Origin: Fidelibacterota bacterium
GTDB taxonomy: Bacteria > Pseudomonadota > Alphaproteobacteria > Rhodospirillales > Rhodospirillaceae
Length of the DNA stretch: 64,000 nucleotides
Direction of reading: 5' to 3'
Assembly (NCBI GenBank): GCA_947476895.1
Contig: CANJRX010000010.1
Location: 1 to 64,000, forward strand
Under the pieces are notes generated by a model. The model was not told the origin of the DNA. It saw nothing but the letters and a program-made list of their open reading frames with translations, and ran no database searches. Position numbers and translations under genes: made by a program. Shown here piece after piece: positions 1 through 64,000 of this stretch; positions within the stretch are counted from its first letter, which is position 1, and each line of letters opens with the position of its first letter.

Positions 1-69
1 GAACGACACCGCATCAAACGGAAAACCATCGAACATCGTCGCTTGCTTCACCGCAAGCTCGCCGCCTAA
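1..69 (+). CDS. Possible C-terminal end of a gene cut by the left edge
   Basis: A frame open from base 1 runs 22 codons to a TAA at 67-69. The residues are very basic (many Arg, Lys and His) and end in KLAA. No start or domain is visible, so this may be the tail of a real protein or chance. About 95 bases follow before the hydrolase start. Confidence 0.3.
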   Translation, partial: ERHRIKRKTIEHRRLLHRKLAA

Positions 70-165
70 GATCGATCAACCAGATGAGGCTAACACTCCG
101 CTAAATCACGCCCCAATCTGTCCCAAATGCTTTGACGACGCACACTTAAAAGGGGAGGCTAAATC

Positions 166-2340
166 ATGCGCAAGCTTGGGACGTTTCTATTGCTGGCCGG
201 TACGGCGCTCGCTGCCAATACGGCGAACGCGAAGGTCATGAAAATCGTGATTGATTCACGCGCACCGGCCTTCAACGGTCAGGCCTTTGGCGCTGCCGGT
301 TCCTATGAAATGCTGCGCGGTCGCGCTTTTGGCGAGGTTGATCCCGCCGACCGCCGTAACGCCATCATTCAGGACATAACGCTCGCGCCCAAGAACGCGC
401 GTGGCCATGTGGAATACATCGCGACCTTCACGTTGCTGAAGCCGACCGATGCCAGCAAGGGCAACGGCGTGATCTTCTACGACCTTCCCAATCGCGGCCG
501 CAGCTTGCGGTCCAACTATAATCTCGGAACCACCCAGAAGGACGAGCTGGGCGACGGTTTCATGGAGCAGCGCGGCTACACCATGCTCTCGACGGGCTGG
601 CAGGGCGACGTGGTGCCGTTCCCGACGGCTGATAAATCCGTGGCAGACTCGCAGATTGAAAGCGTGACCGTTCCCCAAGCCAAGAATCCCGACGGATCGC
701 CCATCACGGGACCGTTCCTCGTGCGCATTCCTACTATCAATGGCGATGGTCCCACGGGTGACTTGACTAAGATTGATATGGGCCGCGCCGGCGCGCTGGC
801 CTATGCGCCCGTGAACTTCGACACCAAACAAGCCAAGTTCTCCAAGGCTCCTGCCGAAAATATCCGCGGCGAGCAAACCGGCGCGCGTACCGATATTCCC
901 GCGAGCGATTGGATGTGGGCCGATTGCAAAACCAAAGCCCCCGCCGAAGCTTCGACCAGCCTTGGCAATCTTTGCATCAAGCTCACCAAAGGCAGCTTCG
1001 ATCCCAAGTCGGTGTACTCACTCGTGTTCACCGCTAAGAACCCCACGGTCATGGCTCTGGGTCTGGCGGCGACACGCGATATCATTTCGTACTTCCGCTA
1101 TGAGCAGAAAGACAGCGCCGGCACCGCCAATCCTATGGTTGGTGCGGTGAAGTCTGTGATCGGCCAGGGCAACTCGCAGTCCGGCAATACGGCCAAGACC
1201 TTCATTCATTTGGGCTTCAATGAAGACGAAGCCGGGCGCATTGTCTGGGACGGCGCTGTTGCCCATATCGCAGGACGCTTCAATCCGATCAATTATCGCT
1301 TCTCGGTTCCTGGCGGCTCGGCCACCATGTACGCCCCCGGCAGCGAGGCGGTGTTGTGGTGGAGCCCGACGGAAGACAAAGCGCGCGGCATTCCGACGGC
1401 ATCGATGCTGGATCGGTGTAACGCCACCAAAACCTGCCCGAAGATTTTCGAGACCTTCGGTGGCATCGAGATGTGGAACCAGCGTTATTCGCTGGGTCTT
1501 CTTGGCACCGACGCCAAGAAAGACATTCCCATTCCGGCGAACGTGCGCCGCTACTACTTTCCGGGCACGACCCATGGCGGCGGTGACGGTGGTTTCAGCG
1601 TGAAACAGCCGCCGACCAACGGCTGCGTGCTGGCCGACAATCCGAACCCCGAGCAGGATTCCATGCGCGCGTTGTTCACGGCGCTCACCGATTGGGTGAG
1701 CAAAGGAACAGAGCCGCCGCAAAGCAAGTATCCGATGCTTGCGGCCGGTCAGATGGTGCCGGCAGAAAAGGGCAAGCTGAATTTCCCGGCGATCCCCGGT
1801 GCGCCGCAGCCGTTCGGCTTAACCAACGTAGCGCTCGATTACGACTTCGGCCCGCGTTTCATCGGCAAGGATGTGTCGGGCATCATCGACAACCAACCCC
1901 CGCCGGTGCGCCAGGTGCTGCCCACGTACATCCCGCAAGTGGATGCCGATGGTAATGAGCCGGCCAACGTCGGCGTCAGCTCGCCGCTGCATTCGTCGCC
2001 GCTTGGCACCTATCTGGGCTGGAACGTGACGTCGGGCGGCGTGACTGCCGGCCAAATCTGTTCGCTGGTGGGCGGCTATGTGCCGTTTGCCCGCACCAAA
2101 GCCGAGCGTGATAAAGCGGAAGATCCGCGCGCTTCGGTCGAAGAGCGTTACGGCGACCGTCAGGGCTATGTCTGCGCTGTGCAGAAGGCCGTGCGGCAGT
2201 CGGTAAAAGATCGCTATCTGTTGGAAGTGGATGGCAAGCGCCTGGTTGATCAGGCGACGGCCGCGACGGCCTCGGGCGACCTTGCGTTCCTGCCGGCGGC
2301 CTCTACCGCGCGCGGTAAAGCGATCTGCGCCGCCAATTAG
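166..2340 (+). CDS. Secreted alpha/beta hydrolase domain protein (724 aa)
   Basis: A probable exported hydrolase of the large 'alpha/beta hydrolase domain' family (Abhydrolase_10-like) whose substrate is unknown. Residues 1-22 form a signal peptide ending in Ala-Asn-Ala. A nucleophile-elbow-like motif GNSQSG lies at about 335-340, with Ser337 the likely nucleophile; a Thr-His-Gly-Gly-Gly stretch near 470 could supply the catalytic His. Length near 700 aa fits the family. The ATG at 166 follows a good ribosome site (AGGGGAGG). It stands alone and is followed by a strong hairpin. The fold assignment rests on recognised sequence style; the reaction is not known. Confidence 0.8.
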   Translation: MRKLGTFLLLAGTALAANTANAKVMKIVIDSRAPAFNGQAFGAAGSYEMLRGRAFGEVDPADRRNAIIQDITLAPKNARGHVEYIATFTLLKPTDASKGNGVIFYDLPNRGRSLRSNYNLGTTQKDELGDGFMEQRGYTMLSTGWQGDVVPFPTADKSVADSQIESVTVPQAKNPDGSPITGPFLVRIPTINGDGPTGDLTKIDMGRAGALAYAPVNFDTKQAKFSKAPAENIRGEQTGARTDIPASDWMWADCKTKAPAEASTSLGNLCIKLTKGSFDPKSVYSLVFTAKNPTVMALGLAATRDIISYFRYEQKDSAGTANPMVGAVKSVIGQGNSQSGNTAKTFIHLGFNEDEAGRIVWDGAVAHIAGRFNPINYRFSVPGGSATMYAPGSEAVLWWSPTEDKARGIPTASMLDRCNATKTCPKIFETFGGIEMWNQRYSLGLLGTDAKKDIPIPANVRRYYFPGTTHGGGDGGFSVKQPPTNGCVLADNPNPEQDSMRALFTALTDWVSKGTEPPQSKYPMLAAGQMVPAEKGKLNFPAIPGAPQPFGLTNVALDYDFGPRFIGKDVSGIIDNQPPPVRQVLPTYIPQVDADGNEPANVGVSSPLHSSPLGTYLGWNVTSGGVTAGQICSLVGGYVPFARTKAERDKAEDPRASVEERYGDRQGYVCAVQKAVRQSVKDRYLLEVDGKRLVDQATAATASGDLAFLPAASTARGKAICAAN

Positions 2341-2342
2341 AA

Positions 2343-2392
2343 ATTAATTCGTACCTGGCACAATTCCTAAATCGTGCCAGGTACGATTAATT
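2343..2392. terminator. Long inverted repeat between convergent genes
   Basis: The arms (core GTACCTGGCAC and GTGCCAGGTAC) pair over about 18-19 bp with a one-base bulge and a loop of about 12 bases. It lies just after the hydrolase stop and just before the stop of the small minus-strand gene, so a bidirectional terminator is the simplest reading. There is no clear T-run. Confidence 0.6.
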
Positions 2393-2395
2393 CGA

Positions 2396-2500
2396 TCACT
2401 TCTTGCCGGCCATGCTCTGGGCATAAGCTGATTTCGGCGTGCCCGACTTCTCTTGCTTGGGCTTTTTCTTGTCCTTGGGTTTTTCCTGACCTTTGGCCAT
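2396..2500 (-). CDS. Very small lysine-rich protein (34 aa)
   Basis: A 34-residue protein beginning MAKGQEKPKDKKKPK, Lys-rich in its first half and ending in Ala-Gly-Lys-Lys. A clear ribosome site (TTAGGAGC) sits 8 bases before the ATG, supporting translation. It resembles the short MAKGQ-type conserved hypothetical proteins of alphaproteobacteria; that link is from memory. It may bind nucleic acid, but no function is known. It converges on the hydrolase across the hairpin at 2343-2392. Confidence 0.6.
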   Translation of the reverse strand: MAKGQEKPKDKKKPKQEKSGTPKSAYAQSMAGKK

Positions 2501-2724
2501 GAATATCGCTCCTAATTGTGTTGTCGCGAGTAGCATGTACCACTAGATGCCTGCGTGGCGGTAAAGTCCAGGCTGATCCACCAATTTCCCTTGTAAAGTG
2601 GCGCTTCAGGCCCCATATGGGGCCTCAACGCGCGCTCTCCCGCGTCCTCAGACACACAACTTACACCGCGATCCCGCGCGTCATTTAGACACGCGGTGAA
2701 ATCTCCCATTTTGGAAGGTGACTT

Positions 2725-2898
2725 ATGTTCGATTCCGCAGAAGAGGTAATTGTGCCTGAAGAGATCAAGCAGCGCCGTTGCTTGAACTGCACGGATCAGT
2801 TCCCCAGCGTTTGGGCGGGTGAACGCGTTTGCAAGCGCTGCAAGCAAACATCGTCATGGCGATCAGGCGTCGCCTCTAAGCCGGCTAATAATCGCTAA
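2725..2898 (+). CDS. Small putative Zn-ribbon protein (57 aa)
   Basis: A 57-aa protein with two CxxC pairs (Cys19/Cys22 and Cys36/Cys39), the layout of a single zinc ribbon, followed by a Lys/Arg/Ser tail. The ATG is preceded by GGAAGGTG at good spacing. It converges on the histidine kinase with 6 bases between stops. The role is unknown; zinc binding and nucleic-acid contact are inferences from the Cys spacing and basic charge. An overlapping minus-strand frame (2512-2847) is judged spurious because it has no recognisable features. Confidence 0.6.
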   Translation: MFDSAEEVIVPEEIKQRRCLNCTDQFPSVWAGERVCKRCKQTSSWRSGVASKPANNR

Positions 2899-2904
2899 AT
2901 ATAC

Positions 2905-4314
2905 CTAAGCCGCGGCGCGCACAGGCGCGTCCGGCGTGGTGAGGTGCGGCAACAGTATCTTCACAGTCGTGCCGGTATCACCGGGCATTGACGCGGATAT
3001 TGCGCCACCCAACTGACGGACAAAAATCGACACGTAGTTGAAGCCGCGGCGTTCGAGCACTTTCACCGCGTCCTTCTCCTGCATGTCGATGCCGTTGTCG
3101 GCGACGACGAGCGCGATGCCGTCGCCGGTCCGTTTCAGACTCAATACAATACGTCCAGCGCCGTCAGGAAAAGCGTGTTTGATGGCATTGGTCGTCAACT
3201 CGTTGACCAGAAGCCCAAACGGCACGGCCCGGTCCGGATCAATATCCAATACTTCGGCGTCGACCTCGATTTTTATATCCGAGGTCTCTCCCAATAAGCT
3301 CGCCGACATTGTTTTGGCGATCTCCCGCAGGTAGGCATCGGCCGTGATGGTGCCGCCACGACTTGAGTGCGATATCAGATCGTAAAGTTCGGCAATCGCG
3401 CTGATGCGCGCTTGCATCGCTTTGTAGCCCTGCACGCATGGGCCCGCTGTAGCCTTGGCTTCGAAGCCGATCAGACCGACGATAACTTGCAGGTTGTTTT
3501 TAATGCGGTGCGATATTTGGTTGGCGAGCATCGCAACGTCGCGCTCGCGCTGCTTGCGGTCGGTGATGTCCTCGAAGACCAGAAGCATACGGTGGGTGCG
3601 GTTCCCAGGTTGAGAAATTTTCCGCGCATTCAGATTGAAAACGCGCAGGCCAAGGCCCGGAAAATTGTCTTCGATTTCAAAGCTTTCGATTGGCTTGTTT
3701 TCGGGCAGTACTTTTTCCATCAAGTGGCGCAGCGCGGGCACGTCCCACTGCCGCTGACCCAGTTCCGATAACCGACGCCCGCGTGTTTCGGCCTCGGTGA
3801 TTCCAAAGATCGTCAGAAAGGTCTTGCTGGCGGTAACGATGGTCATGTCGTCTTCTAGCACGACAAGCGGATCGCGGATGGTATCGACAATACTCTGCGT
3901 CAATTGCCAGATGCGCGTGTTCTCCGCTTGTGCCGCGCGCGCGTCGCTGACGTCTTCAATCGCCAACACAATGCCGCCATCAAGTTCGCCGGGGCGCAGA
4001 ATTTTCCGCGCGTTGACTAGCATCGTGCGGCGGCCGATCGTGGGGAAGTCGTGTTCGACTTCGAAATTCTCGACCGACGTTTGGCTCGGGATAACGCTCT
4101 CTAACAGCGTGCGGACCGCCGGAATATCCCACTGCCCGTTCCCCAACGCATAGATATGACAGTTTTCGGTCTCGGCGGGGGTGGTGCGGAAGGTCTGGTA
4201 AAACGCGCGATTGGCAGAGGTGATGTTCAGATTGCGGTCGAGAATCATCAACGCGCTGGGCACGGTTTCGACAATTTCGCTGGCAATGACAGCTGACATT
4301 CCCTTGGTCCCCAC
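2905..4314 (-). CDS. PAS-PAS sensor histidine kinase, HWE/HisKA_2 type (469 aa)
   Basis: Cytoplasmic histidine kinase with two PAS domains (about 12-120 and 140-255), a HisKA_2 dimerisation region with HRIKNNLQ at about 268, and an HATPase domain with NELTTNAIKH at about 371. No membrane segments are seen, so it should sense an internal cue. The two PAS repeats resemble each other, suggesting internal duplication. It follows the receiver gene directly, with start and stop overlapping at 4314, so the two are co-transcribed and probably form one phosphorelay. The first Met is followed by another at residue 6, which could be the true start. Confidence 0.88.
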   Translation of the reverse strand: MGTKGMSAVIASEIVETVPSALMILDRNLNITSANRAFYQTFRTTPAETENCHIYALGNGQWDIPAVRTLLESVIPSQTSVENFEVEHDFPTIGRRTMLVNARKILRPGELDGGIVLAIEDVSDARAAQAENTRIWQLTQSIVDTIRDPLVVLEDDMTIVTASKTFLTIFGITEAETRGRRLSELGQRQWDVPALRHLMEKVLPENKPIESFEIEDNFPGLGLRVFNLNARKISQPGNRTHRMLLVFEDITDRKQRERDVAMLANQISHRIKNNLQVIVGLIGFEAKATAGPCVQGYKAMQARISAIAELYDLISHSSRGGTITADAYLREIAKTMSASLLGETSDIKIEVDAEVLDIDPDRAVPFGLLVNELTTNAIKHAFPDGAGRIVLSLKRTGDGIALVVADNGIDMQEKDAVKVLERRGFNYVSIFVRQLGGAISASMPGDTGTTVKILLPHLTTPDAPVRAAA

Positions 4315-4679
4315 TACGCCGCGAGCATGCCTTCAACGGAATGTTGAAGTTGAGTTTCGGTATACGGTTTGCGCAGAAAATGCCGGCCATTGACGAACAT
4401 GGCTTTCATCATCTCGGTGACTGTATTGCCGGTCGTATAGAGCACACGTAAATTCGGACGCAGGGCAACGCCTTCGATCGCGACGTTACAGCCGCCAAGG
4501 ACGGATGTCTTAAGATAGATGTCGGTAAAAAGCGCATCGATGGGCTGCGGAGACCGTAAGGTAAAAAGCGCCTCGTCCACGTCGCTCGCCAGCAGAGTCT
4601 GGTGTCCCCAATCCTGTATCATCATCTCGGCCAGTCCCCGGATAAAGACATCGTCTTCGACGATTAGGATGATGGCCAC
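4314..4679 (-). CDS. Single-domain response regulator (121 aa)
   Basis: A stand-alone receiver domain. The acidic pocket is Glu8-Asp9-Asp10, the phospho-acceptor is Asp53, and Lys104-Pro105 is the conserved switch lysine. There is no output domain, so it either passes phosphate on or acts by protein contact. It is the first gene of a two-gene unit with the PAS kinase downstream. Stand-alone receivers paired with HWE/HisKA_2 kinases are common in alphaproteobacteria. Confidence 0.88.
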   Translation of the reverse strand: MAIILIVEDDVFIRGLAEMMIQDWGHQTLLASDVDEALFTLRSPQPIDALFTDIYLKTSVLGGCNVAIEGVALRPNLRVLYTTGNTVTEMMKAMFVNGRHFLRKPYTETQLQHSVEGMLAA

Positions 4680-4807
4680 TGAGTTCTTTCTGCCGTAACG
4701 ATGGCTGTATACGCGCTGGATCCAGCGAGGGCGGGTTCGTCGTAGAACGCTGGCGCGCGCAGATAGTTTGATCGAAATCGTGTAAGAGGCGAAATGGCGC
4801 GTTTTTG

Positions 4808-5080
4808 CTAAGCTTTGTCCTCGGCGGGTTGCGCCTTTTTGCGGCTGCGGGGCTTGGGGGCGGCCGGCGCTGCGCCACCGGCGGCAATCGCCGCCGCGGC
4901 AGCTTCACGTTCAGTCGCTTCCTTCGCAAGCCTCAGTCCACGCAAGCGCGCCGTCTTCTCGTCGTTGGCAAGGCGAATGCGATTACGCTCTTTCTCAAAA
5001 GCGGACGTGGTGCGCTCTACCTTGGCAGCTCTGCCGCCGGTAGACCGTGCATCGAACGTACGCATAAGGTTATCTTTCAT
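4808..5080 (-). CDS. Small basic protein, paralogue of the 71-aa protein at 6004-6219 (90 aa)
   Basis: A 90-aa charged, Ala-rich protein, probably helical, with a core KTARLRGLRLAKEA near residues 42-55 and a Lys/Arg/Pro tail. The core matches KTLRLRALRLAHEA in the 71-aa protein encoded about 1 kb away, so the two are paralogues. No known domain is recognised. It lies 24 bases after the Cys-rich gene at 5105-5323 on the same strand. The positive charge fits nucleic-acid or ribosome binding, but this is inference. Confidence 0.6.
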   Translation of the reverse strand: MKDNLMRTFDARSTGGRAAKVERTTSAFEKERNRIRLANDEKTARLRGLRLAKEATEREAAAAAIAAGGAAPAAPKPRSRKKAQPAEDKA

Positions 5081-5104
5081 GGCGCGATTCCTACTCAGTG
5101 AAAA

Positions 5105-5323
5105 TCAACGTTTGTGGGACCAGCCGGGTGCCGAGCGGTCTTGGCTACGGATCATGACAGCGCTGCAGATGCTGCACTGGTAGCGCGTGGCGTTTTGCAA
5201 AACTTCATCTTGGCCCACACGCGTGAGGCCAGCGTGGGGCGGCTCGCCGCGTCCCTTGCAGAGCTGAAGTTGACACGCTGGGCATCGGGCCGGTTTCGCA
5301 GGGTGATCGGGTGCAACGGACAA
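5105..5323 (-). CDS. Small Cys-rich putative Zn-ribbon protein (72 aa)
   Basis: A 72-aa protein with CPAC near residue 14 and CSIC near residue 50, two CxxC pairs spaced like a zinc ribbon, ending in a basic stretch. The start is a TTG at 5321-5323, with AGGAG about 12 bases upstream and an in-frame stop just before that, so the start cannot move far. It is followed by the 90-aa basic protein on the same strand. Function unknown. A plus-strand frame over the same bases (5114-5434) lacks recognisable features. Confidence 0.5.
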   Translation of the reverse strand: MSVAPDHPAKPARCPACQLQLCKGRGEPPHAGLTRVGQDEVLQNATRYQCSICSAVMIRSQDRSAPGWSHKR

Positions 5324-5736
5324 AATGTAGGTTTGCTCCTAATGCAGCCGTGCGCGGCATGCCGAGTAATGAATTCGGGTCCTGAACTTACAATTGTATC
5401 GGACGTAATAGACGACGGCAGATATGCCCGCTGAAGGCTCTTCAGTGGGTGTCGTCAGGTCGAATTGTCGAGAAAGCGCGCAACGGCGAGGTTAAGTGAC
5501 ATTGTAGCATTCGATGGCGCGCGCGCATAGCAAATAGGCACCTTCGATTTTTAGCGTAAAACCGGGCCTAAAGTGCTATGCTGCGCGCAGCGAAGATATC
5601 GCGGCTCTTGCTTTGCATATGTGCAAACGCAATGAGAATTTAGCAGTTAGACAATCAGATGACGCCACGGTGTTCGCCGCAGATTTATGGCGAGCAGCGA
5701 AAGGCGCACCGCCCGGAACGCAGGAAGGATTTCTCA
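5324..5736. other. 413-base intergenic region between divergent small genes
   Basis: No gene is supported here. It must hold promoters for the minus-strand gene pair ending at 4808 and the plus-strand gene at 5737. It contains the self-complementary GCTGCGCGCAGC at 5580-5591 and the imperfect inverted repeat TTGCA-TATG-TGCAA at 5613-5626, either of which could be an operator. No consensus promoter could be assigned. Confidence 0.4.
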
Positions 5737-5991
5737 ATGACTCGACATAAATTCAGTATTGGGCAGAAGGTAAAGTGCCTGCCGCGTGGCCGCACGATGG
5801 CCGACCGCCAAGTCCGCTTAGATCCCAACGAACGCTATACCGTGTCGCGCTTGCTGCCGCTGAGCGGCTTCGATCCGCAGTACCGTATTCAGGCCGTTTC
5901 TTCAGGCCGTGAACGCGTCGTCATGGAAGATGAACTGTTGGTGGAAGATATGCCCGATATGCCGGAGGCGGCCAACGCCGCTCATGCTTAA
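5737..5991 (+). CDS. Small conserved-looking hypothetical protein (84 aa)
   Basis: An 84-aa protein beginning MTRHKFSIGQKVKC. The ATG at 5737 is chosen because AGGAAGGA lies just upstream; a longer frame from 5659 adds 26 unconvincing residues. The body has alternating hydrophobic residues and a KxxxGxxV start that suggest a small beta-barrel (SH3/KOW-like), with an acidic, Met/Pro-rich tail. This fold is a guess. It converges on the 71-aa basic protein 12 bases downstream. Confidence 0.6.
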   Translation: MTRHKFSIGQKVKCLPRGRTMADRQVRLDPNERYTVSRLLPLSGFDPQYRIQAVSSGRERVVMEDELLVEDMPDMPEAANAAHA

Positions 5992-6003
5992 TCGGCGATA
6001 CCG

Positions 6004-6219
6004 CTACTTTTTTCCGGCGGCTTTTTTAGCTTTGCGGGCAGGTTTTTCGACCTTCGGTGTGGCAGCTTCGTGAGCCAGACGTAGGGCGCGCAGCCTTAAG
6101 GTCTTCTCGAGATTGGAAGCTTCTTTCGCTTTTCTTTCGGCAAAGAAATCCACATCGCGCTTGGCGCGGGCTTCGCGCTGAGATTCTGATGTTGCGCGGG
6201 GAAGGCGTTTATCGGCCAT
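6004..6219 (-). CDS. Small basic protein, paralogue of the 90-aa protein at 4808-5080 (71 aa)
   Basis: A 71-aa charged protein with the same core as its neighbour (KTLRLRALRLAHEA near residues 39-52) and a Lys/Ala-rich tail ending in GKK. It is predicted to be mainly alpha-helical. It sits downstream of the cold-shock gene, separated by a terminator, so it probably has its own promoter. No domain is recognised. The repeated core and charge suggest an RNA- or ribosome-linked role, which is unproven. Confidence 0.6.
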   Translation of the reverse strand: MADKRLPRATSESQREARAKRDVDFFAERKAKEASNLEKTLRLRALRLAHEAATPKVEKPARKAKKAAGKK

Positions 6220-6286
6220 CGTGGAATCCTACGAATGTCGCATGTGAAACGCGAAAATAAGCAGGCAATATGACCTGCGGAATTAT

Positions 6287-6316
6287 AAAGCCCGGCACTC
6301 GAAAGCGCCGGGCTTT
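6287..6316. terminator. Intrinsic terminator downstream of the cold-shock gene
   Basis: GC-rich hairpin with arms AAAGCCCGGC and GCCGGGCTTT and a 10-base loop, followed by ATTTTT on the plus strand. It lies 26 bases after the cspA-type stop and before the next minus-strand gene, so it most likely ends the cold-shock transcript. It could act on both strands. Confidence 0.8.
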
Positions 6317-6342
6317 ATTTTTAGGCGTCGCTAACTGGTTGC

Positions 6343-6546
6343 TTACGCAAGCTTCAAGTTCGCGGCGGCGTCTTTGCCGCGCTCATTGACGACATCATAA
6401 GAGATGGCTTGGCCATCCTTCAGCGTGCCGAGACCGGCGCGCTCAACAGCGCTGATGTGCACGAACACATCTTTGCCGCCGCCGCTCGGTTGAATGAAGC
6501 CGAAGCCCTTTTGCGTGTTGAACCACTTTACCGTACCGCTAGCCAT
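6343..6546 (-). CDS. cspA: Cold-shock protein, CspA family (67 aa)
   Basis: A single cold-shock domain that binds single-stranded RNA and DNA and acts as an RNA chaperone. RNP1 (KGFGFI, residues 13-18) and RNP2 (VFVHI, residues 27-31) are intact, and the WFN motif is near residue 8. Length is typical. TAGGAGG precedes the ATG. About 250 bases without a gene lie upstream, enough for the long leader that often regulates such genes. The family has many paralogues, so the exact symbol is uncertain. Confidence 0.92.
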   Translation of the reverse strand: MASGTVKWFNTQKGFGFIQPSGGGKDVFVHISAVERAGLGTLKDGQAISYDVVNERGKDAAANLKLA

Positions 6547-6802
6547 ATTGGCCTCCTATTAACGCATGTATGCGTAGTTTGCGTTGGGCGACTGTCGCCC
6601 AACTTTTCACGAATCCAGCGTTGTCTTGAATGGCCCGTAAAGGCATGTGGCAAGGCAGGCAAAGAACTCGAGCATGGATTATACACAAGAAGCGCCGAAT
6701 TTTCAAGCTTCGGCCCGACTTATGCTCAGTGCGTCATACATAAACACGCGCAAACAGACTGAAAACGCTCAATAAAACCGTGCACGTAACACGCGCGGTC
6801 AA

Positions 6803-7645
6803 TCAGTCATCGACCGCGCCAGCGCCAGTTACATGCTTGCCATTGGTCCAATCGGGCCGCGCTGGCAACCGTCCCACGCCTGGAATGGTGATGGCGAGGT
6901 CAAGCGGGTCGGCGCCGAAGACGAGGCCAAGCACGTTCACTTCGATGCCCTCGCGCTGGGCCAGCATGACGCCAAAAATCCCCGCGAGCGAGATTTGAAA
7001 ACCGGTGCCGCTGGGCGCGGACGCAAGCACCTTCCAACTGGTGTAGTCCTTGCCGATGGCGTTCCCGGGAAGCGCAAGCCGCAGCGCCGGGATCTCGCGC
7101 GCCAGATGCGCAATGAAGGTGTTGCTGTTGGGTCCCGGCCAGACAAGGTAGGTGGTGGGATAGGGGTAAGACGCTACCGCCGCCGGAAAGGCCGCAATAA
7201 TAGCCTCGGCTTCAGGGCCGCGAATGTCTTGCAGCAGTATGGGTTCTGAGCCGAACCAGCGTTGATCGGGCGTAGGCGTGCTGGTTTCGCGGATGACCGA
7301 TGTATTGCGTGACATATTGAAGCCCATGACTTCATAGCGCTGATAGCTTGAAGCGCCGGCCGGTTTCACCGCGATCCAGCAGTGCACGGCGAAAGCCCCG
7401 CGCCAGCGTACGGCGCGCGCGGCATAAGCTTGCACCACTGCGGGTTCATATGATGCGGGATCGGGTGCCCAGCCCATGGGGGCGCGGCTGGCGGTGCGCC
7501 AATCTCGCGCCTGCGCCCTGGAATCGAAAGCGATCTGGAGCCCAGGCCCTGCGAGTAACGTGCCGAGAACGACTGCAACGCCGCCTGCTGAAAACAATAA
7601 TTTCCTCACGCTGATCAATTTAGGTCCCGCGTTTCGTTTCCCCAA
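6803..7645 (-). CDS. DUF3750 domain protein, membrane-anchored (280 aa)
   Basis: A protein of the DUF3750 family, recognised by the WPGPNSNTF motif near residue 168 and the overall layout. A hydrophobic segment at about 14-34 is an uncleaved anchor or signal peptide, placing the rest in the periplasm. A second hydrophobic stretch near 220-250 may be membrane-associated. Function is unknown; the Asn/Ser-rich core motif suggests an enzyme. It is alone on its strand with no clear partner. Confidence 0.8.
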   Translation of the reverse strand: MGKRNAGPKLISVRKLLFSAGGVAVVLGTLLAGPGLQIAFDSRAQARDWRTASRAPMGWAPDPASYEPAVVQAYAARAVRWRGAFAVHCWIAVKPAGASSYQRYEVMGFNMSRNTSVIRETSTPTPDQRWFGSEPILLQDIRGPEAEAIIAAFPAAVASYPYPTTYLVWPGPNSNTFIAHLAREIPALRLALPGNAIGKDYTSWKVLASAPSGTGFQISLAGIFGVMLAQREGIEVNVLGLVFGADPLDLAITIPGVGRLPARPDWTNGKHVTGAGAVDD

Positions 7646-7754
7646 AAACGTGAATATCGGGTTCAGCTAATGCCACCCGTGCAATCACGTCGCATCCATG
7701 GAGTTTAGCCCGCGCAACGCGAGCTGCCAAATAGGCCAGCTGGGATAAGGGGGG

Positions 7755-7883
7755 TTACTCGTCCGCGTGATTCAAGAAGGAAACACAATAGGCTACGGCC
7801 GAACCGGTAAACATGAAGCACGCGGCCAGCCAAACCATCGTCCACGCATCAAACACGATATGTACCTGCATCGCCGTGCCCAT
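7755..7883 (-). CDS. Possible single-span membrane microprotein (42 aa)
   Basis: A short frame whose last 38 residues (MQVHIVFDAWTMVWLAACF and onward) make one clear transmembrane helix with a short polar tail. Two in-frame ATGs (7883 and 7871) are possible; an AAAGGA sequence lies upstream of the second. A longer version starting at 7997 adds unconvincing residues. Unknown function. The hydrophobic pattern is the only support. Confidence 0.4.
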   Translation of the reverse strand: MGTAMQVHIVFDAWTMVWLAACFMFTGSAVAYCVSFLNHADE

Positions 7884-7972
7884 CCTTTGGAAAGTGCGCG
7901 CAACGCGCACATGACACTCAAGCAATAAACGGAGATGTGGGGGAAAGGTTCCATATGTGGGCAAGACTGTCG

Positions 7973-7998
7973 GGAACTTTGGGCCTTCTGGGAGCATT
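7973..7998 (+). promoter_or_regulatory. Weak candidate sigma-EcfG promoter
   Basis: GGAAC at 7973-7977 is followed after 17 bases by CATT at 7995-7998, one base away from the EcfG pattern (GGAAC, 16-17 bases, CGTT). It lies about 80 bases before the DUF2188-like gene. The mismatch makes this tentative. Confidence 0.25.
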
Positions 7999-8080
7999 CT
8001 GAATCAGTGCATTTTAAATCGTCCGGCCAAAGGTTTAGCTAACGCACAGCGCATTTCAGGGCCGGATCATGGAGAGAATT

Positions 8081-8320
8081 ATGGTAAAAGTGGTTTATGA
8101 AATTGTCGAACATGACGGCGGCTGGGCTTATCGGGCCAACGGCTCCTATTCAGAAACCTACCGCACGCATGATTCGGCCCGCCGCGCTGCCGAAGTCGCT
8201 GCAGCCGAGCAGGGCATAGCCGGCCGTTCTGCAGCGATTTCCTACGAAGACCGCAACGGTATGTGGCACGAGGAATACGTTAAAGGCACCGACCGCCCGC
8301 AGACCGAAGTAAAGGGCTGA
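8081..8320 (+). CDS. DUF2188-like small protein (79 aa)
   Basis: A small soluble protein starting MVKVVYEIVEHDGGWAYR and resembling DUF2188: a GGWA strand, a Ser/Thr segment, a helix with repeated Ala/Arg, and a late WHEEYVKG strand. The ATG at 8081 is preferred over 8069 because GGAGAG lies just before it. DUF2188 proteins are common, uncharacterised and often stress-linked. No operon partner; the aldo/keto reductase follows 82 bases later. Confidence 0.6.
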   Translation: MVKVVYEIVEHDGGWAYRANGSYSETYRTHDSARRAAEVAAAEQGIAGRSAAISYEDRNGMWHEEYVKGTDRPQTEVKG

Positions 8321-8402
8321 GTCCTATTTCGTTAGAATATTGACGCCGTAGGAACGCTTCGGTGAAGCTAGGCCTTCACCACGTACAGGAGCGCAGGCGA
8401 TC

Positions 8403-9245
8403 ATGGAACAGCGCCACTTCGGATCCACCGGACGCCGCGTTGCGGTGATCGGTCAAGGCACCTGGAATATTGAACAAGGTGACCGCAGGGCTGCGGTCGC
8501 GGCCGTTCGCCATGGCCTGGATCTCGGCATAATGCACATCGATACCGCCGAAATGTACGGCAGCGGTGCGGCCGAAGAGATTGTGGCCGAAGCGATTGCG
8601 GGCCGACGGGCCGAGGCCTTTATCGTCTCCAAGGTATTGCCCACCAATGCATCGCGTAAGGGAACTGTCGCGGCCTGCGAGAAGTCGCTGGCGAGGCTTA
8701 AAATAGATCACCTCGATTGCTATCTGCTGCATTGGCCCAGCCGACACCCGTTGGACGGCACTATTGCGGCTTTCGAGCAGTTGAAAAGCGACGGTAAAAT
8801 TCTTTCCTGGGGTCTCAGTAACTTCGACGTTGGCGGTCTTGAGGACGCTCAAAAGATCGCCGGCGTCGGCCGCATAGCCTGCAACCAGGTTCTCTATCAT
8901 CTGCAGGAGCGCGCCATTGAACATGCTGTGATTTCCTGGTGCGCGAAAAATAATGTGGCAGTCGTTGCGTATAGTCCCTTTGGACAAAACGATTTCCCGG
9001 GAGCCGCTACACCGGGCGGGCGTGTGCTGTCCGAGATTGCAGCGGCTCATAAAGCCAGCCCGCGGCAAGTGGCGTTGGCGTTCCTCACGCGCGAGAAAAA
9101 TCTATTAGCCATTCCGAAAGCGGTCGCGCCAAGTCACGTAAAGGACAATGCCGCGGCCGGGGATTTAACGCTGTCGGACATCGATATTCATAAGATCGAT
9201 GTGGCTTTTCCGCTGGGACGTTCGCGCGAATTGCCGACGCTCTAA
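8403..9245 (+). CDS. Aldo/keto reductase (280 aa)
   Basis: Cytosolic NAD(P)H-dependent reductase of the aldo/keto reductase superfamily. The catalytic tetrad is complete: Asp47, Tyr52, Lys77 and His110. The (beta/alpha)8 pattern, the GLSNF segment near 138 and the late IPKA segment that contacts cofactor are all present. Length is normal for the shorter bacterial members. CAGGAG lies just upstream of the ATG. Its stop overlaps the stop of the convergent desaturase by 4 bases. The substrate cannot be told from sequence. Confidence 0.9.
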   Translation: MEQRHFGSTGRRVAVIGQGTWNIEQGDRRAAVAAVRHGLDLGIMHIDTAEMYGSGAAEEIVAEAIAGRRAEAFIVSKVLPTNASRKGTVAACEKSLARLKIDHLDCYLLHWPSRHPLDGTIAAFEQLKSDGKILSWGLSNFDVGGLEDAQKIAGVGRIACNQVLYHLQERAIEHAVISWCAKNNVAVVAYSPFGQNDFPGAATPGGRVLSEIAAAHKASPRQVALAFLTREKNLLAIPKAVAPSHVKDNAAAGDLTLSDIDIHKIDVAFPLGRSRELPTL

Positions 9246-10363
9246 GCTGCGGCGCGCGCCGGTTCCGTTCCCAAGGTGCGCATAATGCGGAAGTGGCTTC
9301 GCACCGTGCCGATATAGGTATCGTAGTTGTGGTAGGGCAGACCGAACTCCGTGGCTGTCGTACGCACCATGTCTCGCAAAGCCCGGTAATGCGTATGGCA
9401 GATACCGGGAAACAGATGGTGCTCGATCTGAAAATTTAAGCCGCCGGTGAACCAGTTGAGTAGCCGATTGTCGGTGGCGAAGTTGGCGGTGGTGCGCATC
9501 TGGTGTGCGGCCCATTCATCTTCGATGGTCGCAGGATTTCCCGAGGGCGCCGGAAAATCGGTCTTCTCGATGGCGTGCGCCAGGTTGAAGATAAACGCGA
9601 GCGACAGGCTCAATGTGAAATGGAAAATCAGCAGACCAGCGATGGCGTGCCCCACCGGCATGACCAAAAACGGCAGAATGATGAAGGCAGCGAAATAGAT
9701 CGCCTTGCAGATCCAGAATTCCTGTTTCTCGCGCGGCGATAAGGGCGGGATGGACTGGTAAGGATTGATGCGCAGGGTGAAATACTGCGCGAAATCCTTC
9801 ACGAGAACCCATTCCAGCGTCGTGAGGCCGTAAAGCACAAAGAACCAGCGATGCTGGTTCTTGAACTTAGGCTCCCAGGGCTGACGCGGACTCATGCGCA
9901 GACTGCCGCGCGTCTCGATATCGTCATCCCACTCAAAAATGTTCGTGAAGCGGTGGTGCAGCACATTGTGCTTGTACCACCAGAAGTATCGCCCCGCGCC
10001 GAGCACGCAGCACGACAGGCGGCTCACGAAGGCGTTGACGCGTTGGCTGGACGAGAACGAGCCGTGAATGGCGTCATGAAATATATTGAAACCGACTGCG
10101 GCGGCGGCGAGCGCATAAGACACGCAGAGCAGGGCCTGAACCCAGAGCGTTTCGGTGGTCAGAAACAAGGCGTAAGAGGCAAAGAACCATGCGAGGATAA
10201 TGACCGCTTTACGGTAAAGGCGGGGATCGTCACGGCGTTTGCGGCCGGCAAAATAAGCGTCGGCGCGTGTACGCACCGTTCGGATAAAGTCGCCGCTGCC
10301 GTTAAACACGAGACGCCCGGGCGTGCAGCCCGCATCGGCGTTCGATTGATCGATTTTGTCCAC
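9242..10363 (-). CDS. Membrane fatty acid desaturase (373 aa)
   Basis: An integral membrane di-iron desaturase. Three His boxes are seen: HDAIH, HNVLHH, and QIEHH with LFPGICH after it, the pattern of front-end and acyl-lipid desaturases. Two pairs of hydrophobic segments flank them. The start is set at a GTG (10361-10363); the longer open frame to 10546 reads into the neighbouring kinase gene and lacks family character. Lipid desaturation fits a genome that invests in hopanoids, but position specificity is unknown. It converges on the aldo/keto reductase. Confidence 0.85.
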   Translation of the reverse strand: MDKIDQSNADAGCTPGRLVFNGSGDFIRTVRTRADAYFAGRKRRDDPRLYRKAVIILAWFFASYALFLTTETLWVQALLCVSYALAAAAVGFNIFHDAIHGSFSSSQRVNAFVSRLSCCVLGAGRYFWWYKHNVLHHRFTNIFEWDDDIETRGSLRMSPRQPWEPKFKNQHRWFFVLYGLTTLEWVLVKDFAQYFTLRINPYQSIPPLSPREKQEFWICKAIYFAAFIILPFLVMPVGHAIAGLLIFHFTLSLSLAFIFNLAHAIEKTDFPAPSGNPATIEDEWAAHQMRTTANFATDNRLLNWFTGGLNFQIEHHLFPGICHTHYRALRDMVRTTATEFGLPYHNYDTYIGTVRSHFRIMRTLGTEPARAAA

Positions 10364-10475
10364 GCGGCCCCCCGGCGTGTGTGGCAGGAAAGCCAGCTTG
10401 CACGGGCCGGAGCCGCCGCACAAGGCTGCGTCGGTGGCGTAGGGCCTAGCGTTACGCAATCTAAAGTTGGGACGT

Positions 10476-12212
10476 TTAGGCCGATTTGCGCCGGCGGCCG
10501 CGCCAATCCTGGACGGCCTCAAGAGTTGCCGCGGTCGCAACGGCAATTTGGGGTGCCAGGGCTTCTAAATGGCTGTGTTCGGTGGCCGTCAGCTCCAGCT
10601 CGCGCGCAAATTCACTTAACCGCGCCGCGCCGAACTGGGCCGCTAAACCTTTAAGAGCATGCGCCGTGCGCTTGGTGTTCTTAAGGTCGTCGGTGGAGCA
10701 GGCCTTTGTGATGGCCGTCGAATAGGTCACGATATTTTCCGCGAAGCTGTCGAGCAGTGTCCCGAGGATGCTTGCGTCAACGCTATCGGCGATGGTGGTT
10801 AGAAACGCCGTGTCCCGGATGGGTGAGTATGTGGCCTTTTCTTCAGGCACTATGGCGCTACTGGGCTGAGGTCCGGACTGCGCGCCACCGGTCAGATGCT
10901 CCATTTCACCCGACAGTTTTTGCCAGTCTACCGGCTTGGTGATGACGGTATTCGCCCCGGCTGCTACGTAGTTTTCGTGATGCTCACGCATGGCGTCGGC
11001 TGTCAGCGCAATAATGGGAATGCTTGCGACAGGCCCGTCCATGGCTCTGATTTTGCGCATCGCCGATGGCCCATCCATGACCGGCATCTGCATATCCATG
11101 AGGATAATATCGTAAGCACTGCGGGCGACTTCATCGACGGCGAGGGCGCCGTTCTCGACCGCTGTCACCTGATGCCCCATACGCGACAGCAAAGCCGTGA
11201 CTAGCGTGCGGTTGGTGTCGTTGTCTTCCGCGAAAAGCACCTTCAAGGCGCGCGCAGGTTTGGGTAGCTCGTCGATGGTGGGGACGTTGCGCCGCACGGT
11301 ATGGCTGATGCTCTCAAGCCGTGAGGCGTCGCCCGATTTTAAGACGACGACAAAACCAAACGTCGAGCCCTTGCCGCGCTGGCTATCGACCCATATGCGG
11401 CCGCCCATCAGCTCTACCAAGTTTTTGCTAATGGCGAGACCCAAGCCCGTGCCGCCGAATTTCCGCGACGTCGAGATGTCTTCCTGAATGAACGGCTGGA
11501 AGAGGTGTTCGCGGTTTCCGTCGCCAATCCCAATGCCGGTATCAGTGACGAGCGTTTCAACAGATAGGCGGTCGTCGTTCAAAGGCGTTTCTTCGATCGA
11601 GATGGTGATCTGTCCATCGGTCGTGAATTTATTGGCGTTGCCCACCAAATTCATGAGGACCTGCCGGTAGCGTTTTGCATCACCGCAATAAGTGCGCCGC
11701 ACAGAGGGGCCGACGACAACACGTATGGTGTTGCCTTTTTCCGAGGCCAAGGGTGAGAGCACGGTTCCGAGGTCACGCACCAATTGCGCCAGGTCGAAAT
11801 CGATGTTTTCAAGGTCCACGCGCCCGGCTTCAATTTTCGCAAAGTCGAGAATGTCGTTCAGAAGATCGAGCAGCGTATTGGCCGAGCGCGTGAGCGTTTG
11901 AAGCAAGCTGCGTTGCTCGGAATGCAGATCGGTGGTCAGCAGCAGATCGGCCATACCGAGGACGCCGGTCATCGGCGTACGCAGTTCGTGGCTCATCATG
12001 GCCAGGAACTGCCCCTTGGCGGCATTGGCGGCTTCGGCCGCGACCTTGGCCTGGTTCAGTTCGGACGTGCGTTCAACCACCTGTTGTTCCAGCTGCGCCT
12101 GGAAAGTGGCGCGGCTGCGCTCTTCGGCTTTGCGGTCGCGGATTTTGCCCGAGCCGACATTTAATTTCGGGCCGTCGACGCAGGACCACACGCAGCAAGG
12201 GACTTTTGGCAT
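10476..12212 (-). CDS. Hybrid histidine kinase lacking its sensor region (HisKA-HATPase-REC-HPt)
   Basis: A multi-domain phosphorelay kinase: coiled coil at about 27-68, HisKA with His75 in SHELRTP, HATPase at about 185-300, a receiver with Asp near 370 (ILMDMQMP) and a C-terminal HPt domain with His near 517 (TAHALKG). The coiled coil normally follows a PAS domain or membrane sensor; here it begins within about 30 residues of the start, and the upstream DNA is a TonB receptor remnant on the other strand. The first about 22 residues therefore look foreign. The catalytic parts are intact, so a product could exist, but input sensing is lost. Confidence 0.8.
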   Translation of the reverse strand: MPKVPCCVWSCVDGPKLNVGSGKIRDRKAEERSRATFQAQLEQQVVERTSELNQAKVAAEAANAAKGQFLAMMSHELRTPMTGVLGMADLLLTTDLHSEQRSLLQTLTRSANTLLDLLNDILDFAKIEAGRVDLENIDFDLAQLVRDLGTVLSPLASEKGNTIRVVVGPSVRRTYCGDAKRYRQVLMNLVGNANKFTTDGQITISIEETPLNDDRLSVETLVTDTGIGIGDGNREHLFQPFIQEDISTSRKFGGTGLGLAISKNLVELMGGRIWVDSQRGKGSTFGFVVVLKSGDASRLESISHTVRRNVPTIDELPKPARALKVLFAEDNDTNRTLVTALLSRMGHQVTAVENGALAVDEVARSAYDIILMDMQMPVMDGPSAMRKIRAMDGPVASIPIIALTADAMREHHENYVAAGANTVITKPVDWQKLSGEMEHLTGGAQSGPQPSSAIVPEEKATYSPIRDTAFLTTIADSVDASILGTLLDSFAENIVTYSTAITKACSTDDLKNTKRTAHALKGLAAQFGAARLSEFARELELTATEHSHLEALAPQIAVATAATLEAVQDWRGRRRKSA

Positions 12213-13050
12213 CTCCTATGACGCCTTGTGGGCCGGCACCGGTGCGCTGGGCATTGGTGTGCAGAAGACGTTCTATCATCGCGATATCCGTCAGCCTGGT
12301 CTGCCCGAGGTCACCTCACGGGCGCAACCGATGCTCTACAATGCTTCGCTCAATTTTATTCCGCTTGATCGCTTGGCGGTCTACGCAAGTTACGCGCGTG
12401 GGCTCGAAGAATCCGGCATCGCGCCCAATAGCGCTCTTAACCGCGGTGAAGCGATGCCCGCGAGTTTGACAAAACAGGTCGATGCCGGTTTGCGCTACGC
12501 GGTCACGGTGAGCCTCAGCGTCATTGCCGGCGTCTTTCAGGTCGAGAAACCCTATTTCAATATCAATACGGCGAACGTCTATGGTCCGCTCGGCAGCGTG
12601 CGCCATCGCGGCATCGAGTTTTCCGTCACCGGGCAAATTGCTGAAGGTCTTACTGTTGTGGGCGGCATGATCCTGCTGCAACCGCGCGTGTCGGGTGACC
12701 CCGTGGACCGCGGCGTGATTGGTCCGATCCCCGTGGGGCCTACACCGCGCAATGTGTTGCTTAATCTTCAGTATCAGCCTGAAGCTTGGAAGGGCTTCGG
12801 CATCAACGCGCAATTTACAAACTTGTCGGGCCAAGTTACGCGCACCGACAATGCCTATAAGACCGGAAGCTATAACCAGCTCAATCTTGGCGCGCGCTAT
12901 AATTTCACAATGTTTTCAATGCCGATGTCTTGGCGCGGGCAGGTGCAGAATGTCACCAATGCCTATGGCTGGAATGTCGGATCGTCGGGTTCGTTCAATC
13001 CCAAAAACCCGCGGCGCTATCAGATGACTTTGACCGCCGATATTGAATGA
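12160..13050 (+). pseudogene. 3' remnant of a TonB-dependent outer-membrane receptor
   Basis: About 297 codons that read as the last beta-strands of a TonB-dependent receptor: alternating aromatic/polar strands, the segment LGARYNFTMF, and a final strand YQMTLTADIE. Typical siderophore-receptor phrases occur (YASYARGLEESG, NAALNFIPLD-like text). The plug domain and the first half of the barrel are missing. The open frame extends back to 11932, but those 76 codons are the antisense of the kinase gene. A remnant of this kind cannot make a working receptor. Confidence 0.75.
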
Positions 13051-13083
13051 ACCACGTGCCGGCTTGCCGCCTCGAAACACATA

Positions 13084-13100
13084 TGCTACGAATCGTAGCA
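13084..13100. promoter_or_regulatory. Palindromic operator upstream of the BlaI-type repressor
   Basis: A perfect inverted repeat, TGCTACGA-A-TCGTAGCA (8-bp arms, one central base), ends 20 bases before the repressor ATG. BlaI/MecI/CopY repressors bind similar sites built on a TACA/TGTA-like core and control their own operon, so autoregulation is likely. Binding is inferred from position and symmetry. Confidence 0.7.
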
Positions 13101-13120
13101 GTACAGAGGGTAACGTATTT

Positions 13121-13540
13121 ATGACCGACATCTCCAAAGACACCGGCAAGGACCTTGGCGACCTCGAACGCGCCGTGATGCAGCTGATCTGGGCGCAAGG
13201 TCCCATGACCGCCGAAGCGGTGCGCGAGCATCTCGCGCGGCCCTTGAAGGAATCCACCATCCGCACCGTGTTGCGCCGGCTGGAGGAAAAAGACTTCGTC
13301 ACGCACACCGTGGATAACCGCACCTACATTTATCAGGCCGCCGAAGAGCGCGGCCAAGTGGCGGCCAAGGCCGTCAAACGCATTGTCGATTGGTTCTGCA
13401 ACGGTTCGCTGGAAGAAGTGCTGGTGGGCATGGTGGACTCAAAGATGCTCGATCAGCGTCAATTACAGGCGCTGAGCAAGAAGATCGAGAAGGCCCAAGA
13501 CCAAAGGCGTGAACAAAAGAAGCCGGGAGAAAAAAAATGA
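13121..13540 (+). CDS. BlaI/MecI/CopY-family transcriptional repressor (139 aa)
   Basis: A winged-helix repressor that usually pairs with an M56 membrane peptidase sensor. The N-terminal DNA-binding domain (about 10-80) has LERAVMQLIWAQGPMTAEAV and the recognition helix region STIRTVLRRLEEK; the C-terminal helices would dimerise. The ATG at 13121 is chosen because AGAGGG precedes it, and the longer frame from 13043 overlaps the receptor remnant. Its stop overlaps the next gene's ATG (ATGA), so the two are translationally coupled. The operator at 13084-13100 suggests self-repression relieved by proteolysis. Confidence 0.9.
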   Translation: MTDISKDTGKDLGDLERAVMQLIWAQGPMTAEAVREHLARPLKESTIRTVLRRLEEKDFVTHTVDNRTYIYQAAEERGQVAAKAVKRIVDWFCNGSLEEVLVGMVDSKMLDQRQLQALSKKIEKAQDQRREQKKPGEKK

Positions 13541-15420
13541 CACTCGCATTGCTTCTGGAAGCTTCGCTACGCGCACTCGCCATTGCCGTCGTGGTGGGAG
13601 GCGTGTTTGCAGCATTCAAGATACGCAACCCGCATGTGCAGCTTGCCGCATGGCGCGCTGTATTGTTCGCAGCACTTTTGATGCCTTTCCTGATGCAGGC
13701 GGTGATTGTCACACTGCCGGCTTTGGACGTTCCGGTGACAGTATCGACGCCCGCCGTTGAAGAAGTTGTGGTCAACAGCACCGCACCCATTTCGACACAG
13801 TACGAAGCGGAAGAGACCCAGCCTGCATTCGTCGCTGACACCCAAAGCTTTGATTGGGTTCAAATCGCATTCGGTGTTTACGCTGTGGTGACAGCGGTTC
13901 TGATGCTCCGCCTGATCATGGGCGCCAGCTTGACGTGGCGGTTGCTGCGCCGCGCCCGCCGTGTTACGGCCCCTTGGGCTGTCGGCAACGACATTCGCGC
14001 CAGCGCCGCTTTGAGCGCCCCCGTCACGGTGGGTTCCACGATTTTGCTGCCGCCTGACTACGGCACATGGTCTGCCGAGAAACGCGATGCAGTTCTGTCG
14101 CACGAACGCGCCCACGTCGCGCGTGGCGATTTTTATGTCCTGCTCATCGCGGCGGTTTACCGCGCTGTCTTTTCGTTCAATCCCTTGGGCTGGTGGCTCT
14201 ATGACCGGCTTGCGGAACTCGCCGAATTGGCCAGCGATGCTGAAGCCGTCGCCAATGACGATCAGCGCCCCACCTATGCCGCGATCTTGCTCGAATTCGC
14301 CGCCACACCCCGTGCGACCTTCATGGCCGTGGCCATGGCGCGGCCCAATACCATCCGCCGCCGCATCGAACACATCTTGAAAGAAGACGCTTTGCCCGCG
14401 CGTGTCACCCGCATAATGCAAACCGTCATCGCCATCGCCGTTATCCCGGTCGCATTGGCTGCCGCCGTCAGTCTGGTGCGTGCACCAGCGGTTGCCGCGC
14501 CGAGTCCGGTTGCTGAAATGCCTCTGCCGCCGCCGATCGCGGAGAGACCGGTTATTGAACCCGTCGGGCCTTTGTTGCTTTTCCCGGATGTACCGGCGAC
14601 ACCAGCAGTTCCCGCAAAACCTACTATCCACGCGCTCCCCAGCCCGCCCAGTGGCCTCAGCAAGGAAACCGTCGAGCGCATGCGCGATTTGCAAGAACGC
14701 ATCGCCGAACGCGCTGAGGACCGCGCTGAACGGGCTATTGAACGCGCGCAGTCGGTAACCCGCCGCAACGTGGCGCAGGCTATGGAGCGCGCCAACGCAG
14801 CGGAGATGAAAACCGCCGCGCTCGCCGAGAAATCCTCCCGTCCCGAGGAACAGACCGGCGCGGTACGCGACTTGCCGGCTTTCAATTCAGTCGCCTTCTC
14901 GTCTTTCGGCAGCGTGCGCATCACGATTGGCGCGCAGCAGTCCGTGCGGATCGAAGGCGACCCTGACGTCATCAGCGACGTTATAACGCGCGTGCGCGGC
15001 AACAGCCTCAGGATCAGCATGCGGCAGAATCATACGGGAAGTCGTAATTTAGTGGTCTACATCACAGTCCCGCGTTTGGAAGATGTGAAATTCTCGGGCG
15101 CTGGACAGCTCGCCATGGCGGGTCTCAATGGCGGCAAACTTGACGTGGATTTCTCGGGCAGCGGCACTATTGAAGCCAATGGCAAGCTTGACGAGCTGAA
15201 CCTCGATATGAGCGGTTCGGGCAAAGCGAACATGCCCAATCTTGTGATCGCAAACGCTGAACTTGATATGAGCGGTTCGGCCGAAGTGACGGTTCAGGCC
15301 CTGACCAGTCTGGATGTCGATATCAGTGGTTCGGGAATGGTGACGTACATCGGTGAGCCGAAACATATGCATACCAACGTGTCGGGTTCTGGCACCTTCC
15401 ACAAGCGCGAGCCGGCCTAA
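13537..15420 (+). CDS. BlaR1-like M56 membrane peptidase fused to a DUF2807 (GIN) domain (627 aa)
   Basis: A membrane zinc peptidase that should sense an envelope signal and cause cleavage of the partner repressor. Hydrophobic helices lie near 8-30, 40-62 and 108-128, the zinc motif HERAH is at 189-193, and another helix is near 290-310. A Pro-rich and then a charged helical linker (about 320-440) leads to a C-terminal DUF2807 domain (about 448-620) with repeated SGSG turns, a right-handed beta-solenoid. BlaR1 proteins normally carry a penicillin-binding sensor there; this one does not, so the signal is probably not a beta-lactam. Confidence 0.85.
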   Translation: MTLALLLEASLRALAIAVVVGGVFAAFKIRNPHVQLAAWRAVLFAALLMPFLMQAVIVTLPALDVPVTVSTPAVEEVVVNSTAPISTQYEAEETQPAFVADTQSFDWVQIAFGVYAVVTAVLMLRLIMGASLTWRLLRRARRVTAPWAVGNDIRASAALSAPVTVGSTILLPPDYGTWSAEKRDAVLSHERAHVARGDFYVLLIAAVYRAVFSFNPLGWWLYDRLAELAELASDAEAVANDDQRPTYAAILLEFAATPRATFMAVAMARPNTIRRRIEHILKEDALPARVTRIMQTVIAIAVIPVALAAAVSLVRAPAVAAPSPVAEMPLPPPIAERPVIEPVGPLLLFPDVPATPAVPAKPTIHALPSPPSGLSKETVERMRDLQERIAERAEDRAERAIERAQSVTRRNVAQAMERANAAEMKTAALAEKSSRPEEQTGAVRDLPAFNSVAFSSFGSVRITIGAQQSVRIEGDPDVISDVITRVRGNSLRISMRQNHTGSRNLVVYITVPRLEDVKFSGAGQLAMAGLNGGKLDVDFSGSGTIEANGKLDELNLDMSGSGKANMPNLVIANAELDMSGSAEVTVQALTSLDVDISGSGMVTYIGEPKHMHTNVSGSGTFHKREPA

Positions 15421-15437
15421 ACCAGCGCGGGGCGCGG

Positions 15438-16594
15438 TTAAACGGCTTTAAGCCGCGCCTTCAGCTGCCTTGCGGCTTTGGTGTAGCCGCCGTCTCCGCC
15501 ATCGGCAAAGTGCACGTGTTTGTCATCCACCGCCGACGTCACCAGGCAGGTCATAACGGCATGGTCTGATACATGCATGCCGTAACAGAGTTCATTGCGC
15601 GTGCAGCGCTGCTCCAGGTACTCCCGGATCAATTCGATATTCTCGAGCGGACAGTCGAAGACCAGGGCCAGAGTTTCGCCGGAGCGCGCGAAGTCAACCG
15701 CACCCCGCATGACGTCGTTGCGATACTTCTCGGCGCTGAACTTACCGAGCTTCAGTTTGTATTTGACGAAGATGTAGGCGACGAAAGTCTCCAGGCCGAC
15801 GAGCACGGTCATCAAGGCCAAGGATTTTTTGAGCTTGCGGGCCTTGGCCTCGCGGATCAACCCTTTGGGTGGCCAACGCGCCTGCAAATTTTCAAGCGAG
15901 GCAGCGTTAAGGCAGGTACTCCGGCAATGCGTGTGAGTTCCGTATGCAGCGTGCCGTGATCATTGCTGCGCAACACCAGCGCCACCATCTTGCCGCGTGC
16001 TGCCCGCAAGGGCGTCCAGCGGCAGGAGAGGCCCGTGAGGTCCGGCGGTTGGCCGTCGTCGTCGGCGTCGTTGATCATGGCGAGGGCGGCGAGGCTGTCG
16101 TCGGCGCGGCCTTTGACGGAGGATTCCATCAGATCGACACCGTCACCCAGGAACACGGCATAAGCGCTGGCCGGTGCGGGCTGATAGCGGCCCACGCGGA
16201 CCTCTTTGCCCCGCGCATTGATTTCCACCAGAGGTGCCAGGCCGACGCGCAAATCCAGTTTGAATTCTTCGCGCGCGAAGCGGCGGGTTTGCGCGAGCAC
16301 ACGGCGCGCTGCGAGGGCATGCTCAGGCGGCACGAGCGCCACCGCGCCGTCACCGCCGAACTGATAGGGAATGGCGCCGCACAAGTTATTGAGCGACGCG
16401 ATCATGGCTGCGGCCGCGAAATTAACGTCGGAATGCTGGCCAGTCTCGACGGCGGCGGTCGAGCCTTTAATATCGGATACGGCAATGAACCAGTCGGACG
16501 GCACGGGCACATAATGCCGGCTGTCGTAGACCTGGCCCGGATCGCGCATGGGCGTCAGGTTGTCGTAAAAGCTTGGTGTTTCTGGCGTTCTCAT
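15438..16594 (-). pseudogene. DUF3095 family gene interrupted by a frameshift
   Basis: Two overlapping frames together spell one DUF3095 protein of about 385 aa, the family's usual length. The 5' part (start 16594) has the DIKGSTAAVETG and FGGDGAVALVP segments that resemble nucleotide-cyclase-type motifs. The 3' part holds RWPPKGLIREAKA, a short hydrophobic segment and a C-terminal domain. The frames overlap at 15857-15887, where family text passes from one frame to the other, so one base has been gained or lost there (or misread). The 3' part has no proper start of its own. Function of the family is unknown. Confidence 0.75.
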
Positions 16595-16665
16595 CCCTAC
16601 CCCTTGCCTCTTTTACGCCACGGAATGAGGTTTAGATTACTCTACATGAGCATGGATTGTTTGGC

Positions 16666-17316
16666 ATGAAGTGGCTGAGCTTCATTATTGGCCTGTTTTT
16701 GGCGAATTCCGCCGTGGCTGCGGACATGGCGTCGGCACTTCTTAAGGTCGAAGACCGCTGGGCCGAGATCCGGTACGAGATGAAAGGCTCGCGCGACAAA
16801 ATCGCTGCCGGGCGCGAGCTGGTGCGTGAGGCCGCTGCCATTGAAGCGGCGAACCCAGGCAAGGCCGAGCCATTGGTCTGGCACGCGTTAGCGCTTTTGA
16901 TCGAAGCCGAAGTGCGTAGCGATATCTCTGCGCTGGGTCTCGCGAAGGACGCGCGCCGCTTATTGGAGCAGGCTGAAGACATCGCCCCTACGGCGCTGGA
17001 CGGCATGATCCAGACCTCGCTCGGTATGATGTATTACGAAATGCCGGGGTGGCCCATCGGCTTCGGCGACAAACGCAAAGCCGCGCAGTATCTGACACGC
17101 GCGTTAGAGATCGATGCCACCGGCAAAGATAACAATTATTTCTACGGCGATTATTTGGTGATGACGGGCAAAGGCAGCGAGGCCGTGCCGTACTTAGAGC
17201 GCGCGCTACAAGTTCCTGTGCGGCCCGGTCACGAACGCGCCGACACGGGGCGCAAAGCCGATATTCAGGAATCCTTAGACAAGGCCCGTTTGGCTTCCTC
17301 GCGCAAAGCGCGGTAG
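16666..17316 (+). CDS. Exported TPR-like protein (216 aa)
   Basis: A probable periplasmic protein: residues 1-19 (MKWLSFIIGLFLANSAVAA) form a signal peptide with an AVA cleavage site, followed by helical repeats. TPR-like units are seen near 60-90, 105-140 and 150-190 (for example YLVMTGKGSEAVPYLERAL). The ATG at 16666 is chosen over an upstream TTG because it begins the signal peptide. The tail overlaps the convergent DTW gene by about 50 bases. TPRs suggest protein contact; no partner is evident. Confidence 0.7.
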   Translation: MKWLSFIIGLFLANSAVAADMASALLKVEDRWAEIRYEMKGSRDKIAAGRELVREAAAIEAANPGKAEPLVWHALALLIEAEVRSDISALGLAKDARRLLEQAEDIAPTALDGMIQTSLGMMYYEMPGWPIGFGDKRKAAQYLTRALEIDATGKDNNYFYGDYLVMTGKGSEAVPYLERALQVPVRPGHERADTGRKADIQESLDKARLASSRKAR

Positions 17317-17966
17317 CGCAGCAGCATTTTATCGAAGCCGGCCCAGAGGGTAGTTTCGATCTCGGGTTTTTGCTCGAGACGGCTGAGCAGAAGGCCTGCG
17401 GCTTCCAAAGTCGAAAGCCCATCGCGGCGCGGTTCTTTGCGCAGTTTGCCGTAGCGCGACGGGAAGCGCGGATTGAGCGCGACACGTTGGGCCTTCAGCA
17501 TCCAGGCATTACGCCACCACAATGCCTTGGCCTGGCTCCAGGTGCCGTCCAGTAGAATGATGCCTTCGATGTCGGCGAGGGCCGCATCTTGGTTTGGCAT
17601 CGCAGTGCCCTTTTTTGTAAGGGCGACGACGTCACGGTTCGGCATCAGCTCTTTGGCTTTGACGGAGCCTAAATACAAAATCGCCCAGCGCTTGGGATCG
17701 GCATCACGTCCCAAAGCCTTGCCGAGGCTCGGCCATGACAATCCGACTTTGACCGTAGCGTTTTTGAAATGCAGCGCCGTCAGGCGCGCGGTGCCAAGGT
17801 CGACGTCCTGTTCCTGCGGATGCTGCAGGATCAGGAGCGCGACTTTATTGGCGATGGGGTTTTTGACCGCCGGGATATCGGCGCAAACGCAAAGTGCTAC
17901 CGGCTTATGGCAGCTCTCGCAGGTGAGTTCGGACGTTTCCGTCGCGATGGGGGATGCGTCGATCAT
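17265..17966 (-). CDS. DTW-domain tRNA-uridine aminocarboxypropyltransferase (233 aa)
   Basis: A cytosolic enzyme of the DTW (TapT/Tuaa) family, which transfers the aminocarboxypropyl group from S-adenosylmethionine to a uridine in tRNA (acp3U). The N-terminal Cys cluster (CESCHKPVALCVC) and the signature LDGTWSQAK are present, as are the HPQE segment and the late FPSRYGKLRKEP region. The start at 17966 is a choice; a GTG at 17996 is also possible. It overlaps the TPR gene at its 3' end. The precise tRNA position is not predictable. Confidence 0.85.
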   Translation of the reverse strand: MIDASPIATETSELTCESCHKPVALCVCADIPAVKNPIANKVALLILQHPQEQDVDLGTARLTALHFKNATVKVGLSWPSLGKALGRDADPKRWAILYLGSVKAKELMPNRDVVALTKKGTAMPNQDAALADIEGIILLDGTWSQAKALWWRNAWMLKAQRVALNPRFPSRYGKLRKEPRRDGLSTLEAAGLLLSRLEQKPEIETTLWAGFDKMLLRYRALREEAKRALSKDS

Positions 17967-18013
17967 GACAGGGGCATAAGCCACTCCACGCCCCACCGCA
18001 ACAGCAGGCTTAT

Positions 18014-18259
18014 TTAGTCAGCCTTGCTGGTGGCAGTGACCGGTCCGTTGATGCGCTCATAGAACACGCGGTAAGCAACTGCGCGGGCAGCGTCATCGCT
18101 CGCATTCTTGAACATGGCGCGGCATTCACGGCGTTCGAGATCGCTGAGGCGAGCACTTTCACAGATGCGCGTTTGGTTCGTGGAAACGCTGGGGGTGGTT
18201 TCGGCGAAGGCGGTTGAGGCCAACAGGGTGGCGAACGCTAAAACAACAAAATGACGCAT
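18014..18259 (-). CDS. Small secreted protein (81 aa)
   Basis: An 81-aa protein with a signal peptide (about 1-19, cut after AFA). The mature part of about 62 aa has two Cys residues within 14 positions (ICESARLSDLERREC) that could form a disulphide, and ends in a charged tail. AAGGAA lies before the ATG. A perfect 12-bp palindrome lies about 45-70 bases upstream and may control it. No family is recognised. Confidence 0.65.
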   Translation of the reverse strand: MRHFVVLAFATLLASTAFAETTPSVSTNQTRICESARLSDLERRECRAMFKNASDDAARAVAYRVFYERINGPVTATSKAD

Positions 18260-18304
18260 AGGGAAATTCCTTCAACATACAGGTGACGTGAAGGATATAA
18301 GGGC

Positions 18305-18329
18305 CTTCATATTGCACTGCAATATGAAG
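18305..18329. promoter_or_regulatory. Perfect 12-bp palindrome with a one-base centre
   Basis: CTTCATATTGCA-C-TGCAATATGAAG. It lies between the stop of the spermidine-synthase-like gene and the start of the small secreted gene, both on the minus strand. The AT-rich symmetric sequence and tiny centre suit a dimeric repressor site better than a terminator (the hairpin loop would be too small). No regulator can be named. Confidence 0.5.
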
Positions 18330-18353
18330 TTTGGAATACCAGCTATGCAGCCG

Positions 18354-19253
18354 CTATTTCTTCTGACTATTCAGTATGTTAGACGGAGAGTACTGATCGG
18401 TTAGAACGCGGGTTTTGGGGTCCCAATCGTCTCTGCCGTTCAGCATGAGCATCAGCATGCCGTGGTTGACGCCGCGCTGCTCAAGTTTGCTTTCCAGGGC
18501 GGTCGCATTGGCGTCGACCGTGGCCTGGGAAGCTAGTTCGCCGTTCTGCGCCCAGATCACGCGGTTGGCAGCTTTCAGGTTGTAGAACTTCCCGAATACC
18601 GAAGCATAAGTCGCAGACTCATACGGATAGAGGCCGCTGCTGGAGAAGGTATTGGCGGCGATCACGCCGCCGGGGGTCATGATGCTTTTGACTTCCTGCA
18701 GGAATTCTTGCGTCAATAAATGCTCGGGGATGTAGTCGTCCTCGAAGGCGTCGAGCATGATGAGGTCGTATTTTGTATTCGTCTTCATGGTCTTTTTGAC
18801 AAAGACGCGGCCGTCTTCAACGTGCACTTTTAATTTCGGATCGTCTTTAAAGGTGAAGTATTCGCGCGCGGCTTTCACGACCGCAGCGTCGATTTCAACG
18901 ACGTCAATTTCGGCATCCGGCATCAAGCTGCGTATGCCCATCGGCAGCGTGCCGCCGCCAAGACCGATGATCAAAACGTGTTTGGGATCGGGGTTGAGAT
19001 AGAGCGCGCCCATCATCATGCGGGCGTAGGGGAAATACAGATACAGCGGATCTTTCAACGTGATGCAGGTCTGACGCGTGCCGGCTGAGGCCCTGCGGAA
19101 CGTGAGACACCGCAGATCACCGTCCTCGGTCACGAAGATATTCCGATACAGCGATTTTTCGGAATGGATGGTGCGAAGTTCCGCAGCAGCAGGCTGCGCC
19201 CACAAAGCTGCCCCCATCAGGCTGAGAGCCAGGTATTTCACAGCATGTTTCAT
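18354..19253 (-). CDS. Exported spermidine-synthase-like protein (299 aa)
   Basis: A protein with the spermidine/spermine synthase fold but a signal peptide (about 1-24, cut near AAA). The Rossmann motif LIIGLGGGTLP, acidic VVEIDAAVV, the segment VHVEDGRVFV, and LDAFEDDYIPEHLLT are present. Polyamine synthases need cytosolic decarboxylated SAM, so an exported form probably does something else or has lost activity. It overlaps the membrane gene upstream by one codon, suggesting a split version of the larger fused membrane/spermidine-synthase proteins. The ATG at 19251-19253 or a GTG just before it may be used. Confidence 0.75.
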   Translation of the reverse strand: MKHAVKYLALSLMGAALWAQPAAAELRTIHSEKSLYRNIFVTEDGDLRCLTFRRASAGTRQTCITLKDPLYLYFPYARMMMGALYLNPDPKHVLIIGLGGGTLPMGIRSLMPDAEIDVVEIDAAVVKAAREYFTFKDDPKLKVHVEDGRVFVKKTMKTNTKYDLIMLDAFEDDYIPEHLLTQEFLQEVKSIMTPGGVIAANTFSSSGLYPYESATYASVFGKFYNLKAANRVIWAQNGELASQATVDANATALESKLEQRGVNHGMLMLMLNGRDDWDPKTRVLTDQYSPSNILNSQKK

Positions 19254-19846
19254 CACGCACTCCGCCTGGAGATCAGGAAGGCTGTCGTGGCCATGGCGAT
19301 TGTCATGCCCATCAACAGCAGCAGAATCTGGTTAACTTCGAAAATCAGCACAAAGTAAAATGACGTGAGCAAGGTTCCGGCAGCGCTAAACGACGTCGAG
19401 AAGAAAAACTGCAAGCCGGCATAAAAGCCTGCGTCTTTGTGGTCTTTGACCAGGAGCCGCACGGCGTAAGGCGCAACTGTGCCGCAGACAACCGCCGGAA
19501 GAAAGAACAGAATCACGCTGGCGATCAGCGAACCCAGCCGCGGGTCTTGGGTGTAGTCAAAAATGCCATCCAATACCGGCCCTTCAAAGGCAAGGATCGG
19601 CAGAAGCAAAAGGCCCGACAAAAGATGCAGGCCGCACAGCACCTTGATCTGCGGCTCAGACATGGAAAGCTTGCCGCCGATCAGATAGCCGATCGACAAG
19701 GCCAGCATGAAAATCGTGATGATTGCGCCCCAGACGTAGATGCTGCTGCCGAACGTCGGCGCGAGGATGCGCCCGCTTAGCAGCTCCAAGGCCATCAGCA
19801 TAAAACCGGACCAGCAGCTGATCCCCAAAACCGCAAAATTACGCAT
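19253..19846 (-). CDS. Polytopic membrane partner of the spermidine-synthase-like protein (197 aa)
   Basis: A protein with five or six transmembrane helices, matching the N-terminal membrane half of fused membrane/spermidine-synthase-like proteins: ALELLSGRILAPTFG near the start, GYLIGGKL, and the late PYAVRLL. The start is taken at MRNFAVLG (19846); the longer frame to 19987 lacks family character. The next gene overlaps its stop, so the two are co-translated and probably form one complex. Function unknown. Confidence 0.75.
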   Translation of the reverse strand: MRNFAVLGISCWSGFMLMALELLSGRILAPTFGSSIYVWGAIITIFMLALSIGYLIGGKLSMSEPQIKVLCGLHLLSGLLLLPILAFEGPVLDGIFDYTQDPRLGSLIASVILFFLPAVVCGTVAPYAVRLLVKDHKDAGFYAGLQFFFSTSFSAAGTLLTSFYFVLIFEVNQILLLLMGMTIAMATTAFLISRRSA

Positions 19847-19977
19847 GACGACGGTGTCTCTCCCCAGTGTACCTCGCACCCTAGCTTGCTCGGGGCTGTT
19901 TCGCCAAGCGCACCGGCAGTAACCGAAAGTTACAAGGCCCCTTGCGGTGAAGCATGGGATCGGGTCTATCACCCCGC

Positions 19978-21795
19978 ATGGCCGCACCCCTTCTCATTCT
20001 ACGTAATGTTCACCTGTCTTTTGGCGGGCCGACCCTGCTTGACGGCGCTGACCTGTCGGTTGCGGTCGGTGAGCGCCTGTGCCTCGTGGGTCGCAATGGC
20101 TCGGGCAAGTCCACGTTGCTGAAGGTTGCTGCCGGGTTGGTGCAACCCGATACGGGCGACCTCGCGTTACAGCAGGGCACCTCGGTCCGCTATCTGCCGC
20201 AAGAGCCGGATATGGCGGGCTTCGACACCACCTTGGCTTACGTGGAAGCCGGGCTTGGTTCCAACGACGATCCTCACCGTGCGACTTACCTGCTCAGCCA
20301 GTTCGGTTTCAACGGCACGGAAGACCCAAGCAAGCTTTCGGGTGGCGAGTTGCGCCGTTGCGCATTAGCCCGCGTCCTGGCGCCCGCGCCGGATATTTTG
20401 CTGATGGACGAGCCGACCAACCATCTCGATCTGCCGGCCATTGAATGGCTGGAATCGGAATTGAACAGCATGCGCTCGGCGATGGTTCTCATCAGCCACG
20501 ACCGTCGGTTTCTGAGCAATCTTTCGCGCACCACAGCGTGGTTGGATCGCGGCCAGATCCGCCGCCTTGATCGCGGCTTCGGCGAGTTCGAGGCTTGGCG
20601 CGATGAGGTGCTGGCACAAGAAGAAGTGGCGCAGCACAAAATCGACCGCAAAATCGCGCGCGAAGAAGACTGGGTGCGCTACGGCGTCTCGGGCCGGCGC
20701 AAGCGCAATCAGAAACGCCTGGGCGATTTGCACAAGCTGCGCCAGGACCGGCGTGAGTATCGCGGCGCGACCGGCAACGTCGTCATGAAAGCAGCAGAGG
20801 CTGAGAACACCGCCAAGCTGGTGATCGATGCCGAACACATCGCCAAGTCCTACGGCGAACGCGATATTGTGAAGGATGCGTCCATCCGTGTGGCGCGCGG
20901 CGATCGCATCGGCATCGTCGGTCCCAACGGCGCCGGCAAAACGACACTGCTCAATATGCTCACGGGCACGCTTACGCCCGACAAGGGCACCGTCAAGTTG
21001 GGCTCCAACATTCAGATGGTCACGCTGGATCAGAAGCGTGAATCGCTGCATCCGCAAGCGACCCTGAAAGAAGTGCTCACGCAAGGGCACGGTGACATGG
21101 TGACGGTCGGCGACGACCGCAAACACGTCATTGGTTATATGAAGGACTTCTTGTTCGGGGTCGAGCAGGTCAACACGCCTGTCGCGCGGCTTTCGGGCGG
21201 TGAGCGCGGGCGTTTGATGTTGGCGCGCGCCTTGGCGCGGCCTTCGAACCTGCTGGTGCTCGACGAACCCACCAACGACCTTGACCTTGAAACGCTCGAT
21301 TTGTTGCAGGAAATGCTGGCCGATTATGCCGGCACGGTCTTGCTGGTCAGCCACGACCGCGATTTCCTGGACCGCGTTGTTACCTCTGTCATCGCCTTCG
21401 AAGACGACGGCAAGTGGATGACCTATGCGGGTGGATACTCGGACATGGTGACGCAGCGGGGTCATGGGGTCAAAGCGCGTGTCGCCAACACTATGGATGG
21501 CTCGAAGGTCGGCAAATCAAAGAAGACCGGCGAGAGGGCCGAAGCTGCGCCGCGCAAAGCGAAACTGGGCTTCAAAGAAAAACACGCGTTGGAAACATTG
21601 CCCGCGAAACTGGAAGGCTTGCGTGCGGATGTCGTGCGCCTTCAAGCAAAGCTCGATGATCCAGCGCTGTTTACGCGCAATCCGGAAGGTTTCAAGAAAA
21701 CCCTCGCCGATCTTGAAGCGGCCCAAGCCGCGATTGTCGCGGGCGAAGAACAATGGCTGACCTTGGAAATGTTGCGCGAAGAGATCGGCGGCTAG
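19978..21795 (+). CDS. uup: ABC-F family ATPase, Uup-like (605 aa)
   Basis: A soluble tandem ABC ATPase that acts on ribosomes or nucleic acid rather than transport. Domain 1 has Walker A GRNGSGKS and signature LSGGELRR; domain 2 has GPNGAGKT and LSGGERGR; both Walker B motifs read LDEPTN or MDEPTN. The charged inter-domain linker is near 230-280, and the C-terminal coiled coil near 520-605 is the Uup mark. The ATG at 19978 begins the family text. Its stop shares CTAG with the convergent DUF1345 stop. Confidence 0.92.
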   Translation: MAAPLLILRNVHLSFGGPTLLDGADLSVAVGERLCLVGRNGSGKSTLLKVAAGLVQPDTGDLALQQGTSVRYLPQEPDMAGFDTTLAYVEAGLGSNDDPHRATYLLSQFGFNGTEDPSKLSGGELRRCALARVLAPAPDILLMDEPTNHLDLPAIEWLESELNSMRSAMVLISHDRRFLSNLSRTTAWLDRGQIRRLDRGFGEFEAWRDEVLAQEEVAQHKIDRKIAREEDWVRYGVSGRRKRNQKRLGDLHKLRQDRREYRGATGNVVMKAAEAENTAKLVIDAEHIAKSYGERDIVKDASIRVARGDRIGIVGPNGAGKTTLLNMLTGTLTPDKGTVKLGSNIQMVTLDQKRESLHPQATLKEVLTQGHGDMVTVGDDRKHVIGYMKDFLFGVEQVNTPVARLSGGERGRLMLARALARPSNLLVLDEPTNDLDLETLDLLQEMLADYAGTVLLVSHDRDFLDRVVTSVIAFEDDGKWMTYAGGYSDMVTQRGHGVKARVANTMDGSKVGKSKKTGERAEAAPRKAKLGFKEKHALETLPAKLEGLRADVVRLQAKLDDPALFTRNPEGFKKTLADLEAAQAAIVAGEEQWLTLEMLREEIGG

Positions 21796-22418
21796 GTCAC
21801 TAAACTCGCGGCAAGGTTCACACCGAACGCCAAAATCGCCGTATTGAAAAAGAACGCGATGATGCCGTGCGCCAGCACTAGGCGGCGGATCGATGATGAT
21901 GTGATGTTCACGTCCGAGACCTGGGCCGTCGCGCCGATGACGAAAGCGAAGTAGGCAAAGTCCCAATAATCAGGATGCGGCGTTTTCGGAAAGATCAGTC
22001 CGTCACCGTCTTTATAAAAATCGTGCGCATAGGTGAAGGCGAAAACCGTGTGCACGAAAATCCATGAGAGCAATACCGTGATCCCCGCGAGGGCAGAGAC
22101 GAAGCCGCTGTCGGGCGTGCCTTTGGCATGGGCCATGTTGATCAGGATCGCGGCGAGAGAGGCAATCGCCGCGCCGGTTGAAACGAACAATACTGTGGTG
22201 CGACCTTGGTCCACGGCTTCGGCACGCGCCCGCATGGTCTTCACGGTCGCGCGGGACGCGACCCAGATATCCACCGCAAGGTAAGCCACCACGCCCGCGC
22301 ACCAGCCCAAAAGGGCCCCGGTTAGGCCGGGTGTAACCCGCCCTGCCGCCAGGCCTACCAGGAGGCCAACGGCCGCACCGATGAGCAGGCCCGGTCTGTG
22401 TTTGAGGTGTTGCAGCAT
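21792..22418 (-). CDS. DUF1345 membrane protein (208 aa)
   Basis: An integral membrane protein with about six helices. It shows DUF1345 features, including the FVHTVFAFTYAHDFY motif near 130 and DYWDFAYFAFVIGATAQVSD near 155. Length is typical. Function is unknown. It converges on uup with overlapping stops and has no neighbour on its own strand. Confidence 0.85.
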   Translation of the reverse strand: MLQHLKHRPGLLIGAAVGLLVGLAAGRVTPGLTGALLGWCAGVVAYLAVDIWVASRATVKTMRARAEAVDQGRTTVLFVSTGAAIASLAAILINMAHAKGTPDSGFVSALAGITVLLSWIFVHTVFAFTYAHDFYKDGDGLIFPKTPHPDYWDFAYFAFVIGATAQVSDVNITSSSIRRLVLAHGIIAFFFNTAILAFGVNLAASLVT

Positions 22419-22603
22419 GGCCGCAGTCTACGCCCTAACCCTAAGTGCCTGTAAACTAAGAATTTTTATTAAGACGGCCTGATTTTTCCGGGTCATTCCC
22501 TGACATTACAAGACCTTATGGCCATAAACGACGAGTGAAGGCGCTTGGCCGCTGCGCTGCACAAGGTATAACTAGCCGGATTAGCGTTTGAGGGACGGTC
22601 GTG

Positions 22604-23548
22604 ATGAAGGTTTTACTCGCGCAGCCGCGTGGATTTTGCGCCGGCGTCGTGCGTGCGGTCGAGATTGTCGAGCTGGCCCTGAAGAAGTTCGGGCCGCCGG
22701 TCTATGTCCGCCATGAAATCGTGCACAACAAGCGCGTGGTCGAAGACCTACGCGCCAAGGGTGCCGTGTTCGTGGATGAAGTCGACGACATCCCCGCGGG
22801 CGCTATCACCGTATTTTCGGCGCATGGCGTCTCGCGCAAAGTAGTCAGCGATGCCGATCTGCGTGGCCTGGAAGTTCTCGACGCCACCTGTCCGCTGGTG
22901 GCGCGCGTGCATACCGAAGGCCAGCGCTACGCTGCCGAAGGTTTTGAAGTTGTGCTGATCGGCCACGCTGGTCACGCCGAAGTCGAAGGCACGCTGGGCC
23001 AGATCGACGGGCGCGTGCATCTAGTTGGCTCAGTCGCCGATGTTCAGACTCTGAACGTCAAGGATCCCAGCAAGCTGGCTTACGTCACGCAGACCACGCT
23101 GTCGGTCGATGACACGCGCGGGATTATCAATTCACTCAAAGAACGCTTCCCGGAAATTCACGGTCCCGACGTGAAGGACATCTGCTACGCCACGCAGAAC
23201 CGCCAGCATGCCATGCGCGAGCTGGCCGAAAAGTCCGACGTCATCCTGGTGTTGGGCGCCAAGAACAGTTCGAACTCCAATCGTCTGCGCGACTTGGGCG
23301 CGGACATGGGCATTACATCGTATTTGATCGACGATGCCGATGGCTTGCAGCCGGAATGGCTCACCGGAAAAAATGTCGTGGGCATCACCGCGGGCGCTTC
23401 GGCGCCGGAAGCGCTGGTGGACGAATTGATCGCGAAGCTTCGCACGCTGGCCGATATCGAAGTCCAGATGTTGGACGGCGTGACGGAAAACATTCATTTC
23501 AAACTGCCGCGTCAGCTTAAAGACGTCGCCGCCGCGGCGGCGCAATAG
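22604..23548 (+). CDS. ispH: 4-hydroxy-3-methylbut-2-enyl diphosphate reductase
   Basis: The last enzyme of the MEP pathway: it reduces HMBPP to IPP and DMAPP with a [4Fe-4S] cluster in the cytosol. The three cluster cysteines are near 12, 96 and 194 ([23 protein letters not shown]), and the conserved HEIVHN and late SAPE segments are present. Length (314 aa) is normal. The ATG at 22604 has AGGGA at good distance; a GTG lies one codon upstream. It is 42 bases before hpnH, so isoprenoid supply and hopanoid side-chain chemistry are likely co-expressed. Confidence 0.95.
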
Positions 23549-23590
23549 AACGAGTCGCCGCAGCGGCGCAATAAAAAGAAAGGTTACCCC

Positions 23591-24748
23591 GTGGCCGTAC
23601 CCGTCATTCAGCAGCTCCGCGTCGGTGCTTACATCGTTAAGCAGAAGATGCTTGGCAATACGCGCTATCCGCTGGTGCTGATGTTAGAGCCCCTGTTCCG
23701 CTGCAACCTGGCTTGCTCGGGCTGCGGCAAGATCGATTATCCCGACAGCATCCTGAACAAGCGCCTGTCGCCGGAAGAATGTTTCCAGGCGGTGGATGAA
23801 TGCGGCGCGCCGGTGGTGTCGATCCCCGGCGGCGAGCCCTTGCTGCACAAGGAAATCGTTCAGATCGTTGAAGGCATCATCGCCCGCAAAAAATTCATCT
23901 ACCTCTGCACCAACGCGCTGCTGCTCAGAAAGAAGCTCGATCAGTTTACGCCGAGCCCGTATCTCACGCTGTCAGTGCACTTGGACGGTCTCAAGGAAGA
24001 ACACGATCACGCTGTCTCGCAGCCCGGCACGTTCGACCGCGCCGTGGAAGCCATTCAGGAAGCCGTGAAGCGCGGCTTCCGCGTCACGATTAATTGCACG
24101 CTGTTCACCAGCAACGCCGTGCCCGAGAAAGTGGCCGCGTTCATCGACTACGCCATGGAGTTGGGCGTCGAGGGTGTAACGATGGCGCCGGGCTATGCTT
24201 ATGAACGCGCCCCCGTGCAGGATCACTTCCTGTCGCGCGGCAAAACCAAGGAACTGTTCCGCAGCATCTTCCGCCTCGGCAAAGAGCGCCTCGATAAGGG
24301 TATGAAGAAGTGGGTGTTCAATCAGTCGAGCCTTTATCTCGACTTCCTCGCGGGCAATCAGACCTATGCCTGCACACCTTGGGGCAACCCGACGCGCAAC
24401 GTCTTCGGCTGGCAGCGTCCGTGCTACCTGGTCGGCGAAGGCTATGTGAAGAGCTTCAAGGAACTGATGGAAACCACCGCCTGGGACGACTACGGCGTGG
24501 GCAACTATGAGAAGTGCGCCAACTGCATGGTGCACTCGGGCTTCGAGCCGACCTCGGTGATCGAGACCGCGAAGCATCCGATTAAAGCTTTGATGGTGAT
24601 GCTGAAGGGCGTAAATACCGAAGGTCCCATGGCCCCGGAAATTTCGCTCGAGAACCAGCGCCCCGCGCAGTACGTCTTCGAAAAGCAGGTCAAAACCTTG
24701 ACCGCCGCTTTACACGAAGAAGCTCCGCGCCAAGCCAAGGTCGGTTAA
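23591..24748 (+). CDS. hpnH: Adenosyl-hopene transferase, radical SAM HpnH (385 aa)
   Basis: A radical SAM enzyme that adds a 5'-deoxyadenosyl group to diploptene to form adenosylhopane, the first step in extending the hopanoid side chain. The cluster motif is Cys38, Cys42 and Cys45 (CNLACSGC), with the glycine motif SIPGGEP near 85 and C-terminal CANC typical of the DUF3463 region. It starts with GTG after AAAGGT. It overlaps the convergent hpnG by about 40 bases. Sequence and neighbours agree. Confidence 0.95.
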   Translation: MAVPVIQQLRVGAYIVKQKMLGNTRYPLVLMLEPLFRCNLACSGCGKIDYPDSILNKRLSPEECFQAVDECGAPVVSIPGGEPLLHKEIVQIVEGIIARKKFIYLCTNALLLRKKLDQFTPSPYLTLSVHLDGLKEEHDHAVSQPGTFDRAVEAIQEAVKRGFRVTINCTLFTSNAVPEKVAAFIDYAMELGVEGVTMAPGYAYERAPVQDHFLSRGKTKELFRSIFRLGKERLDKGMKKWVFNQSSLYLDFLAGNQTYACTPWGNPTRNVFGWQRPCYLVGEGYVKSFKELMETTAWDDYGVGNYEKCANCMVHSGFEPTSVIETAKHPIKALMVMLKGVNTEGPMAPEISLENQRPAQYVFEKQVKTLTAALHEEAPRQAKVG

Positions 24749-25402
24749 TTCCTTCATAACGCCCCGCGCCGTGTTCGTACGGCGTCCCAGCCAAATCAAC
24801 GCAGGAATTTGCTGCGGGTGAGCGAGCGCGCCCACGACGGAGCGCATGACCGCGACGTGGCCGTCGGGCGTGGTGGCCGCGACCGCCACATCGGGCAAAG
24901 CATCCTCAGCGGTGTCGGCGATGACACGCAGAGCGGTGAAGGGCAGATCTTTTGTGCCGGCGATTTCGGCGATCCCATAACTTTCCATATCAACCGCGGC
25001 CGCGCTTGTGGCCTCGCGCAACAGCCGCTTTTCCGCCGGCGTCGTCAGCACGCGCGCGCCGTGCGCGATGACGCCTGAGATCGGCGCGAACCCGTCGATG
25101 CGTTCCCGCAAGCGTGCGCTCCAAGCTTCATCGCAAGGGATCGTGGTGGTGCCATCGCGAACCGCCGTCGCTGCGATCACATTGCCGGCTTTGAGAGCGA
25201 GGTCCAGACCGCCCGCGATGCCGAAGCTGAGCAGCGCTTCGGCACCTAGGCTTACGGCTTCCAGGGCCGCGCGCCGCGAGGCACTTCTGCCAAAGCCGTG
25301 GCAGACAATGATCGGCCGCTGGGCTTCCGCAAGGCGGTCTGCTGCCGCATGCAGGATATCGGCCTCAAAGGCCATGCCGGTGACTATGCCGAGTTTGGTC
25401 AT
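24710..25402 (-). CDS. hpnG: Hopanoid-associated phosphorylase HpnG (230 aa)
   Basis: A nucleoside-phosphorylase-type enzyme that releases adenine from adenosylhopane to give ribosylhopane. The fold shows GIVTGMAFEAD at the start, SFGIAGGLD near 80, VDMESYGIAEIA near 150 and a late Asp region, all of the MTA/SAH-nucleosidase type. Length fits HpnG. Its 3' end overlaps hpnH, whose product it acts on, from the opposite strand. GAAGAG precedes the ATG. Confidence 0.93.
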   Translation of the reverse strand: MTKLGIVTGMAFEADILHAAADRLAEAQRPIIVCHGFGRSASRRAALEAVSLGAEALLSFGIAGGLDLALKAGNVIAATAVRDGTTTIPCDEAWSARLRERIDGFAPISGVIAHGARVLTTPAEKRLLREATSAAAVDMESYGIAEIAGTKDLPFTALRVIADTAEDALPDVAVAATTPDGHVAVMRSVVGALAHPQQIPALIWLGRRTNTARGVMKELTDLGLARSFFV

Positions 25403-25456
25403 AGCTCTTCTATCGCCGGTTGAGTTGATATCGTCAAGCGGCGAGGGGCTAAAAGG

Positions 25457-25496
25457 AACGGGCCAGCCCTCCGGTTTATGGAAGAGCTGGCCCGTT
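25457..25496. terminator. Hairpin between the RcnB-like gene and hpnG
   Basis: Perfect 11-bp arms AACGGGCCAGC and GCTGGCCCGTT with an 18-base loop. On the minus strand the stem is followed by CCTTTT. It lies after the 293-aa gene and before hpnG, so it most likely ends the former transcript. Confidence 0.7.
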
Positions 25497-25551
25497 TTAC
25501 GATCACAGCCTCTTTAGGAGAGCGCTCGATCGAAGTCCTTAAGAAACGAAG

Positions 25552-26433
25552 CTAGTTGAGCATCGCCCAGCTGCCATCCGGCTGGCGGCAAGCGCGGCCC
25601 GAGGCTTCCTGGGGACGGCCGCCGACATAAATGGTCTGCGTGTAGTTGGCGCAACGGAAACCATCCGGATCGCCGTAGTAGTTACGAACCGTGAAGTCGC
25701 CGCGTTTATCGTTCTTCGGGTTGCGCCATTCATACTTCACGTTGGTGCGGCCCGAGTTGAAGCCGTCGGAGTAGGTGCGGCGGGCATAGGCTTGGTCTTC
25801 GCAATCCAGTTTGGTCGAGAGCATGGCGCCGATCGCGCCGCCTGCGAACACGCCGGCAGCGGTACCGCCGGTGCTGTTGTTGCTGGCCGCGTTACCGAGC
25901 AGCCCGCCCAATACCGCGCCGATGATCACGCCGGCTGGATCGGTCTTGTTGCGGCAGTTGCTGTAGAACTGATCGTTGGCCGGGGTGAAATCGCGGTCGT
26001 AACGGTCGCGCCAACGGGCTTCCTGGTCGTCGCGGTCATTGATGCGCGGCGGCGGGCCATGATCAGGGAAGCGCGCGTCCGGCGCCGGTCTGCCCCAATC
26101 GCGCGGGCTGCGATCAGCGATGCGGATGACTTCGACAATCGTGCCGCTGCGGCTGTTGATGCGCAGGAACTGATTATTCACCCGCACCCAGGTTTCGCCG
26201 CGGTTGGGATTGCGCAGGTTGTTGCCGCGTAGATCGCGCACGCGGAATTCGCCGTCGCGGTAATACTCGGCCAAACGGTCGCCGCGCGAATAGTAAACAG
26301 CGGCGCGGTGCTCCTGTTGCAGGCTGTCGCGGTATGGCAGGCTTTCGCGATAATTATAGTTCTGGGCTAGAGCGGTGCCGGCCATCAGAAGCGAGATGGC
26401 GCCTGTCGCAACGGCAAATTTCAATGTTTTCAT
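25552..26433 (-). CDS. Secreted RcnB-like/glycine-zipper protein (293 aa)
   Basis: An exported envelope protein. The signal peptide covers 1-23 (cut after ALA). Next is a region with RcnB-like DGEFRVRDLRGNNLRNP text (about 55-100), then a charged Pro/Asp/Arg stretch, then a glycine-zipper 2TM segment (about 168-205, GVIIGAVLGGLLGNAA), and a C-terminal domain with Cys residues. Glycine-zipper proteins sit in or on the outer membrane. A possible EcfG-type promoter lies about 62-85 bases upstream. Function unknown. Confidence 0.7.
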   Translation of the reverse strand: MKTLKFAVATGAISLLMAGTALAQNYNYRESLPYRDSLQQEHRAAVYYSRGDRLAEYYRDGEFRVRDLRGNNLRNPNRGETWVRVNNQFLRINSRSGTIVEVIRIADRSPRDWGRPAPDARFPDHGPPPRINDRDDQEARWRDRYDRDFTPANDQFYSNCRNKTDPAGVIIGAVLGGLLGNAASNNSTGGTAAGVFAGGAIGAMLSTKLDCEDQAYARRTYSDGFNSGRTNVKYEWRNPKNDKRGDFTVRNYYGDPDGFRCANYTQTIYVGGRPQEASGRACRQPDGSWAMLN

Positions 26434-26494
26434 CGGTTTCTCCTAAAAGGCGCGCGACGCCGGGCATCCCGGTGCGTGGGGTCCTTGCGAATAC

Positions 26495-26520
26495 AACGCC
26501 AGAGCGAGCACAGAGTTTCC
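26495..26520 (-). promoter_or_regulatory. Possible sigma-EcfG-type promoter of the RcnB-like gene
   Basis: On the minus strand GGAAAC is followed after 16 bases by CGTT, close to the EcfG pattern (GGAAC, 16-17 bases, CGTT), with an extra A in the -35 box. It ends about 62 bases before the ATG at 26433. Moderate match only. Confidence 0.35.
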
Positions 26521-26566
26521 GGGACGGGAGAAAAAGTCTGACGGCCTGTTACACGGGCAGGGGGCT

Positions 26567-27355
26567 TTAACGCTTCAGGGTAACCCAGACCGGGGCATGA
26601 TCGCTGGGGCTGGGGCCGCCCCGCACCTCCCGGTCCACGCCGGCTTTCACCAGGCGTTTGGCGGTTTGGGCGTTGAGCAGGATGTGGTCGATACGCAGGC
26701 CCGCATCGCGCTCCCAGTGGTTCCGGAAGTAGTCCCAGAACGTATAGACCGGCTTGTTCGGAAATTTGGCGTGGAGCGAATCCAGCCAGCCTTGTTTCAA
26801 CAGGCGCTGATAGGCCGCGCGCGTGGCAGGTTGCAGCAGGGCATCACGCTTCCAGGATTTGGGATTGTAGATATCGGCGTCCGTCGGCACGACGTTGTAG
26901 TCGCCGGCCATGACCACGGGTGCGCCGGATTTGAGCAGCTTTGCCGCATGGCGGTTCAGGCGTTCGAACCAGGCGAGCTTGTAGTCGAACTTCGGTCCCG
27001 GCTGCGGATTGCCGTTGGGCAAGTAGATCGAATTGATGATCAAACCGTCGACGGCGGCTTCGATGTAGCGGCTTTGATCGTCCTTGGGGTCGCCGGGCAG
27101 GCGGTCACGGATAAGAACCGGCTCCGCGCCTTTGGCCAGGATGGCAACGCCGTTCCAAGTCTTCTGGCCTTTCCACACTGCGTTGTAGCCCGCCTTCGCC
27201 AGAGCAGCGGCCGGGAAGGCGTCGTGGGCCGTCTTCAGTTCCTGTAGGCAAACGATATCGGGCTTAGACGTGCCCAACCACTCGAGCAGATTGGGCAAAT
27301 GGCGCACGAGGTTGTTGACGTTGAAGGTCGCGATCTTGACGGTTTTTTTGGCCAT
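26567..27355 (-). CDS. xth: Exodeoxyribonuclease III
   Basis: A DNA repair nuclease of the EEP family: AP endonuclease and 3'-5' exonuclease. The metal and catalytic motifs are complete: ATFNVNNL at the start, LQELK near 37, INSIYLPNG near 108, GDYNVVP near 152, RIDHIL near 222 and SDHAPVW near the end. Length is normal. It follows shc by 35 bases on the same strand, so it may be the last gene of the hpnC-to-shc run, without an evident link to hopanoids. Confidence 0.93.
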   Translation of the reverse strand: MAKKTVKIATFNVNNLVRHLPNLLEWLGTSKPDIVCLQELKTAHDAFPAAALAKAGYNAVWKGQKTWNGVAILAKGAEPVLIRDRLPGDPKDDQSRYIEAAVDGLIINSIYLPNGNPQPGPKFDYKLAWFERLNRHAAKLLKSGAPVVMAGDYNVVPTDADIYNPKSWKRDALLQPATRAAYQRLLKQGWLDSLHAKFPNKPVYTFWDYFRNHWERDAGLRIDHILLNAQTAKRLVKAGVDREVRGGPSPSDHAPVWVTLKR

Positions 27356-27390
27356 GCCGATTCAACGCGCTGGCCTGCGCCGAGTTGCGC

Positions 27391-29313
27391 TCACATGCCG
27401 TAGCGTACGGCCTTGGTGTTGCTGGCCTTGAGGTCGCGGTAGCGCGCCAAAGCCTGCAAGGGAAAGATGGCGGCGTAGCCGTGATAGCGCAAGTAAAACA
27501 CGCGCGGGAAGCCAACGGCGGTGAACCACGGCTCTTTCCAGCGACCATCGGTTTCGCGGGGCGCCGCGGCGATAAAATCGACACCGCGTTTGACGGCCGC
27601 GTGATCTACCTCGCCCGCAGCCATGAGTCCCAAGATGGCCCAAGCGGTTTGCGAGGGCGTGCTGGCTTTGCGTTCATAGCGGCGCTCTTTCCAATAGGTC
27701 GCGCCGTCTTCGCCCCAGCCGCCGTCAGTGTTCTGGTGGGCGAACAGCCATTTCACGGCGCGCTGGATGTAGTCTTGTTTCATATCTTCGCCGGCGGCGT
27801 TCAGGGCATTCAGCACTGACCATGTGCCGTAGATATAGTTGGTGCCCCAACGGCCGAACCAGCTGCCATCTTTTTCCTGGTCGCGTTTTAAATACTCGAT
27901 ACCGCGCGCGACGACAGGGTGAGAACGCTCGTAGCCAATTTGCGCGAGGAAACTTACGCAACGCGCAGACACGTCGGCCGTCGGCGGATCGAGCAACGCG
28001 CCGTGATCGGCAAACGGAATGTTGTTGAGATAAGCGTCGGCGTTATCGACGTCGAAAGCACCCCACCCGCCGTTGGTGCTTTGCATGCCTTCGATCCACT
28101 CGGCGGCGCGCTTGATCGGTTCGGCGTATTTCGCAGGGTCAGCGCGGTGCAAGGCCATGCCGACGACGGCGGTGTCATCCACGTCGGGATAGTGATCGTT
28201 GTTGTACTGGAAGGCCCAGCCACCGGGGCGCAAATGCGGGCGCTTTACGGCCCAGTCGCCTTTAAAGTCGAGGATCTGTTTGCTCTTAAGCCACTCGCAG
28301 CTTTCGGCAACGGATTGACCCGCTTCGCCGGTCTCTAACATCGCGAGCGCTGCGAGGCCCGTATCCCAGATGGGCGAGACGCAAGGTTGGCAGAAGGTTT
28401 TGCCTTCGCCCGCGGTAAGCAGTTTTTTGATGGAAGCCTTTGCGGTGACAAGCGCCGGATGATCTTTTGGATAGCCAAGCGCTTCCATCGCCATCACCGA
28501 ATTGGCCATCGCCGGAAAAATAGCGCCGAGGCCGTCTTCGCCGTTTAGGCGTTCGGTGAAAAACGCGAGGGCGTTGTCGATGGCGCGCTTGCGCATGGAC
28601 TTCGGCACATGCGGTTCAATCACGCGCAAGACTTTGTCGAGCGCGAGGAAGAAGGCGCCGCCCCAGTGGCCGGTAGGATTGTGCAGCCACTTTTTGATCG
28701 TCAATGGCGGCGTGACGAAGAGCTCTTGAATGCGCACGCCGCGCGGATTTTTGGCGCGTGGTTTCAAGGCGGCGAGAATGAGCAGGGGTGCGACAACTGT
28801 GCGCGACCAATAAGAGATGCGGTAGATCGTTATGGGAAACCACGATGGGGCCAGCATCAACTCAACCGGCATCACGGGGGCTGCGCGCCACGGAACTTCA
28901 CCGAACAGGGCGAGGGCATAGCGCGTAAAGACGTTGGCTTTCTCTGCGCCGCCGCGCACGAGGATAGCTTCACGCGCGCGCTTCATGTGCGTGGCGTTGA
29001 TGTCGTCGCCCGCCAGCTTTAGCGCGTAGTAAGCCTTCACTGTGGCGCTCATGTCGAAATCGCCGCGGTGGAACAAGGGCCAACCGCCGTGGTCCTCCTG
29101 AATGCTGCGGATGTAAACGGCGAGTTCCGCTTCAACCTTGTCCTCAATCTCGTCGAGGTAATGGTTGAGCATGATGTATTCGGCCGGGATGGTGGCGTCG
29201 GCCTCGAGGTCGAACACCCAATGGCCGTCCGGACGCTGGCGCTGTTTCAGCGCAGCCGTCGTGTCCGCAATGACGCGGTCCAGAAGCACGGCAGAGGTTA
29301 CATCGACATTCAT
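27391..29313 (-). CDS. shc: Squalene-hopene cyclase (640 aa)
   Basis: The central hopanoid enzyme (also called hpnF), a monotopic membrane cyclase that turns squalene into hopene and hopanol. The protonating DxDD motif (DVDDTA) is near 378-381, and many QW repeats (for example DGSWFGRWGTNYIYGTW) run through both barrels. Length fits bacterial SHC. Its ATG lies one base after the hpnE stop, in the unit hpnC-hpnB-dxs-hpnD-hpnE-shc. Confidence 0.97.
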   Translation of the reverse strand: MNVDVTSAVLLDRVIADTTAALKQRQRPDGHWVFDLEADATIPAEYIMLNHYLDEIEDKVEAELAVYIRSIQEDHGGWPLFHRGDFDMSATVKAYYALKLAGDDINATHMKRAREAILVRGGAEKANVFTRYALALFGEVPWRAAPVMPVELMLAPSWFPITIYRISYWSRTVVAPLLILAALKPRAKNPRGVRIQELFVTPPLTIKKWLHNPTGHWGGAFFLALDKVLRVIEPHVPKSMRKRAIDNALAFFTERLNGEDGLGAIFPAMANSVMAMEALGYPKDHPALVTAKASIKKLLTAGEGKTFCQPCVSPIWDTGLAALAMLETGEAGQSVAESCEWLKSKQILDFKGDWAVKRPHLRPGGWAFQYNNDHYPDVDDTAVVGMALHRADPAKYAEPIKRAAEWIEGMQSTNGGWGAFDVDNADAYLNNIPFADHGALLDPPTADVSARCVSFLAQIGYERSHPVVARGIEYLKRDQEKDGSWFGRWGTNYIYGTWSVLNALNAAGEDMKQDYIQRAVKWLFAHQNTDGGWGEDGATYWKERRYERKASTPSQTAWAILGLMAAGEVDHAAVKRGVDFIAAAPRETDGRWKEPWFTAVGFPRVFYLRYHGYAAIFPLQALARYRDLKASNTKAVRYGM

Positions 29314-29314
29314 A

Positions 29315-30598
29315 TCAGGCGGCTTTTGTCGTCGCGGGTGCGGTGATGCGTTGCGCCGCTAACGCGGCAGCCTTGAATCCTGAGCGCAACGCCCCCTCGA
29401 TGGTTGCGGGCAAACCTGTAGCGGTCCAGTCCCCGGCAAGCAAGAGGTTCGGGTAAGATGTAACGGGCGAAGGGCGCAATCCTTGGGTTTGTGGGGTCTG
29501 CGCGAACGTGGCGCGGCGCTCTTTCACAACCCTGCTGCGCGGCTCGGGCATATCTTTTAAATCCAACGCGAGCGCCACATCGCGCCAACAGTCGCGGGCA
29601 ATGTCTTCCGCTGCGTTGTCCACGACCGCCGCAGCCGCGCTGATGGTAACCGAGGCAAGATCGCCCCGCACGAACACCCATTGCGCGAGACCGCCGACAA
29701 CGCCCACGATCCGGACTTCGCCCTCGGCAGTGACGCTGTGTGGCAAACGGTAATGTACATTGACGATGGGCTCCCCCGCCGGCGGGACTTTGACATTGTG
29801 CAAAAGAGTTTCAGCGATCCAAGGCGGCACGGCGAGAATGACGATGTCATTGGAGGAGACAGCAACTGTGTTGTTGTCGGTTTCGAACGCTGTGACGTGG
29901 CCGTTCGTTGTAATGGCGCGGATGCGCGTTCCGAAATGCACAGCAACGCCGCTGTCTTTCAGTTTCGCGAGTGCCGGATCGATCAACGCATCAGCCAGAC
30001 TCACACGGGCGATCAGCGGCTTGCAGGCTTCAGCGCCGCGCAGGAATGTCTCGCGCAGCACAGGGCCCATCAAAACGGCAGCCGCCTGTTCCGGCGCGGT
30101 ATTGATCGCGCCGACGGTCAGTGGTTCCCAGAAATTGCGGTAGAGCGTGCCGGCAGTGCCGATGCGGTCAGCCACGGTATCTTCTGGACCTGCGCCCAGG
30201 AGTTTCAACACAGAGAAGTAGTCACTGATCTTCGTATCGGGCACGCGGCGTGTGGCGTTGAGAATCCACCAGGGGACCGCGCCTTTGCCGGGTTGCACGG
30301 TCCAGCGTCGTCCGGTCGTCACGTCGATAAACGGAAAGGCGGCGTCCGTCGGGCCAGCTAATTTATCGCGCGCGCCAATCTCGTACAGATATTCCATAGC
30401 GGACGTATTGCCGCTCATCAGCAGGTGATTGCCGTTGTCGATGACGCAATCGAGTTGCGGATCATGATATGAGCGGCAGCGTCCGCCGGCGCGGGGTGCG
30501 GCTTCATAAACGGTCAGGCGCTGACCCAGATGACGCAGGCGCACAGCCGCCGCGAGACCTGCCATGCCGGCGCCGATGATGTGCACGTGGCTCTGCAT
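29315..30598 (-). CDS. hpnE: Hydroxysqualene dehydroxylase HpnE (427 aa)
   Basis: A flavin-dependent enzyme that reduces hydroxysqualene to squalene. The N-terminal FAD motif is VHIIGAGMAGLAAAVRL, with EAAPRAGGRCRS following and the NGNHLLMSGN region typical of HpnE; the C-terminal FAD contact is LLAGDWTATGLPATIEGAL. Length is normal. It sits directly between hpnD (adjacent stop/start) and shc, matching the order of the reactions. Confidence 0.95.
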   Translation of the reverse strand: MQSHVHIIGAGMAGLAAAVRLRHLGQRLTVYEAAPRAGGRCRSYHDPQLDCVIDNGNHLLMSGNTSAMEYLYEIGARDKLAGPTDAAFPFIDVTTGRRWTVQPGKGAVPWWILNATRRVPDTKISDYFSVLKLLGAGPEDTVADRIGTAGTLYRNFWEPLTVGAINTAPEQAAAVLMGPVLRETFLRGAEACKPLIARVSLADALIDPALAKLKDSGVAVHFGTRIRAITTNGHVTAFETDNNTVAVSSNDIVILAVPPWIAETLLHNVKVPPAGEPIVNVHYRLPHSVTAEGEVRIVGVVGGLAQWVFVRGDLASVTISAAAAVVDNAAEDIARDCWRDVALALDLKDMPEPRSRVVKERRATFAQTPQTQGLRPSPVTSYPNLLLAGDWTATGLPATIEGALRSGFKAAALAAQRITAPATTKAA

Positions 30599-31480
30599 TT
30601 AGAAGAGGCCGGTGTGAATGGCGGTCCACAGCTTAAAGGCGTTGGCCTTGATGCGGGCAAAGCCCGTGAGTGGTGGAACGGCCTTCCAATCGTTGGCGCT
30701 AAGGCGGTCCAGATGCTGGCGATAGACGCGCATCATGATCACGGCGGGGCGCACAGCATCTTTGTCGCACAGCGCAATCGCGGCTTCGGAATCAGCAAAG
30801 GCTTTTTCGGCCATAGCACCGACGCGTGCGACGACGGCTGGAAGGCGCGGATCGCTCGCAACCTCGAGCGGTGACTTTGATGTGATCCCGGCCTCGGTCA
30901 AATATTCAGCCGGTAGATACAGCCGGCCAATGCGGGCGTCTTCGTCCACATCGCGCAGGATGTTTGTAAGCTGCAAGGCGCGGCCCAGACGGTCGGCGAC
31001 ACGCTCGCCGGCCGTCGTCGGTTCACCAAAGGCGTGGATGCAAAGGCGACCCACGGCCGACGCGACGCGGTCGCAATAGATATCGAGTTCTTCCAAAGGC
31101 GGCGCGATGATGGGTCCGCGCGCATCCATCTCCATGCCTTCGATGACGGCGATGAAGTCCTTCTTGCGCAGCATATAGGCTGTGACAGCCGGTGCCAGTG
31201 CACGGGTAATCTCGTCGTCGGGTTTTCCGGCATAAAGGTCTTCAACTTTGCGCCGCCAGCGGTCGAGGGCGACGATTTTATCTTCGCGCGGTAAATCGCC
31301 GTCGGCGATGTCATCTACCTCGCGGCAGAAGGCATAAATGGCGAACAGCGCCGCGCGCTTTTTCGGCGGCAAAAAGCGCATGGCCCAATAGAACGAAGAT
31401 CCCGCGGCCTGCACTTTGGCGCGGATGAAATCGAGGTCCGATGAGGCCGGTTCGATGATGACGGTTTGCGCCAAGCCCAT
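30599..31480 (-). CDS. hpnD: Presqualene diphosphate synthase HpnD (293 aa)
   Basis: A prenyl-transferase of the squalene/phytoene synthase family that joins two farnesyl diphosphates into presqualene diphosphate. Both Asp-rich motifs are intact: REVDDIAD near 50 and LTNILRDVDEDA near 170. The FYWAMRFLP start and the YLPAEYL segment are HpnD-like. It lies 27 bases after dxs. The other family member, hpnC, heads the same cluster, which is the three-enzyme HpnCDE route. Confidence 0.95.
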   Translation of the reverse strand: MGLAQTVIIEPASSDLDFIRAKVQAAGSSFYWAMRFLPPKKRAALFAIYAFCREVDDIADGDLPREDKIVALDRWRRKVEDLYAGKPDDEITRALAPAVTAYMLRKKDFIAVIEGMEMDARGPIIAPPLEELDIYCDRVASAVGRLCIHAFGEPTTAGERVADRLGRALQLTNILRDVDEDARIGRLYLPAEYLTEAGITSKSPLEVASDPRLPAVVARVGAMAEKAFADSEAAIALCDKDAVRPAVIMMRVYRQHLDRLSANDWKAVPPLTGFARIKANAFKLWTAIHTGLF

Positions 31481-31507
31481 GCGCGGGGACCTCGATTGGA
31501 GAAAGCG

Positions 31508-33391
31508 TCAGCGCGAGCGGCGCGCGACTTCCCGAATGTGTTTGCTTGTACCGAGCGCGGCGACCGCCATTTCGACGATATGGCGCGCCTGCAGGCCGGC
31601 ATCTTCGTATTGCTCGTCGGGTTTGGCATGATCGACGAAGCGGTCGGGCAGCGTCATGGTGCGAATTTTAAGGCCGTTATCCAACTCGCCCTTTTCAGCC
31701 AGCATGCTGAGCACGTGCGAACCGAAGCCGCCGACCGAGCCTTCTTCGATGGTCAGCAGCACATCGTGATGGCGGGCCAGTTGAACGATCATGTCTTCAT
31801 CGAGCGGCTTGGCGAAGCGGGCATCGGCGACGGTGGTGGGCAGGCCGCGCAAGCCCAATTCATCAGCCGCCAGCATACATTCGACCAAACGACCGCCGAG
31901 CGACAGGATTGCGACCGTGCCGCCTTCGCGCAAAATGCGGCCTTTGCCGATGGGCAGGACTTCACCACGCGCGGGCAGCGCCACGCCACGGCCTTCGCCG
32001 CGCGGGAACCTGAAAGCCGACGGGCGATCTTCGATGCTGAGCGACGTTGCGATCATGTGCTTGAGTTCGGCTTCGTCGGAAGCGGCCATGACCACCATAT
32101 CCGGCAGGCAAGCGAGGTAGGCGATATCGAAGCTGCCGGCATGTGTGGGGCCGTCGTTGCCGACGAGACCAGCGCGGTCGATGGCGAAGCGCACCGGCAG
32201 GTGCTGTAAGGCCACATCGTGCACGATCTGATCGTAGGCGCGTTGCAGGAAGCAGGAATAAATCGCAACGACAGGCTTCATGCCTTCGGTGGCGAGGCCG
32301 GCGGCAAAGGTGACGGCGTGTTGTTCAGCAATGCCCACGTCATAGCAGCGATCCGGAAAGCGTTTTGCAAACACATCAAGGCCCGTGCCCGAAGGCATGG
32401 CGGCGGTGATCGCAACGATATCTTCGTCGCGCTCGGCTTCTTCGATCAGGCTTTCGGCGAAGACCTTGGTGTACGTCGGCGCGGAGGCTTTGGCTTTGTG
32501 GATTTCGCGCGTTACGGGATCGAAGCGATCAACCGCGTGATAATTTTCGGTGTTGGGCGCAGCGAAGCCGTGGCCTTTGCCTTTTTCCGTAACGACGTGC
32601 AGCACCACCGCTCCGGGATTCGGAGCGTTGCGGATAATGCTCAAGACTTGCACGAGGTGATCGACGTTGTGGCCATCGATAGGGCCGATGTAGGTGCAGC
32701 CCAATTGGTCGAACAGTGTGGCGTTAGCTTTGAGTTTATCGCACTGCTGGCTCATGCAGGCTTGAATATCGGTGGGCGTCAGCAGCGGACGCGCCTTCAA
32801 AAGGTCTTTCAGGTAATCGGTCAACGCGCCGACCGACGGTGCAATGGACATGCCGTTATCGTTGAGGATCACCGTCATACGCGAATTCAAGGAACCCGCA
32901 TTATTCAAGGCTTCGTAAGCCATGCCAGCGCTCATGGCGCCGTCACCAATGATCGCAACGACGTGGTTATCTTTACCTTTGCGGTCGCGCGCCACGGCCA
33001 TGCCGAGCGCTGCGGAAATCGAGGTAGAGCTGTGCGCGGTCCCGAAAGGATCGAACTCGCTTTCGCTGCGCAGGGTGAAGCCGTAGAGGCCGCCCTTCTT
33101 GCGGATCGAGCGAATGCCTTTGCGACGACCGGTCAAAATTTTGTGCGGATAGGCCTGGTGGCTGACGTCCCAGATCAGGCGGTCGGCGGGCGTGTTGAAG
33201 ACGTAGTGCAACGCCACCGTCAGTTCGACCACACCTAAGCCTGCGCCAAAGTGCCCGCCGGTTACCGAGGCAGCATCAATGGTTTCGGCGCGCAGTTCGG
33301 CAGACAGCTGGGTGAGTTGCTGCGGCGCAAGCGCGCGCAGTTTTTGCACGGTATCAACGCTGTCGAGCAAAGGGGTCGCATGATGTGTCAA
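31508..33391 (-). CDS. dxs: 1-deoxy-D-xylulose-5-phosphate synthase (627 aa)
   Basis: The first and often limiting enzyme of the MEP isoprenoid route, condensing pyruvate and glyceraldehyde 3-phosphate with thiamine diphosphate. The ThDP motif [19 protein letters not shown] runs from about 148, with NDN after it, and the transketolase middle and C-terminal domains follow. Length is normal. A TTG start at 33391 is preferred, with GAAGG upstream. Placed between hpnB and hpnD, it probably boosts precursor supply for squalene. Confidence 0.95.
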
Positions 33392-33559
33392 ACGTCTATG
33401 CCTTCTTGGCCGTAAGCGGTTACCGGACCGCTGAGCAGTCGCAACATGCGCGGGCGGGTTTTACAGGCCCCGCGCTTCAGAGACGACTTAATTTTGTGAT
33501 CGTTCTCCGACGTCCGCCTCCCAGCGGTGTGTCGGAACCATCCCACAATATCTTGTTTC

Positions 33560-34678
33560 CTAAAGGGATTTTGACAGATTCCCGGGGTCGGATGAAGGGT
33601 TATAGTTTCGACCCTTCCATTGTCCGCCCCGCTGTCGCCAATGGGCCACAGCCGAGTCAAAGGTCATGGCGCCGTACAGCAGGGTCGCCCCAGGCAATAA
33701 CCAGCCCTCCCAAGGGCTTCGGCCGTAATCCTTCAGCGTGGGCGCGTAGGTTGCTGCCATGATCGCCCAGGCGGCGAGGGGTGGCCCCAGGAATACCAAT
33801 GCTAGCCTCAAAAGCGTGAAGAAAAGTGTGACAGGGGAATGGTTTAGCTGGGTATAGGCGGTGCGGCGCACCATGCCCCAAAGGGGTGCCAAAGTGTCGG
33901 CCCGCCGCAGGGAGGTGCTGGCATCAGCCAGACCCAGCCAAATTTTCCCGCCCGCTGCCTTAATCAACGCGGCCAAGGCGCAGTCGTCGATAATTCGCCC
34001 GCGAATGGCCTCCAGACCCCCGGACGCGATCAGGGTCTCGCGGCGCAAGAGCACGCAGCCCCCGGCCGCAGCGGCGATTTTGGACCGATCGCTGTTGGCG
34101 GCTGGGAAGGGGTAGAGCATCTGGAAAAAGAAAATGAAGGCGGGGATCAGCAGGCGCTCCCAGAAACTTTCACAGCGGAGGCGCACCATGAGTGAGACAA
34201 GATCGCGCTGGTCGGTGACGGCCTTCGCGACAAGGTGCGTGAGGGTTTCCGGCGGATGAACGATGTCGGCATCCGTGAACCAAAGAAAATCGGCGACCTC
34301 AACTGTGGCGATGCCGGTGTTCAAGGCGGCGAGCTTGCCGGTCCAGCCTGCGGGCAGAGGCGGCGCAGTGAGTACATCGAGCCTGTGACCTACGGCTGTG
34401 CGCGCGAGGTCCGCCGTGCCGTCGGAGCTGGAATCATCCACGATGATCACACGGAAATCGCCGGCGTAGTCTTGTGCGCACAGCGCCGCCGCGACGGCGG
34501 CGATGGTTTCAGCCTCATTGCGCGCGGGCACAATGGCGACTACCGAAGGCCAGGTGGTGAGAGGCTCGGCCTGTTTGGGAAGGCGTTGGTCCGCGCGCCA
34601 GAAACCGTGATGAAATAGGAGTAAGTAGGTCCAGGCGGCCAACCCGAACAGGGCGACAAGGCCGATCATTAGAACCAC
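33560..34678 (-). CDS. hpnB: Hopanoid-associated family 2 glycosyltransferase HpnB (372 aa)
   Basis: A membrane-bound GT2 enzyme. An N-terminal helix (about 3-22) anchors it, the GT domain has VVAIVPARNEAETI near 45, DDSSSDGT near 80 and FTDADIV near 135, and two or three helices near the end cross the membrane. It overlaps hpnC by 10 bases and belongs to the squalene operon in many hopanoid clusters, yet its acceptor is not established. A separate hpnI is present, so the two must differ in job. Confidence 0.92.
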   Translation of the reverse strand: MVLMIGLVALFGLAAWTYLLLFHHGFWRADQRLPKQAEPLTTWPSVVAIVPARNEAETIAAVAAALCAQDYAGDFRVIIVDDSSSDGTADLARTAVGHRLDVLTAPPLPAGWTGKLAALNTGIATVEVADFLWFTDADIVHPPETLTHLVAKAVTDQRDLVSLMVRLRCESFWERLLIPAFIFFFQMLYPFPAANSDRSKIAAAAGGCVLLRRETLIASGGLEAIRGRIIDDCALAALIKAAGGKIWLGLADASTSLRRADTLAPLWGMVRRTAYTQLNHSPVTLFFTLLRLALVFLGPPLAAWAIMAATYAPTLKDYGRSPWEGWLLPGATLLYGAMTFDSAVAHWRQRGGQWKGRNYNPSSDPGNLSKSL

Positions 34679-35502
34679 AACCGCAGCAGTCCGCGCATTG
34701 CGGCGCTCAGGTATCCAACTTTGCTGAGTTCTACGCGTGTGGCGATGGGATCTTCGTGGGCCAAACGTTCGGTCAGCTTGTCGGCAATGGAAACGATGAC
34801 GGCGGTTTCGGCGGCCAGGCTGCGGTGCTTCATGGCCTTCGGTAACTTACGCGCCTCGATGAGCAATACTTCTGTGCCGGCGACGCAACGATCCAGCACG
34901 CGGCGCAAGTTTGGTGTGGCGGCGGCGAGTTTTAAATCCTCGACCGTCGCGCCTTCCGCACGCATCCAATCCTGGGGCAGATAGACCCGGTCCATCTCGG
35001 CGTAATCTTTGGCGCAGTCTTGCAAATGATTGATCACTTGCAGCGCGTTGCACAACGCGTCCGACAGTGGATACAGCGCGCGGTCTTCGCCGTGCAGGTC
35101 GCACAGGAAGCGGCCCACGGGTGCGGCTGAGCGCAGGCAGTAATCAACCAGTTCGTCCCAGTTTTCATAGCGCGGCTTCACCGCATCCTGTTTGAAAGCT
35201 GAGATCAGATCGAGGCCGTGCGCGGCCGGGATGGCCGTTTCGATGAGCGTTTGGCGGAGTTTGTGGGCTTTTGCATAGGCCGGGTCATTGTCCTCGCCCA
35301 CGAGCGCAGCAGCGAAACCATCCAGGCGGGCGATTTTTTCCGCAGCGGGCAGGGCGGGGTTGTCGGCAATGTCGTCGATGGCGCGGGCAAAGGCGTAATA
35401 AGCCGCCACATGGGGACGCAGATCGCGCGGGATTAGCCAAGACCCCACCGGGAAATTCTCATCCCCCGCACCCTTGCCCGATGGTGTTTCAACTGTGCCC
35501 AC
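34669..35502 (-). CDS. hpnC: Squalene synthase-like HpnC (277 aa)
   Basis: A squalene/phytoene-synthase family enzyme that converts presqualene diphosphate to hydroxysqualene in the HpnCDE route. The Asp-rich motifs are ARAIDDIADN near 40 and NHLQDCAKDYAEMDR near 157. It starts with GTG after GGGGACGA and is the first gene of the minus-strand squalene/hopene unit. The first about 12 residues are divergent. A promoter should lie in the 127 bases before it, shared with the divergent DegT gene. Confidence 0.95.
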   Translation of the reverse strand: MGTVETPSGKGAGDENFPVGSWLIPRDLRPHVAAYYAFARAIDDIADNPALPAAEKIARLDGFAAALVGEDNDPAYAKAHKLRQTLIETAIPAAHGLDLISAFKQDAVKPRYENWDELVDYCLRSAAPVGRFLCDLHGEDRALYPLSDALCNALQVINHLQDCAKDYAEMDRVYLPQDWMRAEGATVEDLKLAAATPNLRRVLDRCVAGTEVLLIEARKLPKAMKHRSLAAETAVIVSIADKLTERLAHEDPIATRVELSKVGYLSAAMRGLLRLWF

Positions 35503-35629
35503 GTGTCGTCCCCGCTGATCGAAGCCTGATCATTACGCTAGGGCGCGCAGCGGTTCAACTTTCTGTTCTCTGGACGAAGTATTTTGCATAGATTGCAGCC
35601 ACATTCTTTGACCCCTGCAAGGCTTCCAG

Positions 35630-36763
35630 ATGGTTACGCAAGTTCCGCCGACCCGTATCGACTTTTCGCCCGAAGACCGCGCCTGGATCACTGAGCGTAT
35701 TTCGCAGGTGCTGGAAAGCGGACGCCTGACGCTGGGACCGTTCGGCGAGGAATTCGAAAAGCTGCTGGCCAACGGCATGGGCGTAAAGCACGCGATCACG
35801 GTGAACAGCGGCACGGCGTCGCTGGAGATCATGCTGCGCGCCATGAATGTGGCCAGCAAAGATGTGCTGGTGCCGGCCAACACCTTTTTTGCCACGGCTG
35901 CAGCCGTGATCTCGGCGGGTGGCACGCCGGTGTTGATGGACACAGATGTGGCGACGCTGTCCACCAGCCTTGCGGAAATTGAACGCCGCCTGACGCCCAA
36001 CACTGTCGGCATCATGATCGTCCACATTGCGGGTTTCATTACGCCGGAAATGCCGGCCATCACCGCCTTCGCCGAAAAGAAGGGTATCTGGCTGATGGAA
36101 GATGCTGCTCACGCCCAGGGCTCGACGTTGGACGGTAAACACGCGGGCACATTTGGCTTGGCCGGTTCGTTCAGTTTTTATCCGACGAAAGTTATGACGA
36201 GCGCCGAGGGCGGCGTGATCGTCACCGACGACGACTTTATGGCTAATGAAGCGCGCATCTATCGCGACCAGGGCAAGGCCAGCTTCTTGCAGAACACCCA
36301 TATCCGCATGGGTTACAACTGGCGTCTGTCGGAACCCCATGCCGTGATCGGCCTTCGGCACCTGCATAACCTTCCGACCATGATCGCGAACCGTCGCCGT
36401 ATCGCTGCGCGCTATGACGCAGCATTGTCGGGTGGCGGCAATGGTCTACGCCCGATGCTGCAGCCCAAAGGCTGTGTGTCCAACTATTATAAATATGTCG
36501 TGATGCTGCCCGAAGGTGTGGACCGCGCGGCGGCGAAGAAATGGCTGCGCGAACAGCGCGGCGTTAATTGCAGCGGCGAAGTCTATGAAGTGCCGCTGCA
36601 TAAGAACGAGGTGCTGAAGCATCTCGATCCCGGCAATCTTACGCAATCTGAAATCGCTTGCGGCCGGCAGCTGTGTCTGCCGATCTTCGCCAGCATGACG
36701 GATGCGCAGGCCGATCAGGTGATCGAAGGGTTGCACGCCGCCCAAAAGGACGGCGTGCTTTAA
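35630..36763 (+). CDS. DegT/DnrJ/EryC1/StrS-family aminotransferase (377 aa)
   Basis: A PLP-dependent enzyme of the sugar aminotransferase class. The PLP lysine is Lys187 in SFYPTKVMTSAEGG, with DAAHAQGS near 162 and the NSGTASLE phosphate-binding segment near 60. Length is typical. Members mostly put amino groups on nucleotide-bound keto sugars. It is divergent from hpnC by 127 bases and converges on the lyase-like gene 5 bases away. A link to hopanoid head groups is only suggested by position; no hpnO was found. Confidence 0.9.
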   Translation: MVTQVPPTRIDFSPEDRAWITERISQVLESGRLTLGPFGEEFEKLLANGMGVKHAITVNSGTASLEIMLRAMNVASKDVLVPANTFFATAAAVISAGGTPVLMDTDVATLSTSLAEIERRLTPNTVGIMIVHIAGFITPEMPAITAFAEKKGIWLMEDAAHAQGSTLDGKHAGTFGLAGSFSFYPTKVMTSAEGGVIVTDDDFMANEARIYRDQGKASFLQNTHIRMGYNWRLSEPHAVIGLRHLHNLPTMIANRRRIAARYDAALSGGGNGLRPMLQPKGCVSNYYKYVVMLPEGVDRAAAKKWLREQRGVNCSGEVYEVPLHKNEVLKHLDPGNLTQSEIACGRQLCLPIFASMTDAQADQVIEGLHAAQKDGVL

Positions 36764-36768
36764 GACCC

Positions 36769-38265
36769 TTAAGCGCCGGTGCGGATTTTATCGAAGGCTT
36801 CGTGCATGGCTTTCGATGCGGCATCGAGCGCCGCGCCCTTATCCTGCGACCACTTGCTGTCTTTCGCCAGCGTCGCCTGCTGTTCCTTCAGCATGCGTTG
36901 GACTTCGGCCGGCTGCGGACCGCCGAGGCCTTTGCTCGATTGCACCATGTTTTCAGCCGACAAAGCTTGGCGGAAGCGCGCTTCGGTCAGCGGAAGTTTG
37001 ACGACCGAAATTTTGAAATCCTTCGCCGCGGTTTCATAAATGCGCTGGGCATCGGTATATTTGATCTCGCTCGGGCGCAGTCTTGCATTGCGGCCGAAGG
37101 TCACGAGTTCTGAGGCGAAGTGGTGGCCCACACGGAAAGGAACTTCACCTTCGCGTTGTAGAATGTCGGCCAGTTCCGTCGTCACCGAATAGTCGGCGTT
37201 CACTTCATCCAGCGCGCGCGCCGGATCAAACTTGAGCTCGCCGATGAACGCGGCCAGCTGATCGCACGCCGAAGCAGCCCCTTTCAAGGCCTGCTCAGAA
37301 TCGTCGCCTTTATAATCGCTCATCCCGGCCGGCGTGTTATGCGCCTTGACGAGATAAGTCACAGTATCACCCACGACCTGACCGGTGATGATGCGCAAAG
37401 ACGTCATGCCGGACGGGTTGCGCTTCTGCGGCATGATGCTGCTGGTTCCGGTCAGCTCGCCTTCTTCCAGGATGATCCATGGCGTCGACATGCGGTACTG
37501 CGCCTGGATGTCTGCGGTGAAGGTGCTGATCGTCACGGCGATGGAGGCGGCGATGGATGCAAGTTCAACGCCTGTGTCGATAGGCGCAATCTGATTAGCG
37601 CCGAAGGAGTTTGTGATAACGCCTTCAAAACCCATCAGCTGTGCAAGGCGGTTGCGATCCACCGGGAAGCTCGATGTGCCGAGTGCGCCCGTACCCATAG
37701 CCGAGCGATTGACGTCGGCGTAGGCCGCCTTCAAACGCTGAGAGTCGCGCTCAAGAGCTTCGCTGTATCCCAGCAGCCAGTGGCCGAAGGAAATTGGCTG
37801 GGCTTGGACGCCGTGCGTATAGGCCGGCACCAGAGCGTCGGGATATTTGGCGGCAAAACCCAGAAGCGACGCGCGGGCTTTATCCAGGCTCAACATGGTT
37901 TTGAGAACTTGTTCACGCTGCGTCAGGCGGCGCGTCACGGCGCCGATTTCCTGGCGGCTGCGACCGGAGTGCAGGCGGGTCACGTCGGGACCGCCTTCTT
38001 CGATCAGCAGCGGTTCGACCTGAAGATAATCGCTGGAGCGCAGCTTTTTATCCGCGTCGGCGCGGATGCCGACTTTTTCCACGGACTCGGCAATGGTCTT
38101 GCCGAGCGGTTTCGGAACGATCTTGGTTTCGACCACCATTACGGTGGCGGCGCGGTTCAGCTCGTTCAGCCAGTAAAAGCCGTCGCGCGCCGGACGGGCT
38201 TGCTGCGCGGCAGCCGGAGTCACCAGCGCCACAATAGCAACGCCCGTCATCAAATACTTAAGCAT
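36769..38265 (-). CDS. Exported argininosuccinate lyase-like protein (498 aa)
   Basis: A fumarase/aspartase superfamily protein most like argininosuccinate lyase, with a signal peptide (about 1-20, cut after TPAAA). The superfamily signature GTSSIMPQKRNP lies near 272-283; RLHSGRSRQEI and HTPAGM-like segments match ASL regions. It is longer than cytosolic ArgH (about 460). An exported ASL is unexpected, because arginine synthesis is cytosolic, so it probably acts on another amino or carboxylic substrate in the periplasm. It is alone on its strand. Confidence 0.8.
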   Translation of the reverse strand: MLKYLMTGVAIVALVTPAAAQQARPARDGFYWLNELNRAATVMVVETKIVPKPLGKTIAESVEKVGIRADADKKLRSSDYLQVEPLLIEEGGPDVTRLHSGRSRQEIGAVTRRLTQREQVLKTMLSLDKARASLLGFAAKYPDALVPAYTHGVQAQPISFGHWLLGYSEALERDSQRLKAAYADVNRSAMGTGALGTSSFPVDRNRLAQLMGFEGVITNSFGANQIAPIDTGVELASIAASIAVTISTFTADIQAQYRMSTPWIILEEGELTGTSSIMPQKRNPSGMTSLRIITGQVVGDTVTYLVKAHNTPAGMSDYKGDDSEQALKGAASACDQLAAFIGELKFDPARALDEVNADYSVTTELADILQREGEVPFRVGHHFASELVTFGRNARLRPSEIKYTDAQRIYETAAKDFKISVVKLPLTEARFRQALSAENMVQSSKGLGGPQPAEVQRMLKEQQATLAKDSKWSQDKGAALDAASKAMHEAFDKIRTGA

Positions 38266-38330
38266 AGAATCCTCCCCTGTTTTTCCCGGGGAAATAGTAG
38301 CCCAGGGGCATTATCGACGCCATACAGGCT

Positions 38331-38357
38331 GGAACTCTGGGGGTTCACGTTGCGTTT
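38331..38357 (+). promoter_or_regulatory. Likely sigma-EcfG (general stress) promoter
   Basis: GGAAC at 38331-38335 and CGTTT at 38353-38357 are 17 bases apart, matching the alphaproteobacterial EcfG promoter pattern. The small basic gene starts 57 bases after the -10 box. This suggests stress and stationary-phase control. Confidence 0.65.
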
Positions 38358-38414
38358 ATTAGGCATCTGCTGCCTTCGCAGTAGCAACATTTATGGTGAA
38401 AGAGGAACCCCAAC

Positions 38415-38669
38415 ATGGCCCGCAAAGTCGTAAAAGTTCAAAGCAACGGTCGCAGCAAAATCGGCATGGTTATGACGGCCTTGGCGGCCGTGAGTGCGTT
38501 CGGTTTGTTCAGAAACCGCAATCGCCGGGCCGGCTTGCTCAGTGGCATTAGCAAGTTGGGAGCCGCTGCTGCCACTGTTATGACCGCGAGCGAAGTGCTG
38601 ATGCCGCAGACGTTCGCCCGCGCCATGGGCCGTCAACAGCGCTCACGTTTTAGCTGGTTGGCACGCTAA
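38415..38669 (+). CDS. Small basic, partly hydrophobic protein under a stress promoter (84 aa)
   Basis: An 84-aa protein: a Lys/Arg-rich start, a hydrophobic stretch (about 15-30), a central RNRNRR cluster, a second hydrophobic stretch (about 42-60) and a basic end. It may be a small membrane or DNA-binding protein. AGAGGA precedes the ATG. The likely EcfG promoter upstream is the best clue to its role in the general stress response. No domain is recognised; a minus-strand frame over it looks spurious. Confidence 0.6.
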   Translation: MARKVVKVQSNGRSKIGMVMTALAAVSAFGLFRNRNRRAGLLSGISKLGAAAATVMTASEVLMPQTFARAMGRQQRSRFSWLAR

Positions 38670-38870
38670 ATCTAGGGCTTCTTAAAAGCACTATTGGGCG
38701 TCGGGACCGAAAAGGTTCCGGCGCCCTCGACTTTTTTGGCACAGCTGTGCCACACAAATACCACACGCTGTCCGCAACTCGACCTTGTTTACCCCGTTAT
38801 ATTTCGTGACAGAGATCAGCAAAGCTACTTGTTGAAAGCCTTAGTCAGAAATAACGAGACGGTTAGTACA

Positions 38871-38984
38871 ATGGAAAGTCTTGATCGTTTTTTTGATGCC
38901 TACGACCGCATGCTGCCGCGCCACTTTGGTGATGTGATGGTCGCAGTTGTTCTGTTCAGCCTGGTAAGCTGGATTGCCCTCTAA
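38871..38984 (+). CDS. Possible single-span membrane microprotein (37 aa)
   Basis: A 37-residue frame: 23 mostly polar residues (MESLDRFFDAYDRMLPRHFG and on), then a membrane helix VMVAVVLFSLVSWIAL at the very end, a tail-anchor layout. The ribosome site is weak. A longer frame from 38694 lacks coherence. The hydrophobic pattern is the only evidence; no function can be given. Confidence 0.4.
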   Translation: MESLDRFFDAYDRMLPRHFGDVMVAVVLFSLVSWIAL

Positions 38985-39075
38985 GGGCTAAGAACACTCA
39001 CCGGCGCGGTGCTCAAAGCACCAGCCTCGCGCGCACCACAGATGCTTCGCGCAATCTCCCGCACATAAAATCTGC

Positions 39076-40131
39076 TTAGAGGATGCGGTTAAACCACAGC
39101 ATCGAGAGTGCTACGGAAATGAGCGCCAAGGCCGCCGCGACCGCCGAGAACCCAGCCGTGATTTCGGTCTTGGTTTTTTCCAAGATGAGCTGCGCGTTCA
39201 TGGCCTCGTAGATCTTTTTCAACTCCGAGGCATTGCCGGCGCGGAAGTACTGGCCGCGTGTCAGATCGGCGATGGTCTGCAGGGTGTCTTCGTCCAGTTG
39301 CACGCGCATCGAACGGCCCTCGTAGCCGAGGTTGATGCCTTCGGTGGAACCGACGCCGACGGTGTAAACGCGCACGCCATGATCAGCCGCGATGTGCGCG
39401 GCTTCCATAGGATCCGGACCGGTGGTGGTTTGGCCGTCGGTCAAAAGGATGACAACCGCCGACTGGAATGAGCCAGGCGGTAAGATCTTCTTCTCGGCTT
39501 CCGGCTTGGTGGCGGCTTGCTCATCCAGGGATTGACCACGGCTGCCGCCGCGCATGCCGCGCCGGAAGTCGGGCTGCTGGACTTCGAAATTCTCGCCGGG
39601 GAACAACGTTTGCAGCGAGACCAAAAGGCCACTGCCGATGGCTGTGCCGCGCTGGGTCTGGAAGCGGTCGATGGCTTCGTTCAACTCTTCACGGTTGTTG
39701 GTGGGCGCTTGCACAAGCAGGGCCGACGCGGCGAAAGCAACGATGCCGATTTTTGTATCGGCGGGCTGTTCAGCGATGAAGGCCTTAGCGGCGGCCTGCG
39801 AAGCCACCATGCGGTTCGGCTCGACGTCTTCGGCGCGCATGCTGCCCGAGACGTCCATGGCCAGAATCACGGTCGAGCGTTGCGAGGGCAATGTCACCAC
39901 AGCGGCGGGACGCGCGATGGCCGCGATCATGACCGTCAGTGACGCGAGGAACAGGATTGGCGGTACGTGGCGGCGAAAGCCGGCGCCTACGCCCATAGCG
40001 TCTTTCACCATGGCGAGGCTGGCATAGCGCACGGAGGCTTTTTTCTTCCGCCGCAGCATGAGGAGATACAGTCCGATCAGGACCGGAACCGCCAGGAGCA
40101 GCCAGAGAAGGTGGGGCCAAAGGAATGTCAT
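39076..40131 (-). CDS. BatA-like VWA-domain membrane protein (351 aa)
   Basis: A protein with two N-terminal membrane helices (about 7-26 and 57-76), a von Willebrand A domain with the metal site DVSGS near 93 and a late TDGQT, and a C-terminal helix (about 325-347). It matches the BatA family of the MoxR-DUF58-VWA systems, thought to help fold or assemble envelope proteins. It overlaps the DUF58 gene by four bases. In Bat clusters a second VWA and a TPR protein are common; neither is seen here. Confidence 0.9.
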   Translation of the reverse strand: MTFLWPHLLWLLLAVPVLIGLYLLMLRRKKKASVRYASLAMVKDAMGVGAGFRRHVPPILFLASLTVMIAAIARPAAVVTLPSQRSTVILAMDVSGSMRAEDVEPNRMVASQAAAKAFIAEQPADTKIGIVAFAASALLVQAPTNNREELNEAIDRFQTQRGTAIGSGLLVSLQTLFPGENFEVQQPDFRRGMRGGSRGQSLDEQAATKPEAEKKILPPGSFQSAVVILLTDGQTTTGPDPMEAAHIAADHGVRVYTVGVGSTEGINLGYEGRSMRVQLDEDTLQTIADLTRGQYFRAGNASELKKIYEAMNAQLILEKTKTEITAGFSAVAAALALISVALSMLWFNRIL

Positions 40132-41093
40132 GCGCGTATTTCCGAATTTCGGGCTTGAATGTGGCTGGGCATACCGCCGCCGGCGGCGATTTGACTGCGA
40201 CGTTTGCGTAAGTCGGCAAAACGTAAAATGACATCGACCAGATCGTCGCTGGTGGAAAGCTCTAAAGCGTCCACACCGGCCTTGCTAAAGGAAGTTCTGA
40301 GAGCCTCTTCGCTCTTCTCGGCGAGTTCCGCAAAGCGACGGCGGAAGCCGCTGTCGTGGGTATCGACAAAAATCTGTTCGCCGGTTTCCGCATCTTGCAT
40401 GACGAGGAGACCAAGATCCGGCAAATCCATTTCAAGCTGATCGAACAGGCGCACGGCCAACACTTCGTGGCGCATGACCAGATGTCCAAGCGCTTCCGTC
40501 CAACCGGGCGAGCTGATGAAATCCGAGACCACAAACACAATCGAGCGGCGCTTAATGAGCTGCAGCGACGTTTTCAGGAAATCGCCCAGATTGGTTTCGG
40601 GCGCCTGCGTCAGTTCAGGGCGCGCGTTCAAGCTTTCAAGGATGTGCAGCACATGGCGGCGTCCGGTCTGCGCCGGGATCATGGCGTCAATCGCACCGTT
40701 GGCGCCGCCGCTGTAGAGGAGTGCCCCCACGCGGTTGCCGTGACGCGTGAGCAGGCGGGCAATCACGCCGACAAAGTCCCGCAAGACTTCGCGCTTTTTA
40801 ATGGCTTCGGAACCGAAATCCACCGACGGGCTGATATCGAGCAGGAACCAGGCCGTGACTTCGCGGTCTTCGTTGTATTGGCGCACATAAGGTGTTTGCA
40901 GGCGTGCGGTTACGTTCCAATCGATATGGCGCACGTCGTCGTGATGCTGGTACTCGCGCAAACCCGCGAGGTCCAGACCGATGCCCCTAAACAATGTGCG
41001 GTAGTCGCCATGAAGCGCACCGTCCAGCTTCTTAAGGACGGTCCACTCTAAGCGGCGAAGCGCGGCCTCAGACGTGCGCGGCGACTTTGACAT
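40128..41093 (-). CDS. DUF58 domain protein (321 aa)
   Basis: A cytosolic protein that works with MoxR ATPases. The DUF58 core is seen: REYQHHDDVRHIDWNVTAR near 48-66 and VTAWFLLDISPSV near 80, the latter resembling the metal-binding site of VWA domains. Length is normal. It overlaps moxR by 26 bases and the BatA-like gene by four, so the three are translationally coupled. The target of this system is unknown. Confidence 0.92.
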   Translation of the reverse strand: MSKSPRTSEAALRRLEWTVLKKLDGALHGDYRTLFRGIGLDLAGLREYQHHDDVRHIDWNVTARLQTPYVRQYNEDREVTAWFLLDISPSVDFGSEAIKKREVLRDFVGVIARLLTRHGNRVGALLYSGGANGAIDAMIPAQTGRRHVLHILESLNARPELTQAPETNLGDFLKTSLQLIKRRSIVFVVSDFISSPGWTEALGHLVMRHEVLAVRLFDQLEMDLPDLGLLVMQDAETGEQIFVDTHDSGFRRRFAELAEKSEEALRTSFSKAGVDALELSTSDDLVDVILRFADLRKRRSQIAAGGGMPSHIQARNSEIRA

Positions 41094-42084
41094 GTGTTTC
41101 CAAGGGCTTTTCAGGAGCAGGAATATGCGACATCACGCGGCGCATGACTTCGTCGGCGCTGACGCCGTCCGACAGTGCTTCGTAAGACAGCACGATGCGG
41201 TGACGGAACACGTCGCCGACGAGGTCGGTCACGTCTTCGGGCAGCACGTAAGAACGGCCGCGCAAATATGACAGCGCGCGTGCGCCTTCGATCAGGTGGA
41301 TCGGTGCGCGTGGGGAAGCGCCGAATTGCAGATAACGCGCCACATCCGGGATGCCGTACTTTTCAGGGTTACGCGAAGCAGCCGCCAACTTGACCGCGTA
41401 TTGGATCAGCGACGGATCGACGTAGGCCATCTGGCATTCTTTCTGGAGTGCCAGCAGCTGTTCCGTGGTGCAGACGGATGAAACAGCGTGCGCGACGCCG
41501 GTGACGCGGCCGACGATCACGAACTCTTCTTCTTCCGTGGGGTAGCCGACAATCACCTTCATCATAAAACGGTCGACCTGGGCTTCCGGCAGCGGATAGG
41601 TGCCTTCGGTCTCAATGGGGTTCTGCGTCGCCATGACCAGGAAGGGTGCCGGCACTTTGTGCGTCTCGCCGGCGATGGTGACTTGGCGCTCTTGCATGAC
41701 TTCCAGCAACGCGCTTTGCACCTTGGCGGGCGCGCGGTTGATTTCGTCGGCCAGCAGCAGGTTGGTGAACACCGGTCCCAGCGACGTCGCAAATTCGCCG
41801 GTCTTCTGGTTGTAGATGCGTGTGCCGACAAGATCGGCCGGCACCAGATCGGGCGTGAACTGAATGCGCTTGAACTGACCACGGATAGTTTTTGCAAGCG
41901 TGTTGACTGTCAGGGTTTTGGCGAGGCCGGGCACACCTTCCACCAACAGATGCCCTTCGGCCAAAATTGCCACCAACACACGTTCGAGGAAGTGATCCTG
42001 GCCGACAATGACCTTTTTCACTTCGTAAAGGACGCGCTGCATCAAGGTGGCAACTTCGGCGCCTTGGGGTGCTGTATCGGTCAT
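41068..42084 (-). CDS. MoxR-family AAA+ ATPase (338 aa)
   Basis: A chaperone-like AAA+ ATPase. Walker A is GVPGLAKT near 54, Walker B is LLLADEINRAP near 118, sensor 1 is MATQNP near 155, and the C-terminal lid domain follows. It leads the three-gene unit with DUF58 and the VWA protein; such units mature metal enzymes or envelope complexes. The serine protease gene 48 bases upstream on the same strand may belong to the same transcript. Confidence 0.93.
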   Translation of the reverse strand: MTDTAPQGAEVATLMQRVLYEVKKVIVGQDHFLERVLVAILAEGHLLVEGVPGLAKTLTVNTLAKTIRGQFKRIQFTPDLVPADLVGTRIYNQKTGEFATSLGPVFTNLLLADEINRAPAKVQSALLEVMQERQVTIAGETHKVPAPFLVMATQNPIETEGTYPLPEAQVDRFMMKVIVGYPTEEEEFVIVGRVTGVAHAVSSVCTTEQLLALQKECQMAYVDPSLIQYAVKLAAASRNPEKYGIPDVARYLQFGASPRAPIHLIEGARALSYLRGRSYVLPEDVTDLVGDVFRHRIVLSYEALSDGVSADEVMRRVMSHIPAPEKPLETHVKVAAHV

Positions 42085-42132
42085 GGGATTCCGTTGTGTT
42101 TGAGTTTGGTTAAACGCGTGACGGCAGTAGAA

Positions 42133-43053
42133 TTAGAAGGGCGAGAGCCCCGCTGCGGAAGCGGCGTTCTCGATGGGGACGGCAAAACCGATGCCGATGA
42201 AAACGCGTTGCTCGGTGGGATTGAGAATGGCCGTGACGATGCCGACGACTTCACCCTTCGCCGTCACCAGCGGTCCACCCGAATTGCCGGGATTGGCCGC
42301 AGCGTCGAACTGAATGAGGTTTGTGAGCGTCTTTTTGCCCTTGGGGTTCAGGTAGTCGCGGCGCATGCCCGAAACGATGCCCGAAGACACCGACGGGCCG
42401 ATGCCGAAGGGGTGGCCCACGGCGATCACTTCGTCGCCCGGGCGCAGGCCGCGTGTGGACGCAAGCGTGGCGGGTTTCAGATCGTCGGGGACCGCATCTG
42501 TCTTCAGCACGGCCAGATCATCTTCCGGCTGGACCGAGACGACGTGGGCATCGGATTTGGTGCCGTCGAAGAAGGTCACCGAAATACGCTCGGCGCCCGC
42601 AACGACGTGGATGTTGGTTAGGATGGTGCCGGACTCTTCAATCACGACGCCGGTGCCGACGGCCTTTTCGGTATCTTCGCTGTCTTCCAAGCCCACCTGA
42701 TTCACGCGCACCACCGAGGGACGAATGATGTCGTAAGCCACGGACGCGCGTGACGGCGCCATGGGTTGTTTCTCGAGGGTATGAAGCACGGCGGAATCGA
42801 TATCGCGCTGCGTGAGTTTGCGCGGCAAGGTGTACTGGTTATACCCGGCGACAATGGCCAGAGTCAGAAGCACGCTGCCGACGATCGACAGCGGCCGGCT
42901 ATAGCGCGAGGTAAAGCGGCGGAAAGCGACAACGACACGCGGCGGCGGTGCCGGCGGCTCAATGGGTTCTTCGATGGCAGCCTGTGCGGCGCGGCCGATC
43001 TGGGCATAAGGGCCCATTCTGCGGGATTGGCTGTAGAGCGTGACGCGCTTCAT
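42133..43053 (-). CDS. Membrane-anchored S1C serine protease without PDZ domain (306 aa)
   Basis: A trypsin-like protease of the HtrA/Deg type. A cytosolic, Pro-rich N-terminus (about 1-52) is followed by one membrane helix (about 53-72) and a periplasmic protease domain with His near 147 (TNIHVV), Asp near 179 (DDLAVL) and Ser near 258 (GNSGGPL). It ends soon after the protease fold, so it has no PDZ domain. GGGGAG lies before the ATG. It precedes moxR on the same strand and could process proteins handled by that system. Confidence 0.88.
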   Translation of the reverse strand: MKRVTLYSQSRRMGPYAQIGRAAQAAIEEPIEPPAPPPRVVVAFRRFTSRYSRPLSIVGSVLLTLAIVAGYNQYTLPRKLTQRDIDSAVLHTLEKQPMAPSRASVAYDIIRPSVVRVNQVGLEDSEDTEKAVGTGVVIEESGTILTNIHVVAGAERISVTFFDGTKSDAHVVSVQPEDDLAVLKTDAVPDDLKPATLASTRGLRPGDEVIAVGHPFGIGPSVSSGIVSGMRRDYLNPKGKKTLTNLIQFDAAANPGNSGGPLVTAKGEVVGIVTAILNPTEQRVFIGIGFAVPIENAASAAGLSPF

Positions 43054-43315
43054 GGTGGCGACTCCCCGCCGGTAAATCAGCGCAGTTTTGAACTTGAAGT
43101 CCTCCCCAGGACTAAAAACCTGAGCTTCAAATCCCCCGCACTGAACCTGAAGCGTAGTCCAAATTTCTAGGATTCACAAAGCGCTTTCCGACGCCCGTTC
43201 CTTACGTAAACGACAGTTTAAACAGGACAAATCGCACCGGTGTTACCGCGTGTTACACGGGTAGGCATCCGCTGTAATGCGCCAAGAACTTGCGTTATGG
43301 CGGTTCTTCAAGCGG

Positions 43316-44320
43316 TTACGGGTGCTTCGTCGCGGGGGCAGGGTTCTTCAGCCCAAACCAGCCGCCAATAGCCAGCCCAATGGCTGTCCACACAAGTTCG
43401 CGACCACGGCGCAATAAAGCGACTGTAAGCCCGATTTCGGACGATCCGGTCAGGGCCTGGCCGATCAAGGTGATGGCGCCGTCCTGGACCCCTAGATGTC
43501 CCGGCACAAAGAAGGTCGCGGCGCGGACCAGCACGATGGTGGCTTCGACCATCCAGGCGTCGGCCATGGAAATGGGATGGCCTAGGAACCAGAAAATCAA
43601 AAACATCTCGACCGCGCCGCAGAACCAATTGACGAAGGCAAACACGAACGAGGTTGCGAACCGCCCCGGCGTGTGGCGGACGAAGGTGAACAGGTGCTCT
43701 TCCACATCCCGCATGGCTTGAAGCCCGCGTCCCAAACGGTCGGCCCAGCGGCTTTGGCCGAGGCGTTGCTGAAGAATGGCCAGCGCACGCATGTGGAGTG
43801 CGGCGAACACCATCAGCATAAACGCCGTGATGACGAGGGCGGAAATCAACAGGGCTTTTTCCAGTACCGGCGAAAGAACCCCCCGATTGGAAATGAGGAC
43901 CGCGCCTATAAGCACAAAAGGCGCCATGGCCAGGCTGTTGACGGTCTGAATCAGAAGCAGAGACGCGGTGCCCTCGCGGTACGAAACGTCGTAATGGCGT
44001 TTCAGCAGCAGCGCTTTGAAAGGCTCGCCGCCGAGCGAGCCGAAAGGTGTCACGACGTTGAGGGCCTCGCCGACCAATTGCACCAACAGCAATCGCCAGG
44101 CCCACAGCGCATTGACGACAATGCTGCGGAACATCAAAAGCCATGAGGCTACATCCGCGAAGAAGCCAATCGAGAAGGCCAGCACGATAGCAACCGCGCC
44201 AAACCAGCCAATGACGGAGATGTTCTCTTGAACGGCCTCTAGATCGACATCGGCGAGCAGCCAAACGAAAAGCGCCAGTCCCCCGCCAAGGGTGACGAGC
44301 TTAAATAGCTTCGCGAGCAT
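43316..44320 (-). CDS. hpnL: Hopanoid-associated membrane protein HpnL (334 aa)
   Basis: An integral membrane protein with about eight helices, related to the lysylphosphatidylglycerol synthase-type transmembrane family (UPF0104). Features include the GEALNVVTPFGSLGGEP segment near 85 and RAATFFVPGHLGVQDG near 270. It is last in the radical SAM-hpnJ-hpnI-epimerase-hpnL run, 3 bases after the epimerase gene. It is presumed to move hopanoid intermediates across the inner membrane; this role is not proven. Confidence 0.88.
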   Translation of the reverse strand: MLAKLFKLVTLGGGLALFVWLLADVDLEAVQENISVIGWFGAVAIVLAFSIGFFADVASWLLMFRSIVVNALWAWRLLLVQLVGEALNVVTPFGSLGGEPFKALLLKRHYDVSYREGTASLLLIQTVNSLAMAPFVLIGAVLISNRGVLSPVLEKALLISALVITAFMLMVFAALHMRALAILQQRLGQSRWADRLGRGLQAMRDVEEHLFTFVRHTPGRFATSFVFAFVNWFCGAVEMFLIFWFLGHPISMADAWMVEATIVLVRAATFFVPGHLGVQDGAITLIGQALTGSSEIGLTVALLRRGRELVWTAIGLAIGGWFGLKNPAPATKHP

Positions 44321-44323
44321 TGA

Positions 44324-45322
44324 TTACGCCGCCGCGCCGGAACCGGCGACGGGCTTGGTCTTTTCCTGCGGCACCCAGGCGAGGGTCGCGTGCAGGCCTT
44401 CGCGCAATTCAACGCGCGGATTGAAATTGAGCAGAGCAACGGCGCGGTCCATGGTGGTGACCGAGCGGCGGATGTCGCCGGCGCGGGCCGGTTCATGACG
44501 CACAGGCGACGCCGAGCCCGCGAGTTCCAGAATGGTATGAGTCAGCGCGTTGATGGTGACTTCAACGCCGGTGCCAATGTTGATGATGGCGTTGTTGCCG
44601 GCATCGCTCAGAAGCGCGCGCACCACGGCTTCGGCGACATCGGTGACGTAAACGAAATCGCGTGTCTGATTGCCGTCATCGAAAATGGTGATGGGCTGGC
44701 CGGTGACAGCACGCTCGAGGAAAATCGAGATGACGCCGGAATACCAGCTTTTAGGGTCTTGGCGCGGGCCGAAGACATTCATAAAGCGCAAAGCAGTGAA
44801 CGTCAGGCCGTAAAGGCGCGCGTAATAATCCAGGTAAAACTCGGCTGCCAGCTTGTCGATGCCGTAAGGCGACGTGGGGCGTGCGCGGGACTCTTCAGAT
44901 ACCGGCACCGGTGCGTCGTCGTCGTAGACCGCCGAGCTGGAAGCAAAGAACACTTTCGCGACCTTGTTGTGGCGCGCGTATTCGAGAATGCGGGCCGTCC
45001 CGGCCAGGTTGGTCTGAATGTCGCCCACCGGATCGTCCATGGAAATCGGCACAGCGGTTTGTGCTGCGAAATGCGCGATGCGCTCGATGCGGCCGAAGCG
45101 GCGTACCATGCCGGCGAACGCCGCCGTCAGATCGGTGGTGATATCGGCATCGACGAAATTGAAGCGCGGATGGTCAATCCACTGCTCGATGTTCGTAAGG
45201 TAGCCGGTGGAAAGGTTATCCAAAACCGAGACGCGGTAGCCCGCATGCATCAACAGGTCGACGGTGTGGCTGCCGATAAAGCCGGCGCCGCCGGTGACAA
45301 GGATGTGGGCTTTCGTGTTCAT
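44324..45322 (-). CDS. NAD-dependent sugar epimerase in the hpnI operon (332 aa)
   Basis: An extended SDR epimerase of the UDP-glucose/UDP-GlcNAc 4-epimerase type. The NAD motif is VTGGAGFIGSHTVDLL, followed by FASSSAVYDDD, the catalytic YGIDK near 151, and NVFGPRQDP near 186. It overlaps hpnI by four bases and lies before hpnL. It is not hpnA, which is elsewhere in the window. It could make or interconvert the UDP-sugar donor that HpnI uses, or modify the sugar ring. Confidence 0.88.
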   Translation of the reverse strand: MNTKAHILVTGGAGFIGSHTVDLLMHAGYRVSVLDNLSTGYLTNIEQWIDHPRFNFVDADITTDLTAAFAGMVRRFGRIERIAHFAAQTAVPISMDDPVGDIQTNLAGTARILEYARHNKVAKVFFASSSAVYDDDAPVPVSEESRARPTSPYGIDKLAAEFYLDYYARLYGLTFTALRFMNVFGPRQDPKSWYSGVISIFLERAVTGQPITIFDDGNQTRDFVYVTDVAEAVVRALLSDAGNNAIINIGTGVEVTINALTHTILELAGSASPVRHEPARAGDIRRSVTTMDRAVALLNFNPRVELREGLHATLAWVPQEKTKPVAGSGAAA

Positions 45323-46518
45323 AAGCTTTTGGCCGCCGGGTTCGAAGAAAGGTCGGTATCGGTCAAGGGCATTGCAGCTTCACGCGCCACGATGCGTCCA
45401 TCTTTCGTAAGCCCGAAACGGTGGCCGCGCCACTCGAAACTGCGGCGCAAGAAGGCCGTGCACCATGACATCAATGCAAGAATATCGCGCAGCGGCAGCA
45501 GCCACAGGGCGCGCAAACCCTCGCGGTCGTTGAGGTAAGCGCTGGAGATCCAGGCCGCGGTGCCAAGGCGGATCACAAGGGCGAGAGCCAACACATCCAT
45601 GCCGATGCTGTCGAAATTGCGCGTGATTGCGAACAGCAGCGCAAAGGGAATGGCGCGCGTGAAAATCGTAAGCGCGAACCCGACAGGATTGGCGGCGCGG
45701 GTGTTCTGATCCCAATAGAGCTGATGATTCCACCAGCGTGTGAATGTCGGGTAGTCGGCGAGGATGTCGACGGTATGGGGCAAAAGCACCATGCGTTTGC
45801 CGAGACCGATCAGGCGGCGGCCCAGTTCGTAATCTTCCACGAGATATTCGCCGAGCGCAGCCATGCCGCCGGTGCGCTCTAAGTCCGACTTGCGGAACGC
45901 CACGCTGGCGCCGATGCAAAAGGGTGCGATCTGGTTGACGTGCGAGAACACCAGGCTCGGTACGAAATCGGTATTGAACGTCAGGAGTTCCAATTTTTCG
46001 AACCAACGGTCGGCCGCAATGGCGCGGTAAAGCGAGCAGACGTAGCCCACATCGCTGTCGCGCAAAGGTGCCGCCATGGTGCGCAGATAGTCGGACGCGA
46101 GACGCACATCGCTGTCGCTGATGATCAACACGTCGTGACGCGCGGCAGTGAGCGCGTTGACGAGGTTCTGCACTTTTCCATTCACCACCGGCTCGCTGGG
46201 CTTGATCACCAGGGTCACGCGGTCAGGGAATTCGGCTGCTAAGCGGCGCAAGAGCGGCAGCGCCGGCTCGTCGGTGCGCTGTACCGAGAGCACAATCTGG
46301 TAGTCAGGATAATCCTGGCGGCAGAGGCTGAGCAGGTTCTGCTCCAGGCCTTTGTCTAAGCCGTAGATCGGCTTCAGCACTGTGATGGGCGGCAGATAGC
46401 TTTCAGGCGTCGACTCAGCCTTGAAAAACTTGGCGGCTGTGTGGACCGACAGTGCGCCATAGATACTGCCCCCGATGACCGGGAGAAGCAGCGCTGCCTG
46501 AATGAGGTCGAATGCCAT
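45319..46518 (-). CDS. hpnI: Hopanoid glycosyltransferase HpnI (399 aa)
   Basis: A ceramide-glucosyltransferase-like GT2/GT21 enzyme that adds GlcNAc to bacteriohopanetetrol, the first step toward the cyclitol ether. An N-terminal helix (about 6-28) is followed by the GT core: ITVLKPIYGLDKGLEQNL, DSDVRLASDYL near 135, EDYELGRRL near 230 and a QxxRW-type RWWNHQLYWDQ near 265, then C-terminal membrane helices. It overlaps the epimerase and follows hpnJ by 19 bases. Confidence 0.93.
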   Translation of the reverse strand: MAFDLIQAALLLPVIGGSIYGALSVHTAAKFFKAESTPESYLPPITVLKPIYGLDKGLEQNLLSLCRQDYPDYQIVLSVQRTDEPALPLLRRLAAEFPDRVTLVIKPSEPVVNGKVQNLVNALTAARHDVLIISDSDVRLASDYLRTMAAPLRDSDVGYVCSLYRAIAADRWFEKLELLTFNTDFVPSLVFSHVNQIAPFCIGASVAFRKSDLERTGGMAALGEYLVEDYELGRRLIGLGKRMVLLPHTVDILADYPTFTRWWNHQLYWDQNTRAANPVGFALTIFTRAIPFALLFAITRNFDSIGMDVLALALVIRLGTAAWISSAYLNDREGLRALWLLPLRDILALMSWCTAFLRRSFEWRGHRFGLTKDGRIVAREAAMPLTDTDLSSNPAAKSL

Positions 46519-46537
46519 GATCAGGTAACTGGAAACT

Positions 46538-47989
46538 CTAAGCTGCGGTCTTTTTCTGGTCGCGGTTTTCGCGCTTGTTCAGGAACTTCATGAACTCGAC
46601 GCCTTCACGCAGGCGACGCTTCATCATTTCCCAATCCGTCAGCATCTCGGAGGTGATCTCCCAGATTTTGCCGGGGCGGAAGTAGTACTGCGAATAGAAC
46701 TGCTCGACGCTCTCGAAAATGTCTTCATGGCTGAGGTGCGGATAGCTGATCGAGCTCACCTGAATGCCCTGATCGGCCACCAAACGTCCGCCGTTGTCTT
46801 CTTCCAAGAGCCAGCCGTTCTGCTTGGCTTGGTTATAAAGGTAAGTGCCCGGATAAGCCGCGGCCAACGAAACCTGCAGCGTGTAGGGGTTCACTTCCTT
46901 CGCAAATGCGATGGTTTCTTTGATGGTCTCTTTGGTTTCGCCGGGCAGGCCGACGATGAAGGTGCCGTGGATTTTCAGGCCCAGTTCGCGGCAGTTCTTT
47001 GAGAACTCGCGCAGCTGCTCAACGCGCATGCCCTTTTTGATGTTGTGCAGGATCTGCTGGTTGCCGGACTCATAGCCGCAGACCATCAGGCGCATGCCGT
47101 TGGCCTTGAAGATCTCAAGCGTCTTGCGCGGCACGTTGCCCTTGGCATTGCACGACCACATCACGCCGAGTTTGCCGAGGCCTTTGGCGATCTCTTCGGC
47201 GCGCGGCAAATCGTCGGTGAACGTATCGTCGTCGAAGAAGAACTCCTTCACTTGCGGGAAGTATTCCTTGGCTTTGCGGATTTCATCGACCACGTGCTCG
47301 ACCGAGCGCGTGCGATAGACGTGACCGCCGATGGTCTGGGGCCACAGGCAGAAGGTGCAGCGCGATTTGCAGCCGCGGCCGGTATAGACCGACAGATACG
47401 GGTGATTCAGATAGCCGATGAAGTAGTCTTCAATCTTCAGGTCGCGCTTATAGACGTCCACCACATGGGGCAGTTCGTCCATATTGTGCAGCAGTTCGCG
47501 CGGCTTGTTGCGGATGATCTCGCCTTTGGCGTTGCGCCAGGTGAGGCCGTCGATGTCGGCGTAGTCTTTGCCTTCGGCGACTTCCTTACAGGTGAAATCG
47601 AATTCGCTGCCGGCGACCCAATCGAGCGATGTGCTGCCCTTCATGGACTGATAGGGATCGACCGCCACGTGGGCGCCGATCATGCCGATGATGATTTTCG
47701 GATTGCGTTGCTTAAAGGCCTGCGCCACGCGGATGTCTGACGGGAACGACGGGGTCGAGGTGTGCATGACCAATAATTCGTAGTCGTCGGCCATGGGCAA
47801 CACGTCATCGAGCGTTTTATCGCTGGCGGGCGCATCCACAAGCTTCGAGCCGGGCACAAGGGCGGCGGGCTGGGCCAGCCATGTCGGATACCAGAAGGAC
47901 CTGATTTCGCGCTTTGCCTGGTAACGGGACCCGGCGCCGCCATCGAAACCTTCAAAGGACGGCGGGTTCAGGAACAGGGTTTTCATCAT
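46538..47989 (-). CDS. hpnJ: Hopanoid cyclitol-forming radical SAM enzyme HpnJ (483 aa)
   Basis: A B12-binding-type radical SAM enzyme that contracts the glucosamine ring to the cyclitol head group of bacteriohopanetetrol cyclitol ether. An N-terminal Rossmann domain (about 1-170) precedes the radical SAM domain with CKSRCTFC near 207-214. Text such as GSRYQAKREIRSFWYPTWL is HpnJ-like. It lies between a second radical SAM gene (43 bases upstream) and hpnI. Confidence 0.93.
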   Translation of the reverse strand: MMKTLFLNPPSFEGFDGGAGSRYQAKREIRSFWYPTWLAQPAALVPGSKLVDAPASDKTLDDVLPMADDYELLVMHTSTPSFPSDIRVAQAFKQRNPKIIIGMIGAHVAVDPYQSMKGSTSLDWVAGSEFDFTCKEVAEGKDYADIDGLTWRNAKGEIIRNKPRELLHNMDELPHVVDVYKRDLKIEDYFIGYLNHPYLSVYTGRGCKSRCTFCLWPQTIGGHVYRTRSVEHVVDEIRKAKEYFPQVKEFFFDDDTFTDDLPRAEEIAKGLGKLGVMWSCNAKGNVPRKTLEIFKANGMRLMVCGYESGNQQILHNIKKGMRVEQLREFSKNCRELGLKIHGTFIVGLPGETKETIKETIAFAKEVNPYTLQVSLAAAYPGTYLYNQAKQNGWLLEEDNGGRLVADQGIQVSSISYPHLSHEDIFESVEQFYSQYYFRPGKIWEITSEMLTDWEMMKRRLREGVEFMKFLNKRENRDQKKTAA

Positions 47990-48032
47990 GACGGGAGGCC
48001 CTTTTGGCAGTGCAATATCAAGATCGAAACTA

Positions 48033-49196
48033 TCAGAAACGAATTAGCCACGGCAGCTCTTCCATAACCGCGCCGAGTGAGCCTAAATTCCCCTTTCGGG
48101 TCAAGGCCTTAACTCCGCCTACGATGTCACCTTTTTTAAGCGCCTGATAGGTGTCGTGGACGGATACGCCGACGTGGTGCATGACCGAGGAATCCCGGTA
48201 ACAGTCGATCATGCAGCGGGTGCAGCCGTCGCGGACCAGCTTGGTCTCGTCGAACTCGCTGATGTGGCACATGGGCTTTTCCCAATAGTGGCAGCGCCAC
48301 AGCATGAGATCCCAATCGAGATAGAAATAGCGGAAGCCGCCGAGGCAGGGGAATTTCTGCTCGTCGCCGGTGATGTAGCGCTGCATCTCTTCCAGGCCCG
48401 CTGTGGGGTTCAGGACGTGGATGCCGGATTTCTTCAGCGCTTTGACCTTGTCGAAGGCCGCCAGCAATTCTTCTTTCGAATAATTGACGAGCTCTGACGT
48501 CGAGAAACCAAGGAAGTTGGAGCCGAGTTCCGTGACCGGGTACGAGAACGTGACCGCGCCAAAGCCCAGCGACAATAAAAACTCCGGCAGCTTTTCATAG
48601 TCGAGCAAGCGGCTCATCGTGACCGAAGCTGTGGACTGCACGCCAAGTTCTTTCAGCACGCGGTTGGCGTCTTTGATCTTCTCACAAACGCCCGGCAGAC
48701 CGCGGTTATTCTCGTGTGCTTCAATCTCGGCGGCATCGATGGAAATGATGAAGCTGGAGGTGCCGGCAGCGTGCAGCGCCTTGATCTTCTCGGGCTTAAA
48801 CAGCCCGCCGTTCGAAACCAGCATGACCTTCATGCCGAGGTTCGAGGCATGCTGCGTGAATTCGATCAGGTTCGGGTGCAGCGTCGGCTCACCACCTGTC
48901 CACACCATGTAGCGCACGCCGTTGCGATAGAGCGTATCGATGGCGTCCAGGGCACCCTGGCGCTCAACGTACTTCCATTCCGACTTCGGAAACTTGTCGC
49001 GCGCGAAATTGCAGAAACCGCAGTTGGCGTTGCAGGCATTGTTGAGCGCGAACTGCGCGAAGCCCGGACCGCCCTTGTCGAGCACCAGCCGCAAGGTGTC
49101 GAAAGACACCGGGTTGGCCCCCGGCTTTTGCGCGGCCTTTACGGGCTCGGGAGTTTTTAGGACGCGAAGTTGGGCGGTTTGTTCAATCTGCGACAT
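48033..49196 (-). CDS. Second radical SAM enzyme heading the hpnJ-hpnI operon (387 aa)
   Basis: A radical SAM protein with the cluster motif CNANCGFC near 54-61, glycine motif WTGGEPT near 98, and several later Cys (CLGGF, CHYW, CTRCMIDCY), suggesting a SPASM/twitch-like domain with extra iron-sulfur clusters. It is different from HpnH and HpnJ. As first gene of the unit with hpnJ, hpnI, epimerase and hpnL, it is a candidate for hopanoid head-group chemistry. Its start has a weak ribosome site. I cannot name a known function. Confidence 0.85.
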   Translation of the reverse strand: MSQIEQTAQLRVLKTPEPVKAAQKPGANPVSFDTLRLVLDKGGPGFAQFALNNACNANCGFCNFARDKFPKSEWKYVERQGALDAIDTLYRNGVRYMVWTGGEPTLHPNLIEFTQHASNLGMKVMLVSNGGLFKPEKIKALHAAGTSSFIISIDAAEIEAHENNRGLPGVCEKIKDANRVLKELGVQSTASVTMSRLLDYEKLPEFLLSLGFGAVTFSYPVTELGSNFLGFSTSELVNYSKEELLAAFDKVKALKKSGIHVLNPTAGLEEMQRYITGDEQKFPCLGGFRYFYLDWDLMLWRCHYWEKPMCHISEFDETKLVRDGCTRCMIDCYRDSSVMHHVGVSVHDTYQALKKGDIVGGVKALTRKGNLGSLGAVMEELPWLIRF

Positions 49197-49229
49197 GAAA
49201 TTCTTTTGCTGAGGGGCGCGAGACCCGCG

Positions 49230-49291
49230 CCTATACTCCGTCCCCTATGCTGTTGTCTTATAAATGACAATTTTTCGCGGTGCAGTATAGG
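49230..49291. promoter_or_regulatory. Divergent promoter region with inverted CCTATACT boxes
   Basis: The 115 bases between the radical SAM start (49196) and hpnM (49312) hold CCTATACT at 49230-49237 and its complement AGTATAGG at 49284-49291. Each contains TATACT, a plausible -10 box reading in opposite directions. Paired -35 boxes are not clear. The two sites could also be halves of one operator. Confidence 0.35.
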
Positions 49292-49311
49292 TCCAACTGA
49301 GGGAGCCCGGC

Positions 49312-49941
49312 ATGTTTAGCAGCTTATTTAGGAAATTGTGGCTTTTGGGTCTCCTGCTTGCCGGGGCTTCCCTCACTTTTGGTTCAGCTGTGGCACAAGA
49401 TGCGGCGCCGACCGCAGTGGTAGAGCGCTTTCACGCCACGCTCATCACGAATATGAAAAACGGCAAGGCGCTCGGCTTCGACGGCCGCACCGCCAAGTTG
49501 ACGCCCGTGGTGAAAGAAACTTTCGACATCCCGACCATGGCGCGCATTTCGACCGGCGCGGCGTGGGGAAAAATGTCTGAGGCCGAGCACGCCGACATCA
49601 TCGCCGCGTTCACCGCCTGGACCGTGGCCAACTACGCCGGCAACTTCAGCGCCTTCGACGGCGAAAGCTTCGAGACCAAAAGCCAATCGCCCGATGACGG
49701 CAAAGGTAACATCCTGGTCAACACGCTCTTGAAGCCCAACGGCATGGCGCCGGTGGCGTTCAATTACCGTATGCAGAAGATTGGTGGCAGCTGGAAGGTG
49801 GTCGACATTTATCTCGACGGCGCCATCAGCCAGCTTGCAACTTTCCGCGCACAATTCGCGGCGGTACTGAAGCAGGGGAGTGCTGCTGATCTTGTGGCGC
49901 ATATGAAGCGCTTGGCGGCGGAAGCGAAGAAAGAGACTTAA
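49312..49941 (+). CDS. hpnM: Hopanoid-associated MlaC-like periplasmic protein HpnM (209 aa)
   Basis: An exported protein of the MlaC/Ttg2D lipid-carrier family. The signal peptide spans about 1-28 (cut after AVA). The mature part shows VVKETFDIPTMARISTG and a late INYRM-like strand followed by WKVVDIYLDG, all family features. It likely carries hopanoid or phospholipid through the periplasm with HpnN. GGGAG precedes the ATG. Its stop overlaps the stop of the convergent hpnN. Confidence 0.93.
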   Translation: MFSSLFRKLWLLGLLLAGASLTFGSAVAQDAAPTAVVERFHATLITNMKNGKALGFDGRTAKLTPVVKETFDIPTMARISTGAAWGKMSEAEHADIIAAFTAWTVANYAGNFSAFDGESFETKSQSPDDGKGNILVNTLLKPNGMAPVAFNYRMQKIGGSWKVVDIYLDGAISQLATFRAQFAAVLKQGSAADLVAHMKRLAAEAKKET

Positions 49942-52544
49942 GCTTTTTCTGGCGGCTTACCCAACAGCGCCGGCAGGAAGATCAGCGTCGCCAGCAACGT
50001 ATACGCCAGCGCCAGCGTCAGAAGAATTCCCAAGCTCGCCGTGCCAGTATGTTTGGAAATCGCGAGGCTTCCAAAAGCCGCGGCCGTTGTAAGCGCGCTG
50101 TAAAGCATGCCGCGCCCGGCGGGTGAAGCCAGCAACACGCCTTCGCCATCACGCCAGGCCGTGACAAAATAAATTGGGAACGTCACGCCGATGCCGAGCA
50201 ACAGCGGCAGCGCGATGATGTTGGCGAAGTTGATGGCGAGGCCCATGACCGAAAAGGTGCCCAGCGTCAGTAACGATGCCAGTAGCAATGGTGCCAGCGC
50301 GCGCGCGACGTCGGCAGGCCGGCGAAAGACAATGAACAGCAAGATCGTGATGGCGACCAGCGCCAGCACGGCGGCGGTCATGAAGGCGCGCGTTACGATA
50401 TTTCCGCTTTCGTAAATAATCAGCGGCTCGCCGATGGCGTCGGGTGCGACGGCTTGCACGGCTTTCAGGAAACGGTTGAGGTTTTCGGCCTCGGCTCCGG
50501 CTTGGCGCGGGAAGGCTTGCACGCGGTAACGGCCATCTTTGGCCATGAAGCTCGCGCGGATGTCGTCGGGCAAATCTTCGAGGCTGACGGGCGCCGGGCC
50601 TAAGCCGGCGGCGAGCGGCGCAATCGCGGCATCGAAGCCGGTTAACAGTGACGTCGAAAGTTTGTCGAAGTTTTCCTGTGTTGGGTTTCCAAGCAAGCGG
50701 TCAAGCACTGTGACAAGGCGCTGCCCGGCATCGCGCAAGGGGCCGGTTGCACCCGGTTTCTCGACATAAGCTTTGGCTTCATCGCGGGCGAGCTGGGCCG
50801 CGCTAATCAGCTCCGCATGCGTCGGCGCTGGTTTCTGCGCGACGCCCGGCGTCAGCACTGGCCCCATCAGGAACGAGAGCTCCTGAATCGCCATCAGCTT
50901 GTCGGTTTGGTTTTCGGGGATGACGTCGAAGATCGTCAACGTGTGGCCAACTTCCGGCACATTGTTCAAACGCGCGGCCAAGGTTTTGGCTTCGTCCGCC
51001 GTTGAAACCAGCACGCTCATGGAGTTGGGATTGATCAGCGGATCGTCCATCAACTCCAACGCGGTCGACATTGACTCAGTGGTGGGGTCTTTCAGCTTCA
51101 AGGGATCGAAGTCGAAGGCGAGTTTGGGTAAGGCCGCCAAAGCAGCAACAGCCAAAATCGCCGTCGCGGTCAGCACAAGTTTGCGCTTCGCCAGCAGCAC
51201 CGCGTTGATGGGCGCAGCCCAACGGTAGCCCACTTCGGCCTGTTCGCCCGGCACACGCATCAGGCGCAGCAGGGCCGGCAGGAATGTGAAACTGAGAACA
51301 AGCGCGATGATCATGCCGCCGCCCGCAATGACGCCGAGCTGCGATACACCGCGATATTCGGTCGGCAGGAATGAGAAGAATCCAAGCGCCGTAGTGGCGG
51401 CGGCGAGGGTGAGGGGCTTGGCCATCACCGCGCCGGCCGCATCAAGTGCTGCGTCGAGGCTACCTTCGCCGCGCGCATGGCGTTCAGCGCGGTATCTCAT
51501 GGCGAACTGAATGCTGAAATCGACCGCGATGCCGACGAACATCACGGCAAACGCGACGGAGATGAGATTGAGTTCGCCAATGGAAATCGTCGCCCAGCCG
51601 AGCGTGAGCAGAAAGCCGACCAGCAACGTTATCAGCGCCGCGAACACGAGGCGCGCCGAACCCAGCGCCATAAACAAGAGAATGCCGACCAACACGACAG
51701 AGATAAGGCCTGATGTGCCTGTACCTTCGGCCACGGTCGCGAATTCCTCATCCGACAACGGAATCTGTCCGGTGAGACGCACGCGAATGCCGTTCTCGGG
51801 CGTCAGGCCCAACTCGCGCGCGGCGTCGCGGATGGCAGCGCTGGCAACGCCGCCTTGCTCCAAGGCTGAAAGGTCGAGCTTGGGCTGGGTCAGCACCATG
51901 GCCCGGGCCGACATGCCCGCAGGTCCGAAGCCTTTGAACAAACTCGCCCAGTTCAAAGTGGCCGGTTTGTTGTCGAGCACTTTTTCAATAACACCGGACG
52001 CCTCTTGGGCAGCGGGTGCGATTTGCGCGGCGGCGGTTTCGCCTTCACGCGCGGCGCGGAAGGCAAACTCAAACAGGCGGAAAACGCCGCGCGCGTTTCT
52101 ATCGGTGGCGATGGCGCCCAGGAACGGCTGCGCGCGCGCGAGTTCAATGGAGAGGTCATCCAACTCATCAGCGGAGAGATAGAGGAGACCATTGCGGGAG
52201 AAGAAGTCGCCGCCGGTCGGGTTCTGTACGCTGAGAAAAATATCGCTGCGCGGTTTCAGCTTCTCGGTCAGCTTATTGGCCGCGGCTTGGGCTTCCATGG
52301 CTGACGCGGCGTCGATCACGGCAACGATCAAATCCTGCTCTGCGGGAAACTGTGCGTCGAAGCGCGCTTGGGCCTCGCGGAAGTCGAGACCGGAATCAAA
52401 CAGCGCTAGAGAATCGGTGTTCATGCCGAGGCCGCGCAAGGCGCCGAACACGGAGCCGGCGGTCAGCAGCAGGATCAGCAATATCGCAACGGCCGGTTTG
52501 CTCCGGCAGGCGCGTACGAGGTTTTGGGCGAAGGTGCTCAACAT
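49938..52544 (-). CDS. hpnN: Hopanoid RND-type transporter HpnN (868 aa)
   Basis: A large inner-membrane RND/MMPL transporter that moves hopanoids toward the outer membrane. It has one N-terminal helix, a periplasmic domain (about 40-250), a block of five or six helices (about 260-430), a second long periplasmic domain and a second helix block (about 715-860). The sequence AVMFVGIAVDFSIQFAMRYR in the first block is the usual RND core. It converges on hpnM, its presumed partner, with stops overlapping. Confidence 0.94.
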   Translation of the reverse strand: MLSTFAQNLVRACRSKPAVAILLILLLTAGSVFGALRGLGMNTDSLALFDSGLDFREAQARFDAQFPAEQDLIVAVIDAASAMEAQAAANKLTEKLKPRSDIFLSVQNPTGGDFFSRNGLLYLSADELDDLSIELARAQPFLGAIATDRNARGVFRLFEFAFRAAREGETAAAQIAPAAQEASGVIEKVLDNKPATLNWASLFKGFGPAGMSARAMVLTQPKLDLSALEQGGVASAAIRDAARELGLTPENGIRVRLTGQIPLSDEEFATVAEGTGTSGLISVVLVGILLFMALGSARLVFAALITLLVGFLLTLGWATISIGELNLISVAFAVMFVGIAVDFSIQFAMRYRAERHARGEGSLDAALDAAGAVMAKPLTLAAATTALGFFSFLPTEYRGVSQLGVIAGGGMIIALVLSFTFLPALLRLMRVPGEQAEVGYRWAAPINAVLLAKRKLVLTATAILAVAALAALPKLAFDFDPLKLKDPTTESMSTALELMDDPLINPNSMSVLVSTADEAKTLAARLNNVPEVGHTLTIFDVIPENQTDKLMAIQELSFLMGPVLTPGVAQKPAPTHAELISAAQLARDEAKAYVEKPGATGPLRDAGQRLVTVLDRLLGNPTQENFDKLSTSLLTGFDAAIAPLAAGLGPAPVSLEDLPDDIRASFMAKDGRYRVQAFPRQAGAEAENLNRFLKAVQAVAPDAIGEPLIIYESGNIVTRAFMTAAVLALVAITILLFIVFRRPADVARALAPLLLASLLTLGTFSVMGLAINFANIIALPLLLGIGVTFPIYFVTAWRDGEGVLLASPAGRGMLYSALTTAAAFGSLAISKHTGTASLGILLTLALAYTLLATLIFLPALLGKPPEKA

Positions 52545-52572
52545 GAGCGGAGTATAACGCTACTCCCTGGCG

Positions 52573-53433
52573 CTAGTACCCATCATCTGCAGACCAGTCG
52601 CTGGTCCAGCGTGGGTCGGTGGCGCTCCCGGCGCGCAGGAAACGGATGTCCGTGGAAATCCGCATGTGATCGGTATCGCCCGGATCGGTCGAGGCATGAA
52701 CGATGGTCGGCGTGTGAATGACCACGTCACCGGCGCGGTAATCGGCAGAGAGCCAGCGGCGGCCGGTGCGGTCGGCAACCCATTTGAGATCGTGGCTCAA
52801 AGGCCGCTTATCGCTACGGTCGGTGGGCGCGGCGTCGCGCACGTTACTTTCCAGATCGGGGTCCTGATGAGACCCTTCGAGATACAAAAGTCCGCCGGAG
52901 ATGAGGGGGCTATCGCCGAGTGGCACCCAGATGGTCACCACGTCGGCGGCCACACCTTCTATATAGGTGCGGTCCATGTGCGGGCGGCTGGCGACTTGGC
53001 GGCCCGGCAGGAAGTGGCGCAAGGGCGTGCGCTTGATGCGCGTCGCAGGCGCATCAAAGAACGTCTCGGCCAAAGCCTTGAACACCGGCAGGTTGGCGAA
53101 ATCCTGGAAAACGCCGGAGCGCACGAAGTCGTGGGCCGGGTGACCAGGGAATCCATGGCGCGGCAGATCGGCGGGCACTTGGCCGGTGAACGCGCCGCGG
53201 CGTGTATCGCCGTCTTTGCAAAGTTCGGCCGGAAAGCGGCTGAGATAGGCCTCGCGCAAATCGAGCACGACGTGCACCGGGATTGCGTCGCGCAGCATCA
53301 CGTAGCCGTCGGCGTTGTAACGCGCGCGCAAGCTCGCGGCATCGACCGTCGGATCGGTGCTCTTGAGTTCGGCAAAATAATGCGGTGTGAACGGGATCGA
53401 AGCGCCGTTCGAGGTGAGTGTCGCGAGCGTCAT
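52573..53433 (-). CDS. Phytanoyl-CoA dioxygenase family (PhyH-like) enzyme (286 aa)
   Basis: An Fe(II)/2-oxoglutarate oxygenase of the PhyH type. The iron ligands are HMDRTY (His and Asp near 150) and a distal His in HTPTIVHAS near 245, with Arg a few residues on to bind 2-oxoglutarate. The GLLYLEGSH strand and YRAGDVVIHTP are family marks. The ATG at 53433 is preferred to an upstream TTG. It lies between hpnN (28 bases) and hpnK (94 bases) on the same strand, so hydroxylation of a hopanoid is possible but unproven. Confidence 0.85.
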   Translation of the reverse strand: MTLATLTSNGASIPFTPHYFAELKSTDPTVDAASLRARYNADGYVMLRDAIPVHVVLDLREAYLSRFPAELCKDGDTRRGAFTGQVPADLPRHGFPGHPAHDFVRSGVFQDFANLPVFKALAETFFDAPATRIKRTPLRHFLPGRQVASRPHMDRTYIEGVAADVVTIWVPLGDSPLISGGLLYLEGSHQDPDLESNVRDAAPTDRSDKRPLSHDLKWVADRTGRRWLSADYRAGDVVIHTPTIVHASTDPGDTDHMRISTDIRFLRAGSATDPRWTSDWSADDGY

Positions 53434-53526
53434 AGTCCCCAACGTAATAATTGTATTTTCATCCTATCGGGCGAAGCCGGGAATGCAAGGCCCTGGGAAA
53501 TATAGTGAAACAACATGACTAAAAAA

Positions 53527-54354
53527 TCACGTACGTAGGGGTGCGAGGGGCAAATCACTGAAACCCTTGGGCATTAAGCCAAGGGCTTGCAGGCGCAGGG
53601 CTACGGGCCGGCTGGTCAGGGCGTGCAGTTCGCCCAGACGATCATAGCCGGGCGCGTTGGCTTCCAGCATCGCGGTCGCCGTCGTGGCGGGATGAAAATA
53701 GAACTCGCTGACGCCGTCCTGAAGCTTGTCTAAGGCGGACAGCACGCGATCTTCCGTGAGATGGCCAGTGTCGCGTAAGCCCACCAGCACATCGTTGATG
53801 CGAAGGCCCGCGTTCTTCAATCGGCGGCGCATGAGCCAGAGCCACAACGCCAATCCCGGCTGCGGCGGTTCGCGCGGCACGCGCACGCCCGCACTCTGCC
53901 AGCCGAATTCGCGCAAAAGATCGAGCATGATCGTGAGCACCGTGGGGTGCAGATGCATATGGTTGTGGGCGTTGACGTGATCGAGTTTAAGCCCCGTCGC
54001 GCGGAAGGCCTCAAACTGCGCGCGGATTTCTTTTTTGAGATCGCGGCGCGCGGTGGGAGAGAAGAACCACTTGATGCCGGCGCTGACGAGGTTCGTGGAA
54101 AAAAGGCCCGTGCCATCTACCAGTGACGGAATTTCGTGCGCGGGAAGTAACGGGCGTCCATCCACCAAGGTCAGATGCAGGCCGACTTTCAGCCGCGGCA
54201 GGCGTCGGGCGCGCTCAAGTGCATCGGCGGCGGCGGGCGCGGCGACCATCAGGCTCGCGGCGCTGAGCACGCCTTCGCTATGGCCCTTTTCGACTGCGGC
54301 ATTCACCTCGGTGCAGAGGCCAAAATCGTCGGCGGTGAAGATGACTTGTTTCAT
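53527..54354 (-). CDS. hpnK: Hopanoid deacetylase HpnK, ChbG/YdjC family (275 aa)
   Basis: A metal-dependent deacetylase that removes the acetyl group from the N-acetylglucosaminyl hopanoid made by HpnI, ahead of HpnJ. The metal site is TADDFGLC (Asp9-Asp10) plus NAHNHMHLHP near 129-138; GLHLTLVDGRPL near 58 fits the family. Length is typical. It is divergent from hpnA with 65 bases between starts. Confidence 0.92.
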   Translation of the reverse strand: MKQVIFTADDFGLCTEVNAAVEKGHSEGVLSAASLMVAAPAAADALERARRLPRLKVGLHLTLVDGRPLLPAHEIPSLVDGTGLFSTNLVSAGIKWFFSPTARRDLKKEIRAQFEAFRATGLKLDHVNAHNHMHLHPTVLTIMLDLLREFGWQSAGVRVPREPPQPGLALWLWLMRRRLKNAGLRINDVLVGLRDTGHLTEDRVLSALDKLQDGVSEFYFHPATTATAMLEANAPGYDRLGELHALTSRPVALRLQALGLMPKGFSDLPLAPLRT

Positions 54355-54419
54355 GTATTCAGAGACGCTTATTTGCTAAGTCTACAGCCCCAAACACGGG
54401 AATCGCTATAGGACGTAAG

Positions 54420-55418
54420 ATGACGGCTTTAGTTACAGGAGCAACCGGTTTTATCGGCTCGGCGGTGGCGCGGCGACTTTTGGCGCGTGGCGAGGCGGTC
54501 CGTGTGCTCGCGCGTGCAGGTGGCGACCGGCGCAATCTCGCGGGGCTCGACATCGAAATCATTGAAGGCGATTTGCGCGATCCGGCAGCGCGCGAAAAAG
54601 CCGTGAAGGGTATAGATAGCCTCTATCATGTAGCGGCGGATTACCGCTTGTGGGTGCCCAATCCCGCCGAGATGTATGCGACCAACGTCGAAGCCACCAC
54701 GGCGCTGTTGCGCGCCGGTGCGGACGCGGGCGCCAAGCGTTTGGTCTATACCAGCAGCGTCGCGACGCTCGGCATTCCGACCGACGGTTCGCTCGCCACC
54801 GAAGACACGCCGGTGCAGCTTGTCGATATGGTGGGACCTTATAAACGGTCCAAATATATGGCCGAAGAAGCCGTGCAGGATTTGGTGCGCAGCGAGAAGT
54901 TGCCGGTGGTGATCGTCAATCCCACCGCGCCTGTAGGACCGCGCGATGTGAAGCCCACGCCGACGGGGCGCACGGTGATTGAAGCAGCAGCGGGCCGCAT
55001 GCCGGCCTTTGTCGATACGGGTCTCAACCTCGCTCACGTGGACGATATCGCCGAGGGGCATGCGCTCGCGCACGACAAGGGTGTGATCGGCCAGCGCTAT
55101 ATTTTGGGCGGCGAGAATCTGACTCTGCAGCAGATCCTCCAGCGTATTGCGGCGCTGACCGGCGGCAAGGCGGCCACCATCAAAGTGCCGCACGGCCTGA
55201 TCCTGCCCATCGCCTATGCCGCAGAATTCGCCGCTCGTCTGTTCAAGTCGGGTGAGCCCTTTGTCACCGTGGACGGCATCAAACTCGCGCGCAAACGCAT
55301 GTTCTTTACCCACGCCAAGGCCGAACGCGAGCTTGGCTATACGGCGCGGCCCGTCGATGAAGCCCTGAGTGATGCCATCGCCTGGTTCCGGGCGCATGGT
55401 GCATTACCGCCACGCTGA
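54420..55418 (+). CDS. hpnA: Hopanoid-associated sugar epimerase HpnA (332 aa)
   Basis: An NAD(P)-dependent extended SDR protein, closest to the dihydroflavonol-reductase-like HpnA family. The nucleotide motif is VTGATGFIGSAVARRLL, followed by HVAADYRLW near 77, SSVATLG, and the catalytic YKRSK near 141. HpnA genes co-occur with hopanoid clusters, but their substrate is not known. AGGA precedes the ATG. It is divergent from hpnK. Unlike the epimerase at 44324, it has the HpnA-specific segments. Confidence 0.92.
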   Translation: MTALVTGATGFIGSAVARRLLARGEAVRVLARAGGDRRNLAGLDIEIIEGDLRDPAAREKAVKGIDSLYHVAADYRLWVPNPAEMYATNVEATTALLRAGADAGAKRLVYTSSVATLGIPTDGSLATEDTPVQLVDMVGPYKRSKYMAEEAVQDLVRSEKLPVVIVNPTAPVGPRDVKPTPTGRTVIEAAAGRMPAFVDTGLNLAHVDDIAEGHALAHDKGVIGQRYILGGENLTLQQILQRIAALTGGKAATIKVPHGLILPIAYAAEFAARLFKSGEPFVTVDGIKLARKRMFFTHAKAERELGYTARPVDEALSDAIAWFRAHGALPPR

Positions 55419-55528
55419 ACGGAATTCGCGCCAGGATCACCGGCTTGACCTATGTGATTTGCGAGGGCAATACAACTCCGCGGTACTACGCCCTCGGAAA
55501 TTCATCGTAATAATTGTAGCCTCAACAC

Positions 55529-57067
55529 ATGTCTGAAAAACGCGATCACACGCAGGCTGACCCCGAAGCGATTCTCCAACAGGCCTTCGCCTTGGTGGAT
55601 GCGGGACGTCATGAGGAAGCGATCGCGCATTATAATCGCGTCATCTCGCTGGTTCCGGGCGCAGCCGCGCCCTACGTCTGCCGCGGCGACGCACAGCAAG
55701 ACCTCAGGCAGTTTGAGGCGGCGGTTGAGAGCTATGACCGCGCCATCGCCCTGGAGCCGGGCGTGCCCGAGATTTACACCAACCGGGGCGTAGCGCTTCA
55801 GCGGCTTGAAAAATTTGAAGCGGCCATTGCCAGCTATGACAGTGCGACCGCGCTGAACGCAGGCTTTGCCCAAGCCTGGTCTAATCGCGGCAATGCGCTG
55901 CGCAGTCTTGCGCGCCACGACGAAGCGCTCGCAAGCTACGACCGCGCCCTTGCGGCGGAACCAGACTATGCGGAGGCCCACGCCAACCGCGCGGGGGCGC
56001 TGGAGGAATTGGGTCGTCGTGACGAAGCCGTTGCGAGCTACGAAAGAGCCGTAGCGCTTGCGCCGGGTTTGTTGAGCACCAAACAAAGGCTGCTTGCACA
56101 CACGATGCAGGATGCAGGCAAGGCCGCGCGTATCGAACAATTGGCAGCCGAAGTCGCGCAGGCCGAGGCGCTGATTTCGGCGGCGGACTTGCGCCGCCAG
56201 AAAAGCATTTCGGATTTCCGGGTACAGCATGATCTCGAGCAGGTCGATTATCTGGAACGCGCCGGCCACAGCTTTCCCGAAGCGCACGCGAAGCTTTCCG
56301 AGATCCACGCGCGCCAAAAAGGTGCGCGAATTCCATTGAATGATGCAGATATCGAAACCCTGGCGCGGTTCCGCGAGCAGGTCTTCCGCTATCCGGCGCA
56401 GGCACTGTCAGGACCTTGCCTGAACCCCGCCAACGATTGGGCCGCGATTGAGGACCGCTACGTCAAAAGCAACCCTGAACTCGTGGTGATCGACAATCTG
56501 TTGTCGGCGGACGCGCTCACGGAACTGCGGAAGTTCTGCCTGCTGTCGACCATCTGGCGGCAGGAGTACATCAACCAATATCTTGGTGCGTTCAGTGAAG
56601 GCGGATTTGTCAGCCCTCTACATCTTCAGATAGCGTCAGAGTTACAGCGCACGATGCCCCGCATTTTCGGCGGTCAGCGGCTGGAGCAATTGTGGGGTTT
56701 CAAATACACCTCGCGCATGGGCCGGGGCATCAATGTGCATGCCGATTTCGCCAAGGTGAATTTGAATTTCTGGATCACGCCCGACGAGGCCAATCTTGAT
56801 GCCAATTCCGGCGGCATGATTGTGTACGACGTGCCGGCACCGGCCTCGTGGACTTACGCCGAATATAACAACACGAGTTCAGACGGTATTATGAAGTTCC
56901 TGAAGGACAACAAGGCCGGATCGCAAACGGTGCCTTACCGTTGTAATCGCGCGGTGCTGTTCAACTCGAACCTGTTCCACGAGACGGACGCCATCAGGTT
57001 CAAGGACGGTTACGAGAACCGTCGCATCAATGTCACATATCTGTTCGGCAAGCGTTTCCGGGACTGA
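55529..57067 (+). CDS. TPR repeats fused to a 2OG-Fe(II) oxygenase-like domain (512 aa)
   Basis: N-terminal half: about five TPR units (about 10-190), each with a YDRAIALEP-like helix pair. C-terminal half (about 300-512): a 2OG-Fe(II) oxygenase domain with iron ligands HADF near 409 and HETD near 485, then an Arg in YENRRINVTYLFG for 2-oxoglutarate. TPR-oxygenase fusions act on protein or glycan substrates in other systems. The ribosome site is poor. No link to the hopanoid genes is evident apart from position. Confidence 0.8.
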   Translation: MSEKRDHTQADPEAILQQAFALVDAGRHEEAIAHYNRVISLVPGAAAPYVCRGDAQQDLRQFEAAVESYDRAIALEPGVPEIYTNRGVALQRLEKFEAAIASYDSATALNAGFAQAWSNRGNALRSLARHDEALASYDRALAAEPDYAEAHANRAGALEELGRRDEAVASYERAVALAPGLLSTKQRLLAHTMQDAGKAARIEQLAAEVAQAEALISAADLRRQKSISDFRVQHDLEQVDYLERAGHSFPEAHAKLSEIHARQKGARIPLNDADIETLARFREQVFRYPAQALSGPCLNPANDWAAIEDRYVKSNPELVVIDNLLSADALTELRKFCLLSTIWRQEYINQYLGAFSEGGFVSPLHLQIASELQRTMPRIFGGQRLEQLWGFKYTSRMGRGINVHADFAKVNLNFWITPDEANLDANSGGMIVYDVPAPASWTYAEYNNTSSDGIMKFLKDNKAGSQTVPYRCNRAVLFNSNLFHETDAIRFKDGYENRRINVTYLFGKRFRD

Positions 57068-57070
57068 ACT

Positions 57071-57268
57071 TTACTCGGCCGCAAGCAAAGGCGAGTAACG
57101 GGACTGCTGTTGATTGGACATATTCGTCTCGGCGCGGTGGCCGTCGGCCGGCGACGGGCCATAGGCCGCGGCTACGTAGGCGGCGACGGCAACGGCTGAT
57201 CCTAAAGGCGCAGTGGATACAGGAGCTTTGACTAGCGAACGCGTAAACATCCGGTCTGTCTGCAGCAT
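57071..57268 (-). CDS. Small hypothetical protein (65 aa)
   Basis: A 65-aa protein beginning MLQTDRMFTRS with an Ala/Val-rich stretch (about 20-37) that could be a weak membrane segment, then a Ser/Gln-rich end. GGGAGGG just before the ATG at 57266-57268 is the main support for translation; a longer start at 57301 is less likely. It converges on the TPR-oxygenase gene with 3 bases between. No family is recognised. Confidence 0.45.
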   Translation of the reverse strand: MLQTDRMFTRSLVKAPVSTAPLGSAVAVAAYVAAAYGPSPADGHRAETNMSNQQQSRYSPLLAAE

Positions 57269-57414
57269 GGCACCCTCCCACAAAAAGTCCTTGGCGGACA
57301 TATGTAGAAACCTTCGTGGGCAACCGAAGTTCCCAAAAATGTTTTCGGGTAATGAATTAAGTGCGCTTGCTTTCTGCGCGCAGGTTGATCTCGGCAGAGT
57401 CTCGAAAGTCTTTG

Positions 57415-58872
57415 TTACTTGTTCGCCGACATCACTACAGGTGGGTATCCCGCGTTCAAGACCGGCGCAATGGCGAGAACCTTGAGCGCATCGGCGATGG
57501 GAATGAAGAAATTTACCTGAGTCGCCTGACCGTCGGACAGTTTGCCGAGGACGGTAAGCGCGATCACGTTACCTTTGTCGTCAAACATGGGCCCACCGCT
57601 GTTGCCGTGCGTGACGCCGACGTCGCTTTGAATGTAGGGGCCGTCCGCTTCGTTGCGGAATCCGCTTACGATGCCGCTCGAAATGCTGCCTTCCTGCTTT
57701 TCGCCGAGCGGCGAACCAATGACGTAAACCGGAGACGTTTCCGGCGGCGGTTCAGCGCGCAGAGGTAAGCCGTGGAAAGCTTGCACTTCTGTCTTGACGA
57801 GCGCCACGTCGCGCTTGGCGTTGCTGGTTATGACTTGCGCTGCTATTTCGCGGCCACCAAAGAATCTCACTTTGACATCCGTATATCCTGCGATGACGTG
57901 ATGGTTCGTCAAAAGCAGGCCATCGGCAATATAGAAACCTGAACCGGTGCCGCCCGGGGTGAGGATGGTCACGACCTGTTGGCGGAAGTCTTTGGTGCTG
58001 AGCGGGATTTGCGCAATCAAGGCGGTATTGGCGCTCGCGGGGGCTGCAGCAGAAGAGTTTGCTTCAGGAAAGAGCTCGCCGTTTTTAGTCGAGGGCGGGC
58101 GCGCGCGGGTGTCCTTTACGGCTTCGACAAAGTTCGGATCGGATAAGGCGATCTTGGCAGCGTTGCCGAAGGCATCGCGCGTCACCTTAAGCACGATATC
58201 GCGCTGGGTTGTGCGCATTTTAACTTTCGCCGAACCTTCGGTCGTGACGCGAAACAGCAGCTTCTTTTCCAACGGGTCGAAAACTTGCCATTCGACAAGC
58301 ATTCTTGCCTCTAGCTGCGTCTCAGCGGTCGAAAACTGGTTTTCGGTCTGCTTATCAAAACACCCTTCTTCTTTCAGAGAGAGAATTGCCGCGCCGACCA
58401 TCAATTCCGGGCCCTTAGTCTCCTGTGTTTAGAAAAGGCTGCCAGCCGCCGTTTGCGATGGAAGCGTGTATCCAAGTTCTGTGGCCTGAGCGTTAAACAC
58501 ATTCGCATAATCTTGCTGCGGTACGCCGGCGATCGCATGCTCAAGGTAGATAGGGATGGTCCCATTCGTGTCGTCGTTCGTGATTTTTCCAAAATCGTCT
58601 TGGTTCTTCTTTTTTCCGAAGAAAGACTCGATGCCCTCCGCCAATGCAACGACGCCGCAGTCCTCCTCGGCTTTGCCTATCTGTGAACCCGCCGGAATCG
58701 TGTTGGCCAGCCGGGTCATCGCCATGGGCTTTGTCGGCACCTCAACGCGGAACGGTGGCGGCGGAGGCGGCGGCGGGGGTTTGGCGGCGCGTGTCCGCTG
58801 CGCGGCGTCGGCGGTGGCGGTCAGTGCCAGAGCCGTGAAGGTGGCGATGAAAACCGAAGCATAGCGCGTCAT
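57415..58872 (-). pseudogene. Secreted trypsin-like protease split by an in-frame TAA
   Basis: One frame of 486 codons holds a signal peptide (about 1-24), a Pro run, an N-terminal domain, and an S1C protease domain with His in TNHHVIAG, Asp in KRDVALV and Ser in HGNSGGPM. A TAA at 58429-58431 (codon 148) interrupts it in the middle of the N-terminal domain. The downstream part has a TTG/ATG at 58404/58401 but no signal peptide, so it would stay in the cytosol. Likely a recent pseudogene or a base-call error; readthrough is less likely. Confidence 0.75.
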
Positions 58873-58998
58873 GCGGAAACTCCCCGAACCCCATCACATT
58901 CACGCAATCATCGCGGGAGGCCGATAAGAGTCAAGCGCGTCGCGAGAACATCATGACCTCTTCAAACGAAATGCTGGAATTTCAGAGGCATAGAAAAA

Positions 58999-59020
58999 GG
59001 GCGGCAGTTGCCTGCCGCCC
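58999..59020. terminator. Intrinsic terminator after the exported methyltransferase-like gene
   Basis: Arms GGGCGGCAG and CTGCCGCCC with a 4-base loop. On the minus strand the stem is followed by TTTTT, a classic terminator. It lies 25 bases after the stop of the gene at 59045-59794. Confidence 0.85.
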
Positions 59021-59044
59021 CGTTTCGATAGATAGACCGCAGTT

Positions 59045-59794
59045 TTACGGCTTCTTGAACTTGAAGACGAACTGGTCGGTCTTGCCCTTGGTATCGCCTT
59101 CGAACACCTTGTTGCTGTGATTGTCGGCAGGATTGAGGAGCACGTTGCTTTCGGACTCCAGCTTGAAGCCGGCGGCCAGCACTTCGGCTTTCACCAAATC
59201 GGGATCGACGCGGTGCAGGGCGTTGGTGTCGCGCGCACCCGAGCCTTTTTCCGCAGCGTGATCGATGATGATGTAGGTGCCGCCCGGCTTGAGCGCGGCG
59301 AAGATCGCCTTGTTCATGCCTTCGGTGAAGCCGGGACCGCGGTTTTTGAAGTCGTGATAGTTGTCGGACGTCCAGGCCACGTCAAGCGGCTCGGGTGCCG
59401 TCAGCTTGTCGAAGTCGGACGCGTTCACAACGATGTTGCCGTACTGGGCATCGGCTTGCAGCGCGCGCATGCCGTCACCCGAAGCGGGCTTGGCTGCAAG
59501 GCCGGCCGCGCTGATCGTGGCGTAGACTTTGCCGTTCGGTCCGACGACCTTCGAGAAAATGCGCGTGAAATAACCACCGCCCGGATTGACGTCGGCGACT
59601 TTATCGCCGGCCTTGATGCCTGCGAAAGCCACCACGTCGGCGGGCTTGCGGTTGGCGTCGCGCTCGGTGTCGGCGCTGGGGCGGCCTTTGTCGGCCACGG
59701 CGGCTTTAACATTGGCGGGGACGTCAGCGGCGATAGCAGCACTGCCGATCAAAAGACTCATGGCGATAGCGGTCGAACTGATGAAACGTTTCAT
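59045..59794 (-). CDS. Exported methyltransferase-like protein (249 aa)
   Basis: A predicted periplasmic protein with a SAM-methyltransferase fold. The signal peptide covers about 1-23 (cut after AIA). The glycine motif is DVNPGGGYFT near 68, with later strands IIIDHAAEKGSG and FVFKF at the end, as in the COG4798 'predicted methyltransferase' family. SAM is not known in the periplasm, so it may bind another ligand or be inactive. It stands alone and ends at a strong terminator. Confidence 0.75.
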   Translation of the reverse strand: MKRFISSTAIAMSLLIGSAAIAADVPANVKAAVADKGRPSADTERDANRKPADVVAFAGIKAGDKVADVNPGGGYFTRIFSKVVGPNGKVYATISAAGLAAKPASGDGMRALQADAQYGNIVVNASDFDKLTAPEPLDVAWTSDNYHDFKNRGPGFTEGMNKAIFAALKPGGTYIIIDHAAEKGSGARDTNALHRVDPDLVKAEVLAAGFKLESESNVLLNPADNHSNKVFEGDTKGKTDQFVFKFKKP

Positions 59795-59904
59795 GATGAC
59801 ACTCCTCCCTGGAATGAGGCGTCACTATACAAGGCGAATTGGAAAACAGCAGGAGGGAATTCGCGAAAGGTGAGGCGATTTCCGCTCACATTGTTGCGAT
59901 GCAG

Positions 59905-60129
59905 TTACAATTGCTTTGGCGGTGCCGGCTGAAACTGCGGTTCCGGCGAGTCTGCGTTCGTAATGGGGCGAAGGGCGATGTGGATCATCATGCCCATCAT
60001 GACGGGAATCACGCTTTGGAACGCCATGACCACCCATTCGCCTAGGGTGCCGGTGGCGTAGCTGACGCCGATCCAGATGGCCATCCAGAACAGCACGTTG
60101 ACGATGCGGAGTTTGTTTTTGCCGGTCAT
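59905..60129 (-). CDS. Small membrane protein (74 aa)
   Basis: A 74-aa protein with two likely membrane helices (about 8-26 and 32-52) and a Pro-rich tail. Its ATG lies 2 bases from the tldD stop on the same strand, so it may be translationally coupled to tldD. No family is recognised and no function can be given. Confidence 0.6.
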   Translation of the reverse strand: MTGKNKLRIVNVLFWMAIWIGVSYATGTLGEWVVMAFQSVIPVMMGMMIHIALRPITNADSPEPQFQPAPPKQL

Positions 60130-60130
60130 G

Positions 60131-61564
60131 TTAAACCGCCGTGCCGCCCACGGTGAGTTGCTCGATTTTCAGCGTCGGCTGACCGACGCCGCAAGGCACG
60201 CCTTGGCCTTCTTTGCCGCAGGTGCCGATGCCGGGATCGAGCATCATGTCGTTGCCGATCATCGAGACCTTGGTCATGACATCGGGACCGTTGCCGATCA
60301 GCGTTGCACCTTTTACGGCAGGGCCGATTTTGCCGTCTTCAATCATGTAGGCTTCTGTCGCCGAGAACACGAATTTGCCCGAGGTGATGTCCACCTGGCC
60401 GCCGCCGAAGCTGACGGCGTAAAGACCCTTCTTCACCGACTTGATGATTTCCTGCGGATCGCGGTCGCCGCCCATCATGAAGGTGTTCGTCATGCGCGGC
60501 ATCGGATGATAGGCGTAGCTTTGACGGCGACCATTACCCGTGGGTCGCATACCCATGAGGCGTGCGTTCAAGCGGTCTTGCAGATAGCCGGTGAGGATGC
60601 CGTCTTCGATGAGAACGGTGCGCGACGTAGGCGTGCCTTCATCATCGATGGTGAGCGAGCCGCGGCGATCGTTGAACGTGCCGTCGTCGATAACGGTGAC
60701 GCCTTTGGCAGCGACGCGTTGGCCCATGAGGTTCGAGAACGCCGAAGTCTTTTTGCGATTGAAATCGCCTTCAAGGCCGTGACCGACGGCTTCATGCAAC
60801 AGAATGCCGGGCCAACCTGGGCCAAGCACCACAGGCATTTCGCCACCGGGCGCGTCGATGGATTCTAAATTTACTAGTGCATGGCGCAGAGCTTCATCGA
60901 CGGCGGCCTTCCAGCGTTCCGGCTTCAGAAATTCGCCGTAGAGTACGCGGCCGCCGGTGCCGTAGCTGCCGGTTTCCATGCGTGTTCCGTCGCTGACGAC
61001 GATATTCACATTGAGGCGCACAAGCGGGCGGATGTCGGCCACGGCTTCACCGCCCGCGCGCACGATGTGTATGGCTTGCCATGATCCGCCGAGCGAGGCC
61101 GTGACTTGCTTCACGCGCGGATCCTTGGCGCGGGCATAGGCGTCGATTTCGGCCAGGGTCGCGACCTTCACATCGAAGGGCACGACGGGCAGGGGATTGG
61201 CGTCGGTGTAAAGCTGTTGGTTGGTGCCTTGCGGCGGATCGGCCAAGGTGCCGCCGCTACCGGAACGCACAGCCTTCACCGTATCGGCGGCGCGCATCAA
61301 AGCTTGTTCGTTCAGTGTCGATGAATGCGCGAAGCCTGTGGTCTCTCCGGACACCGCGCGCAGGCCAAAACCCTGCGATGTATCGAAAGACGCATTCTTG
61401 ATGCGGCCGTCATCGAACAGGAAATTTTCCGACTGGGAATATTCAAGATACAACTCGCCGTCGTCGCAGCCCTTGAGGGCGGTGGACACAATCTTGTCCA
61501 CGGCGCGTTTGTCCATGCCGGTTTTGGCGAAGAACAAATTCTCGGTTTCTTTGAGATCGGCCAT
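60131..61564 (-). CDS. tldD: Metalloprotease TldD (477 aa)
   Basis: A cytosolic zinc protease that works with TldE (PmbA) to process peptides such as microcin precursors and to degrade unfolded peptides. The zinc motif HEAVGHGLEGD is near 256, and the family's N-terminal strand domain and late GGGQVDITSGKFVF segment are present. Length is typical. The partner pmbA gene is not in the window. It follows ctaA by 9 bases on the same strand. Confidence 0.95.
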   Translation of the reverse strand: MADLKETENLFFAKTGMDKRAVDKIVSTALKGCDDGELYLEYSQSENFLFDDGRIKNASFDTSQGFGLRAVSGETTGFAHSSTLNEQALMRAADTVKAVRSGSGGTLADPPQGTNQQLYTDANPLPVVPFDVKVATLAEIDAYARAKDPRVKQVTASLGGSWQAIHIVRAGGEAVADIRPLVRLNVNIVVSDGTRMETGSYGTGGRVLYGEFLKPERWKAAVDEALRHALVNLESIDAPGGEMPVVLGPGWPGILLHEAVGHGLEGDFNRKKTSAFSNLMGQRVAAKGVTVIDDGTFNDRRGSLTIDDEGTPTSRTVLIEDGILTGYLQDRLNARLMGMRPTGNGRRQSYAYHPMPRMTNTFMMGGDRDPQEIIKSVKKGLYAVSFGGGQVDITSGKFVFSATEAYMIEDGKIGPAVKGATLIGNGPDVMTKVSMIGNDMMLDPGIGTCGKEGQGVPCGVGQPTLKIEQLTVGGTAV

Positions 61565-61573
61565 GGGTGGTCC

Positions 61574-62614
61574 TTACGAAGGCGCGGAAGCGCGCACATG
61601 ATGCGCTAGACATAGGGCGAAGGTAAACAGGATCAAGGCTGTGGTTTGGTGCGCGAGGGCCAGAGGCAGGGCCACAACCGTCAAAAGCGTCGAAATCCCC
61701 AGCGCGGCCTGGGCATAAGCCACCGCGAAGAGAATAAGTGCAAGTTTGCGCCCCTCAGCGTCCAGCCCCGCTTTGTGCGACTTCACCCATATTACGGTTA
61801 CAAGCGCGACCAACGTGATCGCCAAAACACGGTGATTGAACTGGACGGTTTTAATGTCTTCGAAGGGCGAGTGCGCGCCGATCGGATAAAGGCCGTCGGG
61901 AATGAACTTGCCGTCCATCATCGGGAAAGTGTTGTAGATCATGCCGGCATCAAGCCCGGCGACGAAGGCACCCGACACCATCACGAACAACACAAAGCCC
62001 GCGACGGCGAGAGTCCATGCGGCAAAAGATGAATTTGTTGTGACAGTCGTAGGATTGTCGCGCCGGAACAGATCGAGCGATGTCCAGACGAGCGCGGCGT
62101 ACAGCACCAGGGCCGTAAACAAGTGTGCGGCCAAACGGTATTGGCTGACGTCGGGCCGATCCACGAGACCGCTCGCGACCATGTACCAGCCCAGCGCACC
62201 TTGCGCGCCGCCGAGGACAAACAGCCCGCCCAGTCTTTGGGCCAACGGGCGATCCACCGCGCGCTTATGGAGGAACCACAGGAACGGCAGCAAGAACGCC
62301 GCGCCAATGATGCGACCCCACAGGCGATGGAGGTATTCCAGCCAGAAGATGCCTTTGAAATCATCGACGGTCATCCAGCTGTTCTCTTTTTTGAACTGTG
62401 GCGAGGTTTTGTAGTTTTCGAACTCTGCCTGCCACGCTTCTTGAGTCAGGGGTGGCGTGACCGTGAGCGGTTTCCATTCGACAATGGAAAGCCCAGATTC
62501 AGTTAAACGGGTCGCGCCCCCCAGCACGACCATGCCAAAAACCATGGCGGCGCAAATCGCCAGCCACCACGCCATAGCGCGCGTTTTTGAAGGGGAAGGA
62601 GCCATCATGGGCAT
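61574..62614 (-). CDS. ctaA: Heme A synthase, CtaA/Cox15 type 2 (346 aa)
   Basis: An integral membrane enzyme that oxidises heme O to heme A for cytochrome c oxidase. About eight helices are seen, with histidine ligands in EYLHRLWGR near 93, RLAAHLF near 160, QFNHRVLA near 257 and LAHQTT near 318, and the GGATRLTESGLSIVEWKP motif near 32. The start at 62614 is chosen because a longer frame to 62674 reads through a REP-like hairpin (its SRFRGND residues), which is a common annotation artefact. Confidence 0.92.
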   Translation of the reverse strand: MPMMAPSPSKTRAMAWWLAICAAMVFGMVVLGGATRLTESGLSIVEWKPLTVTPPLTQEAWQAEFENYKTSPQFKKENSWMTVDDFKGIFWLEYLHRLWGRIIGAAFLLPFLWFLHKRAVDRPLAQRLGGLFVLGGAQGALGWYMVASGLVDRPDVSQYRLAAHLFTALVLYAALVWTSLDLFRRDNPTTVTTNSSFAAWTLAVAGFVLFVMVSGAFVAGLDAGMIYNTFPMMDGKFIPDGLYPIGAHSPFEDIKTVQFNHRVLAITLVALVTVIWVKSHKAGLDAEGRKLALILFAVAYAQAALGISTLLTVVALPLALAHQTTALILFTFALCLAHHVRASAPS

Positions 62615-62632
62615 GGGTTTACCGCCATTGTC

Positions 62633-62652
62633 ATTCCCGCGAAAGCGGGAAT
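62633..62652. repeat. REP-like palindrome upstream of ctaA
   Basis: ATTCCCGC-GAAA-GCGGGAAT: 8-bp perfect arms and a GAAA tetraloop. This is the core of the widespread proteobacterial short palindromes that, when translated, read SRFRGND. It lies in the region between the divergent ctaA and glycosyltransferase genes. No second copy was seen in the window. Confidence 0.75.
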
Positions 62653-62713
62653 CCAACTGATTTAAGTGACTCATTTACTTGGCCCCAACAAAGAGGCCGT
62701 GTATGACGGCGGC

Positions 62714-63439
62714 ATGCAAACGCTTGAACTGTCTGTTGTGATTCCCGTCAAGAATGAGGCTGGCAACGCTGGCCCTTTGGCGGCGGAAATCCATGCGGCT
62801 CTGATGGGAAAGCTCGATTACGAGATTATCTTCGTTGATGATGGATCGAGCGACGCGACGATCTCGGAACTCGCGAGCCTTGAGGCCGCCGACAATAAGC
62901 TTCGCGTCATGCGGCACCGGGCATCTTGCGGGCAAAGCCAGGCAACAATCACCGGCGTTGCCGCGGCGCGCGGAACTTGGATCGCGACGCTGGACGGCGA
63001 TGGCCAGAATGATCCTGCCGACATTCCCAAATTGCTGGCCGAGCGCGACAAGTTGGGCGAACGCGCGCCGCGGGCTTTATTCATAGGGCGGCGCGGCGCA
63101 CGGCGCGACAATGCAGCGCGCCTTATCGCATCCAAAATCGCCAATGCCGTGCGCGGCACGCTGTTGCAAGACAACACGCCGGATTCTGGCTGCGGCATCA
63201 AACTTCTCGCCCGCGATTTGTTTTTGGAACTGCCGCGCTTCAATGCGCTGCATCGTTTTGTGCCGGCGCTCGTGATCCGCGCTGGCGGCAAGGTAATCTC
63301 CGTGCCGGTCAATCATCGCCCGCGCACGCGTGGGGTTTCGAAATACGGCATTCTGCAGCGGGGCGCGATTGGCCTTGTCGATATGCTGGGTGTGTTCTGG
63401 CTGCTGCGTAGAAATACCCTGCCGGACCGGACGTTTTAA
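62714..63439 (+). CDS. Family 2 glycosyltransferase, dolichyl-phosphate-sugar-synthase-like (241 aa)
   Basis: A GT2 enzyme that likely loads a sugar onto a polyprenyl phosphate. The core shows LSVVIPVKNEAGN, EIIFVDDGSSDAT, ATLDGDGQNDP and a late CGIKLLARDLFLELP and NHRPRTRGVSKYG, as in dolichyl-phosphate mannose synthases. The start at 62714 gives the normal N-terminus; a frame from 62666 adds 16 residues. It lies 20 bases before a LAB_N membrane protein; this pair occurs with lipid A or cell-surface sugar systems. Confidence 0.88.
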   Translation: MQTLELSVVIPVKNEAGNAGPLAAEIHAALMGKLDYEIIFVDDGSSDATISELASLEAADNKLRVMRHRASCGQSQATITGVAAARGTWIATLDGDGQNDPADIPKLLAERDKLGERAPRALFIGRRGARRDNAARLIASKIANAVRGTLLQDNTPDSGCGIKLLARDLFLELPRFNALHRFVPALVIRAGGKVISVPVNHRPRTRGVSKYGILQRGAIGLVDMLGVFWLLRRNTLPDRTF

Positions 63440-63459
63440 TTATCTAAACGGAGAGCCCT

Positions 63460-63777
63460 ATGACGTGGTTCGTTGAATGGTTTTCAACCATGGACGCGAT
63501 GAAGGTTGTGGGCATCATCGGACAGGTCCTGTTCGGATCGCGTTTCTTTGTGCAATGGGCCGCGAGCGAACGCGCAGGACGTAGCGTAATTCCGGTAGCG
63601 TTTTGGTACTTAAGTCTCGTTGGCGCGGCCCTGACGTTGATGTACGCGATCAAGATTCGAGAGCCGATATTTATGGTGCCGCAAGCGGGCGGTTTGCTGA
63701 TCTACAGCCGCAATCTCTTTTTCGTATACCGCGATAAGCGCAAAAACCACCCGCTGCTGGGGCCGGATAAGGCTTAA
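63460..63777 (+). CDS. LAB_N (lipid-A-disaccharide synthase N-terminal-like) membrane protein (105 aa)
   Basis: A small membrane protein with about three helices, matching the LAB_N domain, found at the N-terminus of some LpxB proteins and alone next to glycosyltransferases. Marks are GQVLFGSRFFVQW near 21, and PVAFWYLSLVG near 46, then a QAGGLLIYSRNL segment. It follows the GT2 gene on the same strand and is probably its membrane partner. Function is not established. Confidence 0.88.
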   Translation: MTWFVEWFSTMDAMKVVGIIGQVLFGSRFFVQWAASERAGRSVIPVAFWYLSLVGAALTLMYAIKIREPIFMVPQAGGLLIYSRNLFFVYRDKRKNHPLLGPDKA

Positions 63778-63780
63778 GCC

Positions 63781-64000
63781 CTATCTAAAATATCTCGGTA
63801 GATCGCTTTTCGTATCGCGCAGGATTTCGACAATCGCTTTGCGGTCGGCAGAGGCAAGCCGGACGTATTTTTCACTGCGTTCTGAACCCGAGAGAACATC
63901 CCAAAGGCGGCTATAAATCGCATCCTTTGCGGGGGCCGGGAGGGCGTCGAACGCAGCGCTGTAAATCATATAGCTGCAGGGATAGCGCATGACGCGCGTC
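63781..64000 (-). CDS. C-terminal part of a gene cut by the right edge
   Basis: The frame runs from the right edge to a stop at 63781; at least 72 residues are visible. The text is YMIYSAAFDALPAPAKDAIY followed by SRLWDVLSG and a basic end, which looks like the C-terminus of a longer protein; the apparent Met at 63990 is probably internal. It converges on the LAB_N gene 3 bases away. The family cannot be named from this part. Confidence 0.55.
   Translation of the reverse strand, partial: TRVMRYPCSYMIYSAAFDALPAPAKDAIYSRLWDVLSGSERSEKYVRLASADRKAIVEILRDTKSDLPRYFR

Follow-up and report, generated by a model that had tools for sequence, protein, structure and literature searches.

A radical SAM gene beside hpnJ encodes a probable accessory head-group enzyme of the BHT-cyclitol-ether branch of hopanoid biosynthesis

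The stretch of DNA analyzed here, referred to as the window, is 64,000 nt long (positions 1–64,000 of contig CANJRX010000010.1, assembly GCA_947476895.1; Rhodospirillaceae according to GTDB). It is a hopanoid island with most of the known pathway genes. On its minus strand, at 48033–49196, an ATG-started gene encodes a radical SAM protein of 387 aa, for which we use the label RS. This gene leads a tandem on the same strand. It is followed by hpnJ (46538–47989; TIGR03471, 804.5 bits, cut-off 577.6), which encodes the radical SAM enzyme that forms bacteriohopanetetrol (BHT) cyclitol ether, and by the gene for a divergent form of the HpnI-type glycosyltransferase (45319–46518). The latter barely exceeds the cut-off of its family (TIGR03472, 316.1 bits versus 310) and shares 27–37% identity with the HpnI matches that adjoin hpnJ in regions lacking RS. 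Next come an SDR, an NAD-dependent epimerase/dehydratase resembling nucleotide-sugar epimerases (44324–45322; Pfam Epimerase, 209 bits; GalE, 182 bits, below the cut-off of 262.3), and an HpnL-like membrane protein (43316–44320; TIGR03476, 140.6 bits, below the cut-off of 195.65; Pfam LPG_synthase_TM, 109.3 bits), after which the next gene is that for HtrA. Successive gaps in the tandem are 43, 19, -4, and 3 bases, the hpnI and SDR genes overlapping by 4 bases.

Upstream of RS, the divergent hpnM (49312–49941, plus strand; TIGR03481, 178.8 bits, cut-off 160.1) starts 115 bases away. Beyond it lie the hopanoid transporter gene hpnN (49938–52544, minus strand; TIGR03480, 928.5 bits, cut-off 751.85; a second model, NF052374, gives 861.8 bits, below its cut-off of 1100) and a PhyH-type dioxygenase gene of the same island (52573–53442), which sits between hpnN and hpnK. 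The latter encodes the deacetylase of the cyclitol-ether branch (53527–54354, minus strand; TIGR03473, 351.4 bits, cut-off 232.6) and is followed by hpnA (54420–55418, plus strand; TIGR03466, 483.5 bits, cut-off 367.65). Elsewhere in the window are hpnH, for adenosylhopane synthase (23591–24748, plus strand; TIGR03470, 544.3 bits, cut-off 225.05), an hpnG-like phosphorylase gene (24710–25402, minus strand; TIGR03468, 175.0 bits, slightly under the cut-off of 187.1), and shc, for squalene-hopene cyclase (27391–29313, minus strand; TIGR01507, 758.5 bits, cut-off 431.1). The minus strand also carries hpnE (29315–30598), hpnD (30599–31480), dxs (31508–33391), hpnB (33560–34678), and hpnC (34669–35502), each scoring above its model cut-off. 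A DegT-family aminotransferase gene lies in the island on the plus strand (35630–36763; Pfam DegT_DnrJ_EryC1, 311.5 bits; PseC, 211.2 bits, below the cut-off of 423.5).

The initial annotation had described a radical SAM gene 43 bases before hpnJ on the same strand and had read it as the first gene of an hpnJ–hpnI operon. The gene is confirmed, and the layout, with hpnM diverging upstream and a tight tandem downstream, agrees with such a putative operon. A sigma-70 consensus scan of 43000–50000 returned no sites. Between RS and its homologue at locus L006, differences at the first, second, and third codon positions number 34, 27, and 150 over 386 codons; for the homologue at L009 they number 46, 29, and 159 over 384 codons. 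Because differences pile up at third positions and homologues are found in several phyla, RS is a real, coding-constrained gene.

RS belongs to the radical SAM superfamily, as its cluster motif, domain, SAM-binding motif, and partial TIM-barrel fold all indicate. Radical_SAM (PF04055; 73.6 bits, cut-off 29.5) is the sole Pfam match at an E-value of 0.001, and the core spans about residues 45–220. The CxxxCxxC cluster motif, C55-x3-C59-x2-C62 (codons 55–62, 49011–49034), and the residues G101–P104 of the GGEP motif (101–104), which corresponds to the SAM-binding GGE motif, are invariant in all 85 aligned homologues, an alignment that includes one genome twice (L003, L020). Toward the C-terminus, six cysteines form a putative site for one or more auxiliary Fe-S clusters, C284-x17-C302-x7-C310-x14-C325-x2-C328-x3-C332 (codons 284–332, 48201–48347). 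Five of them are invariant in the same 85 sequences, while C310 is kept in 82. The CxxxCxxC cluster and the cysteine-rich C-terminus noted in the initial annotation are both conserved in these homologues. A further cysteine outside the cluster motifs, C171, is kept in 83 of 85, both exceptions being distant relatives.

A twitch domain is a truncated SPASM domain with one auxiliary cluster, whose cysteines flank a beta hairpin and also follow a helix. In the AlphaFold2 model of RS (pLDDT 87.3, pTM 0.86; residues 1–29 below pLDDT 50), combined with the alignment, C284 and C302 flank predicted strands at 290–293 and 298–300, and the CX2C at 325–328 follows. The predicted pattern, in the region of about residues 284–335, thus resembles a twitch domain plus two further cysteines. 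A SPASM domain, which the initial annotation had raised as something to look for, is defined by seven cysteines in the pattern CX9-15GX4C-gap-CX2CX5CX3C-gap-C (PMC6231123). RS has six, and its residue 297 is leucine where the glycine of GX4C is expected, so we rejected a SPASM assignment. Radical SAM enzymes with SPASM domains, such as PqqE, anSME, AhbD, and NirJ, resemble RS in the core and in having a cysteine-rich C-terminus, but the seven-cysteine pattern is absent from RS.

RS passes no NCBIfam cut-off among the best 25 of 47 matches, the top score being 73.8 bits versus a cut-off of 400; the 50 aligned relatives match a similar set of models. HpnH, the pathway enzyme that shares a radical SAM core with RS (98.6% probability over 161 columns at 20% identity in a profile comparison), was rejected as an identity for RS: its model, TIGR03470, with a cut-off of 225.05, is absent from the best 25 of 47 matches, the last of which scores 35.4 bits, and the alignment covers the core only. 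In the profile alignment, the cysteine at HpnH position 106 corresponds to V127 of the window RS. HpnJ, the genetic partner of RS, is a radical SAM enzyme as well but of another family; it matches several models of the B12-binding type, none of which appears among the best 25 of 47 for RS. The view that RS is unlike both HpnH and HpnJ consequently holds at the family level, with the nuance of the core that it has in common with HpnH.

The closest solved relative of RS is BlsE, cytosylglucuronate decarboxylase (PDB 7vob), by Foldseek, VIA-align, and profile search alike. When the model was compared with 1000 PDB chains, 268 gave Z ≥ 8, and radical SAM enzymes head the matches listed. BlsE comes first (Z 25.6, 287 residues aligned at 3.0 Å over model residues 41–387; the next Z is 21.3), and it is also the best PDB sequence match (profile E 3.9e-22, profile positions 55–181). 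According to PMC3715490, BlsE has the GGEP motif found in RS and takes the carboxyl group off a glucuronate, a sugar-ring substrate. However, the two proteins are only 19% identical, and BlsE acts in a nucleoside antibiotic pathway. The BlsE family itself (TIGR04466) is matched by all 50 aligned RS members at E ≤ 1e-10 (best 4.9e-23), and it was rejected as the family of RS, which scores 68.8 bits against a cut-off of 400. Another match is BtrN (PDB 4m7t), the twitch-type 2-deoxy-scyllo-inosamine dehydrogenase (profile E 4.1e-6, Z 15.3). BtrN is described as oxidizing an aminocyclitol (PMC9012708) and its auxiliary cluster as held by four cysteines (PMC6231123, PMC9012708), a set that C284, C302, C325, and C328 could supply in RS. 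The sequence match to BtrN is confined to the core (profile positions 52–161), RS has two more conserved cysteines, and the substrate of BtrN is water-soluble. A shared fold as such proves no function, and the radical SAM core bears most of the profile matches of RS.

A scan of species genomes yielded 206 confirmed RS relatives, 80 of which were used for locus analysis. Their record titles name Rhodospirillaceae, Gammaproteobacteria, Nitrospirae, Deltaproteobacteria, Geobacter, Methylomirabilota, Planctomycetota, Verrucomicrobia, and filamentous cyanobacteria, among others. Several titles are doubtful (e.g., “Akkermansia” or “Marinimicrobia” for metagenome bins), and we rely on the spread rather than on exact taxa. 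Locus counts come from tblastn, with gaps measured between match ends. In 35 of 80 loci, RS has one or more of six hpn genes nearby, and this is so in 27 of the 44 with at least 3 kb on each side; the other 45 have none of the six in the stretch examined, which is short in some cases. HpnJ is found in 25 of the 80 loci, and in 17 of these it lies within 120 bases of RS on the same strand. RS comes first in 12 of the close pairs and HpnJ in 5 (L031, L033, L043, L049, and L052); these opposite orders suggest that the pair was assembled more than once. In many verrucomicrobial loci no hpn gene stands alongside RS, though in one genome of the verrucomicrobial class (G500) the RS and HpnJ matches are 110 bases apart.

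Physical linkage thus often fails, but co-occurrence holds. We tested 50 RS-bearing genomes drawn from the 80 loci, 42 of them without HpnJ in the RS locus; HpnJ is present elsewhere in the genome in 41 of those 42. Overall, HpnJ is present in 49 of the 50 (47 over the cut-off), the exception being G300. HpnH also exceeds its cut-off in 47, and HpnK does so in 45, with one further weaker match; no HpnK match was found in the two genomes labeled Trichodesmium, in G299, or in G334. Among 14 control genomes, none passed the HpnJ, HpnK, or HpnH cut-off. The initial annotation had named homologues lying mostly away from hopanoid genes as a refuting result; many do lie apart from such genes, but this does not extend to genome content.

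Class-wide samples gave the same association. Among 289 alphaproteobacteria, 4 have RS, 24 have HpnJ, and 3 have both; the corresponding numbers are 2, 13, and 2 for 145 genomes from the class of a cyanobacterium and 21, 31, and 19 for 208 genomes from the class of a verrucomicrobial genome. E-value limits for RS were 1e-30 in the alphaproteobacterial sample and 1e-60 in the other two; for HpnJ they were 1e-80, 1e-120, and 1e-60 in the alphaproteobacterial, cyanobacterial, and verrucomicrobial samples, respectively. Pooled (642 genomes; RS 27, HpnJ 68, both 24), HpnJ occurs in 24 of 27 RS-positive versus 44 of 615 RS-negative genomes (Fisher 1.4e-22, treating genomes as independent although they are related). 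Removing the three centre genomes leaves 21 of 24 versus 44 of 615 (Fisher 8.6e-20, kinship again ignored). Besides the centre genome, three genomes of the verrucomicrobial sample (G318, G324, and G325) also belong to the 50-genome set. Two of the 31 verrucomicrobial-sample HpnJ genomes, G494 and G604, are below the HpnJ family cut-off, and both lack RS. The RS genomes of the class samples in which HpnJ was not detected are G112 (81% complete, with a distant relative only), G632, and G675; RS genomes without HpnJ may be incomplete assemblies. The tallies count as RS three distant relatives of 38–41% identity (L004/L087, L005/L086, and L140). All three lack C310, and the queried hpn genes gave no match in their stretches, but HpnJ is present in two of the three genomes from which they come. 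Without them, HpnJ is found in 22 of 24 RS genomes.

These counts bear on whether RS serves a different pathway and lies near hopanoid genes by chance, for example in peptide maturation, as many SPASM and twitch enzymes do. Apart from BlsE, many of its sequence and fold neighbors mature peptides or cofactors or are viperins, and the many verrucomicrobial loci without a neighboring hpn gene would fit. However, HpnJ is present in all but two of the 21 RS genomes of the verrucomicrobial class sample, though mostly unlinked, and the model has no folded domain before the core, where residues 1–29 are of low confidence. We regard such a role as very improbable.

The association does not run in both directions. 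Most HpnJ genomes have no RS: it is missing from 44 of 68 in the class samples and from 21 of 24 in the alphaproteobacteria. The expectation that the gene always travels with hpnJ in that class thus fails, and so does the suggestion that it represents an obligatory step lacking from the described pathway. Because so many HpnJ genomes have no RS, we dropped the idea of a missing obligatory step in the cyclitol-ether route and regard RS as accessory and patchily spread. On the HpnJ tree, RS-positive and RS-negative HpnJ are interleaved; for the 73 tips scored, of which 42 are RS-positive, a minimum of 8 changes in the presence of RS is needed. Across 42 genomes, identities of RS and HpnJ are correlated (Mantel r 0.73, 0 of 2000 permutations), for which shared ancestry alone could suffice. 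One might suppose that RS is a partner or helper of HpnJ in ring contraction itself, needed by some HpnJ lineages only, and both its tight adjacency to hpnJ in either order and its near-complete nesting in HpnJ genomes would suit this. The 44 HpnJ genomes without RS and the interleaving on the tree argue against it. In addition, of the 36 strains in which a published survey found cyclitol-ether-type components, 31 had hpnI, hpnJ, and hpnK, and the passage names no further gene (PMC12583986). A helper function is, in our view, unlikely.

In the genus of the window, presence and absence go together. Its 19 genomes, including the one analyzed here, comprise 10 with both RS and HpnJ, 8 with neither (whether or not they are hopanoid producers), none with HpnJ alone, and a single exceptional genome, G698. 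This genome, 100% complete, has no HpnJ and carries a frameshifted and truncated RS fragment flanked by hpnM and the HtrA gene; hpnJ, hpnI, the SDR gene, hpnL, and the remainder of RS are gone. The stretch keeps hpnE, hpnD, hpnC, hpnA, hpnM, hpnN, and the PhyH and DegT genes, the last at 88% identity. In its 20 kb no HpnK match was found, and hpnK may sit elsewhere in the genome; a full hpnB is also absent from the stretch, where its one match is weak, spans 56 residues, and overlaps with hpnD. Thus hpnJ and hpnI were lost together with RS while other hopanoid genes were retained. The deletion looks like a single event, and RS may have been lost there merely by its adjacency to hpnJ. Outside the genus, G706 has RS surrounded by hpnJ, hpnI, SDR, hpnL, and DegT genes, while G709 and G720 have HpnJ without RS; their HpnI is of the common type, and no SDR accompanies it.

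The genes accompanying RS in the window have a narrower distribution. The SDR (at least 45% identity) occurs in 10 of 46 RS-positive hpnJ regions, and the divergent HpnI (at least 42% identity) in 12 of 46; neither was seen in 33 RS-negative regions. DegT (at least 45% identity) was counted in 6 of 46 RS-positive regions, which come to 5 of 45 when each region is taken once, and it is absent from all 33 RS-negative regions. In the counts over 46, L020 and L088 are one place entered twice, for all three genes. Among the RS-negative regions, L121 and L141 come from one genome. The genomes of L130 and L136 each hold a distant relative of RS. The SDR, divergent HpnI, and DegT may supply another donor sugar in the lineage of the window. 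Since RS-positive hpnJ regions of cyanobacterial and verrucomicrobial genomes lack all three, it is RS itself that relates to HpnJ.

The pair BtrN and BtrS follows a logic in which a cyclitol is oxidized to a ketone and then aminated. RS and DegT could form a similar pair, giving a diaminocyclitol hopanoid, and both the presence of DegT in the window and its occurrence, among the hpnJ regions compared, in RS-positive ones only would accord with this. Yet DegT is missing from most of those regions, and G698 retains it without RS, hpnJ, or hpnI, so that it is not specific to the cyclitol-ether branch. We consider this pairing quite improbable.

We conclude that RS probably has an accessory, tailoring function in the conversion of BHT to BHT cyclitol ether (the branch of HpnI, HpnK, and HpnJ), where it would abstract a hydrogen from the head group, with oxidation or epimerization to follow. 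Because it is found almost only in genomes with cyclitol-ether genes, RS probably modifies the hopanoid head. The head-group role proposed in the initial annotation thereby gains support from comparative genomics: the 49 of 50 and 24 of 27 genomes with HpnJ, the adjacency in both orders, and the joint presence in the genus. Alternatively, RS could act on the side chain or the ring system, for instance by adding the hydroxyls of bacteriohopanepentol or -hexol or a double bond. The survey states that no enzyme is known for pentol or hexol formation or for unsaturation, which leaves room for this reading; it also reports pentols, hexols, and their derivatives in Rhodospirillales and Sphingomonadales (PMC12583986), whereas only 4 of the 289 alphaproteobacteria have RS. 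Since such products should need no HpnJ, the nesting of RS in HpnJ genomes leads us to favor the head group over side-chain hydroxylation or desaturation. Moreover, the PhyH-type dioxygenase of the island is a more natural hydroxylase. Side-chain or ring modification by RS therefore seems rather improbable.

Hydrogen abstraction on an aminocyclopentitol or glucosamine is proposed because the substrate of the closest solved relative is a sugar and that of another match an aminocyclitol. We infer that the head group would be the substrate, and oxidation or epimerization the chemistry. The ring of BHT cyclitol ether is an aminocyclopentitol. RS would reduce S-adenosylmethionine at the C55/C59/C62 cluster, and the resulting 5'-deoxyadenosyl radical would, with fair probability, abstract a hydrogen from a head-group carbinol carbon, which may belong to the aminocyclopentitol made by HpnJ or to its glucosamine precursor. 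If the outcome is a ketone, an electron would pass to the twitch-like auxiliary Fe-S site (C284, C302, C325, and C328, perhaps with C310 and C332). If it is an epimer, a cysteine such as C171 would give back a hydrogen from the opposite face. Epimerases of the NeoN type use a cysteine outside the cluster motifs as hydrogen donor. For RS, naming C171 as this donor is a weak guess from the alignment, since 2 of the 85 homologues, both distant relatives, have another residue there. The data do not decide between oxidation and epimerization, and we prefer neither.

It is conceivable, though we hold it with somewhat less than even confidence, that RS makes a head group absent from the present pathway, such as an epimerized or oxidized aminocyclopentitol, and that it owes its spread to repeated gain or loss across cyanobacteria, verrucomicrobial groups, planctomycetes, Methylomirabilota, and proteobacteria. 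Its product is possibly among the late-eluting isomers of BHT cyclitol ether or BHT glucosamine. Isomers of both compounds with unsolved structures are on record in the survey, in strains not linked to RS (PMC12583986).

We found no description of RS in the literature searched, which lay mostly outside subscription journals. In acidobacteria, genes of unknown function designated ug1 and ug3 lie by hpn clusters, along with ug2, for which alcohol dehydrogenase is a frequent annotation (PMC5462960); ug1 or ug3 might correspond to RS. The 2025 alphaproteobacterial survey saw no obvious candidates near hpn clusters besides hpnA, hpnB, hpnL, and hpnM, and several hopanoid variants are without a known enzyme (PMC12583986). 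RS is such a candidate gene, with a signature tied to the cyclitol-ether branch in a subset of the genomes that have it. It poses the question of which cyclitol-ether variant is made by RS-bearing bacteria and not by those with HpnJ only. Hopanoids serve widely as molecular fossils, and if RS does make a new head group, the resulting lipid would carry taxonomic meaning in sediments.

In the comparison of hpnJ regions, several clusters that carry the radical SAM protein (RS) jointly hold an SDR and a divergent HpnI (44324-45322 and 45319-46518 in the window, both minus strand), while the pair occurs in 0 of the 33 hpnJ regions without RS. This distribution suggests that the donor sugar for these clusters is other than UDP-GlcNAc. 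A distant RS subfamily (L086:9751-10761, L087:8178-9248, and L140:8930-9961, on stretches of relatives' DNA) has 38-41% identity and is missing C310, one of the six C-terminal cysteines of RS; no hpn genes were detected in these three stretches.

Flanked by hpnN and hpnK is a PhyH-type dioxygenase (52573-53442, minus strand; Pfam, 49.6 bits), found in the same place in L006, L008, L009, L013, and L017. It is a candidate hydroxylase of the pentol/hexol side chains, for which no enzymes are known according to PMC12583986. The dioxygenase is retained in G698, a genome of the window's genus that has lost hpnJ and hpnI. The DegT aminotransferase adjoining hpnC (35630-36763, plus strand), 74.6% identical to the one adjoining hpnL in L014, also persists in G698, where hpnJ is gone, and may therefore act at a different point in hopanoid or sugar metabolism. 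Its neighbor, an argininosuccinate-lyase-like protein (36769-38265, minus strand), falls short of the 279.5-bit cut-off, with a score of 222.5, and is perhaps not a true ArgH. Judged by eye, its N-terminus resembles a signal peptide.

In a close relative, an RS pseudogene stub (L144:10255-10542, minus strand) is the trace of the loss of hpnJ-hpnI-SDR-hpnL. This relative is a natural knockout, of interest for its lipids.
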